In this document: positions 1-64,000 of the stretch, one piece after another
Layout: every line of letters begins with the position of its first letter
Numbering within the stretch: the stretch's first letter is position 1
Source: Craspedostauros australis
Lineage: Eukaryota; Bacillariophyta; Bacillariophyceae; Mastogloiales; Achnanthaceae
Assembly (NCBI GenBank): GCA_026770025.1
Contig: JAMXDE010000068.1
Span: 124,001 to 188,000, forward strand
DNA length: 64,000 nt
Direction: 5' to 3'
Notes under the pieces: generated by a model
Database searches by the model: none
Told to the model about the DNA's origin: nothing
The model's input: only the letters and a program-made list of their open reading frames with translations
Program-made: the position numbers and the translations under genes

Positions 1-1512
1 CAGTCTTTTGTTGATGATGTCACAGATGGCTTGGGCGTTGGCGAAATTGCTGGTGTACGTGAGCATACCGATCTGTTTGGTGTACTCCGCTTCGTCGAGG
101 GGGCGCTTGTAAAGCGTTTGCCCTGACGACTGGTAGTAGAAGTTCATCTGCGACCCCATTTTGGACACGATGTCTCGCGGATCGCATGTCATGGCGATTC
201 TGACTTGGGCGGTCACTGTCCTGCCGTTGGCTGTCATTCTCATCCTGCTTGTGTACACCATGAGCTCTCTCTCTGTCTTCGGGAACTGTTTCTCGTTGCT
301 GATGACTTCCTTCGTGTCTTTTTCCATCCAGGCCATCAGGAAGATCGTGTTGTCGTGCTCCTTCAGTGCCTTGAGCCAACGCCTGAGCGCCTTCAGGTAT
401 CTCTTCAATGTGTGGCTTCCTTGTTTCGTCGGTACGGTCAAGTCAAACCTCTTGGCCACCATGCCTTCTTTCACTGTGTGTGTGGTGGTGCTCTCGACTG
501 TACTGGTGTCACTGTCGCTGTCTGCTTCCACTGACTCTTCGCTGCTGTGTGCTTCGTCCTCTTCGCTGGAGTCTTCGTCCTCGTCATCTTCGCTTTCGCT
601 GCTCGTGTTGTGTTGGAGCGCCTTCGCGAGCCTCGCCGCTTCTTTTTCGCGTGCATCGGTGTTGCTGATGGAGAATTTGATTTTGCGTTGTTTGAGTCTT
701 TTCTTGCTTGTGACCACTTTAGGCTGTGCAACCGAGCTGGCTAGTCCTGCTGTTGCTGTGTCCTTCGTCGTTTCGGCTACTCCCATGACTACATCCTCGC
801 CTTGCGGTACCAGTACCACGTCCGGATATCTGGATCCCAGTGCGTTTACTGCTGCCCGCCATGCGATGGTGATTTCGGTTTTGCGTAGGAGCCCTCCTGA
901 GTCTGGTATCATCATGTCCTTGAACACCACGTTGGGGTCTGTCATGCTCAGATCTGCTGCGAGTTTCTTGATTCGCTGTCTGCGTTCGTCTGCTTTTGGG
1001 ACCTGTGCCACCCCGAATTTCTCCTTGCGCCCGTCGATCGCCATGCTGATGAACGCTTGGACGTCTTGAACTGGAATCACTTTGCCGGTCTGTGCTGCTG
1101 CCTTGCCTGTCCACTGTGTTCGTAGGGACATCATGCCTTTCACTAGGTTGTGTACAGACCTTCCTTCTTCTGCCAAGACTTCAGCGTACGCGAAAGAGGC
1201 TGCTGTCTTGCGTATCTCTCCTGGTAGCGACTTCCACGTGCTCGTTGTTGTCTTTCGCGCTGTCGACACTCCTTCGTCGTTTTCTCCTTCCACAAGGGTC
1301 GGCATCTTGCCTGGTTTCTTGCCACCGGTGCTCTCCGATATCTGCTTGTTCTCCCTTGCCTGATGCTCCTTGCTTCCGCCTATGCCGATGGTTGTCTTCC
1401 TCTGATTTGTGATCACCTTGTTCAGTTTCGTCGCTGCTGTCTCCGTCGTCATCGTATCTTTTCTACGATTGACACCCGTAGGCTTCACTACCACATCGGT
1501 GTTCTGGTTCAT
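1..1512 (-). CDS. ORF1/Gag-like protein of an LTR element, cut by the left edge
   Basis: An uninterrupted frame runs from ATG at 1512 to base 1 (504 codons), closed upstream by an in-frame stop near 1592. The N-terminus is basic and Thr/Lys rich (starts MNQNTDVVVKPTG). A very acidic Ser/Glu/Asp stretch (about residues 315-345) follows, then a more ordered C-terminal part. The last ~31 residues in the window (EAEYTKQIG...IINKRL) align with the ORF1 of the LINE at 63.9 kb (DAEHTTEIG...IINQLL), about 12 identities in 31. The ORF sits ~155 bp behind a copia-type LTR and leader, so it occupies the gag position. No zinc knuckle is visible in the part present. A nucleic-acid-packaging role is inferred from position and composition. 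The large plus-strand frame over 161-1069 is its shadow. Confidence 0.7.
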   Translation of the reverse strand, partial: MNQNTDVVVKPTGVNRRKDTMTTETAATKLNKVITNQRKTTIGIGGSKEHQARENKQISESTGGKKPGKMPTLVEGENDEGVSTARKTTTSTWKSLPGEIRKTAASFAYAEVLAEEGRSVHNLVKGMMSLRTQWTGKAAAQTGKVIPVQDVQAFISMAIDGRKEKFGVAQVPKADERRQRIKKLAADLSMTDPNVVFKDMMIPDSGGLLRKTEITIAWRAAVNALGSRYPDVVLVPQGEDVVMGVAETTKDTATAGLASSVAQPKVVTSKKRLKQRKIKFSISNTDAREKEAARLAKALQHNTSSESEDDEDEDSSEEDEAHSSEESVEADSDSDTSTVESTTTHTVKEGMVAKRFDLTVPTKQGSHTLKRYLKALRRWLKALKEHDNTIFLMAWMEKDTKEVISNEKQFPKTERELMVYTSRMRMTANGRTVTAQVRIAMTCDPRDIVSKMGSQMNFYYQSSGQTLYKRPLDEAEYTKQIGMLTYTSNFANAQAICDIINKRL

Positions 1513-1667
1513 CTTTGTACTATCTTTACGTGTTTCTACTTGTTTTGTTTTGCTGGTCCTCGTTTTTATAGTCTTGGGTGTGGTTGATGGTCATGTCGAC
1601 GATGGTGATGTTGGCTAGTGTTGGTGGTGATGGAAACGTTGGATTTCAATCATAACGTTTCGAAACG
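1513..1667 (-). other. Leader and palindromic primer-site region of the left-edge LTR element
   Basis: Reading the minus strand, the LTR end (...ATTTCCAACA) is followed at once by CGTTTCGAAACG (1667-1656), a perfect 12-bp palindrome. The sequence after it, including GATTGAAATCC and a run of ACCAACAC/CATCACC triplets, closely matches the leader of the complete copia at 8723-8809. This shows that the LTR and the ORF at 1-1512 belong to one element. Confidence 0.7.
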
Positions 1668-2316
1668 TGTTGGAAATCCGGGGTAACCCAGCCTTATTAG
1701 TTATATCTGATTACCTATTCCTGTTGTTGCATTCTCAGAACTGTGAGCATAACATCTTCAGCTCTTCCAATTCCATTTGCCATAGCATGTATAATCCACA
1801 GTAACATCATGTCATACTGTTGCCTTCATGCTGTCTTCATGCTGTCTTCATCATGCATTCTCGCCTGTATTCATCGATCCTTTCATCAGGCATCTCCATC
1901 ATGCATCTCATCATGCATATCATCATCTACATTCATGCGGTACGATTCCGCAGTCATGCGTTTCTCTCTTGGTCTCCTGACACCATTTCTTACGATTGGT
2001 GTCAAGCTTGATGTCCTTTCTGAATTGTTCTAGTCCGTGAGTGGCACGTGTTTCGGTTCTCCTGATGGGGTGATCACAGACCTGCTGGTCATCGATGTTT
2101 CTCCTGTGACGTCGTTGTTTGGATTTTCTTGTTAGAGGAGGACAGGCTTGTTTTCTTGCCAAGACTGAGATCAGTCACGTTTGTCTTGAGTCACGGGTGT
2201 GATCAACAAGACTCAAAGGTGTGATCAACAGGAGTTGATTTCAGTCGTGATTGATAATTTTGGGAGGTGCGGCAATCATGGGTATCTTGACAAAGTCGTA
2301 CCCTCGATTCCTGACA
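1668..2316 (-). repeat. 5' LTR (family A) of the left-edge element
   Basis: On the minus strand it starts TGTCAGGAATCGAGGGT and ends CCGGATTTCCAACA, the same termini as the LTRs of the copia at 7933-15475. It is about 649 bp against 790 bp and clearly diverged, so it is an older or different subfamily. The other end of the element is outside the window, so no target duplication can be checked. Confidence 0.8.
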
Positions 2317-3262
2317 CATTGCTCAAGACACACACACCCTGAGGTGAATTGGTCCTGAGATGTGAAAAACAATGGCTTGGCACCAATGCATCATATGGTA
2401 CCAATACATTGTGCCTGAAACGTATCGCTTTGAACACTGGAGTATTCACAAATCCAACCAATTGCTTGGACCGAAGCAAGCCTTGCACACTCCAACAGGA
2501 GCAACCCAAGATGGTGCAAGAGTAGAGCCAGGTGAGCATAGTTTCACTATCAGCACATACATGATCACATCAGTGGCAATCTTCAATTGGTGTCACATGA
2601 CATCCCCTTGGTCGCTCTCCTGCTTTCATGCCATCTCTTGTTCTATCTTTTTGCTCAGCTCGATCCCAATCGCTCACCAAATCCAGATCAAGAGCCACCC
2701 ACACATGTCAAGTCAGATGTCATCGCAACATTCACAAGCTTCATCAAGTGATCATTCAGAGTATTGCTAGATGCAGAAATGAGGACACAAGTGTTGGAAA
2801 TCTTCCAGGGTATTGCAAATGTGCGCTTCAGTTGCATCAAGCTTGACCAAAGCACAATTGGCAAGGTGTATGGCTCTTTCTTCGCTTGTCGGCTCACCAG
2901 CTGCCCCATGGCTGGTTCGAACAATTGGGTGAATGCTTGCATACCGCAAGGACCCAACAATGTGATGACAATGAAAGTGTCAATAGTGGCTGCAACTGAG
3001 GTTCGATGCTGTTGATATTCCAAGCTCCTCACCCACTCATGGGTACATTCATCCCATCTTGCTATCCGCAACTGAACCAAATCATGAAGTGTGAGCTATC
3101 CATTTTATGATGGAGTACATCACCTGCACCACCTTCTATACCACATGCACACTTGCCATTGTCTTTTCACTGCATGTGTGTGGAAGTGTTGAGCCAATGA
3201 GTGACTTGGAATGTGTGACACAGCAGTGGAGTAATTGCCATTTCCACTTTGTACCGTCACCA
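2317..3262. other. Region without a recognisable gene
   Basis: Several open frames of 60-130 codons exist on both strands, for example 2688-3080 on minus, but none has a domain or motif I recognise. The stretch lies just 3' (on the minus strand) of the BTB-gene relic at 3263-3404. It may be that gene's former downstream DNA. Confidence 0.4.
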
Positions 3263-3404
3263 TCACTCCAACAAATCGACTTGCCCAGTACCCTTGTCTT
3301 CATCCATAACCTTGCACAACTCCATCATGGGCATTGCAATGTACTCATCATCAAATCTGTGGTTCATTGTTCCACCATGACAGAGGGCATGGATGTCTCC
3401 CATC
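3263..3404 (-). pseudogene. C-terminal relic of a BTB-domain gene
   Basis: On the minus strand, 46 codons up to a TGA at 3265-3263 read MGDIHALCHGG...DDEYIAMPMMELCKVMDEDKGTGQVD. This matches the tail of the ankyrin-BTB protein at 33351-34802 (MGEIHAICSGR...DDEYSAMSMMDLYKVMDESEGTAQVD). The homology stops exactly where the solo LTR starts, so the LTR cut the copy or a later rearrangement used it as a boundary. The N-terminal parts (ankyrin repeats, most of BTB) are not visible on the far side of the LTR. Confidence 0.75.
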
Positions 3405-4211
3405 TGTTGGCAAGTTCCACTCACGGAAGCCTACGATCGTGGAAGATGGTGTTGGTTGATAGTCGTTCGTTTGCTATTTCATTACGTTGGCACTCCGATC
3501 CTCTCGGTGTCCGTTCGTTCTCTTGCCCGATGCTCTCGGCGCTTCAATCTGTTTTGTAGATTCGGTCTCCAACTATGAGTTGGTGTGCGAGATGCTCTCT
3601 CACTGCTCTTCATATTCTCTCTCTCTCTCTCTCTGTCTCAGCATCGTGTACTTCGTGCTACACCATGCTCCGTGTTCGATGCGTACTCCGCATTCGACAC
3701 TCCGTTCATTCAGTACTGGTTCCTACTCCATGAGTACTTACCATTTGAAGTTCATCTCCTGTATCCATGATCTCGATGCCCTTCGGTCATCGGATCCTCG
3801 CCTCCTGCTCTGACTTGGAGACAGATGTCAACGTGGTGACATGATGACATCCTGTCGACGTCAGTAGGCGTCCTTCTGCTCTCCAGATGTCACATTCCAT
3901 TGGTGATGCAGCAGTCTGTCAGATGATATCGTCATCTGAGGTTTAGTTGGGAAGTACCTCGAGATTCTCTCGGTACCATTGATGGATGGACGGACGATAT
4001 TTCCAATTCTCTCAGAAATCGTCGATTGCAGATTTCCTCCAGAAATTCTGCTCATTTTCGTGTGTTCCATTTCCACTGTAATTCTGACGAATCACAGCAT
4101 ACTATTGACATGAGTGTAGTTATACCGTCCAAGTGCGTATGAGAGAATAGCGGGTGAACGATGCACATATATACGTATATCTCGACATATACTCACATGT
4201 ACATCTCGACA
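3405..4211 (-). repeat. Solo LTR, copia family B
   Basis: It starts TGTTGGCAAGTTCC and ends TACATCTCGACA on the plus strand (TGTCGAG...CCAACA on minus), with the same termini and internal order as the LTRs of the copias at 41911 and 52032. It has many more substitutions, so it is older. The flanks (CCCATC before, GCTATG after) do not form a target duplication. Confidence 0.85.
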
Positions 4212-4445
4212 GCTATGTGGTTTGCACAGATCCTCACGAACAATGTACATGTGCCCTCTGGACATCACTGGGGTCACCATGACCATTGCCACCTCTCCTG
4301 GTGCAAGAGGTCCATCACGTTTGATGGTAGCGCCCTCAACATTCAGCTTCATCAGCAACTGGACATGACACACACCAAGGTCATGAACCCTGTCACGTGA
4401 GTCCGTGTGGGATGTCACCTTCACATAGTCACCAGCGAGCATCAT
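4212..4445 (-). pseudogene. Unidentified coding fragment ending at the solo LTR
   Basis: A minus-strand frame from ATG at 4445 runs 78 codons (MMLAGDYVKVTSH...VHDLGVCHVQLLMKLNVE) before entering the LTR. The composition looks like a folded protein, with alternating hydrophobic strands, but I do not recognise a family. It does not match the ankyrin-BTB protein, although the BTB relic lies on the other side of the LTR. It may be part of a different broken gene. Confidence 0.3.
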
Positions 4446-6207
4446 GCTTGCGAGCTGAAGATCACAGTGATTGCAGGATGATGTGTACTGTGTTGATGGG
4501 GGCTGCAGTTAAGTTGAAAGGCGTGTCGCAACACACACCAGAAGCACGAGGACAGCAACGCAGCGCACTGCATCATCAGCCGTCGAAGCACAGCACAGCG
4601 CAGTGCATCACAGGGGGGCATGGGCAACATTGGAGGATGGTCACAAGGTGCATTGTGTTGTCCGCTCTCTCCCATGTGGGAGGGTCACAGTCATTCTACA
4701 TTGTTGTACAAGCTATAACTGCAAGCAGCAGAGAATCAAGAGCAGCTGGTTCGAGATGCGCAGTGTTTCCGTTGTCCACTTTGTGAGGATAGTTTTGGTG
4801 TTGTGGAATGGATTCGCAATTCGGGACTCGCAAAGTGTTCCCATTGATGGGCACATTCGGTAGAATTGTGGTTAATCTCCCTGCCCCCCAACAGCAAAAA
4901 CTGAATGAGAACACCAAACACAACACAACAACACGACAAGGGAGAAACACAACAAAACTCCTCAAGCGCCGTCGAACGGCATCATCGGCACTGCGGCAAC
5001 CAGCGGCCCAGTGCAAGATATGATCACATGGGCGGAACCGCCATGGAAAATTGGTGGATGAGTAAGAGGGGTCTGTCAGAGTGGTTTGATTTGGGACCGT
5101 GGCAGGCCCACGCGCAAGCAACGCCATTCGGAGGAGAATCCGCTGGTTGGATATGGTCTCCGCCTGGAATGCACAGGCCATCCCAACGACTAGTGATGGG
5201 CAAGACGCATCCACAAGGATGATATGAAGGTGCCCACAAAGTTTGAGGGTCGGGGGTGGCCTGGAAGGTTCCCTCCGCAAGAATCAAGTGGAGGGCAAGA
5301 GTGTTTTGGTGGGTGGCAGCAGAAACATCATGTGGCTTCGCTGGTGATGGGTGCCATTCACAAGTCACCCAGATCGCCAAGCCACCCATTTCAGATGTGT
5401 TTGTAATCAAATCAGGAACAAGGATATGGAAGAAATTCTGAGTTGGATTGTCTGGAAGAGGCTGCAAGGTGGGATGCACACAAAAGGGTTTGTTTGGGAT
5501 GTCGCAAAAACTCCATGGTGGCATCATCACATGGAGATGTAACTTTGGAGGTATGAACTCCCAACCCATTCTGAACACATCAGTGTGTCGCCAGAGAATG
5601 TGGGAACGCATGAGGGGCATGTAGAGGAGCTGCAAGGATCGTATCAACAAGATACGGATCCAAATATGAATGGCATCTGCGTCTAAATCGGGTGTTCAAA
5701 ATTTCTGCGTTTCAGTGCAGGGAGGCTTTGGGGTGTGCAATGCACATCCAACACGGAGAGCTTCATGGAGTGGATAGATGGGGGGTATATTGAGCTAATG
5801 TGGTGCACAGATTACGAGAATGCCAGGATGATGATGATCATCATGGGTGCTGAAGGTAGGGCAGCATGGTGGCATCCAGAATTTTGCAGCATTCACCACC
5901 TGACAGACAGCAAGCCAAAACGACATTAAAAATAAAGTTCATACAATTTTAACTTCGATATTCAGAATAAACGATAGCCAAGCGTCCGGATACACTGTTT
6001 AGTTTTAATTGTAAGCGATGTGTTGTCGAGATATAGCATCATAAGCAGTTAGTTGTTTGGATGGTTTTGGGTGTGCTCTATTTTAGTCTACTTTAACACG
6101 ACTCATCACCCACAAAACTCAACAAAACTCCACAACCAGCGTTATCGTTGGTGCATCAACTACGATCTGCAGGTCGTATGCCATTCGGAGCTTCCATTCA
6201 TCACAAC
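4446..6207. other. Intergenic region without a supported gene
   Basis: The longest open frame is 5024-5650 on minus (208 codons). It is rich in Pro, His and Trp and has no recognisable motif. A few overlapping frames on plus are no better. I see no transposon termini inside. Confidence 0.4.
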
Positions 6208-6213
6208 AATACC
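6208..6213. repeat. Target-site duplication AATACC, left copy
   Basis: AATACC lies immediately before the solo LTR and is repeated exactly at 6991-6996 immediately after it. Confidence 0.85.
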
Positions 6214-6990
6214 TGTTGGAAATCCGGGGTTATAGTAGTAGACTAATCTGTTATCAGTCTGTACCGTTTTAGAACTGTGAGCACAACATGCTCATCTCCT
6301 TTCGATTCCAATTCACAACAAGCATGATCTGCAGTAGCCACCCGAGGTTACACCCTTTAGCTTGGCTCCTTTCGTCTGCATCTTCATCTTGCTTTCATCG
6401 TGGTTCATCGCTTGCTTGGCTGAGGATTGGAGAGCACCTACATTCGTCAAGTTCATACTCGTAGACCTGTAGGTACCTCTCCTTCGGTCTCCTGTCACCT
6501 CACTGGTCCCACTTCATTTCAGTTCCTCCCTCCGGTCATCTCGATGGTTGCCTTTGGATGTTTGGAACTTATTGTCATCTGGATCGTGGTCTTGGGTGAA
6601 TAGGGATCGCCTCTGTTTCGCTTTCTCACATTAGGTTCTCAGGGACGCGTCGACTTGTTCAGATATATTGGTTGTCGCGCTCATTCGATTCACTCAGGGC
6701 TGGTGTGTTGCCATCGTCATAGATCTCTCGGTTCCCGACCGTTATCGGGACATGGCCGAGTAGGCCACTGGATGAGGGTGCTTGGATGTCGCATAAGACA
6801 GGTAAGGCCATTGGGCTGTCCGAGTGCAACTGGTCGATTGCTAGGTTGCGGTTTGTCTGGGAGATGCTATTGGGGGTTGCGGCAATCGTGGGTACCTTTG
6901 CACTTAATACCATTCCGGTTCCAGTCAGTCCTCATGGGATCTGCGGTAGAAAAAGGTATCTTTGCAAAGTCGTACCCCCGATTCCTGACA
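6214..6990 (-). repeat. Solo LTR, copia family A, with intact target duplication
   Basis: On plus it starts TGTTGGAAATCCGGGG and ends CCCGATTCCTGACA, the reverse complement of the family-A LTR termini. A perfect 6-bp duplication (AATACC) brackets it. This is the expected product of LTR-LTR recombination that removed the inside of a full copia element. It is diverged from the young pair at 7933 and 14686. Confidence 0.9.
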
Positions 6991-6996
6991 AATACC

Positions 6997-7121
6997 TTAC
7001 ATTACATTGCATTACATGGCATTGCACAGCATTGCATAGAGCAATATTCTACATAGCACTGCATATAATAGCATCACATAGCATCACATAGCATCACATA
7101 GCATCACATAGCATCACATAC
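6997..7121. repeat. Degenerate tandem repeat upstream of the 7160 gene
   Basis: An ACATTGCATT-like repeat grades into five exact copies of the 10-mer GCATCACATA at 7071-7120. It ends about 40 bp before the start codon at 7160 and so lies in the probable promoter or 5' UTR. Confidence 0.75.
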
Positions 7122-7159
7122 TCAGGCATACTACTGCGACTGAGCACAACAGGACAGGC

Positions 7160-7915
7160 ATGACGACAATGATAGAACCCCTCTCAGCGTTGACAATGTT
7201 GGACACTCCCGCTGCACCATCGCAAATGACTGGAATGGACAACAGCTGCAACGACAGCACTTATGATGCTGCGCCGCGCACATCGCTGCACAAGAGCGAT
7301 CGCAGGCACCAGCGCGGCTTCGTCTTCGAGATGGACGGTGCTTACGATTGCAAGCACTCCGCATCGCTGTCGTCCATCGAGACGTTGCCGACGATGCGGT
7401 GCTCCCTGTCCTCGGAGTCCAGCGACGCTGACTACTACTGTTCATTCGAGGACCCCAAGCAAGTGCGCTTCGCACCGATGGTCGAGATCCGCGAGATGCC
7501 GACCACGTTGGGCGTCGGACCCGTGGCGATCGGACCGCCGCTGACGATGCAGTGGGAACCGAGCCGAGAGTACACTGCTGTTCTCAACGACTCCTCGCGA
7601 TCGCTGCTGCGCCGCCGATCCTCGGTGCTGTGTTCCATGACGACGTCGCTGCTCAACAATAGACGCAACGCGCTGCAACCATTGACGCCGCAGCAACGGC
7701 ATGTGCGGTTGCGCCAGAACGGCATCACCGTGCAGGAGATTCAGAGTGCCATCGCTGTGTCGCAGCTCATTCTGCAGCAGCGCATGAAGACGCAGATGAA
7801 GATGATGCAGCGGCAGCAGAAGCGCAGTCAGAAGAGCAGGCGGCAGCGGCGGCAGAGCCATCCAGCCGTTGTCGATGCGATGACGCGTAAGGATATCTTT
7901 CTGGAGTGTGCGTAG
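7160..7915 (+). CDS. Uncharacterised protein of a presumed diatom-specific family
   Basis: 251 residues, no intron needed. Around residues 97-137 it carries VRFAPMVEIREMPTTLG, then GPPLTMQWEPSREY. Near 175-210 comes LTPQQRHVRLRQNG, then EIQSAIAVSQLILQQRMKT. The C-terminus is a Lys/Arg/Gln-rich helix. The same order of blocks occurs in the protein at 16945-18186 (VRFSTVQVQEM, GGAPLSMGWKPKRRW, LSPAERWQILQRIG, IKKAITRSKLLQERRLET). I recall many diatom proteins with this layout (V-R-F...R-E-x...L-G...P...W, then LxxxxR...QR). Their function is unknown to me. The N-terminus is Ser/Thr rich. A copia element inserted 17 bp after the stop codon. Confidence 0.75.
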   Translation: MTTMIEPLSALTMLDTPAAPSQMTGMDNSCNDSTYDAAPRTSLHKSDRRHQRGFVFEMDGAYDCKHSASLSSIETLPTMRCSLSSESSDADYYCSFEDPKQVRFAPMVEIREMPTTLGVGPVAIGPPLTMQWEPSREYTAVLNDSSRSLLRRRSSVLCSMTTSLLNNRRNALQPLTPQQRHVRLRQNGITVQEIQSAIAVSQLILQQRMKTQMKMMQRQQKRSQKSRRQRRQSHPAVVDAMTRKDIFLECA

Positions 7916-7926
7916 AGGGCGAGATG

Positions 7927-7932
7927 GAGCAG
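7927..7932. repeat. Target-site duplication GAGCAG, left copy
   Basis: GAGCAG directly precedes the 5' LTR and is repeated at 15476-15481 directly after the 3' LTR. Confidence 0.9.
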
Positions 7933-8722
7933 TGTCAGGAATCGAGGGTGCGACTATGTCGTATTATCCTAGATTGCCGCACCTCCCATAATACCAAAAT
8001 TAGACTGACCGATCTATCAAAGTCGGACACGCTCCCAAGTCCATTGTGGACCTCCTCCTCTGTGTGTCAAGAGTATGACGGACGACGGACAGACGAATCG
8101 TGAGACATGTTTTGAGTGGATTGACGAACTGGCATGGCGAACGGAGGATGTAAAAGGGAGACTGGAACACCGAAGTGTTCCAAGCATGAGGGTTGACCGG
8201 TTAACCTGAAACATCTATGCGAATGCGCTACCACGGTTGAGTCGCTCAGAACCCAGAACATGATTACGTGACTGACAGAGAACCAGCGAAGGAGAACAAA
8301 GCGCGGACTGGAACAGCATCGAAGGACTACACTGATTGTGCCAGAACTCCATGTTCTGAGCAAGTGTGAATGTTGATGGACATGTGAGAAGAGTGAGTGA
8401 ACAACACGGAAGAGTGCACTGAATGAGTGACGGATGTCTGATGAGAAGAGAGTGAATCGAGCATCGACATGCATGCGCCTCAGGAGTGTAGACTGATCTC
8501 TCAACAGCTGAGCATGATGAAATGCACTTGTCATGAGCAATGAAATGGACATGACGGAGAGAGATTGCAATGATGATCATGAGGGGCAACTACAGGAGGC
8601 CATCAGCATCATCATGGGCAAACGAGTTGACGATTTGAGAAATGAGTGTGTTGTTCTCACAGTTCTAAAACGGTACAGTTTAATAAGCATTAGACTATAT
8701 CTATAACCCCGGATTTCCAACA
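7933..8722 (+). repeat. 5' LTR of the family-A copia
   Basis: 790 bp, ends TG...CA. It carries the promoter and transcript start by analogy with other LTRs. It begins 17 bp after the stop codon of the 7160 gene, so it may also affect that gene's 3' end. Confidence 0.95.
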
Positions 8723-8734
8723 CGTTTCGAAACG
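8723..8734 (+). promoter_or_regulatory. Palindromic primer-binding-site region of the family-A copia
   Basis: CGTTTCGAAACG follows the 5' LTR without a gap. With one base on each side it makes a 14-bp perfect palindrome (ACGTTTCGAAACGT). A canonical site complementary to a tRNA 3' end should begin TGG, and none is present here. Minus-strand DNA must therefore be primed in another way, such as an internal tRNA fragment or self-priming. Confidence 0.55.
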
Positions 8735-8809
8735 TTACGATTGAAATCCTACGTTTCTACCACCATCAGCACAGCAACACTCGCCATCACCCTTACCACC
8801 ACCATCATC

Positions 8810-11800
8810 ATGAGCTCCTTCTTTGGCAAGTCCGATCGTTACCCCATCGTGTTCGACGGAAAGAAGTCCAACTGGAACGCATGGAGCGCTAAGTTCCTTA
8901 CCCGCGCTGAACGCAAGGGCTACGGGAACTTTTACCTCCAAGCTGCGGATGCCGTGGTGGTGAAGGATGAACCTCTCGGACCATCCGGTCTTGCCCCGAC
9001 GACAGGCGGAGACTCGGGCACGGGGGAACCCAAGAAGGTGTCAGCCATGTCCTACAAGGAGAAGACTGAGTACCGGAAGGCGTTGGCGAAGTACGCGTTT
9101 GAAGAACTGACCATGGCTATCAACCATGAAACTCCGGAAGGCAATGTTGCCTTCATGGCTGTGCTGGGATGCAAGAGCGGTACCTACGAAGATGGTGATC
9201 CACGCAAGGCGTGGAAGGCGCTCGAGCGCATCTACGAGCAACGTACTGCACCAGTGAAGGCGCAGTTGTTGGCTCAACTCAACGGAATGCGGTTGAAGAA
9301 GGGCGAGCGCCCTGATTCGTTCCTCACCGAGATGGAGGTGCTCCGCAACCGTTTGGGGAATGCTGGCGTGAAGATCGACGTCGAGCAATACAACATGCTT
9401 GTACTCAACGCTCTCGGGAGAGACTACGAGATGGACGTGAAGCTCATAGAGCTCAAGTTCGCAGGCAAAGAAGACAAGATGACAGTTGAAGACATCCGCG
9501 AGGCCGTGTGCCTCACCTACGACCGCCACCATACCAAACATGGTTCTAAGCGCGAAGGAGGCAACCATGGCAAGGAGGAGATGGCCTTGGCCGCGATCGG
9601 TGGGTTCAAGGGGAACTGTCGCAACTGTGGCATCTACGGACACAAGAAGGCGGACTGTCGCTCCCCTACCAAGAGCAGCAACGGCAAGCAAGGCGGTGGC
9701 GCCAAGAAGAACGGCAACCGCGGCAACGGCAACCGCAACAACGGCAACTTCAACGCCGGAGGCTTCAACGGCAAGTGCAAGTTCTGTGGCAAGACAGGCC
9801 ACAAGATCTTGCAATGCTTCAAGTTGAAAGCAGCGATGAAGGACGCAGACTCAGCCAATGTGGCTACTGACGGGATGGACGGCATGGACGACGTCGCGCT
9901 GGTCACCGTCGATGATGTGATGATGTGTCACGAAATCTCAGAGGATGGAAAAATCGCGCGCAACATCGAAAATGTGAGCGAAACCAAAATTCTCACCAAC
10001 CACGAAATCGTGACAACACACACCCACGACACGGAGAGCGGTATCGAAAACCTCATGGAGGACATGGCTCTCATGGTCGTCGATGGAGACCTGGCCGCAG
10101 GGTTCTACAACGGAACCAACAACAACAACGACGATGGATCGGTCGAAGTGGTTGGGATCCGCAGCCCGAACGACTACGGTTACTACGGACCGCAAGTCGA
10201 CGCGGAGCGCATGATGAGCGACAACTTGTTCTCGTCTGATGAGAGCGAAGCTGACGAAACCGAAAGCAACGAGATCGCGATGCCCGGCATCGACCTCCAC
10301 GCGACGGCCTCAGCAAGGCGACCAGAGCCGATTTACAACGTGCGCCCCATCCGCTCCTACTTGGACGGATTGATCGAGACCGCGTCTCGACGCGACAGAG
10401 ACAACGCGTGGTGCCCACTGTGCCTGACCAAAGGGCCTTTGTTCTCGTGGTGTGTTGACTGCCCGTTCTGCCCATTCTTGATCCTCATCCCAGGAGGACC
10501 AAAGGGAGACGTGCCCGTAACACCAGCCGAGAAGCTCCAACGCCGCCAAATCCTTGGAAGCGACAGCCCTCCCTATGCGGTGAGATGCTCGCTGTCCAAC
10601 GTGATGCCTGCGAACGATGTTCGTTCCGACCTCTCGCTCATCTGCTATGACGCGATGGAGGCATACCAAGGCATCGACGAGAACCGCATGGAAGTGCGGA
10701 GTGTGTACTTCATGCTGATGACCATCGGCGTGATCGGAGCATACGACGTGGCGAGCAAGGCAATCGACATCAACGATCTGCTTGAGGAGAATCGTCTCCC
10801 GCCACTCCCAAAGAACCTGATCTCGCGTATGAGCGCCATGGCCGCGGATCGCCTGCTCTGGATTCACCATCCATCGGACAACGGCGTGCGCGACGGACAC
10901 ATGTTCGACGAGTTGCCTGTCTACGGGTACAACCATGCGCATGAACTAGCCATGGTGATCGGTGACACGTACGACGCCGGCGAACGCAAGAAGAACATCG
11001 CGCCAGATCGCCACGAGGCAAACACCTGGCTTGGCGACTCGGGGGCATCATGCCATCTCACCAACAGCGACGAGGGCATGACCAACGTGCGCCTCGCGAG
11101 CTTCGCAGTGAAGGTGGGAAGCGGGCGCTACCTCAAAGCAACGAAGGTGGGCGACAAACGGATGAAGGTGATGCAGAAGGATGGCTTGGAGGTCATCATC
11201 ATCCTCAAGGCGGTGAAGTTCGTCCCCAAGCTTTGGGTCAACCTCCTGAGCATCACGAAGGCACTCGAAAGCGGATTCGACATCAGCAACAAGGGTGTGG
11301 TGATGGCTCTCGAGAAGAACGGATTGCGTATCCGTTTCGACCGCATCATGGCGACTCACAGTGGATTCGTTTCCGGCGTGAACATGGTGGCGGTCCCAGC
11401 CGAACATGAGATGGCAAACATTGGTGTGTCCACCGGCAAGGCGGTCGACATCAATCAAATCCATAAAATGTTAGGCCACGTTGACACTTACACTATCTCG
11501 CGCACTGCTGCGCGATACGGATGGAATGTCATAGGACGAATGAATCCATGTGAGGACTGTGCTATCGGCAAATCTCGACAAAAATGTTTGTCGAAAATGT
11601 CACAGGCGAAGGCGAGCAGAGTTGGCGAACGGCTGTTCATGGATACCTCCAGTGTCCAGACGTACAGTTTTGGTCGCGGAAAATTCTGGCTCCTGATCAT
11701 TGACGACTACAGCGACTACTGCTGGAGCTACTTCATCAAAGAGAAGAGTGAAGTGGGATCGAAGATGATGTCGCTCTTGAGATGGCTCAAGGCGAATCAG

Positions 11801-14446
11801 AACGTGACTGTCAAGAATATCAGATGTGACAACGCAGGAGAGAACTACAGCGCAGAGGCGCAGCTACTCGAGGAGGGATTCGGCCCGACGTTCGAATACA
11901 CGGCAGCTTCAACTCCACAGCAGAATGGTCGCGTGGAACGGAAATTCGCTGTGCTATACGGAAAGGTCAGGGCGATGCTCAATCAGACCCACCTACCAAA
12001 GCATCTACGAGGAAAGCTATGGGCCGAAGCAGCAAGAACAGCAACGCAACTCGAGAACATCATTGGAACGAAGTCGAGAGAACCGGCTTGCGTACTATTC
12101 AATGGGCAGACACCCACATACGTGGACGGACTGCGTTTGTTCGGCGAGATTGGCATGGTGTTCATTGGAGGCCGAGTGATCAAGGCGAAGCTGGACGATC
12201 GGTCCAAACCTGCTATGTTCGTCGGATACGGACAGTCACATGCGAGCGGTGTATACCGAATGATGAACCTCGCAACGGCAAGGATCCTAATCACGCGAGA
12301 CGTGACATGGATGAACCAGTCATATGGGCAATTCAAGGGTGTTGAGAATGCCAACAGATCGGTGATATATGATCTGGATGACGACGACTCTGAGACTGGA
12401 GATGCAATCCAAAGAAAGAGAGTGACTTGGGGGCGAAGCTCGAATATCGCGAGGAACGCGAAGATCGGCGTCGCAGAGAGGAGCGGAAGAGCCGGACACA
12501 CACAAGGAAACACAGATGACACCGCTCACGAGCAAGATGACTTGCTACCTACCCAAGGGGAAGAACCATCGTACAATGATGAGGGCGATGAATCCGGAAG
12601 GGACAATGACCGTGCGGGGCGGATCGATTCGGTTATTGAGCAATCGACTGCTCGCACTCCCGTGAGACCATTGGCGCGCGTACCAAGGATGGTGAGTGGC
12701 CTGGCAGGCTACAACAACTCACCGATTCCCCAAGAGGAGAGGGAACAAGAATCAGAATCAGATTCGGAATCGGAGGCAGGCGAAGCATCAGCATCAGGAG
12801 ATGAGGATGGCTATGACACTGCGCAGGAGACGATGATAGTCCCCGCGGCTACTGGAGGACCCAACTTCCACACAGATGGGTCGATGTTCAACAGAGACGT
12901 CGCCAGCATGATGATCGATACTACCCAAGGGAGGATGAGACTTATCGACTTCATCGCTGCGAGTCAAGATGTTGAGAACGAACGGAATGGTGAGTGGTCC
13001 GAACAAGCCAATACGGCTGTGATGTTGGATCCAACGACGTTCGAGGAGTGCTGGGATCATGCTGATCCTGAGAAGAGAGAGAAGTGGCGTGGTGCTATCA
13101 ACAAGGAATTCACCGACATGGCCAGAAGAGGAGTATGGCAGAAGATCAAAAAGAGCGAGATGCCAGACGACCGACGATGCGTGAAGACCAAGTGGGTGTT
13201 CAAGGAGAAGAGGAATGGCGTATTCCGCGCCCGACTGGTTGCATGTGGGTACTCCCAGATTGCAGGAGTCGACTACTCAGCGCATCATGCACCGGTGATC
13301 CACGACGCTACCTACCGAGTGATGCTAACCATGAAGATGCTTCTTCGAATGGACTGCATCATCATCGACTTCGAGACAGCGTTCTTGCATGGGGATCTCG
13401 AAGAGGAGATCTACATGCAATGCCCGAAAGGCATGAGGCATGAAGCCAATGAATGCTTATTGCTCAAGAAGACGATCTATGGGCTCGTGCAGAGCGCCAG
13501 GCAATGGAACAAGAAGCTGGTCGACATCCTGATTGAAATGGGATTCAGACAGAGCAAGGTGGATCCATGCCTCCTGATTCGGAATCAGGAAGGGAGACTG
13601 TTACTGATCGGAACCTACGTCGACGACTGCCTGTGCATCGGGGATGAACAGGAGCTGAAGGACCTCGTGGGGGACATCAAGGCAAAGCGATTCGGTATCA
13701 AGGTGGAAGAAGATCTCGAAGACTACCTCAGTTGTAAGATCAACTTCAACCACAACGAGACCAATTGCTGGGTGAACCAACCGCACATCATCAACAACAT
13801 CGTCAACACTTTCAAGGACGACGTGATGAAGCTGCAACGATACGGTACACCAGGGACGCCGGGACAAGGCATCCAGAGAGAGAGTGACTCACCAAAGGTC
13901 GACAAGCAGCGACACAGCAACTACCGAAGCGGAGTGGGAATGTTGCTGTACCTGGTGAAACACTCAAGACCCGACATCGCCAATGCAGTGCGAGAGCTGA
14001 CCAAGGTGTTGGACGGACCAACGGCCGCAGCGTACAAAGAGATGCTGAGAGTCATGAAGTTCGTGTCGGATACGAGGGAGTACGGTCTAAAGATGAGACC
14101 GAAACCTTTGGAGAACGATGCATGGAAGATTGTGGTGTACACCGACAGCGAGTTCGCCGGTGACAAGGACAATCGCATCAGTGTGGGAGGACACCTCGTC
14201 CTACTACAGGGAGTGCCTATCATCTGGAGATCGAAGGCACAACGCAGCGTGACGCTGAGCTCAACAGAGGCAGAGTACGTTGCACTGTCGGAAGCAGGCA
14301 AGGAGATCCGCTTCCTGACGCAATTGATGAGTGACATCGGGTTGGAGATACACAAGCCGACAGACGTGATGGTTGACAACGTGGGAGCAATCTTCATCGC
14401 TTCCAACCCATCAACATCGGCCAGAACCAGGCACATCGATATCTGA
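8810..14446 (+). pseudogene. Copia Gag-Pol polyprotein (family A) with a TGA inside RNase H
   Basis: From ATG 8810 (first ATG after the leader) the frame runs 1,878 residues. Gag has two CX2CX4HX4C knuckles near residues 270 and 323. A ~400-residue region follows with a Cys cluster (CPLCLTKGPLFSWCVDCPFC, ~537). Then come protease DSGA (~743), the integrase H-H-C-C site (MLGH ~885; CEDC ~915) with D (~943), D (RCDNAGEN ~1005) and E (NGRVERKF ~1039), RT with YVDD (~1603), and RNase H with TDSE (~1777) and SSTEAEY (~1817). The frame ends at TGA 14444-14446, where family B has Arg in HIDVRHH, consistent with CGA to TGA. Another 55 in-frame codons (HHFIREL...EDNIADGFTKN) follow up to TGA 14612-14614. 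Protease, integrase and RT remain intact. Confidence 0.93.
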
Positions 14447-14614
14447 CATCACTTCATCCGAGAGCTGATTGCGAACAAAGAGGCTAGAGCCCGGTTCGTA
14501 CGTTCAGAGGACAACATCGCAGACGGCTTCACCAAGAACACGAAGAAAGAGATCTACGACAGACACAAGGGAGATATCATCCAGCCTCGGTCAGCAGTGG
14601 ACCGAGAGGAGTGA
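14447..14614 (+). pseudogene. Detached C-terminal end of RNase H after the premature TGA
   Basis: It continues in frame after the stop, with the conserved HH...RSEDNIADGFTK block seen in the intact family-B element (HHYVRNM...SEQNTSDGFTKN). It would be made only by readthrough of the TGA at 14444. Confidence 0.85.
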
Positions 14615-14674
14615 GAGGGATGGTGGTGCAAGAGAGTGATGGAGTGTGGAGTCTATGGTATGATGTCGATGCGA

Positions 14675-14685
14675 CAATGGAAGGG
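14675..14685 (+). promoter_or_regulatory. Polypurine tract of the family-A copia
   Basis: CAATGGAAGGG abuts the 3' LTR. Such a tract is the usual primer for plus-strand DNA synthesis in LTR elements. Confidence 0.6.
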
Positions 14686-15475
14686 TGTCAGGAATCGAGG
14701 GTGCGACTATGTCGTATTATCCTAGATTGCCGCACCTCCCATAATACCAAAATTAGACTGACCGATCTATCAAAGTCGGACACGCTCCCAAGTCCATTGT
14801 GGACCTCCTCCTCTGTGTGTCAAGAGTATGACGGACGACGGACAGACGAATCGTGAGACATGTTTTGAGTGGATTGACGAACTGGCATGGCGAACGGAGG
14901 ATGTAAAAGGGAGACTGGAACACCGAAGTGTTCCAAGCATGAGGGTTGACCGGTTAACCTGAAACATCTATGCGAATGCGCTACCACGGTTGAGTCGCTC
15001 AGAACCCAGAACATGATTACGTGACTGACAGAGAACCAGCGAAGGAGAACAAAGCGCGGACTGGAACAGCATCGAAGGACTACACTGATTGTGCCAGAAC
15101 TCCATGTTCTGAGCAAGTGTGAATGTTGATGGACATGTGAGAAGAGTGAGTGAACAACACGGAAGAGTGCACTGAATGAGTGACGGATGTCTGATGAGAA
15201 GAGAGTGAATCGAGCATCGACATGCATGCGCCTCAGGAGTGTAGACTGATCTCTCAACAGCTGAGCATGATGAAATGCACTTGTCATGAGCAATGAAATG
15301 GACATGACGGAGAGAGATTGCAATGATGATCATGAGGGGCAACTACAGGAGGCCATCAGCATCATCATGGGCAAACGAGTTGACGATTTGAGAAATGAGT
15401 GTGTTGTTCTCACAGTTCTAAAACGGTACAGTTTAATAAGCATTAGACTATATCTATAACCCCGGATTTCCAACA
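14686..15475 (+). repeat. 3' LTR of the family-A copia
   Basis: 790 bp. I find no difference from the 5' LTR, including the frames they contain and both termini. It is followed by the second GAGCAG. Confidence 0.95.
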
Positions 15476-15481
15476 GAGCAG

Positions 15482-16944
15482 GGAATGAAATAGGGAGTGC
15501 AACGGAGAGAGAGGCGCAGCACATTTTTGAAGAGTAACCTCAATAGTTCTACAGTTGTCCATTGAGCAACTACACTACCAGACAACTGTGTTCGTGACAT
15601 GACTTGCTTAGGACTCTCATGCGTACCGCTGCAGCGCACGAATGTTGATATGGTAGGAACATCTCTAGCATGTTATTACGATAGGTCCCATCCATTGACA
15701 GTATCTTTCATGGTGGAGATCAAAAGGAAAAGCAGAGTGCGGTTTGAGGATGGCGAGATGGCGAAGGAACCACATCGCAGATACCGACACTGAATGTAAC
15801 CCTATGTTAATGGTGGAAACAAGCAACCCATGTTCACAACTGCCAAGAATGATCGCATGCTGACGATCGCGTTGCTCGCAACAGTACATGCCATTCAATG
15901 AGGTAGATAGTTACCTCCCGATTGATCCTCCCTCGATTCGCCTCTATCACAACCAAACACTGGTTGTTGTCCGCAAGCAGCGTCGCAAGAGCCAAGTTAT
16001 CGCGTGATTCTGGCCTCTTTTGTGCCCTTCGTGATACAATGCACCGACACAACTCTCACATGTGTATGAGTGAGATTTAGAAGGCAAAGCACAACTATGG
16101 CATTGAAATAGCGTTACGACAACACTGCAATAGCCTCGCAATGGCCTCAGGCTTAGTCATATATCCAAGCAAACGACAGCCAAAATCGCCCACAAAGTGG
16201 CCACCAAATCGATTCTTCTCGCATTTCGCAATTGACCGGCATGCTCTGAGCAACGCAGAGAAGTACATGATGCATCTCCATCAATTGCAACCAACACATA
16301 CCGAGTAACACTCCCGTGGCTTGAACACCGAGCGCTTTCGAAGCAATGAACACAAGAGTGTATTACAACCCAACTCTCTCGAGAGCATGGATTTCTGGAG
16401 GCATCGCTCCATTCACATCATTGCAACCGTTGATTGTGTAATCCCACACAATTCCAAACCAAAGAAAGCATCGACAGGCTATCCTACACTATCCTTCCAT
16501 ACATCTTCCATACATCTTCCATACATCTCCCATACATCGTCCAGACGAGCATCCACATCTCAGGTTGGAGCGATCTCTCAGGAGGTCAAACAATAAATCC
16601 CGACGGTCGCACACTCACAAAGACTGACGAAAACGAGAAACACTATCGGTGACGACGACGGCGAAGAAGGGAGCGACCAAGCAATTGATCCAGGAGAGAG
16701 GGCGACCAAGGAAACGCAGCAGCGGCAGTGCACGTATCGGTTGCGTCCACTGAGTGACTGAGTGTGTGCGAGAGACGCCAATCCAGGCATTGAACGCATA
16801 GATTCAGGCGCATGTGACTGCGACGGCAACTCCAGCTTCGATTCTAGTCACAACAACGCAACCAGCAATACCACCAGCACATCATCAACTGCACCAACAT
16901 CAAGATCAATACTCATACTCATACAAGAACAGCATACATGCACA
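15482..16944. other. Upstream region of the 16945 gene, no gene seen
   Basis: Only short frames occur here. Near 16480-16550 there is a short CATACATCTTC/CATACATCTCC repeat. The last 200 bp are probably the promoter and 5' UTR of the 16945 gene. The frame is open upstream to about 16762, but the reading there is Ser/Thr/Asn rich and less protein-like. Confidence 0.45.
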
Positions 16945-18186
16945 ATGGCCATCCCACAAAGCCCATCGCAAAAGTCACCCCGCTCTGTGAATCGTTCACA
17001 GAGAGCCGCACCTTCGACGCCCGCTCCCGTGTTCAACACCAAGCGCAGGCAGAGGAGGACACCGACCTCCCAGGAGCATCGGGAAGCCACACTGCAGCAG
17101 CAACGCCGAACCTCGCTGCCATCCTCGCCTATTCCAAGATCGAACAGGCGAGAAGTGCTACATCCAGCAACGCCGCCACCTGCCGCGGCAATTCGCAGTG
17201 CGCAGTGCAGCTCGGATTCAATGGTCGCCCACGCTCGATCGCAGCAGGTCGTAGCGGAGACCCGGCGAAGGAGAAACACGGTGCAGTTCACTCAGATGCC
17301 GGATATCTTCGAGTTCCCCATCACTCTCCACGCACCCTGCAGCATGGACGTGCAACCACTCAAGTCATGCCTTTCGTCCGAGTCCTGGTCTGCAAGAGCC
17401 GAGACGTTGAGGGTCCGATTCTCGACCGTCCAAGTCCAGGAGATGCAGGCCATCTTGGATACCGGCGGCGCCATGGTTCCGTCCGGTGGGGCGCCCTTGT
17501 CCATGGGGTGGAAGCCAAAGCGCAGATGGGCGGTCTCTGTGGACTGCGTCGAACATCAACGGCACAACATCGTCATGCACATGGCCTCATTCAGCGAATC
17601 GGCATCCTTGTCGTCCAGCGATTCATCGACAGCGTCATCATCATCGTCGGCAGAGTCCACGCCGACGCACACTTCCTTGCTGTCGCCATCGAGTTCACCC
17701 GCCCGGTTCTCTCCATCTTCCGTGATTCCGGAGACCTTGACATCGCCCATGTCACCTTACGTCAAACGACCCCAATACCTGCCACTTTCACCCGCGGAAC
17801 GGTGGCAGATCCTGCAAAGGATCGGATCTCCTCCAAACCAAATCAAGAAAGCCATCACACGTTCCAAGTTGCTGCAGGAGCGACGGCTTGAGACGAATCT
17901 GCTGCACGACATCGAAGTGGCGCAGCATCAGGCCCGGCAAAAGATGTGGACTCAGCCACGACACGCGATGTACTCGTCGCATGAGCTGCGCGAGGTGATG
18001 GGCATCGATCACGCGTACGCTGCGGCCAGCAGCCCAATCCAATTGCCGCGACACAGATCGTCGGTGTTGTTGCATCAGATGTCGCCCAACTATGCTTCGC
18101 TCAACCAATCGCCATCGTATACGAACGTGATGAAGCGTCGTCTCGATTCCGACATCACAAGGCACATCCAGTCCGTGCCATTTTAA
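16945..18186 (+). CDS. Uncharacterised protein, paralogue of the 7160 protein
   Basis: 413 residues from ATG 16945 (MAIPQSPSQKSP). I prefer this ATG for its context (CACAATGGCC) over codons further upstream in the same frame. The N-terminal 90 residues are basic with SPSQKSPR and R-rich runs, possibly a nuclear signal. Conserved blocks: VRFSTVQVQEM...LDTGG, GGAPLSMGWKPKRRWAVSVD (~residue 180-200), a Ser-rich acidic spacer with Ser-Asp-Ser-Ser runs, LSPAERWQILQRIGSPPNQIKKA (~285-305) and LLQERRLETNLLHDIE. Both halves align in order with the protein at 7160-7915. No catalytic motif is visible. I cannot name a function. Confidence 0.75.
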   Translation: MAIPQSPSQKSPRSVNRSQRAAPSTPAPVFNTKRRQRRTPTSQEHREATLQQQRRTSLPSSPIPRSNRREVLHPATPPPAAAIRSAQCSSDSMVAHARSQQVVAETRRRRNTVQFTQMPDIFEFPITLHAPCSMDVQPLKSCLSSESWSARAETLRVRFSTVQVQEMQAILDTGGAMVPSGGAPLSMGWKPKRRWAVSVDCVEHQRHNIVMHMASFSESASLSSSDSSTASSSSSAESTPTHTSLLSPSSSPARFSPSSVIPETLTSPMSPYVKRPQYLPLSPAERWQILQRIGSPPNQIKKAITRSKLLQERRLETNLLHDIEVAQHQARQKMWTQPRHAMYSSHELREVMGIDHAYAAASSPIQLPRHRSSVLLHQMSPNYASLNQSPSYTNVMKRRLDSDITRHIQSVPF

Positions 18187-19176
18187 TAGCATGCCCATGC
18201 TGTCCTTGCAAAGAGAGATCCACTCGGAATCACTCAAAGCAATGCACTTGAGTGCAATTGCAAAATGGGATGGGATAGTGTGGTGTGGCAGTAACAGATA
18301 ACATCACCTCTCTCTCTCTCTCTCTGGTGTTGCTTGACGGAGGTAGTCAGAGTACCCAATCTCTTGTGTCAACACCACGATCACAACCAACAACGAATGA
18401 GGACAGAATCAAGGTGTTTGGAAAAGTGTGGGACTTGTGCCATCTTGTGCGCACGCATTCTTTTCTCCTTCAACTTTATCACCGGAATCGTCGCGACCAC
18501 CAATGACGTAGTTTTGTTCGGTGGAACTCTAATTGCTTGGACAGCTGATTTGTCAGTTGAGTTCTCTGGACAGAATCTGTGACTTTTCGCGTGTGCTTGT
18601 GGAGTCATGACACCGTTCGCGTTTGTCTGTCCCATAATTATCATTGTCACTCAGACAAGAAAAGGCGTCGCAACAAGATAGCGAAGATGGAGGTGTCTTG
18701 CGCACAATTTGCCTGTCCGAACAACGCATCCGATCAACACCATGACGCATGTCACGAGTTGTGGTGTCCACACGTTTTGTTCCTCCAAACCTTTCCACAA
18801 CCACTCTGCCTCCAACACACACAGAGAGGGGACTGGAGCGTCTGATCATTCACAAGAGGACACGAGTGTCGGCACGGTATGGAACTGCGTTTCTGGGAAT
18901 GCCAAACGCGTAGCCACTCTTCAGCCAGGTCATTCACCACGAAGCAAGCAACGACTGCTTTGGCGACATCATCATCATCCTCCTCCTCCGAAGAAGACAA
19001 TCAGAGCACCATCTCTCCAAGAGCGCGATTATTCACACGAGTAGATAGTGATAGATAGTGATAGATACTGATAGATAGATAGAGAGACCCCCGCATCCTC
19101 GTACCTCCGTTCATGCCTCCATTCGTACTTGCACTCACTGCCAACAAGTCAATCACAAACGAACGAACCCGATGCG
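18187..19176. other. Intergenic region with simple repeats
   Basis: There is a CT run at 18308-18325 and a GATA-type run (GATAGATAGTGATAGATA...) at about 19042-19086. The latter lies just upstream of the GPCR start and is probably in its promoter or 5' UTR. No supported gene. Confidence 0.6.
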
Positions 19177-21111
19177 ATGGGACAGGATCGCACAGATGCG
19201 CAGTACATAGCGATGGGGGTCGCGATGACGACATCCAGCCTGCTCTCCATCGTGGGATCATCCTTGATCATCTACATGACCAGACGCGACCTATCCTTGG
19301 TCTACCATCGCATCCTCATCGTGATCTCCATCGCGGACATCATCGCTGGTGCATTCAATGCGGTCCATCTCTTCCTCGTCCCGTCCGACCGCACGGACAG
19401 CCCCATCGCATTCGGAAACGACACGACGTGCACCATGCTCGGTTTCGCCCTCAACAGCGCCCCCATGATCATCACGCCGTACAACACCTTCCTGGCCGTC
19501 AACTTTCTGCTGCAGATACGGTACCGATGGACGAATCGACAAATTGCAATGCAGATCGAGCCGTATGTCTTCCTCCTCACGATTCTCATGGCCATCTGCA
19601 TTCCCAGCATCGGGCTCCTCCAGAATTCATTCGCATTGAACTACCTCAGTGGGTATTGCATCTTTGGCACGTATTCGGAAACGTGTACTACGGAAGAAGT
19701 AGTGGTATTGCTTCAGGATGACATGCACAATGCTACGACTACGACAACAACGATACAGCACTGCACACCCGATGCGCTGAGTCTCAATTTGCTCAGCATC
19801 ATCGTTTCGTTCCTCGTCGGTATCATTGCGACGCTGGGTATCGCCAGCACGTACGCGCTGTACAGCTCGGTCTATTCAACGTACACAGCCAATGCACGGT
19901 ATGCGACGGATAATGAGCCAGTTGTCAGCGAATCCATGGCAATGACGATCGCGGACAGCGCGGAAGAGATTGCTGCACGGCGAAAGAGGAAACGAAGGCG
20001 ATTGTTCATCACATCGAAGCTGCAACAGGAACGATTCAAGCAGATCACGCAGCAGTGCATCCTGTATGGATTGTGAGTTCGGTCTGTGGGAGGGGAGCAG
20101 GTCACTCTTGCCATGGTTGTGCTTCGTATGAGCATGGAGCACTTGTGCGTGCAGCGTATCCTCTACAATGCTCTCTCTTTGATTTGATTTGATTTGATGT
20201 ATCCATGTTGGTTATGTCCTTGGCGATCCATTTTGAGTCTCCATTCAGCGCACCGTGCTTCTGCTCATCTCTCTCCCTCCTTTGCCCCCCAACTCTACCA
20301 ACACAACTTAACTGATAAACACTTGCCCCTATGCAGAGCCTTCGGAAACACATCCATCTGGCCGATGGCATTCACGATCGTCGACCTCACAATGGAGACG
20401 CAAGACAAGTTGGGTTCGCCGGGGATCTTCCTGCTGGTCTTCCTCACATGCGTCTTCATGCCGTTGCAGGGTGCATTCAATTTCATTGTTTTCATTTGGC
20501 CCAAGTACCAACGCGTGCACAAGCTGCTTCGGAAACCCATGGGATCGCATGACATGATGATGCACTCTGTCGAATCGAATGGCGACTCCATTGTGGGAAG
20601 CAGCGAGATGCAGCATGCAACCTCGTTGGCGAAACAGAGCACAAGCAGCACCGGCGAGATGCATGGCTACGCCGGTGTCGCAGAGATAAAGGGCGACAGC
20701 ATGAGATGGTTCAGGATCATCCTCATGATCATCCAAGATGAGGATGCAACATCAGCGAGATTTTCCAGCAGAGCGTCGGACTTGCGCATGCGATCGAATC
20801 GTCGTGTATCTGAGGAATTATCATCGTACTTCAGCAGGTTTCGTGAGGGTAGTGTGGATGCAGTTGATCAGGACAGTAAATCACCGCAGCATGTTGCCGT
20901 ACAAGATGAAATGAATGAGTCCACCATGCAGCAGGCCCGCAAGGATCCATCTCTTTCGGCAGAAACGCAAGAGGACGAGGTTGTGGGTGAGAACAGCAAT
21001 ACCAGCGAAAGCAATGAAGAAACCAATGCTGAGAGTCAGCAGAGACAGGCTGTACCTGGAAAGCCACGGTCGATGCACCTTCTGATCGATCATACAGGCG
21101 ATGTCAAATGA
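19177..21111 (+). CDS. Seven-transmembrane (GPCR-like) receptor, two exons
   Basis: Exons 19177-20072 and 20337-21111, 556 residues, start MGQDRTDAQY. Intron 20073-20336 has donor GTGAGT, acceptor ATGCAG and a TTAACTGATAAAC branch-like stretch. Splicing joins ...CILYGL to AFGNTSIWPMAF in frame. Seven hydrophobic helices can be placed: ~13-34, 45-69, ~88-115 (after CTMLGF), ~130-155, ~203-235, ~285-315 (across the splice) and ~330-355, which ends PLQGAFNFIVFIWPKY. ECL2 has Cys in GYCIFGTYSETC, which can pair with CTM before helix 3. The C-terminal tail (~200 residues) is hydrophilic, Ser/Glu rich. The layout fits a cAMP-receptor/secretin-like GPCR as expanded in diatoms. Ligand and G-protein coupling are unknown. 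It should sit in the plasma membrane. Confidence 0.85.
20073..20336 (+). other. Intron in the GPCR gene
   Basis: GT-AG intron of 264 bp. Without removal the frame ends at TGA right after the donor, and exon 2 supplies the missing helices, so splicing is needed for a complete receptor. Confidence 0.85.
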
Positions 21112-21821
21112 ATTTGAGACAAGATTTCAGTTTTTGCACGTTGACTTGGAGCGCTGTGAGGGATTGGCTGGTTGGGATTTGCATCTGCTGTTCTTGGTTG
21201 CGGACGGGTGCACATCGGCCGCCAACAGGACAGCTTCTTGCGTCGGCGAATCGCCTCAGCACTCTTTGGCCATGGGCTGACGCAACATGGTCTTGATGAT
21301 CGTTGGAGCACTGGATGAACAGCAGATCCTATGCTGCCGAGACAACCAAAGTCAACGGAACGTGGGTGTGATGTGTGGAAGAACAAGGAATGAGAACCAT
21401 CCTTCATTGACAACACACTAGTCACAGTCAAGCTAGAGGTATGTGAACAAATCGGAATCCAAACACGGAAATGGCCAACACAAAGATCTATCACAAACAT
21501 GCACATCTCTGACAGAACACAACACAACACAAACAGTGGCAACATCGACATCGACATCAACATCAACAGATCCACACACCACAAACCATTTACATTGATT
21601 CTATTTGGACCTGTCACCAAGTCCAAACCATTCCTACTGGCATCGTATTACCCCAAACACGATCAACCACGGATGACAGGCAGACGATTGAAGTGCACCA
21701 AGAATTCTTGACACCACCGAAAACAACGAACTGTTGATGTTGATGTCACACAGAACAACTACTCAACGACTATGGCAATACATGTCCTTGTTCTGTGGAA
21801 GAGATCATTGTTGTACTTGTG
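21112..21821. other. Intergenic region between the GPCR gene and the Harbinger element
   Basis: No gene recognised. It contains a short AACACAACACAAC / ATCGACATCGACATC repetitive stretch around 21516-21560. Confidence 0.5.
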
Positions 21822-21880
21822 AGGGGAAGGGAAAACGGCGTTTTTTTTGTAAATGCGACTCAGAAAGAATAGAAAGTGGG
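21822..21880 (+). repeat. Left terminal inverted repeat of the Harbinger element
   Basis: GGGGAAGGGAAAACGGCG plus TTTTTT is shared exactly with the reverse complement of 32060-32084. A weaker match continues inward. Confidence 0.7.
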
Positions 21881-22229
21881 TCCATTGTTGCTATTTTCCA
21901 CATTTTCTTGGTCTTCGTTGGAATCAGCCATTTCACAGGTTCTGCTGTTGCTTTCCTCGTGTATTTGTGACTTGCTTTGGGTTTGGGAGAACAAGCCCAT
22001 CCTCCATTGCAACTTCGTCCATAACTTGCATCCACACTTTACCACCACCCTGTAACAACTAATAGTGGTCCAGCCTACCATACGAACAATGCAAGTTGCT
22101 TCTCTCTTCCTCCCCATGCATGCTGTGTACAGATATTTTTCTGTTATTGTTGTACCATATAGACTGTATTCCAAAACTATGTGCCACCGGTGTTTTCGTA
22201 CTGCTGCATTCATTCCACATGAACCATTC

Positions 22230-23080
22230 AGTGGGAATGGATCATGTTGGCAGGTCTTGCCTTGCCGTGTGGTTGCATGCAATTACATATGCCTGTACAT
22301 ATATTACATACATGCGGGAGACGCACGTGGCAGTGCCAGCTGCCATTGCAGTGACTCGTGTGAGGCATGCCGGGCGTGTGGTCACGCTGGAGGATGTTGG
22401 ATGCAGATGGTGAACGGTGCAGCCATGCTCCATGCTCTGGACCAACTGTGGCCTCCATATACGGCTTGCCATGTGTCATGGCAAGAAGCTCCTCTGCTAG
22501 AGTCGTCCTGGCTCCTGCTAGGTGCAAAGCCAGCTTACACATGGTGGGTAAGCATAGATCTTCGAGGCAGCTCTGCAAAGGCTTGGCAATCGGTGTCCAT
22601 GCACTGAAACATGATGACGCACTGGTATTCTTCAAGGAGGAGGTGATTTAGGCCTGACCATTGTTGTAATGTCACGTGTCACAGCTCGTGAGTCACTTTG
22701 GTTTGCCAGTGGAAGGGTTTGCGGCGCTCTGATGACCTGGCAGGGTTTCGACCGTGCTTTCTCCACGGTCGAACTGTGCAGTCCATATCAGGCCGTCTCA
22801 GCCTGCTCCTTGCCGAGCTTCCTTGATGATGTTGATTGACATGTAGTTGCTTCCTTCTGATGGAGTGCTGCCTTACTTCAGGATGCTGAGAGCTGTAACA
22901 ACGGCCTCTGCCCCCATCTCCGTGGACCTTGATGGTTGCATGATGTGCCGGATTTGTTGGATGCAGGAGTCCAAAACTACCAGGCTATTTGCATAGTTGT
23001 TGTTCTTATGTTGTACAAGCAGCTTCTTCTTGTCCCCCCATGTGTTTGTCAACAACACAATCATGATTGCAAACAAACTG
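22230..23080 (-). other. Possible spliced coding fragments inside the Harbinger element
   Basis: On the minus strand short open pieces are bounded by splice-like sites. One is 22995-22873 (LDSCIQQIRHIMQPSRS... ending at a GTAAGG donor-like site). Another is near 22590-22510 (QCVIMFQCMDTDCQAFAEL...). A third starts after an AG near 22505 (ARTTLAEELLAMTHGKPYMEA). I do not recognise the protein and cannot assemble a convincing gene. This could be a third element-encoded gene or chance. Confidence 0.2.
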
Positions 23081-23303
23081 CTTCGTGCCTCTGTTTCTTC
23101 TCTTCTTCCTTGTCCTTGTCCTTATTCTTACCTTTGCAGACAAGGATCACTCCTTCAGTCCACCTTGGTTTGGCCTGGGATACTTTGTCTGTTGGTCCAG
23201 CCAACTGCATCAACTTTCCAGCAGTTCCGGTGACGAATAGATTGAAAAGTGATGGTTGTTGTTGCTATTTAAAGTTCGTTGTTTTGTTGCATGTGAGTGT
23301 TGC

Positions 23304-24349
23304 TTATTCTTCCGGTTCCACCAGGGAATCCAACCAATCATCCATCTCTCTGATCACTCCCATTGTTTCGGTGAGGTTAAACAATGGATTTGTATGTTTC
23401 AGTTCCAACTGCGTGATTGCGGCAACCGAGTACATTGCATACTGGTGCTTCTCCAGTAAGTGCCGCCATTTTTGCTTCAGGCACTTCCAGTTCTTGAACC
23501 TTTTGTGTACGGTTTCATGGCGTGCACGAATCACACCATTGCGTCGAGTGCGATCCAAGCAGCAGCTTCGCTCACCTCTGTACCCACGGTCTGCAATGAC
23601 CTGTTCGAAAGGATCCAACTCATGTAGGAGCTTCTCTCGATAAATTTTGATGTCCGGCCACTCCCCACAAGGATATGGTCCATCCACCCACACAAGGTGC
23701 CCTTTTGCAATGGAAACGCAAGTTTCGTATCGGAGCCCTGCAGCTTGAAATTTGTGGGAATACCAGCCTGGATCATACAAAACAGGCTCCATGATGGGGA
23801 AGTCAGTGCCATCTACAGATGCCATTGTTGTAGTTCCTGGTGCACATCCCATTTTCCGATCTTCAAAACATATCTGGGATAGGATGAACACATGTGAACA
23901 TTGGAAGATAAAGAGAATGTGAGACGTAAGGCATGCTGCTCATCAATTGCATTGTGTATGTTGCAGTCTGGATGTTGATGTTCCAAAGTTGTGCCACTTA
24001 CAAGTTCACGGCTGAGGAGACCCAACGCACGAAGAATAATCCAGGTCCACTTCTGTATAGTTTTCACATCCTTTCCCATTTGCCCTGCCAGCACGCCCCA
24101 TGTCGAATATTGTTTGAGAAACATGAGAGCGCACAGCAGGTGCTCCATTGTTGCATTCCACGGCAGTAAGTCCTCCTCATTCAGTCTGTCCCACGCCATG
24201 GCTGCCACTTTGGTGTGGGTTCCGAAGTTGCTTCGGAAACATGTTTGCACGCCGTACGATGGTGGAGTCTGGAGTCTAGGCTCAAACGCTTGTCCCAGAA
24301 GCTCCATTCCCTTGCATGCAATGGCTGTCTCTGTTGTCTCTGATGCCAT
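23304..24349 (-). CDS. PIF/Harbinger (DDE_Tnp_4) transposase, two exons
   Basis: Exon 1 is 24349-24002 and exon 2 is 23873-23304, 305 residues. The 128-bp intron has donor GTAAGT and acceptor CCCAG, joining LLSREL to ICFEDRKMG in frame. Exon 1 has the helical region before the nuclease (FRSNFGTH...LLCALMFLKQYSTWGVLAG...TIQKWTWIILRAL). Exon 2 is the RNase-H-fold nuclease: first Asp in SVDGTDFPI, second Asp in GPYPCGEWPDIKIYR, third acidic residue in VIADRGYRGE, then ARHETVHKRFKNWK and EKHQYAMYSVAAITQLEL. It cuts and joins transposon ends in the nucleus, usually with a Myb-like partner; the ORF at 28617 is the candidate. All key residues appear intact, so it could be active. Confidence 0.85.
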
Positions 24350-24629
24350 TCTGATGTGCCTTGATGTACCAACAGGATGGAGGACAAAATTGTGACATCA
24401 AGCAGTGAACTATGAAATTCAGCAACAGAGAGAGGAAAACATGCAGGGCAAGTGCTGCTATTGTTGATTTGTTCTGAACACACAAGAACATGCAAAATTT
24501 AGCATGTTGTGCGGCTTGTTGGCATTCGCCATTTGTGTTGGTTCGGACTGGCAAAAAACGCAGTGCATTCACGGACACAGAGGAGGGTTGGATGTGCTGT
24601 GTTTGATTCTGCCCGCGCAATTCTGTACG

Positions 24630-26596
24630 TGGGCCTCATGTCTGTGCAGTATTGTCCCAACAAACCGGGTATGGAGTCATGGCGCACAGGGCCAACCATA
24701 CAAAGTAGTAACATGTGCAACATGAACAAGTACGGACAGATAGGCTAAATCAAAACAAACAAAAAGACCCAGCACACACAGAAACAGACAAAGAGAAGGA
24801 GGGACGTGGCGGATGGTGCGCGATCGACGTTGTATGTGGGATGATTTGTTGTTCCGCACGTCGTTTCTGGCATGTCTCTGTGCAGTGTTGGTGAAACAAA
24901 CCCGCCATGGCGTCATGGCACACAGGGTCGATCGTGCGAACTTGCCACATGTGCAACGTCGGCAAGAACAGACAGATTCAATCGAAACGAACAAAAAAGA
25001 CCGGCGCACGCATACACACAGACGAAGAGCAGGAGGATCGTGTCGGATGATGTGTGGGTGATGTTGTATGTGGGATAATTTGTTGTTCCACACGTCGTTT
25101 CTGGCATGTCTCTGTGCAGTATTGCTGAAACAAACCGGGTGTGGACTCATGGCACACAGAGGGTCGATCGTGCAAACTTGTCACATGTGCAACGTCGGCA
25201 AGAACAGACCGGTTCAATCGAGACGAACAAAAATTACCGGCACACACAGAAACAGACCAAGAGCAGGAGGACCGTGTCGGATGGTGCATGAGTGATGTTG
25301 TACGTGGGATAATTTGTTGTTCCGCACGTCGTTTCTGGCATGTCTCTGTGCAGTGTTCCTGAAACAAACCGGGTATGGCGTCATGGCACACAGAGGGTCA
25401 ATCGTGCAAACTTGTCACATGCACAACGTCAGTAAGAAGAGATAGGCTAAATCGAAACGAACGAAAAAGACCAGCACACACAGAAACAGACAAAGAGAAG
25501 GAGGACCATGTCGGATGGTGCGCAAGTGATGTTGTATGCACAATGATGTGTTCTTCATGTCGTGTCTAGTACGGTTGCAACAAACAGGGTATGTAGTAAT
25601 CGAGCACAGGGTCGATTGTGCAAACTTGTCACATGCACAAAGTCGGTAAGAACAGACAGGTTCAACCGAAACGAACGAAAAAGACCAGCACACACAGAAA
25701 CAGACGAAGAGCAGAAGGATCATGTCGGATGGTGCGCGAGTGATGTTGTACGTGGGATGATGTGTTCTTCATGTCGTGTCTAGTACGGTTGCAACAAACA
25801 GGGTATGGAGTCATGGCGCGCAGGGTTGATCGTGCGAACTTGCCACATGTGCAACGTCACCAAGCACAGACAGGTTAAATCGAACCAAACGAAAAAGAAC
25901 AGCACACACAGCAACAGACGAACAGCAGAAGGATCATGTCGGATGGTGCGCAAGTGATGTTGTACGTGGGATGATGTGTTGTTCTTCATGTCGTGTCTAG
26001 TACGGTTGCAACAAACAGGGTATGGAGTCATGGCGCGCAGGGTTGATCGTGCGAACTTGCCACATGTGCAACGTCACCAAGCACAGACAGGTTCAATCGA
26101 AACGAACAAAAAAGACCAGCACACACAGAAACAGACGAAGAGCAGAAGGATCATGTCGGATGGTGCGCGAGTGATGTTGTACGTGGGATGATGTGTTCTT
26201 CATGTCGTGTCTAGTACGGTTGCAACAAACAGGGTATGGCGTCATGGCGCGCAGGGTTGATCGTGCGAACTTGCCACATGTGCAACGTTACCAAGCACAG
26301 ACAGGTTAAATCGAACCAAACGAAAAAGAACAGCACACACAGCAACAGACGAACAGCAGAAGGATCATGTCGGATGGTGCGCGAGTGATGTTGTACGTGG
26401 GATGATTTGTTGTTCTTCATGTCATGTCTGACATGTTTCTGTGCAGTATTGCTGAAACAAACCGGGTATGGAGTCATGCCGCGCAGGGTCGATCGTGCAA
26501 ACTTGTCACATGCACAATGTCAGTAAGAACAGACAGGTTAAATCCAAACGAAGGAACAAGACCGGTGCACGCATACACACAGATGAAGACCGGAAG
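24630..26596. repeat. Nine-unit tandem array, 211-236 bp units
   Basis: The landmark CGGGTATGGAGTCATGGC-like block recurs at about 24667, 24900, 25136, 25370, 25588, 25799, 26018, 26232 and 26465. Spacings are 233, 236, 234, 218, 211, 219, 214 and 233. Each unit also has a CACATGTGCAACGTC / CACATGCACAAYGTC block, an AAACGAAC...CAGCACACACAGAAACAGAC block and a GGATCATGTCGGATGGTGCG block. Open frames in it are by-products of repetition. It lies in the intergenic part of the Harbinger element, upstream of both divergent genes. Confidence 0.9.
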
Positions 26597-27167
26597 CGCT
26601 TTGTCACATTTATTCGTCCTGTGCGAAATTCGTCTGTTACTGTTTCCCTCGGACATTCGCACCGTTTTTTCCATCTCGCCGTTGAATCGTGGAACATGTT
26701 CTCATTTGTGCCATTTTTTCTGCGTTGGCCGGACCGAAACAGTGTTTCGACTGCGTCGCCTTTGGCGCATTCGCCCAACATGTTGGTCTGTTTGTACATA
26801 CACTGCAGTTTTGAACGGATTGCTCCCTGCGTCCGGATGTGCCAGGAATGATGTTTTGGTTGTGGCAGTTCTGAACAGGCAGTTTCAGGATGAACGGTTC
26901 GAGCAACACCATTTGGGCATTTGTTAGCCCCTTTCTGCGCCAATTGACGTAATGTTGAGACTATTTTATGCCTTGGTGTCGATTTCGACCAAGAACAGCA
27001 TTACTTAGACCCATTCTTGTCAATTATTGTGCAGCGAGTGACACTATTGGGGCTATCAAAGTCTTTCAAAGTGCCATTTGGGACCAACATGTCGCGTTTT
27101 GGGTTCGCTGCGACGCTATTTAGTGTGGTTGTACACTGCGACGTGGTTCCGAGCCCATTCCTACTAG

Positions 27168-27390
27168 GTCGTATTCAACCGAACCAACGGACTGTCCGAT
27201 CCTGCTCGGTCTTTTTGCGACTTTCCAAGTCACACGCGAATACTTCCGCGGAATGCGAAACTTCAATGTATTCGGTTTCGTCTCACCATGTGGTATTCGA
27301 CCGCGCCAACGGACTGTCCGGCCCTGCTTGGTCTTTTCGCAGCATTCGAAATCATCCACGACCACTGATGCGGAATGCGTCGCTGCGATG
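27168..27390. repeat. Two-copy direct repeat, ~122 bp unit
   Basis: The GTCGTATTCAACC...CCAACGGACTGTCCG...GCGGAATGCG order at 27168-27289 recurs at 27290-27390 with substitutions. No coding role seen. Confidence 0.7.
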
Positions 27391-27599
27391 GAACTGCGCC
27401 GGTTCTGCACGTACGCATGGCCACGAAGGAAGGAATTTGCATCGCAATGGAGCGCACGACCGTGCTGGTTTGTTTCAGCGCACTGGAAGAACAGAGGCAA
27501 CCAAACACCCACAGAGCAGCGTCACCAAACAAGGCTTGCAGTGGTATTGCCTCTCAACATGTCAAAACAACCCACTCGAACAAATCATTGCTGCCATAA

Positions 27600-28600
27600 A
27601 AAACACAACACTCACCCACACAATCCAACATCAACACATTCGAACATCAGCACATCCTTGCACTCGCACATCAAGACACTCTCACATTTGGACATCAGCA
27701 CATCCTTGCACTTGCACACCAAGACACTCTCACATCAGCACATCAGCACATCAGCACATCAGCACATCCTCGAACTCGCACAAAAACAGACTCTCACATT
27801 TGGACATCAGCACGTCCTCACACTGGCACATCAAGACACTCTCACATTCGGACATCACCACATCAGGACATCCTTGCACCAAAGGCGCACCCGCACTCGC
27901 ACCCGCACATCAAGACGCTCTCACATTTGGACATCAGCACATCAGCACATTCGCACATCAACGGACTCTCACATTTGGACATCAGCACTTCCTCGCACTC
28001 ACACATCAAGACACTCCCATATCAGCACATTTGCACATCAGCACATCAGCACATCCTTGCACTCGTGCAAAAACAGACTCTCACATTCGAACATCAGCAC
28101 ATCCTCGCACTCGCACATCAAGACACTCTCACATTCGAACATCAGCACATCCTCGCACTCGCACATCAAGACACTCTCACATTCGAACATCAGCACATCC
28201 TCGCACTCGCACATCAAGACACTCTCACATTCGAATATCAGCACATCAGCACATCCTTGCACTCGCACAAAAACAGACTCTCACATTTGGACATCAGCAC
28301 ATCCTCGCACTCGCACATCAAGACACTCTCACATTCGAACATCAGCACATCCTCGCACTCGCACATCAAGACACTCTCACATTTGGACATCACCACATCA
28401 GCACATCCTTGCACATTTGCACATTCCCACATCAACGGACTCTCACACTCAGGCATCACCACATCCTTGCACTTGCACATCAAGACACTCTCACATTTGT
28501 ACATCAGCACATCCTCACACTTGCACATCAAGACACTCTCACATTTGGACATCACCACATCCTTGCACTCGCACATCAAGACACTTGCACATCAGCACAT
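27600..28600. repeat. CAC/ATC-rich tandem array, 48-bp core unit
   Basis: About 1 kb of ACATCAGCACATCCTCGCAC / TCGCACATCAAGACACTCTC units. The clearest copies are at 28093, 28141 and 28189 (48-bp period), with shortened and variant copies on both sides. The array stops about 15 bp before the ATG at 28617. Because the unit length is a multiple of three and lacks stops, two forward frames and one reverse frame stay open. I regard these as non-coding. Confidence 0.9.
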
Positions 28601-28616
28601 TTGCACACACACAACA

Positions 28617-31600
28617 ATGGTTGGCTCAGAAGTCCGTTTCTACAAAAATGGCCCCGATGCTAAGGAGCTGATCAAGGCGTTCTTGGCCGAGCCAACAAAA
28701 TGGCACTGGGAGTCAACGCCTCTGCGTCTTCATCACCCTTTCTTGGTCAAGTACGATGCAAAGAAGTTTGTTCGGACGCTACGCGAATTCAAACGCGCAC
28801 TGGTGAAGAAGTCTTTGTTTCATCGTGAGTATCACATGCCCAGTGACATTGCCAACTTTTCATCCTGAGCATCTCTGCTTTCAACCAGGTTACTTCTCAT
28901 CCGTGTTCTTATCTCTTTCCTATGACACCAACCTTTGGCCTTCATCTCTTCGTCGTTTCATCCAGAGGATGGCACACCACACAAGGTTTCAATCCAGAAG
29001 CTAGGTGCCAACCTCCGTCCTCTTGATGAACCTGCGGCTGATGACTCTGTGCTGGAAACCTCCAACCATAACTCCAACACCGCCAACCAGAACAACGCCA
29101 ACACCATCAACAACAGCAGGTCAGCTGTGAGCAGACGAATCACACGGAGAAGCACACATGACAGATCCGACAAACATGGCACCACTACCCCCAGTCAAAC
29201 CAATGACACAGATGGGAGCAACAACAGTGCATGGGCTGAAGACGACGATGCATCCGATGATGTTGAAGCAACCGATTCTGAGGATGACATCGACTACCTT
29301 GGGATGGGCAACACAGCAGTCCAAAACCAAGCTTCAAGCCGCCCTCTGGACCCCATCACTGCAAGATTTGGCACCTTTTTTGAGCTATCAGAGCCCCAAC
29401 GAGTTGCCAAGTTTCGGAAGCTGAGCCGCACCATCGAGGTCTTTCACACAACTCAAGTGTGGAGACCTCGTGGTGAACGATATCGCATGGTTGGGGTGGA
29501 TTTCCACCTGCCTGCATGTACTACAAGGAATGACGCAACAGTGACCATTGAAAGTCGGAAGGTGGGCGGAGTACCTCGGATGTTCCTGGTGCTGCTGTAC
29601 AAGCCACCATCAGCTTTCGGTCAAGATGGAAGCATCGTGGACATTCTAATCGACAAGTTGGGCCATCCATTCTCTGATGCAGGACAGAAACGTGCTGCCC
29701 ATGTGCAGCAGTTTCGGAATGAAGACTTTGCAGAGTCATTCCGATCAGAAATGCTTGTGCCCATGCCATTTCCTATTGACACCATCTTCTGTGACACACC
29801 ATGCCGAAGATTAGGAGGAGTGGTCTGGCTACGTCATGCTGTGAAGGACAATGATGGCGCCACTCACAACATCCTCACAATAACGGTACGTTTGAAGGAA
29901 GCAACCAACGTGGGTGTGACCCGGCACTTTTCTGTATGCCATGGTCTCGGCTTTGCAGATGATGGAAGCCATCCGGGTGTCCGTGGTGAAGTCACTAACA
30001 CACAAAGTTGCACCACTGACATCACTACCCACAATATCAACAACACAATGACGAGCACGGTGAGCAAGACAGTGGACACCACAGGAAATGCTGCTGGCTA
30101 CAGCACAACACCTGCAATACCCACACCCACCACCAAGCCAGGAGGCCACAGCCACATCCCAGCAGCACAAAGCCTTGCAAGCAACAACACCGGACAACTA
30201 CCATCAGCAACACAGCCAAGGCTGCATGGCCAACAAGCCACGCCCACGGTTTCTGCAATCAGTCATCAGCCAGCAACCCGGACTGCCACTGACGACACCA
30301 TGTCGGTATTTACGGACAGTACCGACATAATACGAGACCGCATTGAAATCAAGCGGGTAGCACTTGAGATGATGGAAGCTGAGCTGGCTCTCAAGGTGGA
30401 GGAAAAGCGCATAATCCGGGCACGGGAAGACGCCTTGCAACAGAGACCCAGAATGTTGGCAGAGAACAATGAAGTGAGTGGACCAAGAAAGAAGCCCCGC
30501 CTTGCCATCGAAATGGCCCCAGCAGGTGGCCCCAACATCAATGTGAACGTCTCCCAAAATGCCAACAGATGGTGGGAGCATGAGGATATCTCCCTTGATG
30601 CGGCATTGGTTGATGCTGCTGGCCACTTGGCAAGCAGATCAGGTGGTAAAGATCCAGCAGCAGCAGATGTGAGAGTCAGCGCAGACCAGTACACATACCG
30701 TCGCTCTGCTATGGACGAAAGAAGCCAGAGCAGTCGCATTCACCCATCGCTCGAACGGATCCTACCAGCCCAGGCAGGCGGTGCACAGCAAACAACACGA
30801 ACAGATGCCCGAACGGAGACACAGACAATGCCACCACCACAATCACCAGCAGCCAGACGTTCGGAAGTCTTGGACAGTGGAGGAGGACGGGCATGGCCAG
30901 ACGAGATGGCAACAGCAGGATCACCCCAACGGATCCTACCAGCCCAGGCAGGCAATGCCCACCACAGAACACGAACGGAGATGCAGACAATGCCACCACC
31001 ACGATCACCAGCAGCCAGAAGTTTGGAAGTCTTGGACAGTGGAGGAGGACGGGCACCAGAAGAGGTGATTGCTGTAGTGGGATCGCCTCAACGGATCCTA
31101 CCAGCCCAGGCAGGCGGTGAGCAGCAAACAACAGGAACAGATTCCCAAACGGAGATGCAGACAATGCCACCACCACGATCACCAGCAGCCAGAATTTCGG
31201 AAGTCTTGGACAGTGGAGGAGGACGGGCACCAGAAGAGGTGATTGCTGTAGTGGGATCACCTCAACGGATCCTACCAGCCCAGGCAGGCGGTAAGCAGCA
31301 TACAACACGAACAGATGCCCAAACAGAGGTGGTGATCTTGCCATCACCGCCATCACTGGTGTCAACAAGAGGAGCCGAAACAGGTGGAGTCCAGATGCCA
31401 TCGCCAAGTGCAACTTTGGCATCAACTGAATCGGTCCGAAAAGATGATGCAAGAGGAGAGACAGCAGAAGGAAGTAGCCAACAGCCACCGCAGGTCGCAA
31501 CAGCACCAACGACAACAGCGGAAGCAGCCACGAATAATCCCACAATGGCAGAACAAGCAATAGGAGACCAACAATCACAGCACCAGCATAATGACAAAGA

Positions 31601-31682
31601 GAAAGCACGAAGAAAGCCGACTACTACTGGGATGAGGACCCGTGGAAGGGCTGCACGACAGAGCCGTGGTGATGCAAGTTAA
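28617..31682 (+). CDS. Harbinger partner protein (Myb-like DNA-binding candidate), two exons
   Basis: Exons 28617-28824 and 28966-31682, 974 residues. Intron 28825-28965 (GTGAGT...CATCCAG) joins HR/Q to DGTPHKVSIQKL in frame. Residues ~1-69 (MVGSEVRFYKNGPDAKELI...KYDAKKFVRTLREFKRALV) share the pattern GxDAxxLxxxF...H...LxKYxxK...TLR with the N-terminus of the ORF at 38309, which also sits beside a divergent transposase. An acidic linker follows, then an ordered domain (~200-400: ITARFGTFFELSE...MVGVDFHL...ITVRLKEATNVGVTRHF). Next come a Thr-rich linker, a coiled-coil stretch (~515-570) and four ~55-residue repeats (QRILPAQAGG...MPPPxSPAAR...VLDSGGGRA). A DNA-binding transposition role is inferred from position. 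The tandem array ends 15 bp before the ATG. Confidence 0.65.
28825..28965 (+). other. Intron of the Harbinger partner gene
   Basis: 141 bp, donor CATC|GTGAGT and acceptor TCATCCAG|AGGATGG. It lies just after the N-terminal domain, the same relative place as the intron at 38544-38639 in the other partner gene. Confidence 0.7.
30759..31320 (+). repeat. Four in-frame coding repeats (~55 residues each)
   Basis: CGGATCCTACCAGCCCAGGC starts each unit near 30758, 30931, 31094 and 31266. The last unit decays after QAGGKQHTTRTDAQTE. The units are very similar in DNA, so the expansion is recent. Confidence 0.85.
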
Positions 31683-32029
31683 CCGCCTCAGCAAGGCAAA
31701 CGAGAATACCATAAATAGTGGAGTCAGAATGTACAACGTTTGCTTGTCGTACCTAGATGAATCCTGCTGTTGGAATGCAACAAGTCAACTGGCAAGAGAG
31801 TCGCAACAACATCCGCACCCCCCATTCGAAGAGAGGGGAACATGCTGGCTCTGTAGCTGTCGAATGTGTACAATGGCATGAAGAGGCGAAGGATCCGTGG
31901 ACCAGAATGAAAAAAGCCAAAAAACAACAAGATGCAGTTCGTACACAACATGATAATGAGCAAAAAAGCCACAAGTTGTTTTTGAAAATACGCAAGAATG
32001 TTTCGCCATTTGGTGGCCCGCATCCCTTT

Positions 32030-32087
32030 TCGACTTTCGTTTTCCTTCGTCGCAATTCGCAAAAAACGCCGTTTTCCCTTCCCCCCC
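32030..32087 (-). repeat. Right terminal inverted repeat of the Harbinger element
   Basis: The reverse complement starts GGGGGGGAAGGGAAAACGGCG and continues TTTTTTGCGAATTGCGACGA, matching the left end at 21822. Confidence 0.7.
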
Positions 32088-32092
32088 TTGTG

Positions 32093-33350
32093 TAGAACTA
32101 CGTGCATTGATGGAGGCGTCAGCCAATGTGTCATAGTCGTACGCAGACATGACCAGTAAAGCAATGCATGGGTGAAACAAGTAGCCACGCACAACGCCAC
32201 ATGCCGAAAAGGATGGATGACGGCGACCATGGCAAGAGACGGAGATGGAGATGATGTTGATGATGACGAATGGGAAGTGGTGATGAGGAGCGATTGCAAC
32301 CGTATCGCATCGATCGGTGACATCAGAAAGGAAGATATCAAGGCAATTGCATAGGTAAACAATCACATGATCAGCAGCAGCGCCCACGCTGGATGTGCCG
32401 TCGACAGCTGAGATTCAATACCTGCTGGACGACTGCATTCATGAGATCGGACGCAGCAACTTCTTCGGGGCCTGGAGCACCAGCTGTTCGGAGATACTCC
32501 TTCTATTACGCCACCACTACGTGCACCATTACCACCAACGCCCGCTCATGCTGAAGCTCAAAGCGATGCATCGCAGCCACAACTGCAAACGATGAGATGG
32601 AGGCACTGTGTCATCGGATCCACAAGTCGGAGAAATCATCTGCCAAGGCATCAGCAACTTTTCCCATGGCTCGCCATCCTTGCCGGCTGCATCTGGAGCC
32701 CATGTGGCAGCTGGCGTGCGCTTGTGCCTTGCGTGATGCCATCCAACAACGGCGGAAGCAACACCAATGAGCCAACAGTCGCGATACATTCATCCTGCGC
32801 CGTCAAGTTGCAGTGGGGTACGACGATTCATGCATGACACCAGCGGATGCCACCATCCGTTTCCACACAACTCCTTCCGCACAACTCCTTCCACATCATC
32901 GAAACCAACGAACACGGAAAACATTTGATTGGCGACGACGACCACGGCGACAACAGTGGTGGCCAGACCATCGTCGTCATGCCACACTGCCCGATGATGC
33001 TGTATGGTACACCAACGTGCTGTTCACCAACCAGGATCATCTGCAGCTCAGCGACATGATCATCAGCAATGCATTGGCCAAAGAGCATGCCTTGCTGTCC
33101 AGCCAGTCAGGCTGTGCTGCGAACGATACGGTCGTGCATAGAACAGCATGCTGCGCGAGTCACCAACGGCGAAATCCAAGATTTTCCGGGCGCACCATTG
33201 GATGTATCACTGATAGCTATCTTACGAAATATGGTGAAGTAGTTACTTCTCTGATAACAGCCTATTCATTTCCTCGTCTTCATGACGCGTTCACTTCTGT
33301 CTACTGTTGTTGTGATTCACTCCTCTTCTCCAGCGGCAGCGCCATCGGCC
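32093..33350. other. Region downstream of the Harbinger element, no firm gene
   Basis: Plus-strand pieces with some protein character exist. 32172-32354 ends GDDVDDDEWEVVMRSD...KEDIKAIA, and around 33000-33110 there is WYTNVLFTNQDHLQLSDMI. They are broken by stops and I cannot join them with confidence. This may be a decayed gene. Confidence 0.3.
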
Positions 33351-34802
33351 TCAGCCAGGTGCGACGGACCGCACGAGGTTCATCAACGTTGCACGATCCA
33401 TGTATGAATCCACTTGTGCTGTACCCTCGCTTTCATCCATGACCTTGTACAAATCCATCATGGACATGGCACTGTACTCATCATCAACTTCATTGCTTGC
33501 CGCTCTCCCACTGCAGATGGCATGGATCTCTCCCATCAGTTGGGGATGTAGAATCAGCTTGCTGAAATCTGGATGAGTGAAGAAGTTCTGTTTATTCGCA
33601 GCTGCCATTCTCGTTGCTGCATCCTTCAACACCACGCAGTTGTGTTGATCAGCGAAGATCAACGCATCTACCATGGTGTCCTCTGTGAGATGAGTGCGGG
33701 CCAACTCTGCTTCAAGAACAAGCTTGAGTCGCCAGAAGCCGAACTCGTTGGCCACAAGGATCAGCTGTTGTAGATCGTCCTGTCCATCGAGGGTGGGAGT
33801 TGGCTGGCCAGCACCATCATCATCGTCATGAGCGCCATCGCGGGTATCAGTATCGTTGTCCGGAGCGCTGTGATCGAAGGATATCTCACCTGTGTAGATG
33901 CATTCGAGGACACGTTGGACATGTTTGGGTTGATGGTTGGGAAGAGGGATGAGCCTGCGGGTGAGGGCAGTGGCAGAATTAGTGCCGTCATCGACGTGCT
34001 GATGTTGGATTCCCGAGTCGATCAATGTCTGAATGGACGGGACAGTGACCATGAGGACTCCGGAGTTTGCTTTGATTGGCTGTTGTTCGTCGCCTTGTCC
34101 GCACAGGAAGGTGATGTCTGCCTTGGCCTCAGAACGAACAGCGCTGCGACGATCTTGGTCGATGCTGATGTTGGTTGCTGTGTGGATTTTAGGATTGCTG
34201 TGCTTGGTTGGTGTTGTGATGGTGTTTGTGTGGCTTTGCTTGCGCACCTGCATCTCTGTTTGCAGCTGTGTCTGCGGTTGCAAGTTGCGACGACTGAGAT
34301 GACCGAGACGCTTCATGATTGATGTCATCATCTTGACCTGCTTGTTCGCGATGATTAATTCGACGGGTGTTTTGTTGTCGTTGTTTTGGATGTCGATATT
34401 GACCTTGGTTGATTCGATGAGGTACTCGACGCATTCAGACTTGCCGAAGAAGCATGCTCGATGAAGTGGAGTGTTGCCATCGTTGTTCTTGCAGTTGACA
34501 TCGGCGTTGGTTGATTCAATGAGGTACTTCACACATTCCAGGTGGCCGTTGCCGCATGCTTTATGAAGTGGAGTGTCGCCATAGTTGGTTTTGCAGTTGA
34601 CATCGGCGTTGCATGTTTCGATGAGGTACTTCACACATTCCAGGCTGCCTCCAACGCATGCATCGTGAAGTGGAGTGTCGCCACAGCCGTATTTGACCGT
34701 GTTGACATCACGTCCTTCGTTCTGCTTCTTCCATTTCTTCAACACCGACAGACCACCTATAACAGCAGCAAAAAGGAGTTGTTTGTCTGAGACATTCGGC
34801 AT
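33351..34802 (-). CDS. Ankyrin-repeat BTB/POZ-domain protein
   Basis: 483 residues from ATG 34802 (MPNVSDKQLLFAAVIGGL). The frame is open further upstream but enters ACACAA simple repeat, so I reject earlier starts. There are four ankyrin units, about residues 35-165, with GDTPLHDACVGGSLECVKYL, GDTPLHKACGNGHLECVKYL, GNTPLHRACFFGKSECVEYL and a worn TPVELIIANKQ. A Gln/Thr-rich linker follows, then a BTB domain (~238-370: ADITFLCG...PIKANSGVLMVTVPSIQTLID...VQRVLECIYTGEISF, with an acidic insert) and a BACK-like tail (LVLEAELARTHLTEDTMVDALIFADQH...). Such proteins are often cullin-3 adaptors that bring targets to ubiquitination; that role is inferred. A relic of a close relative is at 3263-3404. 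Confidence 0.85.
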   Translation of the reverse strand: MPNVSDKQLLFAAVIGGLSVLKKWKKQNEGRDVNTVKYGCGDTPLHDACVGGSLECVKYLIETCNADVNCKTNYGDTPLHKACGNGHLECVKYLIESTNADVNCKNNDGNTPLHRACFFGKSECVEYLIESTKVNIDIQNNDNKTPVELIIANKQVKMMTSIMKRLGHLSRRNLQPQTQLQTEMQVRKQSHTNTITTPTKHSNPKIHTATNISIDQDRRSAVRSEAKADITFLCGQGDEQQPIKANSGVLMVTVPSIQTLIDSGIQHQHVDDGTNSATALTRRLIPLPNHQPKHVQRVLECIYTGEISFDHSAPDNDTDTRDGAHDDDDGAGQPTPTLDGQDDLQQLILVANEFGFWRLKLVLEAELARTHLTEDTMVDALIFADQHNCVVLKDAATRMAAANKQNFFTHPDFSKLILHPQLMGEIHAICSGRAASNEVDDEYSAMSMMDLYKVMDESEGTAQVDSYMDRATLMNLVRSVAPG

Positions 34803-36063
34803 GTTGGTCGTTGGTTGTTGAGCTGTTGGTAGACAAACAATTGTTGGATGATTGCTCAATGTGTTCACGGTCTTATGATGAAGATGCTGACTGATGGTAT
34901 GAGACCAAACTGTTGCAAGGAATAGCAAGGTTGTCGTTGTCTTGTTCGCACGTTCTGTTTCTCTGTTCCATGATCGCACTCTGGTTTGTCGTGGAAGAAC
35001 TGGTTGCTGCGGATCCTTCTCGACATCCACCACAAAACACACACACACAAACAACACAAACAACACAAACAACACAAACAACACGAAGAAGGAATGTGTG
35101 CGATCGAACTCGGTTGTCTGGAGGATACGGAAAAGCACAGACCAGCGCGTCAAGTCTTGGAGCGTATCTAAATTGTTAATTCTGACTTTCCAAAAAGGTC
35201 TGAAAATAGGGTTATTTTTTGAGAGGAATACGCGAATTGTATTTTCCCAAAGGTGCACTTGTGTCTGCGTATCATCAGTGCTGTACGCGTCACTCTGTGT
35301 GGTTTGTCTGTTGTGACAACAACTGTGTGTTCGTTGACACAGATTGGCGTGTGTGGTTCTTTTGATGACTTCAGCTGTTGTGGTGCTTGATCCACACAAG
35401 GTGCCTCTGTTCTGGTACACAGCCGGCAAGTGTCATTGCACAAGGAGCGTTGGTAAATCGTTTGTTGGGTCGAAGTTGTCTCGCACCAAACTGCATCACA
35501 CCACTCGCGTCACCAGGACAGCATGCACAGTCGTGTCGCATCGAACAGGCACCGAAGCGTCTGTGCCATGAAGCACATTGGGGCGGGTTCATTGGCAAGT
35601 TGGCGCTCTCACGCTGTTGGGTGGGAAGATTTGCGATTTGGTGGATCTCTCTCTCTGTGTGTCACCACAACACAATCAATCGTGTGAGCGAGTTGTTGTC
35701 GCCGCCGTGGCAAGTTGATTGCCAATGACGGTTTTCGCTGTGACCCAGTCTTGGAATGATACGCATGCGCACTATGTCTGTTTCTTCTTCGCTTGAATCA
35801 ATGAACACACGTGAGCTCTGGGCACATTTGATAGAACGTGCTTTTGTCGCAAACATGTCCTGAATCATAAATACCTGCACGCGATGACGTCCGATAGCCC
35901 ATTCGGGACACAAATCACAAAATACTGGCAGCAGCACGGAACAGAGCCTGCACTGGGCACGGTAGAACAGGACGGTGTTCATGTCTCCCCACGAAGACTG
36001 TTTCCAATGGACATGACTGTGAATGTCGTGGACACAATACTGTTATCAATTGCACAATTCTAC
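34803..36063. other. Intergenic region between the BTB gene and the second transposase
   Basis: It contains an ACACAA-type simple repeat at about 35037-35083. Short frames only. A GGGTTATTTTTT stretch at 35209 resembles a transposon end, but I could not confirm it. Confidence 0.45.
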
Positions 36064-37140
36064 TTAGTACTCGACCTGGAACATTGGGTACCCATTTTGC
36101 ATTTCGAGCTGCGTGAGAACAGCAACTGCGTAGAAATAGTACTGATGCTTCTCAAAGTCATGTCCGCGGAAAACGTTGCTCAGCACCTTGAATTTTTTCA
36201 GTCGCCCATTGACGGCCTCGTGGCGCGCCCGAACAACACTCTTCGCTCGCAATTCCGCCACTGAGCCAGCATCATCCGGGGTTCTGATGTGTCTGCTTTC
36301 TCCTCTGTAACCGCGATCCGCCTCCACAAGTTCGCCAGGAGCAAGGCGCTGTTTCATTTTCTTGCGAAAGATGACGATGTCACTGACAGATGCCTTGTAC
36401 GGCCCATGGATCCACACGATCTCCCCAGTTTGAATCGCAACTCCGACCTCGTATTTTAACCCTGGACCGTTAAACTTCTCGGAGTACCAGGACTTGTCAA
36501 ACGGCTTCTGCTCGTAGATGCGCAGATCAGTACCATCAACAGAAACCAAACACGATCTCCCTTTAGTGTTCTTGAAGCGATCCCCCCAACAAATCTGCCC
36601 GTTGAAAAACAGAAAATAGAGCAATGACAGACAACGGTTGTGGAACTTGCATGTGAGAATCGCTGTGTGTGTGGCACACATGGTGAATGACATTGTCGTG
36701 CGAGGTGCTCTTCTCTGCCAGTAGCAACGGTTCCGCGGAATCCCCACAGGACTAGTACGAGCAGCGTACACACAGAAGCACGTCATCTGCACAATAGTAC
36801 TTACGATTTGGGTTTTGACCAATGCGATTGCTTTCACGACAGGGAAAACGTGATTGCGCACCGTTCTGTCAGTCACCTTGAGCTCGCTCGCGAGGTCCTC
36901 TTCTGTCATGTACTTCCGCATGAAACGCAGTGCCCACAACAAGTACTTGGGGTGATTTGATTTTGGGGGTGGTGTCCACATACCCCAAAGAATGGAGCAT
37001 ATTGAGGGGCAACAACCAAAACGACGACGAAACACTGCTCGAAGCTCATCAACCTGCTTCGTTTGCAGTGCGTAGCGCTCATCAAACATGTTCAACGACA
37101 ACTTGATGAAGTCCATCTCGACGCCTGTGAATCCCTTCAT
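36064..37140 (-). CDS. PIF/Harbinger transposase, second copy (distinct lineage), two exons
   Basis: Exon 1 is 37140-36805 and exon 2 is 36594-36064, 288 residues from MKGFTGVEMDFIKLS. The 210-bp intron (GTAAGT...CGGGCAG) is a multiple of three and lacks stops, so the unspliced frame stays open. Removing it joins LVKTQI to ICWGDRFKN, like the other transposase. Exon 1 has an HTH-like region (YMTEEDLASELKVTDRTVRNHVFPVV). The nuclease shows SVDGTDLRIYE, GPYKASVSDIVIFR and LVEADRGYRGE, then ARHEAVNGRLKKFK and EKHQYYFYAVAVLTQLEMQNG. All three acidic residues are present. A divergent ORF (38309) lies ~1.2 kb away. Similarity to the 23304 transposase is family-level only. Confidence 0.85.
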   Translation of the reverse strand: MKGFTGVEMDFIKLSLNMFDERYALQTKQVDELRAVFRRRFGCCPSICSILWGMWTPPPKSNHPKYLLWALRFMRKYMTEEDLASELKVTDRTVRNHVFPVVKAIALVKTQIVSTIVQMTCFCVYAARTSPVGIPRNRCYWQRRAPRTTMSFTMCATHTAILTCKFHNRCLSLLYFLFFNGQICWGDRFKNTKGRSCLVSVDGTDLRIYEQKPFDKSWYSEKFNGPGLKYEVGVAIQTGEIVWIHGPYKASVSDIVIFRKKMKQRLAPGELVEADRGYRGESRHIRTPDDAGSVAELRAKSVVRARHEAVNGRLKKFKVLSNVFRGHDFEKHQYYFYAVAVLTQLEMQNGYPMFQVEY

Positions 37141-38176
37141 GCTGATGGCTTGTTGCAATGGATCGGTTGTTGTTGCTTTCGTGGTTGCTTCGTGTTGGCG
37201 CAGGTGCGTCGCTTGTGCGAGTTTCAGCAGAAAAGGTGGTGAGTTGTCGGCATGCTGGCTCGGCCCTCCCCCCCTTCTGTTGCGCGTCCACTTCCGCCGC
37301 AAAAAACACCACTCTCTCGCTGCGAGACAAACAACACGGTGATCATTGTACGGCGACAGTTTCTCGCCGCCGACAGTCGGGGAATGCCAGTCCGGGCAGA
37401 ATGACGGTTCGTTGTTGCTCGTTTCTCCACCAAATTCGTGGGACGTTCCAGATCCCACCAAGAGGAACCCACCGCGGTGGATTTTTTCGCCACGGAACAA
37501 GTCAGACAATTGTCGCACAAAGTAGAACATCTTCGACATTCTCCGACGACGTTGGCACACGTTCGAACATGTTGTAACATTTTTGACCTTTTTGGAACTC
37601 GTGAATGGAGATTCCAGTCGTGTCGTGTGTTGCAATTTTCAGGGCTACGTACAAAAGTACTGCAGCACTCGTAGAGATGGTGATTCGATGAGCAGGCGTC
37701 AGCCGACTTTTCCGGATGACGTCATCTCCGCACATTTTTGAACATGTTGGAACATTCCCGAACTCTTTGTCACACCTCAGCTAAATCACGAACGTAGCGG
37801 AACATCACCGCCAATGCTCGCCACAAAATGAGAGCGGTCCCACAAAAACGGCTCAAAACAAAAACAAACTGATGATGATGGGCATCCCACCCCACACCTC
37901 CACTGATTGCTATCTTCATGCTGCATGATAAACACATCTAATAGTAACCTACTATTGTAAACATCAATGAATAAAATGAATGTTATAGCCGTTTTAGTTG
38001 CAAGGCTTTGTAGCGATGTTCGTTGGTTGACCATGACTGTCTTGATCTGCCTCAAGTTGTGGTGCTCGTCGCTGTGTTTGAGTTGGTTGGGGCTGGTCTT
38101 TGCTGTTTGTTTGTGTAGGAACAGTACTGCACAAGTGTGGAGTTGTTGTTGATGATGATGATGATGATGATGATGA

Positions 38177-38213
<37 letters not shown>

Positions 38214-38308
38214 GATGATGATGTTGCTGTGCGGTTGTTCATGGTGGTGTCACTGCTGCTGTCGTTGTTGTCGTTTTTGCGGCTCATCCTCACAACAACC
38301 TCACAACA
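37141..38308. other. Divergent intergenic region of the second Harbinger gene pair
   Basis: It lies between divergent starts. The frame of the transposase is open upstream to 37635, but the reading is atypical (Arg/Ser rich), so I treat it as leader. AACATGTTG(T/G)AACATT-like repeats occur at ~37566 and ~37742. A GAT/GTT triplet run (38143-38226) lies just before the 38309 gene. Confidence 0.5.
38143..38226. repeat. GAT/GTT triplet microsatellite
   Basis: Eight or more GAT units are followed by about a dozen GTT units and a few more GATs, within the presumed promoter or 5' UTR of the 38309 gene. Confidence 0.95.
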
Positions 38309-40027
38309 ATGAACGACCAACACCCACCCGAACCAACAAAGAGCGCCTACTGGTCACGAGAAGGCGAGGACGCTGGCTACCTCGTGCAACTGTTCCACAA
38401 CAACACCTACGACGCCGCCACCTTCGACAAGTTCTGTTTGGATCACCGCAGTTGGCTGAGCAAGTACAAGAAGGAGACGCTTCGGAAGAACTACGGAAAA
38501 GTCTGGGACCGCTACGTTCACTGGGGCAGAGATCCAACAAAGAGTAAGTGCGCACCTGCCTTGTCACTGTCATTGCCATGGTCACAGTCTCGGTCACTGC
38601 CATTCACTTCATGCACACACACACTCACACCCATTGCAGCCTTCTCTCCTTCCTTTGGTCGCCGCTACGGCTTGACACTCGCAAGCACTGAAACCGAGCG
38701 CCAGAGCATCGCTGGAGCTGTCGCAACAGACTTCGTCCCCGGACAATCACTTCGCCCACCACCCACCAGCCGCTGCAATTGGGAAAGCATCAACAGTCCC
38801 CCCAACACCAGTACCCGAGCTGGACGTGACTACTTTGGGAACACAGAACTGGAAAGTGACGACGGCGGAATTGTGTTTTCTGAGGCAGAAAGCGAGCCCC
38901 AGCCATCCCCAACATCAAACAACACACGTCAAAACATGAAGTCAGCACCAAAGCAGGCTGCCACCAGCAAAAAGACCACCTTTGCAATGGATAGCCTGAA
39001 GAGTGCACTAAAGGAGGTATCAGCTCCACCATCCATCCTCCTGCCAACTGACTACTTTGAAATTCCCAATCAGACTGATCCTTCTCACCCAGCAGCATCT
39101 ACTGTGTCTGCTTTTGGTGTTTTCACTGATGTGCTGAGTGGCATGGATCATGAGTGTGTCCAATTCTTCGTTGAGGGAGAAAACACCATTCGCATCGAGT
39201 ACAAACTCCCCTCTGAATCTTTCCGCGCCCCCAATCGTCTTGGCAACTCGTTGAGCCGAATTGGTTTGGTCAGCAATGCACTGCAAACAACACTATCTAA
39301 GTACCACGGATCACTTGCGCCCTTCCCAGGCAGCCGCAACAGCAGGCTTCACATCCAACGTGTTGTATTGCCCCACACGATCCAACCGGACTTTCGCTCC
39401 GGTGATACTAATCGCTTGTTCCACCCTCTTCGCTTCAACGAATCCCCATGCATCCCCACCATCACTCGTCGCGGCACAAAGACGATGTATTGCTTGGTCA
39501 TGGCGAAGCCGGACAAACTGGTGGAGTTCGTCTGCGACAACACGCGTGTCAAACAGTTCGACATGTACGAAGGGCCTGATTCCAATGATGACGATTCCGA
39601 TGACAGTGACACTTCGGGAACAACAAACAAACAATCCACTCGCAGAACTCGAGAATCCGGAAACCAGTCGAGCCGAATCAACAAGAAGCCAAGAACCAGA
39701 AGCGATTCGCGCCGACTTAACGCGGACATGATGGTGGCAGCCAAATTCCCAAGCAACATCAGCATGAAGAGCAACCGCAAGAAGGGTACCACCGCAAGTA
39801 TCCGTAGTACCCGCAGCGACCACACTGGTAGTACCCGCCGCAGCAACCGCAGCAAGAGCAGTCACAGCGCCAACAGCAGCTGCAACAGGAAGAGCAACAT
39901 GGCATACTACCACGATGATGGTACCGATAGTGACAGCAGCATTTTGTCCGAGGTGAGCACCATTGCAGATGTCAATGAGCCAACAACCCCCAGCAATGAC
40001 ACCTTCTTCTCCTCCAATGAAGACTGA
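38309..40027 (+). CDS. Second Harbinger partner protein (Myb-like DNA-binding candidate), two exons
   Basis: Exons 38309-38543 and 38640-40027, 540 residues. The 96-bp intron (GTAAGT...CATTGCAG) is in frame without stops. Removal joins GRDPTK to FSPSFGRRYGLTL. The N-terminal ~75 residues (SAYWSREGEDAGYLVQLF...HRSWLSKYKKETLRKNYGKVWDRYV) look like a Trp-containing three-helix Myb/SANT-type fold. They share GxDA/GEDA...L...F...H...L.KY..K...R with the 28617 protein. A middle ordered part (~220-385: YFEIPNQTD...FGVFTDVLSGMDHE...YCLVMAKPDKLVEFV) may be a second domain. The C-terminus is disordered, Ser/Arg/Asn rich. It is divergent from the transposase at 36064-37140, so it is probably the second gene of that element. 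Function is inferred from position. Confidence 0.65.
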   Translation: MNDQHPPEPTKSAYWSREGEDAGYLVQLFHNNTYDAATFDKFCLDHRSWLSKYKKETLRKNYGKVWDRYVHWGRDPTKSKCAPALSLSLPWSQSRSLPFTSCTHTLTPIAAFSPSFGRRYGLTLASTETERQSIAGAVATDFVPGQSLRPPPTSRCNWESINSPPNTSTRAGRDYFGNTELESDDGGIVFSEAESEPQPSPTSNNTRQNMKSAPKQAATSKKTTFAMDSLKSALKEVSAPPSILLPTDYFEIPNQTDPSHPAASTVSAFGVFTDVLSGMDHECVQFFVEGENTIRIEYKLPSESFRAPNRLGNSLSRIGLVSNALQTTLSKYHGSLAPFPGSRNSRLHIQRVVLPHTIQPDFRSGDTNRLFHPLRFNESPCIPTITRRGTKTMYCLVMAKPDKLVEFVCDNTRVKQFDMYEGPDSNDDDSDDSDTSGTTNKQSTRRTRESGNQSSRINKKPRTRSDSRRLNADMMVAAKFPSNISMKSNRKKGTTASIRSTRSDHTGSTRRSNRSKSSHSANSSCNRKSNMAYYHDDGTDSDSSILSEVSTIADVNEPTTPSNDTFFSSNED

Positions 40028-40270
40028 TGAGCTCGAATGACACAACACAGTAGCGAGCGCAGAATCTACAAATTAAGCCTGCGCTCATGACCCGAACGGC
40101 TGTCCACCACGAAACAACCGTAACAATAATTAGCAGTAACAAATCACACACATTCCACAATCGTCTTGCCTGTGCGCCATTTTTCCGTGTGCCCCTGTAG
40201 TCCATTGAGTCATTCGATAGTTCGTGCGTGTGCCAAACTGTGCCGGATCGCAGGGTGTGCCTCCAATGGC
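40028..40270. other. 3' flank of the second partner gene
   Basis: Nothing recognisable here. It probably contains the 3' UTR. Confidence 0.4.
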
Positions 40271-40925
40271 CTGGGGCTTCCGGTAAAACGGACTATCGGA
40301 CTAACGAACGGCATCACTATTTGGTTAACGGATAATGTTAGTCGTGAATGCGAAATGCTTAGTCCTGGTTTGAATGTCGTACTTGGATTTTATAGTTTTA
40401 TCAATCCGTGATTGAATTGTCTCTAGCCTACAGCGAAAAAATACACCCTAAAATAAGGCACCTTTTGAAAAGATGCCCTATTTAGGGCACGTTTTGTTTC
40501 ACAATAGCCCAGCCAAGATGGGCACATTCCACAAAACCATCAACGGGGAACAATGTGGACGTCTCTGAATGACGAATCAGAACATTAATACTTATCGTCA
40601 TCTTGGCGTGACATGACTTTGATAATCCTCTGTCGTCACGTTGTTGCACAAGATTTGCTTTTGCTCTTTCTATCGTCCAATCGGCTGCGAACAGCGACGT
40701 GTGGATGAGGGAGAAAAGATGCCCTATCTAAGGCACGTTTTGAAAAGGTACCTTAAATAAGGCACCTTTTGACATCACTCGGATACGAGTCGCGAGTGGC
40801 GACAACAATGTTGGAAGCACACGGCAACCAAGACTAATACAATCGCACTCACGACTATCATTGTTCGTCAGTCCGTTAACAACACGTCCGAGCCACCATG
40901 TCCGTTAGTTTACCGGAAGCCCCAG
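40271..40925. mobile_element. Small non-autonomous inverted-repeat element (MITE-like)
   Basis: CTGGGGCTTCCGGTAAA (40271-40287) is repeated in perfect inverted form at 40909-40925. Imperfect inverted matches continue inward for about 100 bp (GTTAACGGA, TAGTCGTGARTGCGA, TTAGTCYTGG). There is no coding capacity. Inside, GGCACCTTTTG / AAGATGCCCTAT / GGCACGTTTTG modules occur near 40460-40500 and 40720-40770. I see no clear target duplication (GGC left, TCA right), so its insertion class is open. Confidence 0.6.
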
Positions 40926-41584
40926 TCACGCACTTCCCACAGTACACCACACAAACACCATGATCTCCAACTCCCACAATAGCAACACCTGGGACACTCG
41001 GCAAATGCATCAACCTCGACGGCATTCGACTAATTCGACCTCATCGCTCTTCTCCTTCAATTTTTCGCTTCGTTCTCCTCTTCGAAGGCCATCATTGTAA
41101 AAAGTACGTTGGGAATGATACGTTAAATAATTGCTCTCATTTAAATGTCAATGACATGTACACAGGCATACTCATAACATATTGATATTTGTTGTTCAAG
41201 CTGTCGAGTCCCGCGCAACTCCTCTCCAAAACAAAAAATGGAAAGCTCAATGGAAAATGGATTTCGCTTTTCCATTAATTGAAAGCCAGTCCCGATAATG
41301 TAAAAAAAATTGATAATGGAAACGCGTTTTCAATTAATTGATTTCGCTCCAAAAAATGGAAAGCAATTGGGCCCAGCGCAATTCTAAAAGGCCAACCTCA
41401 ATCACTCGTGAATGACGTCCCACAATGACATTCCATCTCAGCCAGTCTTCTCTGCCCACGCAACTTGACAACAGATGATCACCAAACAAACACAGCAACA
41501 TGAGTCTCAACACCCGAGATGACAAGGAATAAGCACAACAATAGTGGGCTAATTTTGTTACTATTGACATGAAGCATGAACAAG
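40926..41584. other. AT-rich region with a diverged repeat shared with 50.9 kb
   Basis: There are ATTAATTGAAA/AATGGAAA repeats around 41220-41360. The reverse complement of 41330-41380 (AGAATTGCGCTGGGCCCAAT) matches 51035-51055 (AGAAGTGCGCTGGGCCCAAT) in inverted orientation. No gene. Confidence 0.55.
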
Positions 41585-41910
41585 CTACACTGCGAACAAT
41601 TCAGACCCGTTGTCCATCTGGTACTGCAGAATCACACACACGGCTTCGAAGGCGTGTACATGGCACTGGTGACCGTGGCGAAAGGTGTCATCCATGATCT
41701 TGAATTTTTTGATCCGACCGTTGAAGCTCTCGTGTCGGCAACGAGCTCGGCTCTTGAACTTGGCGAGGTGTCTCGAATCTGTGCCGCTTGGCAATGACAA
41801 TTTTTTGCGTTCGTTGGGTTCGCTTGTTTGGTATCCCCGGTCGGCGATGGCCAATTTGCCTCTTGCGATTTTGTCCTTGAGGCCTTGGCGGAAGATGGTT
41901 CTGTCGTGTG
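41585..41910 (-). pseudogene. 3' fragment of a third PIF/Harbinger transposase, cut by a copia LTR
   Basis: On minus the frame enters from the LTR and reads HDRTIFRQGLKDKIARGKLAIADRGYQ...RHESFNGRIKKFKIMDDTFRHG...VCVILQYQMDNGSELF, then stops. It keeps the block around the third acidic residue and the C-terminal helix, as in the transposases at 23304 and 36064. The first two catalytic blocks are absent. The break is exactly at the LTR terminus (41911), and I cannot find the missing 5' part elsewhere in the window. Confidence 0.85.
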
Positions 41911-42701
41911 TGTTGGCAAGTTCCGCTCACGGTAACCTACGATCGTGGAAGATGGTGTTGGTTGATAGTCGTTCGTTTGCTATTTCATTACTTGGCTACT
42001 CCGATGCTCTCGGTGTACGCCCGTTCTCTTGCCCGATGCTCTCGGCGCTTCAATCTGTTTCGTAGATTCAGTCTCCGACTATGAGTCGGGACGCGAGATG
42101 CTCTCTCGCTTCTCTCTGTATTCTCTCTCTCTCTCTCAACATCGTGTGCTCGTCGTACACGATACTCCGTGTTCGATACGTACTCCGTATTCGACACTCC
42201 GTTCATTCAGTACTGGCTCCTACTCCATGAGTACTCGCCATTTGAAGTTCACCTTCTGTATCCATGATCTTCATGGGTCATCGCATCTTCACCTTCTGCT
42301 CTGACTCGGAGACAGATGTCGACGTGGTGACATGTTGACATCCTGTCGACGTCAGTAGGTGTCCTTCTGCTCTCCAGATGTCACGTTCCATTGGTGATGC
42401 AGTGGTCTGTCAGATGATATCGTCATCTGAGGTTTAGTTGGGAAGTACCTCGAGATTCTCTTGGTACCATTGATGGATGGACGGACGATCTTCCAATTCT
42501 CTCAGAAATCGTCATTTGCAAATTTCCTCCAGAAATCTTGCCCCTTTTCGTGTGTTCCATTTCCCCTGTAATTCTGACGAATCACAGTATACTATCGACA
42601 CGAATGTAGTTATACCGTCCAAGTCCGTATGAGAGAATAGCGGGTGAACGATGCACATATACTCGTACATCTCGACATATACTCACATGTACATCTCGAC
42701 A
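41911..42701 (-). repeat. LTR at the 3' end of the 42722 element (LTR 1)
   Basis: It carries the variants GGTGTTGG, GTACGCCCGTTCTCTTG, CAACATCGTG, TACTCCATGAG and GTTCCATTTCC, which it shares with LTR 3 (52032) but not with LTRs 2 and 4. It also has its own change near 42260-42300. Confidence 0.9.
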
Positions 42702-42721
42702 CCCTTCCTATGTGCATTCGG

Positions 42722-45700
42722 TCATTCGAATGTTCTCGATGTGTCAAGGTACGACTTCTCGTGTTCACGTTGTAAGTCGGCCTTGATGTTCTTGGTGAAT
42801 CCGTCGCTTGTGTTTTGCTCGGATTTGACGAAAATGATCTCGATGGTTTTGTTGATTACCATGTTCCTCACGTAGTGATGGCGCACGTCGATGTGCCGCG
42901 ATCGTTGGGATGTCGATGGGTTCTTGGCGATGAAGATCGCTCCGATGTTGTCCATACGGACCTTGATCGGCGTCTTCACTGGGACGCCCACACTTTCGAG
43001 TAGCTGCACGACGAAGAAGATCTCCTTTGCCGCTTCGGAAAGGGCAACGTATTCTGCTTCGGATGAGCTGAGTGTGACGGCCTTCTGTGCCTTGGATCGC
43101 CAAAGGATTGGCACCTTGCACAGGTATAGGATGAATCCCCCTACGCTGATTCTCGTGTTCTTGTCTCCTGCATATTCGCTATCGCAGAAGAGCTCCATGT
43201 CCCAGCCGTCGTCGTCTGGACGCGCTGGATGGATCTTCAATCCATAGTCCTTTGTATCGATCACATACTTGATGATCCGATACATCTCCTTCATTGCGGC
43301 CTTGGTGGGCCCGATCAATACCTTGGAGAGTTCCCTCACAGGGTTCGCGATATCTGGTCGCGAGTGCTTGATGAGGAAGAGTAACATGCCGACGCCTCGG
43401 CGGTACTCGGCATGTTCTTCCGCTCCGACCTTTTGCAGTCCGTTATCTTCGGATGGTCGTACGATGATTTGACCCAGGGTTCCCGGTGTCCCATAGCGCT
43501 GCATCTTCTCAACCTTGGTTCCGAATTCTTCGATGAGATGTCGGATGAGGTGTGGTTGACGCAATGTCGCTCTAGTCTTGTCATGGTTCAGTTCGATGTT
43601 GCAGCTGAGGTAGTCTCCGAGTCCACGCTCGATTGTCACCTTGAATTTGCTGCCTTGGATGTCCTTCAGGAATGTCTCCAGTGCCTTGGAGTCTCCGCAG
43701 CAGAAGCAATCGTCCACGTAGATGGCCACGATCATGCTTCCTTCGTTCGTCTTCCTGTAGAACAGGCACGGGTCTGCCGCGCTCTGTTCGAAGTTGATAT
43801 TCTTGAGGGTCGATACCAACATCTTGAACCATTGCCTGGCGCTCTGCACAAGTCCGTAGATTGGCTTGTGTAGGGTCAGGGCTTCGTCTGGTTGATGATC
43901 CATCCCGTTGGGACAGTTCATGTAGATCTCCTCGTCGAGGTCTCCGTGTAGGAATGCCGTTACGACATCGACGAGTGTGCAGTCCATCTTCTTGATCAGC
44001 ATGATCACCATCATGACTCGATAGGTCACGTCGTGAATGACGGGTGAGTAGTGCTCTTGGAAGTCCACTCCTGCGACTTGTGAATAGCCACATGCAACGA
44101 GCCGCGCTCGATGTGTGCCGTCACGCTTCAGCTTGAAGACCCATTTGCATTTGCAGCATCTGCGGCCGCGTGGAATGGTGTCTCGTTTGATCTTGCTGTA
44201 CACTTTACGTGTGTTCATGGAGTCGAACTCCTTCTTGATGGCTGCTCGATATCCCTTTCGATGGATAGGGTCTGGATGATTGAAGGCTCCATCGAATGTT
44301 GTAGGTTCGATGTGCTTCTCTGGTTCTTTCTTCTCGTCCTGCATCGACAGTCCGATGTCGATCGCTGGTGATTCGGTAATGATTGCATTCATTCCGTACA
44401 GTCCTGTTGTGCTATAATGAGTGATCTCAATCTCTCCTTCATCTGCAATTTCTTCGTCATCTGTAGTTTCGTTGTTGGAGTCGTCGTTCTCCTCGTCGCT
44501 GAGTTCATCGCTGTCTTCGTTGGATGATGAATCGCTTTCATATCCTTCTTCCTTTCGACCTCGTTCGTTGTAGTCTGCGAGCTCACGCAGAGCTCTGGGA
44601 ATGCTCTTCCCTGTAGTCGGCTTGGGATTAGCTTCTCCCTTCCTGCCTCGTGCTTCGTGACGTCGGATCCTCTCCTTTCTGTCTATGTCACGTTTGCTTG
44701 GTTTGCTCGGCGGAGGTCTGGATGGTGTACCATGTGTAGACCTCGCTGGTGTGTTCGGAGGAGTGACGCCTGTGTCATTGTCGGCTTCGTCGCCGGATGG
44801 TGTGATCTCGTCATCCTCATGATTGGATTCGCTCCGATCTTCCTCGTCGTTATGGATTAGTTGAGTTACTACTCCATCGTCCTCATTGTCCTCATCGTCA
44901 CTGTCCGATAGGATATAGTATCTGTTGCTGTCAGCGAAAGATACTCTCTTCGCTTCCGATATTTGACGCGTTGCCGTCCTTGGCGTTGCTCCCTTCCGTC
45001 CGATGGTTGTGAAGCAGTCTGCGTCCGTCGTTCCTGTTTCATTGGATACGTTCGGTGCTGGTGCCCAGCCACGGAACTGTCCGTATGATTGATTGAGCCA
45101 CTTGATATCGCGTGAGCAGACGAGTGACTTGGTCGATGGTCTGTACATGTTGTAGACCCCTGATGCATGTTGGTGTGCATATCCGATGAACACCATCTCT
45201 TCTCCTCTGTTCTTGAGTTTAGCGGTGATCCCGCCGTAGGTAGTCTTCACAACACCCACCTCTCCGAAAGTGCGGAGTGCATCCGCGTATGGTGGATCAT
45301 TGCCGAAGAATTGTCGATGTGGTGACTCTTTCTTATTCTTCGCTACGGTGATGTTGGCGATGGCGGTGGCAGTGCTAGCAGCTGCTGCCCACAGGCCATG
45401 CCTATACTCTTCGTCGAGCTGTGCTCCGTTGAGCATGGAGCGGATCTTGGTGTAGAGGTACGCGAACTTGCGTTCTACTCTACCATTCTGTTGCGGTGTG
45501 TTCGATGCCGTGAATTCGAATTTCACGTTGAGTCCTGCATCGATGAGAATGTCCTGCGTGGATTTGTTCTCTCCGCTGTTGTCACCTCGGAAGATGATCT
45601 GTTGGTCACCAGTCTGTGACTTGATCGTCTGGATGAATCGTTTGATGTATCCTGGTTGATCACTTTTGTTCTTGAGAAAGAAACTCCAGCAGTGATCCGT

Positions 45701-48700
45701 GCAGTCGTCCACGATCAGGGTCCAGTAGCGTTTATCTCCGAAGCTTATGTGTTTAGTGTAACTAATGTCAATGAAGAGCCGTTCGCCGCGGCGAATTGCT
45801 CTCGGAATGGTTGCCTTCGGAATGTTCTTCACTCTTGCGTTCGCGACCGCGCAGTCGCGACATACCGGCATCTCGCCGATAATCTTCCATCCGTATTGAG
45901 CTGCCGTTCGCTTCATGGCCTCGAGTGGCGCGTGGCCGAGCATTCGATGCAAGCTCACCGCGCTGATCTCCTTGGATGGGTTCTTGACGAGGGCTGTGCA
46001 AGCCTTGTCGTCGTTCGTTGGCATGATGGGATGCATCTGCACTCCCGTGATGAATCCGTTGGCCGTGGGGAAGACTCGGTCGAATACGATCTTCGTTCCG
46101 GATCCGTTGATGATGTCCATCAGAATGCCGTTGCTACCAAGTTGGTAACCGTTGTACAGAGCCTTGTTCGTGGAGAAAAGGTTCACCGCCATTTTCGGTG
46201 TGTACTTCACATCATCAAGCCGGATGACGTGGCCAGTGTTGTCTCGTTGCTTGACCTTCAAGCGAATGGATCCCATTTTGGGAGAGTCCAGCTTCGTGCT
46301 GTCTCCCACTTGGACGAATGACTTGATGTGCCGCACGTTGAAGAGAGCGGCGTCTGAATTGACGATGTGACACGAAGCTCCACTGTCGGCGAGCCAGGTG
46401 TCCTTGTTGACCTTGTCCTTGTGCTTGGTGCTCAGCTCGTGGAGCTGCTCCACGGCTGCTGTGGCCATTTCATCCATGAGGCCGTCTGCCTCTTCATCTT
46501 CATGCACTCCATCTTCGTTGTATGGATTATGATTCTCATCAGCTTCGTCGTCGCTTGGTAGTTCAGCGAAGTGCGCTGGGACGGTGCTGTTGCGATGAAC
46601 TCCGGTGACCGTGTCATACGGTGTGACGCGTGGTCGCTCGCGCAGGAGCACCTGCATGCATCCTCCGAGCACGTAGTGCAAGTCCAGTTCTGAGAGTTCA
46701 TCCTCTTCGTTTGCTTGCAGTAGTCGATTGAGGATTGCTGCGTTTGCGAGGATCTCTTCAATCGATTTGAAGTTGTCGGATAGGATGGTGCTTACCATGT
46801 TCACCCAAATGTATCGCAATGGTTCGTTCACGAACCCTGGGAACATCGGTAATGCAGCTGTTAGGACCGCGTCGTAGATGAGCTGCTTCTGCATTCGTTT
46901 TGCAGTGATCGTTGGTTCTGGAAAGGTCTGGAGTCGGTAGATGTCGTCGACTCTTCTGGGATTCGGCTCCGGTGGGAATTGGATTCGAATTGGGTAGACG
47001 ACAGCTTCGTAGGGATTGAATGCGTCGTTCCGATGGTCCTCAGCTTCGTCGCTGTCCTCTTCATCGAAGATGCCCGTTCTCTCGTTTCGCATTGCTGCGG
47101 GAGGCGGCGCCTCGTCGCGGTTCATCCCGTCTCTGATGGTGTCGTCGTCATCTCCGTGTGCGCCGTCCTCGTCGGCGTCTTCGTCTGAGCCGTTCTCGTC
47201 GGCGTCTTCGTTGTCTTCGCTCATTGCCTCTTCGATGTCGCTATCGATGGCCTCGCTGTCCATCTCGGCTGCGTCGCCGTATGAACCGATCAGGTCGTGC
47301 GCGTTGAAGCAGCATTCGTAGCTCACCTCGCGTCTTGGATCCACCTCGTGGATGATTGGCTCCTCGTTGAGCCACTCCGGGACGATCTCATCGTCCTGTA
47401 CTTCGTCGTCACTTCCGACGCACTCGAAGTTATCGAAGAAGGAGTCTTCGATGTAGTCGTCGGACACCAACATGCAGAGCGGCATGTCCTTTGCCGAGAG
47501 TACCATCTCGTGCCCGCTCTTGTCGTGTCCTTCCGTAGCCGCGTTGGCTTGTTCGTTGGCCTTCTTGCTCTCGTTGAACTTCTTCTTTCGGCACTCCGCT
47601 TCGCGATGTCCGAAGATGCCACAGTAGTTGCACTTGCCTTTGAAGCCGCTTCCCTTGTTACGCTTTCCGTTCATTTTGTTGTTGTTGTTTTTCTTGTTGT
47701 TCGATTTCTTGCGTTCTGGACAATCGGCGGATCTATGGCCATACACGCCACAGTTGTGACAAGTACCCTTGAAGTTACCGGTGCTTGTGAAGCCGGTGTC
47801 GTTGCTCTTCGTGTTACTGTCTTGGAAATCGTCGACGTATGCCTTGCCTCCTCTGTGAGTAGCGTATGCAGTACGGAGTACTCCTCTGATCGTGTTGATG
47901 GTGACCAGTTCCGGATTGAACGTGAGTTGATGTTGGAAGTTCACGATGTGGGTTCTGTACTCGTTGCTCACCGTGCTGAGGATTTGCATGATCATTTCCT
48001 CGTCCGTGATCTCGTACTTGACATCGTGGAGACGCGATCGTAGACTCTCGAGTTGCGTGATGTAGATGTCGGGGTCCGTGTCTCTCTTCATCTTTTCGTT
48101 GTTGAATTGGCGCTTGAGCTTGATCTTCGTCACCGCGTCGGATGGTCGGAACTTCTCCGCGAGAACGTTCCACGCTGCGTGTGCGTCTCCTTCGGGGTAG
48201 TCGTCGGAGATGCACTGGTTGATGTACTGGATGGCTTGCTTGCCTTTTCCTTTCTCTGCATCCATCATGAGGATCAGATTGCTGAAGCAGTCGCATCCCA
48301 GCTCGTAGATCTCTTCCATCGCTTCCTTGGCTTCATCGTCGGCTGCCGCGATCTCGCTCACTGTTGGCACCTTGGTCTTGCCCAACATCACGTCTCTCGT
48401 CTTCTGTGCACGAGCGTATGCCTTCGCTTGGGACTCCCATGCGCTGTAGTCTTCTTGTTCACCGCTGAACATCGGCGCCTTAATGCGTCGCTTGTTCATG
48501 TTGGCTGATGTCGCCATGTTGATTCGTTGTTTCGTTGTTGGTGCGCTCGCGCCCTTGATTTCCGTCTGTTTCTGTGTTGTCACTTTTTCGATTTTCGCCT
48601 GTTGTTGCGCGGAGATTGTTTTCGTCACAAATTCTCCTCCTGGTGGTGTCTCACTTTTACCACTCTGTTTGGCTGTGCGAATGCTCTTCGTCACACCAGT

Positions 48701-48922
48701 CTCCTCTTGCTTGTACGCCTTGAGGATGCTCTCCTTCTCGCGGTGTAGCCTTGCAGACCGTTCCTCTTCGGTCTCGTCGATCGCGCTTGCGTCTGCGCCT
48801 GATAGGACAGTAGCCGCGGCTACTTCCTTCTCTTCTCGTGGTGGAGTCTCACTCGCACCTTCTTCTTGCTTGATAGCCAGTTGGGACAGAGGGATGTCTT
48901 TCAATTCCTCTTCCTCGCTCAT
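42722..48922 (-). CDS. Copia Gag-Pol polyprotein, family B, intact
   Basis: 2,066 residues in one frame from ATG 48922. An acidic N-terminus of ~140 residues precedes the Gag core (from MATSANMNKRRIKAPMF), with knuckles CHNCGVYGHRSADC (~386) and CNYCGIFGHREAEC (~432). An acidic linker and a ~240-residue unexplained domain follow (~560-830, with IWVNMVSTILSDNF...LHYVLGGCMQVLLRER). Protease is DSGASCH (~844). Integrase has LHRMLGH (~990), CRDC (~1021) and D,D,E in FIDIS, RGDNSGEN and NGRVERKF (~1049, 1112, 1146). RT has KWVFKLKRDG and YVDD (~1738). RNase H has FCDSEYAG (~1916), SSSEAEY (~1955) and RMDNIGA. It encodes all enzymes for reverse transcription and integration. No stop or frameshift seen. 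Confidence 0.96.
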   Translation of the reverse strand: MSEEEELKDIPLSQLAIKQEEGASETPPREEKEVAAATVLSGADASAIDETEEERSARLHREKESILKAYKQEETGVTKSIRTAKQSGKSETPPGGEFVTKTISAQQQAKIEKVTTQKQTEIKGASAPTTKQRINMATSANMNKRRIKAPMFSGEQEDYSAWESQAKAYARAQKTRDVMLGKTKVPTVSEIAAADDEAKEAMEEIYELGCDCFSNLILMMDAEKGKGKQAIQYINQCISDDYPEGDAHAAWNVLAEKFRPSDAVTKIKLKRQFNNEKMKRDTDPDIYITQLESLRSRLHDVKYEITDEEMIMQILSTVSNEYRTHIVNFQHQLTFNPELVTINTIRGVLRTAYATHRGGKAYVDDFQDSNTKSNDTGFTSTGNFKGTCHNCGVYGHRSADCPERKKSNNKKNNNNKMNGKRNKGSGFKGKCNYCGIFGHREAECRKKKFNESKKANEQANAATEGHDKSGHEMVLSAKDMPLCMLVSDDYIEDSFFDNFECVGSDDEVQDDEIVPEWLNEEPIIHEVDPRREVSYECCFNAHDLIGSYGDAAEMDSEAIDSDIEEAMSEDNEDADENGSDEDADEDGAHGDDDDTIRDGMNRDEAPPPAAMRNERTGIFDEEDSDEAEDHRNDAFNPYEAVVYPIRIQFPPEPNPRRVDDIYRLQTFPEPTITAKRMQKQLIYDAVLTAALPMFPGFVNEPLRYIWVNMVSTILSDNFKSIEEILANAAILNRLLQANEEDELSELDLHYVLGGCMQVLLRERPRVTPYDTVTGVHRNSTVPAHFAELPSDDEADENHNPYNEDGVHEDEEADGLMDEMATAAVEQLHELSTKHKDKVNKDTWLADSGASCHIVNSDAALFNVRHIKSFVQVGDSTKLDSPKMGSIRLKVKQRDNTGHVIRLDDVKYTPKMAVNLFSTNKALYNGYQLGSNGILMDIINGSGTKIVFDRVFPTANGFITGVQMHPIMPTNDDKACTALVKNPSKEISAVSLHRMLGHAPLEAMKRTAAQYGWKIIGEMPVCRDCAVANARVKNIPKATIPRAIRRGERLFIDISYTKHISFGDKRYWTLIVDDCTDHCWSFFLKNKSDQPGYIKRFIQTIKSQTGDQQIIFRGDNSGENKSTQDILIDAGLNVKFEFTASNTPQQNGRVERKFAYLYTKIRSMLNGAQLDEEYRHGLWAAAASTATAIANITVAKNKKESPHRQFFGNDPPYADALRTFGEVGVVKTTYGGITAKLKNRGEEMVFIGYAHQHASGVYNMYRPSTKSLVCSRDIKWLNQSYGQFRGWAPAPNVSNETGTTDADCFTTIGRKGATPRTATRQISEAKRVSFADSNRYYILSDSDDEDNEDDGVVTQLIHNDEEDRSESNHEDDEITPSGDEADNDTGVTPPNTPARSTHGTPSRPPPSKPSKRDIDRKERIRRHEARGRKGEANPKPTTGKSIPRALRELADYNERGRKEEGYESDSSSNEDSDELSDEENDDSNNETTDDEEIADEGEIEITHYSTTGLYGMNAIITESPAIDIGLSMQDEKKEPEKHIEPTTFDGAFNHPDPIHRKGYRAAIKKEFDSMNTRKVYSKIKRDTIPRGRRCCKCKWVFKLKRDGTHRARLVACGYSQVAGVDFQEHYSPVIHDVTYRVMMVIMLIKKMDCTLVDVVTAFLHGDLDEEIYMNCPNGMDHQPDEALTLHKPIYGLVQSARQWFKMLVSTLKNINFEQSAADPCLFYRKTNEGSMIVAIYVDDCFCCGDSKALETFLKDIQGSKFKVTIERGLGDYLSCNIELNHDKTRATLRQPHLIRHLIEEFGTKVEKMQRYGTPGTLGQIIVRPSEDNGLQKVGAEEHAEYRRGVGMLLFLIKHSRPDIANPVRELSKVLIGPTKAAMKEMYRIIKYVIDTKDYGLKIHPARPDDDGWDMELFCDSEYAGDKNTRISVGGFILYLCKVPILWRSKAQKAVTLSSSEAEYVALSEAAKEIFFVVQLLESVGVPVKTPIKVRMDNIGAIFIAKNPSTSQRSRHIDVRHHYVRNMVINKTIEIIFVKSEQNTSDGFTKNIKADLQREHEKSYLDTSRTFE

Positions 48923-48992
48923 TCAGCCTGCTGCTCTTGAATGATGTTCGTCTTCCTCGCACGATCCGATCCGCGGGCTCGCCCTGATCTAT

Positions 48993-49004
48993 CGTTTATA
49001 AACG
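48993..49004 (-). promoter_or_regulatory. Palindromic primer-binding-site region of the family-B copia
   Basis: CGTTTATAAACG, a perfect 12-bp palindrome, abuts the 5' LTR. It is the counterpart of CGTTTCGAAACG in family A. The next bases (ATAGATCAG) are identical in the 52032 element. Confidence 0.55.
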
Positions 49005-49798
49005 TGTTGGCAAGTTCCGCTCACGGTAACCTACGATCGTGGAAGATGGTATTGGTTGATAGTCGTCTGTTTGCTATTTCATTACTTGGCTACTCCGATG
49101 CTCTCGGTGTACGCCGTTCTCTCGCCCGATGCTCTCGGTGCTTCAATCTGTTTCGTAGATTCAGTCTCCGACTATGAGTCGGTACGCGAGATGCTCTCTC
49201 GCTCTTCTCTGTATTCTCTCTCTCTCTCAATATCGCGTGCTCGTCGCACACGATACTCCGTGTTCGATACGTACTCCGTATTCGACACTCCGTTCATTCA
49301 GTACTGGCTCCTACTTCGTGAGTACTCGCCATTTGAAGTTCACCTTCTGTATCCATGATGCTGATGCCCTTCGGTCATCGGATCTTTGCCTCCTGCTCTG
49401 ACTTGGAGACAGATGTCGACGTGGTGACATGATGACATCCTGTCGACGTCAGTAGGCGTCCTTCTGCTCTCCAGATGTCACGTTCCATTGGTGATGCAGT
49501 GGTCTGTCAGATGATATCGTCATCTGAGGTTTAGTTGGGAAGTACCTCGAGATTCTCTTGGTACCATTGATGGATGGACGGACGATCTTCCAATTCTCTT
49601 AGAAATCGTCATTTGCAAATTTCCTCCAGAAATCTTGCCCCTTTTCGTGTGTTCCGTTTCCCCTGTAATTCTGACGAATCACAGTATACTATCGACACGA
49701 ATGTAGTTATACCGTCCAAGTCCGTATGAGAGAATAGCGGGTGAACGATGCACATATACTCGTACATCTCGACATATACTCACATGTACATCTCGACA
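49005..49798 (-). repeat. LTR at the 5' end of the 42722 element (LTR 2)
   Basis: 794 bp. It shares the variants GGTATTGG, GTACGCCGTTCTCTCG, CAATATCGCG, TACTTCGTGAG and GTTCCGTTTCC with LTR 4 (57258-58051), which also has 794 bp. It is followed by GACCTA, the inverse of TAGGTC after LTR 4. LTRs 2 and 4 are thus the two ends of one original insertion. Confidence 0.92.
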
Positions 49799-50680
49799 GA
49801 CCTACCTCGAAGGGCGCGGCAGAGGTTTTGCAGTCCAGGCAGGTGGTGCCGCCAGGCGCCCCAGTCCAATGGGGGGCGATCGGCGACGCACTACGAGAAC
49901 TGGATCAAAACCGACGGCTACTCACTATCAAGCTGATCACCGGGGAGGCGCCTCTGGGCAAGCGTATGAAGCAGTGGGGCATGAGGTTATCTGACCAATG
50001 TCCAAGTTGCGACGATCGCGAGGACACTGCTCACTTTTGGCTGTGCAAGAACGTAGGCAGACGAGCGATAGCGAGAAAACATACACATGAGATACGACGA
50101 TGGATGAGAAAATACCCGACGAAGCCGGAAGTCGCTTCGATGTTGACGGCCATTCTGCGCAGTCAGCTAGACGGGACGGTCTATCTCCGATCGGCCCAGC
50201 AAGGCGGAGAACTCTACGACGCGATGCAACAGCAGCTGGCCGCCGGGGCGCAAGCTCTCCGGAAGGGCCTTGTTGTTGGGCGTTGGGAGCAAATACAGGA
50301 GGAGTATCTGCAGCAGGCGCAATCTCGTAAGTCCGCTGCAAAGTGGACCAGGCAGCTGATACGACGTATATGGCGCATCGCATGGGATCAGTGGGCAGCG
50401 CGCAACGATGATATGTTCAACAGTCAGGACTCGGCCGAAGCCGGGATGATTCAAGCTCTTCGAAACAGAGCAGAGTCACTCCGACTTCGCCTCGAGCAAG
50501 ACAATACCACACACGAACGCATGCTAAGAACGGCCCCGTCTCCCGAAGCGTACACTGCGCAGGTAGCAGTATGGGTGGAGCAAGCCGCACGAGTGCTGCA
50601 CGAACCGGCCGCCTCTGGCGCCCTGTTCAAGTGGCTTCAGCGTCGGCGACATCACCCAGCACCAGCGCCGCCAGCTTGAC
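49799..50680 (+). pseudogene. 3' part of the LINE ORF2, separated by copia insertion and inversion
   Basis: 293 codons read in frame from the LTR boundary (PTSKGAAEVLQ...) to TGA 50678-50680. A putative zinc site CPSCDDREDTAHFWLC lies at 49999-50046, typical of the region after RNase H in LINE-type polyproteins, followed by helical, Gln/Arg-rich sequence. The first bases GACCTA duplicate the last LINE bases at 58057-58052 (minus strand). Across that duplication the frame of the two LINE parts is continuous (..ASG-P-TSK..). The ATG at 49741 is inside the LTR and is not its real start. Confidence 0.9.
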
Positions 50681-50850
50681 AACACAGGCAGCTGCAGCAT
50701 CATGAATGAGATGCATACGACACACTACATGACAACACATAGATTCCGTGCTCCCTTCGTGCCACGCACGAAGTTTAAAGGAGGCGGAGAAAAGCGCCAC
50801 CGGCGCAGCCTCATAAGAGGGTTTAATCCTTGAGTTATTTATTTATTCAA
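50681..50850 (+). other. Presumed LINE 3' UTR and end
   Basis: A non-coding stretch after the ORF2 stop with GC-rich hairpin-like sequence (CGCCACCGGCGCAGCC) and a TTATTTATTTATTC tail at ~50832-50846. I take this tail as the likely LINE end. No poly-A run is visible. Confidence 0.4.
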
Positions 50851-51614
50851 GTATCAAATGTCATTGCGACTGTCTTTGTGACCTCATTCACGAATTCGAT
50901 TTCCACGCCTCAAGAAATGGGCTAGTCGTGATTATTTCCATTAATGGATTTCTCATTTCAATTATTGCTCTATAGAAGTGCGCTGGTCGCGACTGTTTCC
51001 ATTAATGCATTTCTCGTTTCCATTTTTTTCATAGAAGTGCGCTGGGCCCAATATGGTCTCATTTTTTGGTTTCATGGCATCGGTCACGGGACTCGTCATC
51101 CGCCTCGGCGGCAAGCTCGGAGAGTGATCGAAGTCGTCTGTGATGCGGAACCAAAACACGGGAGAACGAGCTTTGGGATCATCCGGGTCGGACCATCTGG
51201 CGGTCGGTCGGTGCGGTCATCCTGTCTTGTACGACGACACATAAGCGCCACCGATTTAGTAGTTACGTACAAGCTCGCAAGAGTCAGAATTCATTCTCAG
51301 CTTCATCGGTTCCTCACCCGCGAGTACTCGCCACAGTTCTCAATTTAGCGCACTCACGTCCTGCAATGTACGCGTGACTATCGTTGACACTACAGCAACT
51401 TGGATTGTTCTCTTCTACCCACACCGCTTGGCTGGATTTTTCTTCCTCGCTGAAATTCCAATGACAACAGCTTTCTCTGCACTTCGCTGATCCATTTAAC
51501 GGTGTTATGAATGTTGATGATACCAATCTTGTCGTGGATGGTATTTGATTCTTTTTTCTTGGTGGAGCAAGGACAATCCAGCAGATCACGAGAAGGCAGT
51601 TCCCCACGCAAGAA
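50851..51614. repeat. Non-coding region with diverged repeats
   Basis: AGAAGTGCGCTGG occurs twice (50974 and 51037), each time near TTTCCATTAAT/TTTCCATTTTTT. The stretch is related in inverted orientation to 41220-41420. No gene. Confidence 0.5.
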
Positions 51615-52031
51615 ATGAGTGATGCCACCTCTCCGTTTCCAAAGTCGTCCCACAAAATCAAAAGGACGACGATGAACTTCTCTTTTTCACCATCCAACAG
51701 CATGGCTGGACACCATCACCACAATCAACAGCCAACCCCTCCGTCCTCTTGCAACTATGTTCAACCTACCAACGCAAATCGCCCAACATCAGGAGCGAAG
51801 ATGATGCTCAGAGGCCTGAGAGCCCAAGCCGAGCCAACGAAGAACCTGCAGTTTGGGATTCGTCCCACGACGATCAGCACTGCACCCTCTGCCGTCAACA
51901 GCACTCACAAGAAGGCGCTCAGCCCACCATTTTTGGGCCTCCCAGGCGGTCACTTCTTCGACATCAACCAGCGCCATCTTCATGAGCAAGACAGCAGCCA
52001 CATCGAGCTCTCTTTTCGCGCAGCATTCGCC
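51615..52031 (+). pseudogene. N-terminal part of an unknown gene cut by a copia LTR
   Basis: Open from ATG 51615 for 139 codons (MSDATSPFPKSSHKIKR...PPFLGLPGGHFFDINQRHL...), then it enters LTR 3 at 52032. His/Asn/Pro/Thr-rich, with no recognisable domain. It is read toward the LTR, so its 3' part must once have lain on the other side. The transposase fragment at 41585-41910, next to LTR 1, is one candidate for the far flank, but nothing proves it. Confidence 0.35.
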
Positions 52032-52828
52032 TGTCGAGATGTACATGTGAGTATATGTCAAGATGTACGAGTATATGTGCATCGTTCACCCGCTATTCTC
52101 TCATACACACTTGGACGGTATAACTACATTCGTGTCGATAGTATACTGTGATTCGTCAGAATTACAGGGGAAATGGAACACACGAAAAGGGGCAAGATTT
52201 CTGGAGGAAATTTGCAAATGACGATTTCTGAGAGAATTGGAAGATCGTCCGTCCATCCATCAATGGTACCAAGAGAATCTCGAGGTACTTCCCAACTAAA
52301 CCTCAGATGACGATATCATCTGACAGACCACTGCATCACCAATGGAACGTGACATCTGGAGAGCAGAAGGACGCCTACTGACGTCGACAGGATGTCATCG
52401 TGTCACCACGTCGACATCTGTCTCCAAGTCAGAGCAGGAGGCGAAGATCCGATGACCGAAGGGCATCAGCATCATGGATACAGAAGGTGAACTTCAAATG
52501 GCGAGTACTCATGGAGTAGGAGCCAGTACTGAATGAACGGAGTGTCGAATACGGAGTACGTATCGAACACGGAGTATCGTGTGCGACGAGCACACGATGT
52601 TGAGAGAGAGAGAGAGAATACGAAGAGGAGCGAGAGAGCATCTCGCGTACCGACTCATAGTCGGAGACCAAATCTACGAAACAGATTGAAGCACCGAGAG
52701 CATCGGGCAAGAGAACGGGCGTACACCGAGAGCATCGGAGTAGCCAAGTAATGAAATAGCAAACAGAAGACTATCAACCAACACCATCTTCCACGATCGT
52801 AAGTTACCGTGCGCGGAACTTGCCAACA
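52032..52828 (+). repeat. LTR 3, 5' LTR of the truncated copia
   Basis: 797 bp, TGTCGAG...CCAACA. It shares diagnostic variants with LTR 1 rather than with its present partner LTR 4. Confidence 0.92.
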
Positions 52829-52840
52829 CGTTTATAAACG
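52829..52840 (+). promoter_or_regulatory. Palindromic primer-binding-site region of the truncated copia
   Basis: CGTTTATAAACG directly after LTR 3, as in the 42722 element. Confidence 0.55.
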
Positions 52841-52910
52841 ATAGATCAGGGCGAGCCCGCGAATCGTATCGTGCGAGGAAGACGAACATCATTCAAGAGC
52901 AGCAGGCTGA

Positions 52911-55900
52911 ATGAGCGAGGAAGAGGAATTGAGAGAAATCCCTCTGTCCAACCCGACTATCAAGCAAGAAGAAGGTGCGAGCGAGACTCCACCACGAGAA
53001 GAGAAGGAAGCAGCTGCGGCTACTGTCCTATCAGGCGCAGACGCAAGCGCGATCGACGAGACCGAAGAAGAACGGTCTGCAAGGCTACATCGCGAGAAGG
53101 AGAGAATCCTCAAGGCGTACAAGCAAGAGGAGACTGGTGTGACGGAGAGCATTCGCACAGCCAAACGAAGTGGTAAAAGTGAGACACCACCAGGAGGAGA
53201 ATTTGTGAGCAAATCAACCCTCGCGAAACAACAAGCGAAAATCGAAGAATCGACAACACAGAAACAGACGGAAATCAAGGGCGCGAGCGCACCAACAACG
53301 AAACAACGAATCAACATGGCGACATCAGCCAACGTGAACAAGCGACGCATCAAGGCGCCGATGTTCAGCGGTGAACAAGAAGACTACAGCGCATGGGAGT
53401 CCCAAGCGAAGGCATACGCTCGTGCACAGAAGACAAGAGACGTGATGTTGGGCAAGACCAAGGTGCCAACAGTGAGCGAGATCGCGGCAGCCGCTGGTGA
53501 AGCCAAGGAAGCGATGGAAGAGATCTACGAGCTGGGATGCGACTGCTTCAGCGATCTGATCCTCATGATGGATGCAGAGAAAGGAAAAGGCAAGCAAGCC
53601 ATCCAGTACATCAATCAATGCATCTCCGACGACTACCCCGAAGGAGACGCACACGCAGCGTGGAACGTTCTCGCGGAGAAGTTCCGACCATCCGACGCGG
53701 TAACGAAGATCAAACTCAAGCGCCAATTCAACAACGAAAAGATGAAGAGAGACACGGACCCCGACATCTACATCACGCAACTCGAGAGTCTACGATCGCG
53801 TCTCCACGATGTCAAATACGAAATCACGGACGAGGAAATGATCATGCAAATCCTCAGCACGGTGAGCAACGAGTACAGAACCCACATCGTGAACTTCCAA
53901 CATCAACTCACGTTCAATCCGGAACTGGTCACCATCAACACGATCAGAGGAGTACTCCGTACTGCATACGCCACTCACAGAGGAGGCAAGGCATACGTCG
54001 ACGACTTCCAAGACAGTAACACGAAGAGCAACGACACCGGCTTCACAAGCACCGGTAACTTCAAGGGTACTTGTCACAACTGTGGCGTGTATGGTCATAG
54101 ATCCGCCGATTGTCCAGAACGCAAGAAATCGAACAACAAGAAAAACAACAACAACAACAACAAAATGAACGGAAAGCGTAACAAGGGAAGCGGCTTCAAA
54201 GGCAAGTGCAACTACTGTGGCATCTTCGGACATCGCGAAGCGGAGTGCCGAAAGAAGAAGTTCAACGAAAGCAAAAAGAACAACGAACAAGCCAACGCGG
54301 CTACGGAAGGACACGACAAGAGCGGGCACGAGATGGTACTCTCGGCGAAGGACATGCCGCTCTGCATGTTGGTGTCCGACGACTACATCGAAGACTCCTT
54401 CTTCGATAACTTCGAGTGCGTCGGAAGTGACGACGAAGTACAGGACGATGAGATCGTCCCGGAGTGGCTCAACGAGGAGCCAATCATCCACGAGGTGGAT
54501 CCAAGACGCGAAGTGAGCTACGAATGCTGCTTCAACGCGCACGACCTGATCGGTTCATACGGCGACGAAGCTGAGATGGACGACGAGGCCAACGATAGCG
54601 ACATCGAAGAGGCCATGAGTGATGACGACGACGACGCCGACGAGGACGGCGCAGATGAAGACGACGAGGCAAGCCGCGACGAAATGCCTCCTCCTCAAGT
54701 TGGGAGATACGAGAGGACGGGAACCTTCATCAATCAAGGCCAAGGCGAAACGAACCGCGCAGCGGCGCCACCTCCTCCAGCGGCGGGGAACAACAGATCG
54801 GGCATCTTCGACGAGGATGACAGCGACGAATCCGAGGACGGCAATCATCCAGACGACAGCTTCAATCCAAACGAGCGTGTCGTCTATCCAGCGAATATCG
54901 ACTTCCCGGATATTGAGGATCCCAACAGTGTCGACTATCTACTCCGTCACACTGTCACACCAGACGCAACAGCAACGGCATTGACAATCCAAAAGCAGCT
55001 CATCTTTGACGATGTAATGGAAGCGGGGATGCGACTGTTCCCAGAAACCACACGAGGGGCACTCATGCCAATATGGGTGAACATGATGGGATCCATCCTA
55101 TCCGAGCACTTCGAATCAATCGAAGAGATCCTTGCCAATGCGATCGTCATCAACCACATACTGGAAGCCAACAACTCGGAAACGATCCCAGAAACGGATC
55201 TGCACTACATCCTTGGAGGATGTATGCGTGTACTCTTGCGAGAGCGATCACGCGTCCACCCATACGATCCAGCCACAGGATCACACCGAAGCAACACGAC
55301 TCCATCGGACTACGCGCAGCTATCCGATGAGACCGACGACGAACATCATGAGAATCCATGGAACAAATATGGAGCCCACATCAACGAAGAGGACGAATAC
55401 AACGTCATGACCGATACAGCTGCAGCAGCCGTGGAGCAGCTCCACAAGCTGAGCACCAAGCACAAGGACAAGGTTAACAAGGACACCTGGCTCGCCGACA
55501 GTGGAGCTTCGTGTCACATCGTCAATTCAGACGCCGCTCTCTTCAATGTGCGGCACATCAAGTCATTCGTCCAAGTGGGAGACAGCACGAAGCTGGACTC
55601 TCCCAAAATGGGATCCATTCGCTTGAAGGTCAAGCAACGAGACAACACTGGCCACATCATCCGGCTCGATGACGTGAAGTACACACCGAAAATGGCGGTG
55701 AACCTTTTCTCCACGAACAAGGCTCTGTACAACGGTTACCAGCTTGGTAGCAACGGCATTCTGATGGACATCATCAACGGATCCGGAACGAAGATCGTAT
55801 TCGACCGAGTCTTCCCCACAGCCAACGGATTCATCACGGGAGTGCAGATGCATCCCATCATGCCAACGAACGACGAGAAGGCTTGCACAGCCATCATCAA

Positions 55901-57257
55901 GAACCCATCCAAGGAGATCAGCGCGGTGAGCTTGCATCGAATGCTCGGCCACGCGCCACTCGAAACCATGAAGCGAACAGCCGCCCAATACGGATGGAAG
56001 ATTATCGGCGAGATGCCGGTATGTCGCGACTGCGCGGTCGCGAACGCAAGAGTGAAGAACATTCCGAAGGCAACCATTCCGAGAGCAACTCGCCGCGGCG
56101 AACGTCTCTTCATTGACATTAGTTACACTAAACACATAAGCTTCGGAGATAAACGCTACTGGACCCTGATCGTGGACGACTGCACCGATCACTGCTGGAG
56201 TTTCTTTCTCAAGAACAAGAGTGATCAACCAGGATACATCAAACGATTCACCCAGACGATCAAGTCACAGACTGGTGACCAACAGATCATCTTCCGAGGT
56301 GACAACAGCGGAGAGAACAAATCCACGCAGGATATTCTCATCGATGCAGGACTCAACGTGAAATTCGAATTCACGGCATCGAACACGCCGCAACAGAACG
56401 GTAGAGTAGAACGCAAGTTCGCGTACCTCTACACCAAGATCCGCTCCATGCTCAACAGAGCACAGCTCGACGAAGAGTATAGGCATGGCCTGTGGGCAGC
56501 AGCTGCTAGCACTGCCACCGCCATCGCCAACATCACCGTAGCGAAGAATCAAAAGGAGTCACCACATCGACAATTCTTCGGCAACGATCCACCATACGCG
56601 GATGCACTCCGCACTTTCGGAGAGGTGGGTGTTGTGAAGACTACCTACGGGGGGATCACCGCTAAACTCAAGAATAGAGGAGAAGAGATGGTGTTCATCG
56701 GATATGCACACCAACATGCATCAGGGGTCTACAACATGTACAGACCATCGACCAAGTCACTCGTCTGCTCACGCGACATCAAGTGGCTCAACCAATCATA
56801 CGGACAGTTCCGTGGCTGGGCACCAGCACCGAACATATCCAACGAATCAGGAACGACGGACGCAGACGGCTTCACAACCATCGGACGGAAGGGAGCAATG
56901 CCAAGGACGGCAACGCGTCAAGCATCAGAAGCGAAGAGAGTATCTTTCGCTGACAGCAACAGGTACTATATCCTATCGGACAGTGACGATGAGGATGACG
57001 AGTACGATGGAATAGTAACTCAACTAATCCATAACGACGAGGAAGATCGGAGCGAATCCAATCATGAGGATGACGAGATCCTACCATCCGGCGACGAAGC
57101 CGACGATGACACAGGCGTCACTCCTCCGAACACACCAGCGAGGTCTACACATGGCACACCATCCAGACCTCCACCGAGTAAGCCAAGCAAACGTGATATA
57201 GATAGAAAGGAGAGGATCCGACGTCACGAAGCACGAGGCAGGAAGGGAGAAGCTAAT
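52911..57257 (+). pseudogene. Copia Gag-protease-integrase polyprotein without RT/RNase H
   Basis: 1,449 codons of element sequence (the open frame runs on through the LTR to a stop at 57375-57377). It keeps both zinc knuckles, DSGASCH, the H-H-C-C site and D,D,E of integrase, all intact. Outside one block it is nearly identical to the 42722 polyprotein. Within about 54570-55440 it falls to roughly half identity. RT and RNase H are missing, so any further mobility would need these enzymes from another copy. It could still make virus-like-particle and integrase parts. Confidence 0.93.
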
Positions 57258-58051
57258 TGTCGAGATGTACATGTGAGTATATGTCGAGATGTACGAGTAT
57301 ATGTGCATCGTTCACCCGCTATTCTCTCATACGGACTTGGACGGTATAACTACATTCGTGTCGATAGTATACTGTGATTCGTCAGAATTACAGGGGAAAC
57401 GGAACACACGAAAAGGGGCAAGATTTCTGGAGGAAATTTGCAAATGACGATTTCTGAGAGAATTAGAAGATCGTCCGTCCATCCATCAATGGTACCAAGA
57501 GAATCTCGAGGTACTTCCCAACTAAACCTCAGATGACGATATCATCTGACAGACCACTGCATCACCAATGGAACGTGACATCTGGAGAGCAGAAGGATGC
57601 CTACTGACGTCGACAGGATGTCATCATGTCACCACGTCGACATCTGTCTCCAAGTCAGAGCAGGAGGCAAAGATCCGATGACCGAAGGGCATCAGCATCA
57701 TGGATACAGAAGGTGAACTTCAAATGGCGAGTACTCACGAAGTAGGAGCCAGTACTGAATGAACGGAGTGTCGAATACGGAGTACGTATCGAACACGGAG
57801 TATCGTGTACGACGAGCACGCGATATTGAGAGAGAGAGAGAATACAGAGAAGAGCGAGAGAGCATCTCGCGTACCGACTCATAGTCGGAGACTGAATCTA
57901 CGAAACAGATTGAAGCACCGAGAGCATCGGGCGAGAGAACGGCGTACACCGAGAGCATCGGAGTAGCCAAGTAATGAAATAGCAAACAGACGACTATCAA
58001 CCAATACCATCTTCCACGATCGTAGGTTACCGTGAGCGGAACTTGCCAACA
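57258..58051 (+). repeat. LTR 4, 3' LTR of the truncated copia
   Basis: 794 bp. Near-identical to LTR 2; I count only a handful of differences, for example within TTCTAATTCTCTCAG versus TTCCAATTCTCTTAG. It ends against the LINE at 58052. Confidence 0.92.
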
Positions 58052-61000
58052 TAGGTCCACTCGCGATCGCATGATAGCCGATTCGCGACATTTTCCTATC
58101 GGTAACGAAAGACACCTTCTCACCGTTGATGTGACCTGTGTGTATCGCGTCGGTTTGCATCGTGACGCGCGCCGCTCCTGCCACCTTGTCAGCTATCACA
58201 TTCATCCTGGCCCACCGGCTCAATTCGCTCCATTCTGCGCTGTCATCCTGGTGCCCCTTCACGTGGCGGCTGCTGATGTCGATTGGGAGTCCTATGCTCA
58301 TGTTTCGCACTGCTCGTTGTATATCCGCATCCGTCGAGGTTGGGGTCAGGTGCCATCCTGGGTCGAGAGCATGAAGGGCTCCGACGTTGTCACAGCCAAT
58401 CTCCGCGCTTCCGGAGCGTATCGCATACACTTCGCACACCACTTTCAGAATTGCCAGGACCCCGTAGATTCCCGCCAGCTCCGCTCGGTGCGACTGCATG
58501 ACTCCGTCGGTGGCCGGCGCAAGGTTGGCTACCAGCACCCGTGTGGTGGCGCCGCCGTATTCGGCCATAATCACCGCACCAGAAGCTCCCTTTCCGTTGG
58601 CCACAGACCCGTCGCTGCATGCTGTTACCGTCCCCTGACGCAACGCCGTCGCTATCGTTCCCAATTGTCCATCGATCGTGTGCTCCTGTATTGACCATGC
58701 TATGCCAGGTGGCATCATCTGTATCACTTGCTCCACTGTCGCTGCAGGCCGTGCTGACCACAGCTCTCCGTCCCCAGTTGCCGTTATGATCAACCGTTCT
58801 CCGTCGCGATATCCATCTGCTATGAATCTTGGTCGTGGCATGGCGCCTTCAGCTTGCTCATACATTTTCTGCCGCCGTCGCCGTGGGACGTGCCTCCAAT
58901 GCTGTGCCGGATTGTCGGAATCTTGTGCTCTATCTGTCGCTGGGTCCCAAAACACCTGAGGCTGCTGCGAGCTGAACCGTAACCATCTCCCCAGAGGCCT
59001 GTCTAATCTCAGAGTCGTCGACCGTGAGACTTGACAGAGCATGCGGATAGTTTGCTGCCACACCTTCCAGTACGCTGACCCTATGTGACCGACTGGCGGC
59101 CATTGGATGCAGGTCTTGCGCAGCGGCACATCTCCTGGTTGGCTCGCCGTCTCCAGAATCTGTCGACCATCTGCCGTTGCAATATCGGAGAGCCAAAACA
59201 CTTTCTTCGCTATCCTGCACAGGTTGACGATCTTCTCTTGGGTCTGGCCGAGGTTGAGGGCTCGGACGCGCTCCATGATCGGCGCATCCTGTTGTCTTGG
59301 GGCATGCAGTATCCCGTCCTCCCACTGCACTTTGATGCCCACCCCACTGGTTTCCAGCCATACGGCCTTTATCCATGAGTCCTCTGCCAGGTGCCCCCAT
59401 GCTGCTGGGTCTTGCCCAAACACATCGGGAATTCCCACCTGTATCGATATCAACTCCACTGAAGTTCGTAGTAGCCTGCCTGTCAGCGTGTCTGCGCACC
59501 AGTGCCTTGCTAGCACCTCGAGATGTTTTGCGATTTGTACGAAGTACAGGTGACGCACTCCGAATCCCAGTCTCTCGTGTGGCCCAAACACCAGCTGCCT
59601 TGATATGTTCCGCTGTATACCAGCCGCCGGGAGCGCTGCTTGGAGGACCGGCCGCATAATACGTTCTGTGGCCTTCTTGGTGAAAGTGGCGCTTGTGAGA
59701 GGATACTCTAGCGCTTTCCAAATCGTGGACTTCATTGCCACCCAGGCGTGCGTTCTCAGCATGCTGCTTCTCCTCATCTTGTCGGCCCATTTGGTTGCCT
59801 TGCCTGTATAGAACTTTTCGTTGTCGTCTTGCACCCCGTCATGTCGCACCATTACTCCTAATGCCTTGCGTGCTTGGTCCACGTGTAGGCGCAGTAGGGT
59901 CGATCGTTCCTGTGAGTCCGGCTTCCGTATGCTGATGCCTCCAGGCTGCTCTTCGACCGTCTTGTACTGCCATCTGGATCCATCCCATTTAAAGGACATC
60001 AGGTACCAATAACTTTTCTTCGGTTCGAGTGCTCCTCCGGTGGCGCGTAGCATGCCTTCCCACGCATCGACCACTTGCTGTATTTCTGTGATGCATGCGT
60101 CTGGGTCGTCGATTGCTGCCTTCACTGAGTGTATAAGGTCGGTGTCGTCCACAAAGGAGAAACACACCAGCCTTGTTACATCTGTCTTTGTTGGGTTTGT
60201 CGACTGAAAGCCGTACCCCTGCTCAGACATTGCCTTCATGATTGGTGAGCTCATCGCGACCCACCCGGCTGGTGAGATGCCCAGTCCTTGCAACAATCCC
60301 TGTAGCTTGGATCCCCGGTGAGGATACGTGCGTGTTGACTTTCCGAATCCCGTGAGCACGTGGTGTTGCATGGATTGGACGGCTGCTGTCACGCTTCGGC
60401 TTACCACTTGTGGTACTCCCATTTGGTCCATGCTGAGCTCGAGCGGGACGTGCGCCATTCTGTCATAGCAGCTTTTGGCATCGTTGGAGCATATGCAGCT
60501 GGTGGCCGCCGTCGCCCGTATGATGTCATCCGTCAGTCTGTTGTTGAGACTTACTTCCGCTGCGCTGCGTTGTTTGCGGCTGCCGTATTGCTCTTCTGGT
60601 AGTTGTCGCTCTGTTTCTGCGTGTTTCATCATAACCTTTCCTATCCACTTCAGGTTCGCGTTGAAATCACCCTCGACCAGGCTGATGGTTCTGAATCTGG
60701 TCACTCTGAAGTTTCCGGGCTCCTTCAGCAGCGTCACGTCGGTGCATGTGAGCCATCTGCGCAGATTGTACCCAGTTCGAAGGGATATTTCTCGCATAGC
60801 GGCGTCGACGATTGCAGCCTCCTCATGTTGTGCGTTGGCTTTCCAGAGTCCAAAATGCAGACCGGAGGGACCCGAGGTGGTCTTCTCTCGCGCTTTCCCC
60901 CATAGCTGTTGGTGGTTGGCTACGGTGATCTCGAGCTCCTCTTCCTTCCAGGTGCTAGCGCCCGGCCGGTCCAGTGTCTCGAGCAGCCTGTTGGTGTGCG

Positions 61001-62837
61001 GATCCATTCGGTGTTGGTGTCTGCGTTGAGTGGCTCGGATTCCGAGTCGGCGTATGTCTCTCGCGAAGGCTGGGCGTTGTAGTGGGGTGATGTAGGCTTG
61101 CCTGTATTTCGACTCGTTAGCTTTCATGCATTGGGATATCACTTGCTGCTCTTTGTCGTAAACTTCCTCTTCGCCGGACTTGTTCTCCGCTATGACCATC
61201 GTGACCTTGCTGCCTGCATCGTTGTTCCCGACCGCGCTGCGGATGGCCTTGTACATCTCGACTATCTCCTCGCGCTTCTGTATGGACCGTAGCGCGGCTT
61301 CCGACGATATGTTGCCATCTTTGGCCACTTCCTCCGCTCTGGCTTGTAGAAAGGTGCGTCGGTGGGCCCATGCCTCCTTTTTGGCCTGTTTCCATCGGGT
61401 ATGCGCGCGCTTCCGTTTATCTTCCAGCTCGTCGATACTCAACGTGGCTGTTCTCACCTCCACGTGTGCTTGCTTTTTCGCTCTTTCGTACCATCGTGCG
61501 CTTACTTTCTTGCCTTTCCGTCGTTTCCATGCGAGATTCCAGAATTGCTTCTCCATTGCTCTTCGCTTGATTTCGGGAGAGAATGGGACTTGGCCTGTAT
61601 ATATCGCGCGTGCTCCTTTCTCTGCGGTCAGCATAATGGTTGTTCGTTCTTGATCGATGTCTTCCAACCGACCTTTCTGTTCTGGCGTCATGTTGTTGTG
61701 GGTCCTGATTTCTTCTCGTAGCTTCTCCGCCCTTTGTCTCAGCTTATGTCGTTCATATTGTTTGCATACCTCTTTTTGGTATTTGCGCACCGTTTTCGGC
61801 TTGCTTAGCTGAACTCTTCGGCCTTCGAATTTTCGCGTGGGTGTACTGGCTGTGCCGAACACTGATTCTTGGTGCACTTCGATCCATGCCGTGCGATGAT
61901 CCCATGGTCCAAAGGCGCTGTACCCAGACCTTACCACCTGCAATGACGCCGGCACCCATATTCCATCGATGATCCTGTTGGAGTTTGCTCTGATGTTCGT
62001 GGAGATGCTTGGCGCTTCCGAGTGCTTGCTGAGGATAGACTCACGCATTCCGTGCTTGTGCATCATGGTTGCCATTTGTGATCGTGCTACCGGCATGTTG
62101 ACGTCGCCTCCTACTATCACCGTTTCTCCGGCTTCCTGCCATGCTTGCATCTCTGCCTCCAAATCTTGTATCAGCTGCTCGATGGGTGATGTGCGGATCC
62201 CTTGCGATTCGAGCCAGGATGCCTGTTGGTTGTAGACCGTTCCTGGACTTTGGCCTCCCCTGGTTGGGATGTACACGCTGACGAATCGAATGGTGATATC
62301 CTTTCTCCCTCGCACTGCAATGCTCGTCCATCGCCCCAGTTTCCTCGGGTCACTGCTGATGTCCTTGTATCGCCCCGTGATGTTTCCTATCATGGTGCAT
62401 GCTGTTCCACCCCATTGTTTTGGACCGCCCATGCGTTCTTGTTCGTTGAATGCCAGTGCGTGTCGTTCGGAGCGCACATGCTTGCGTGACCTTGCTTTCC
62501 ATGAATTCATCTTTCCCAGTTTTGACCAATTGACCCCTATCTCTGACAGAAGAGCCACGTCGATTTGCATCTGTTTGATCCACTGCCATAGGTCGTCGTT
62601 CTTCCAGTGTTTTGACTCGGCTTGGAGACACCCCACGTTCAAGGCTGCGATTCGTAATAAGGTGCTGCCTTTGCTGATCGTGGGATCTCCCCAGTGCCTG
62701 TCACGGAGGTCCTGCCCGTCGCGGCGCGTTTCCTCCAAGTTTGCATCTGTTGGGCTTGCGGGGGTGGCTGTCGTTGCTTCACCTGCCCCCAGCCTTGCAT
62801 TATTCTTGGTCCTCGCCACTGCCCGTGCTTGAGGCAT
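58052..62837 (-). CDS. LINE ORF2: endonuclease, reverse transcriptase, RNase H (3' part displaced)
   Basis: 1,595 codons from ATG 62837 to the copia LTR; the remaining ~290 are at 49799-50680. The N-terminal APE-type endonuclease has LNVGCL (~66), SEIGVNW (~98), VIVGGDVNMP (~240) and GPWDHRTAW (~310). RT is centred on FRTISLVEGDFN, SNDAKSCYDRM and FVDD (~896). RNase H has ACSDGSVANG (~1409), SHRAELAG (~1450), GCDNVGA (~1480) and HVKGHQDD (~1526). This order (endonuclease, RT, RNase H) fits the I/Tad-like LINE group. ORF2 starts inside the end of ORF1 in another frame (38-bp overlap). No internal stop. The interruption removes only the C-terminal zinc region. Confidence 0.93.
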
Positions 62838-64000
62838 TTGGCGTGGCTTTGGACGCTTCTAGTTGAGCGCGCAGTGCTGCTATGATAGATTCTTGGCTGG
62901 AGATCGTGTTGGATTGTTCTTGCACTCTCACACGACTTGCTTCGAGTTCCTGCGCTTCACGCGCCATTTTCATCGCTTCCTCCAATTCTGCATCGATTGC
63001 TGCTCTTTCATCTGCTTCTGTCTCTGACTCTGGGATGGTGTACCTGGATGAGGCTGCCGACTTTCCGTACTCTGTTCCGAAGGTCTTAAAGCTTTCATCC
63101 TCCAGTCTTGCCTTTTTGCGTTTTGGTTCTGCATTGTCTCGTTCCATCAAGTTGATGCCCTCGATAACCACGTTGCCGAATCCTTCGTCTAGCAGAAAGT
63201 CCATTTCTTCCTCTGTTTCAACATCCACGTATTCGCCGCTGCCGTCTTTCTTCATGGCACAGCTCATTGCGATGATGTCCTCTGAGAACCATTTCTTGGT
63301 AGATTCGTTGATTTCGGAAGTGCATCTGATGCCGATTGTGTGGATGAGTCCGACTGCTTGTGCGTATCGTTCCTCGAATGCGACGATGTGGATAGCGTCT
63401 TCTTTGCCGTCGGCCATGTGCGTGGTACTGACATCGTGTATCAATGGACTGCCGTCCTCTGTCTGGTTGGCGAGGAACTCGCGGAGAGTGATGGTGTTAG
63501 TTTCCGGGTCTTTGGTGTCCAGAGCGAAGTCGCCTTTGAGCTGCTCATATTTGAGTCGCCTGACGTAGTTCTGGTGCTTTCTAACCATTGCTTGTACCTT
63601 CGTTGCTGTCTTGGCTCCCATCACCGATGTTCCTGGCTTGGGCACGTAGCGGTAGTTCAATCCCTTTCTGTCACTGTCTTTGGAATTGAAGATTTTGCCC
63701 AACAACTTCGATGCTCGCCGGGCGTCTTTGACGTCCGTGTGTAGATGGAGCGCCATCCATGGTGAGTTGTACCAGCTGCCTCCGTTCTGCAGGTGATCGT
63801 CTTTCACTTCCTCCGACACCTTGCCCATGAACTTCACTCTTCCTCCTACCTTGAGCTTTGCTCGTTTCTCTTCGAGTAGTTGGTTGATGATCGCCAGAGC
63901 TTGTTTGGCTTTGGTGAAGTTGCCGGAGTACGCCATGAAACCGATTTCCGTGGTGTGTTCTGCGTCTTTCAGATCTTGGATGTAGGAGTATTCGCCTTCG
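62800..64000 (-). CDS. LINE ORF1 protein, 5' end outside the window
   Basis: Open from the window edge to the stop at 62800 (400 codons). ATG 63936 is internal, since the frame continues upstream as EGEYSYIQDLKDAEHTTEIGF. Ordered part: TKAKQALAIINQLLEEKRAKLKVGG...WMALHLHTDVKDARRASKLLG... A basic NLS-like EPKRKKARLE follows. The last ~90 residues are a strong coiled coil (AIDAELEEAMKMAREAQELE...IIAALRAQLEASK). There is no zinc knuckle. It would bind element RNA and self-associate, as LINE ORF1 proteins do (inference). Its visible N-terminal part resembles the end of the ORF at 1-1512. Confidence 0.8.
   Translation of the reverse strand, partial: EGEYSYIQDLKDAEHTTEIGFMAYSGNFTKAKQALAIINQLLEEKRAKLKVGGRVKFMGKVSEEVKDDHLQNGGSWYNSPWMALHLHTDVKDARRASKLLGKIFNSKDSDRKGLNYRYVPKPGTSVMGAKTATKVQAMVRKHQNYVRRLKYEQLKGDFALDTKDPETNTITLREFLANQTEDGSPLIHDVSTTHMADGKEDAIHIVAFEERYAQAVGLIHTIGIRCTSEINESTKKWFSEDIIAMSCAMKKDGSGEYVDVETEEEMDFLLDEGFGNVVIEGINLMERDNAEPKRKKARLEDESFKTFGTEYGKSAASSRYTIPESETEADERAAIDAELEEAMKMAREAQELEASRVRVQEQSNTISSQESIIAALRAQLEASKATPNASSTGSGEDQE

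Follow-up and report, generated by a model that had tools for sequence, protein, structure and literature searches.

Evidence from a split LINE and two copia-type elements for an inversion of about 14.8 kb in Craspedostauros australis

How did the two parts of a single LINE come to lie on opposite strands, each ending at the edge of a copia-type element? The window analyzed here is the whole 64,000-base stretch C66:124001-188000 of Craspedostauros australis, to which all coordinates refer unless a contig is named, and the 90 contigs of the assembly searched add up to 74.8 Mb. Between 41.9 and 58.1 kb of the window we identified two inversely oriented copia-type elements, element A on the minus strand (41911..49798) and element B on the plus strand (52032..58051). 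Element A carries LTR1 as its 3' LTR (41911..42701, minus strand) and LTR2 as its 5' LTR (49005..49798, minus strand), while LTR3 (52032..52828, plus strand) and LTR4 (57258..58051, plus strand) are the 5' and 3' LTRs of element B. The LTRs of this family read TGTCGAG...CCAACA, with the TG start and CA end of the Ty1/copia type. The open frame of A (42722-48922, minus strand; 2066 aa), scanned in pieces, contained Retrotran_gag_2, a zinc knuckle, Pol_BBD, SH3_retrovirus and then RVT_2, which is the copia-type order, and an integrase core was absent from the models listed by this domain scan at E 0.001. B is without the 1.9 kb that is present in A before the 3' LTR.

A split LINE, a split repeat T and one target duplication

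The target duplication of the copia family is 6 bp long. Of 13 two-LTR elements in the sample of 60 LTR loci for which both flanks were read, nine had a perfect 6-bp repeat; A, whose outer flanks are mismatched, was one of the four misses, and B, with a 3' LTR lacking the usual inner motif, was left out of the count. Also among the four were C55:196056-203910, with flanks read by eye, and C14:1649415-1657267, where the LTR match starts two bases inside the LTR and the flank is less sure.

The earlier note had pointed to a single duplication beside LTR2 and LTR4, and this is borne out at the length typical of the family: the outer flanks of these LTRs, which now belong to different elements, are GACCTA (49799..49804, plus strand), abutting LTR2, and the same six bases in opposite orientation (58052..58057, minus strand; TAGGTC on the plus strand), abutting LTR4. 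Both copies form the ends of LINE parts. The 3' part (49799..50847, plus strand) is 93.8% identical to a LINE on contig C19 and 87.7% to one on C3, while the 5' part (58052..62837, minus strand; open frame from 62837) is 96.8% identical to C19 over the 2249 bases compared (58052-60300). An RVT_1 match in the 5' part reached 21.9 bits against a cut-off of 29.6, and the name LINE otherwise stems from the earlier note. With one copy of the six bases retained, the frame runs across the junction for 199 codons with no stop, as the note had also observed, and both halves align to an unsplit paralogue, C19:842325-843369, on which their overlap consists of precisely the six bases. In all three LINE paralogues with both parts among the matches listed (C19, C3 and C4), the parts lie side by side and in the opposite relative strand to that of the window. 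The divergence of the two parts from C19 is unequal (3.2% for the 5' and 6.1% for the 3' part); this does not speak for two separate LINEs, as the same trend is seen between C19 and C3 (5.1% and 9.6%).

A second repeat, T, is divided in the same manner. Its 3' piece (40991..41910, minus strand; 93.3% identical to C65:110987-111908) ends at LTR1 and is DDE_Tnp_4-like, with 24.2 bits just under the Pfam cut-off of 24.8, while its 5' piece (50849..52031, plus strand; 96.5% to C65:105192-106376) ends at LTR3. All five close T copies among the matches listed (at least 95% identity; on C65, C39, C10, C2 and C32) carry both pieces in the opposite relative strand to that of the window, and the sites corresponding to LTR1 and LTR3 are 4.6 kb apart in four of the five and 7.3 kb apart in the fifth. 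Both the LINE and T are multi-copy. When a single inversion is undone, the LINE and the order of the T pieces are repaired together, and T and the LINE jointly are much stronger evidence of inversion than the duplication alone. An inversion of about 14.8 kb at this locus is thus well supported by the sequence comparisons.

The four LTRs and the probable position of the crossover

The LTRs were compared within a sample of 60 loci, drawn from two candidate listings (30 of 45 and 30 of 40 rows); for each listing, 40 of some 1,230 candidates had been scored, and nearer relatives than those named here may exist. LTR2 and LTR4, described previously as close kin of equal length, are indeed both 794 bp long, with four differences over these 794 positions, and form a sister pair in the 60-LTR tree (support 84/89), where they sit in a starred four-row clade with both LTRs of the element C80:56981-64929. 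Between LTR1 and LTR3, 26 of 791 positions differ, and the two have different neighbors in the tree, LTR1 being the sister of an LTR of C55:214769 (98/76) and LTR3 that of L029/L034. No offspring-like LTR of LTR1 was present among the sampled LTRs, the nearest having 17 differences. Pairing of LTR1 with LTR2 and of LTR3 with LTR4, the grouping that would speak against the history given in the earlier note, was rejected on both counts by AU tests (p 0.045 and 0.007, respectively), and LTR1 and LTR3 as sisters were not formally rejected (p 0.117). The variants that the note had seen as common to LTR1 and LTR3 against LTR2/LTR4 were found at 11 sites. Nine of these 11, however, show the state that is commonest among the other 54 LTRs, the C80 LTRs not counted (e.g. 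53 of the 54 at coding position 481, 54 at 483, 52 at 563, 51 at 568 and 54 at 748), and the agreement therefore says little about common origin.

In order to place the crossover, the C80 element, whose LTRs are nearest LTR2 and LTR4, was used as reference for the element that would have carried these two LTRs (E2), and A and B were compared with it in 200-column steps. A is near-identical to C80 in two stretches, the first 1.2 kb from LTR2 on and the part between 46.27 kb and its 3' LTR (0-4 differences per 200). Between these stretches, in the middle part of A at about 48.6 to 46.3 kb, 2-9 differences per 200 were counted outside a divergent block and 31-38% difference inside it; this alternative-type block (46466..47221, minus strand) differs to the same degree from B and gave a best E of 0.49 in a PDB search. 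B, as far as LTR4, shows 1.5 to 7% difference from C80 in most of the 200-base steps, and in the last 1 kb common to both elements A is 100% (rounded) and B 97% identical to C80. Compared with the other sampled copies, locus L052 excepted, the internal DNA of A is nearest to E2-clade copies at both ends, while the 5' internal DNA of B is nearest to L029/L034, which are also the tree sisters of LTR3. These comparisons indicate that E2 supplied both ends of the internal DNA of A and that the internal DNA of B came from the partner.

The change of type was instead found within LTR1. Its first 142 columns are of the E2-clade type and are common to 6 of the 59 other sampled LTRs, all in the E2 clade, while from 143 on it is nearest to other copies. 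The G at coding position 77 of LTR1 occurs in 8 of the 60 LTRs, the other seven all belonging to the 12-row LTR2/LTR4 clade, and at coding position 143 LTR1 has T where LTR2, LTR4 and C80 have C. The switch is thereby placed in 42559..42625 (coding positions 77 to 143), and the longest identical run between LTR1 and LTR4, 142 bp, lies at the very start of the LTR. The 3' internal DNA of A is 0.90% from C80 and 1.24% from C55:214769, the element with the sister of LTR1, so that the main evidence for the A side of the switch is position 77 together with the 142-bp identity. LTR4 has alleles at coding 199 and 208 that differ from those of LTR2 and C80, unlike what one clean crossover before 143 predicts, and a short conversion tract or two mutations would be needed there.

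With E2-type DNA at both ends of A and another lineage in B up to LTR4, the switch falls within the LTRs, where the crossover most likely took place. The crossover within the internal regions proposed earlier does not agree with these data and was judged unlikely, both from the 200-column comparison of A, B and C80 and from the comparison of the last common 1 kb with the genome. The description of the present elements as hybrids with mismatched flanks stands: A combines E2-type ends with a chimeric LTR1 and lacks a duplication, and in B LTR4 is attached to DNA of another lineage.

The partner in the inversion and the proposed history

The outer flanks of LTR1 (CGTGTG) and LTR3 (TTCGCC) do not match, and beside the exchanged pair GACCTA/TAGGTC no second exchanged pair was present at these flanks. 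From the flanks and the structure of T, it is unlikely that a single insertion gave rise to both LTR1 and LTR3, although the tree test alone does not reject this. Of the history set out in the earlier note, a copia element with LTR2 and LTR4 in the LINE, an inverse relative nearby and the inversion itself are retained, with T in agreement, while the assignment of LTR1 and LTR3 to one insertion is not, as they have no common flank and do not come out as sisters in the tree.

The internal DNA of B stops at GCTAAT, followed by the exact edge of LTR4 (57257..57258, plus strand), where other elements carry the polypurine-like AGGAAGGG. A 29-base string across this junction has a single occurrence in the assembly. 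Insertions leave foreign DNA directly beside an exact LTR edge, and we therefore propose that a copia element was nested in the parent of B. A search for the other junction of the nested copy gave no match in the assembly at up to 2 mismatches. The exact LTR edges are the evidence from which both this nested insertion and a second insertion into T are inferred.

We regard as likely a history in which several copia elements inserted and LTRs recombined with each other twice, giving a deletion and an inversion, in either order. E2, with LTR2 as 5' LTR and LTR4 as 3' LTR, would have inserted into a LINE on the minus strand and thereby made the GACCTA duplication, next to a T copy that adjoined the 3' end of the LINE, also on the minus strand, and carried copia DNA inverse to E2. 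The deletion would be a separate recombination between LTRs, one of the nested copia and one of a copia at the second site in T, and would have removed 4.6 kb of T together with the 1.9-kb end of the first element; it may also account for the missing second duplication pair. The partner element, with LTR3 as its 5' LTR, would then have been left with one LTR, h, between its truncated internal DNA (GCTAAT) and the 3' part of T (CACACG). This remaining LTR would have been the partner in the inversion, in which a crossover between h and the 3' LTR of E2, in the first part of the LTR, would invert some 14.7-14.8 kb between about 42.6 and 57.4 kb. One product would be A, consisting of nearly all of E2 with a chimeric outer LTR1 joined to T, and the other B, in which the 5' part of the other element is joined through LTR4 to the 5' half of the LINE. 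The middle of A would also be E2's own DNA, and further exchange in this region is possible.

Unequal recombination between LTRs produces solo LTRs and elements without a target duplication. Both the absence of 4.6 kb of T and the exact LTR edges would follow from it, but unlike the ordinary outcome, the product here would also have been joined in an inversion.

Another course, that of the earlier note, would be two intact copia insertions, one with LTR2/LTR4 and one with LTR1/LTR3, and a crossover in their internal regions that inverted the segment between. The LTR2/LTR4 pair with its duplication fits this, the pairing of LTR1 and LTR3 agrees at the 11 sites and survives the 0.05 level, and a switch in the part of A that is not C80-like is conceivable. 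Two intact insertions would nevertheless leave the unmatched flanks of LTR1 and LTR3 and the 4.6 kb of T absent between them without explanation, nor do they fit an A that is E2-like up to LTR1, a B that is not E2-like near LTR4, the lack of a polypurine-like tract at the inner edge of LTR4, or a chimeric LTR1, and we consider this course very unlikely. The meeting of the T loss, the B loss and the inversion at the same LTR, along with the patchy look of LTR4, could point to a single complex repair event (e.g. break-induced replication with template switches among copia copies) that caused the T deletion, the truncation of B and the inversion at once. The joins at exact LTR edges or inside an LTR are, however, those predicted by plain homologous LTR-LTR exchange, and such a repair event seems unlikely.

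An inversion absent from the organism, created by misjoining of reads at copia copies, has to be weighed in a family with many similar copies (about 1,230 first-look candidates), and contigs C66 and C80 have ends within or close to members of this family. An error would take two false junctions that complement each other, the 142 identical bases of LTR1 and LTR4 at the switch are few for a misjoin, provided that the assembly was made from long reads, and the B junction string was found once; an assembly error is accordingly quite improbable. That there was no inversion, the two LINE and two T pieces being separate chance insertions, has in its favor the multiple copies of both repeats. Against it, the LINE pieces end exactly at LTR edges with a matching 6-bp duplication and one open frame over the join, the C19 comparison makes it very unlikely, and the same coincidence would be needed for both repeats, so that chance insertion is hardly credible.

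Known systems and other LTRs of the family

The LTR-LTR history preferred here has a close likeness in inversion 2z3 of Drosophila buzzatii, for which PMC2775673 describes Galileo copies at the ends in opposite orientation, both chimeric and with exchanged target duplications. The present locus shares the opposite orientation, the chimeric copies and an exchanged duplication. Galileo is a DNA transposon, and 2z3 is a natural chromosomal inversion with single target copies in the non-inverted chromosomes (PMC2775673). The locus described here differs in involving a copia LTR element and 14.8 kb, in having one recoverable duplication and in being compared with paralogues only. In plants, inter-element recombination of LTRs (PMC545599), the REannotate method (PMC2672092) and the effect on LTR trees have been treated, and there, as at this locus, an LTR tree does not bring together the LTRs of a single apparent element. 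Such non-clustering was reported there for TRIM families, while the copia families tested did cluster (PMC545599, PMC2672092). The problem there is one of dating and annotation, whereas here an inverted segment and a switch point are placed. No paper plainly about this locus was among those listed by a literature search, a result that carries little weight.

The locus adds a new and well-documented instance of ectopic recombination, in a form that is already known. It offers a small and unusually legible example of same-family repeats rearranging a genome, with the inverted piece marked by two other repeats and one target duplication and the switch in LTR1 placed between sites 66 bases apart. 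It also illustrates that an apparently full-length element with mismatched flanks can be a product of recombination, which misleads LTR-based dating and annotation. It is conceivable, and in our view rather unlikely, that the crossover amounted to a promoter swap by inversion for a mobile element, in giving A, with its 2066-aa frame still open, a chimeric 3' LTR. If so, the next generation of A would on moving carry a promoter region derived partly from another lineage.

Recombination between LTRs does occur in this genome. Among 10 sampled LTRs with their own element's inner motif on neither side (LTR4 and L052 omitted), a perfect 6-bp duplication is retained at seven, in one case inside a CT repeat, and these seven are thus solo LTRs. 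The solo LTR at C1:517018, with surroundings (60 bases on each side, read by eye) unlike copia internal DNA, has flanks AGGGAGAA / GGAGAAGC that resemble the sequence at the B breakpoint.

Two types of internal block in the two copia elements

The two copia-type elements at the ends of the probably inverted stretch, element A (41911-49798, minus strand) and element B (52032-58051, plus strand), carry alternative types of a block of ~750-800 bp located between the zinc knuckle and Pol_BBD (46466-47221 in A and 54618-55418 in B). The two block types share 45% protein identity (108 of 241 residues), and outside the block A and B are 93-99.5% identical in most other 200-column steps. Inspection by eye of the listed internal-DNA matches of A (34) and B (39) revealed no place in common, and both block types thus look common in the genome. 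The copia copy at C80:56981-64929, on another contig of the assembly, has the block type of B, despite the near-identity of its outer parts to those of A.

Further copia copies with unusual flanks

On the contig of the window (C66), the full-length copia copy at C66:53898-61834 is bounded by sister LTRs (L064 and L065), yet their outer flanks differ (GCAATG vs CAGGCG), and this is perhaps another rearranged copy. Mismatched flanks were also observed in the copia cluster at C55:196056-215555 (L050, L052, L053, and L056), where the 5' LTRs L053 and L056 lie in opposite orientation and are sisters. The cluster may represent another rearrangement similar in kind to the probable A/B inversion. In addition, identical LTRs were found at C76:125127 (L022), C76:29060 (L023), and C17:9576 (L024). 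This identity, together with the 8-base outer flank CAGAGAGA common to all three places, suggests duplicated segments and not separate insertions.

Contig ends and further open frames

One copia 5' LTR, together with its flank (GTCGGATG in the coding direction), is found both close to the end of the 211,677-base contig C66 (L034, C66:210679-211479) and close to an end of the 113,182-base contig C80 (L029, C80:107116-107915). The two contigs therefore probably overlap or adjoin there. Elsewhere in the window than A and B, a copia open frame of 1901 aa (8741-14443) and a DDE_Tnp_4 transposase frame of 523 aa (36067-37635) were identified.
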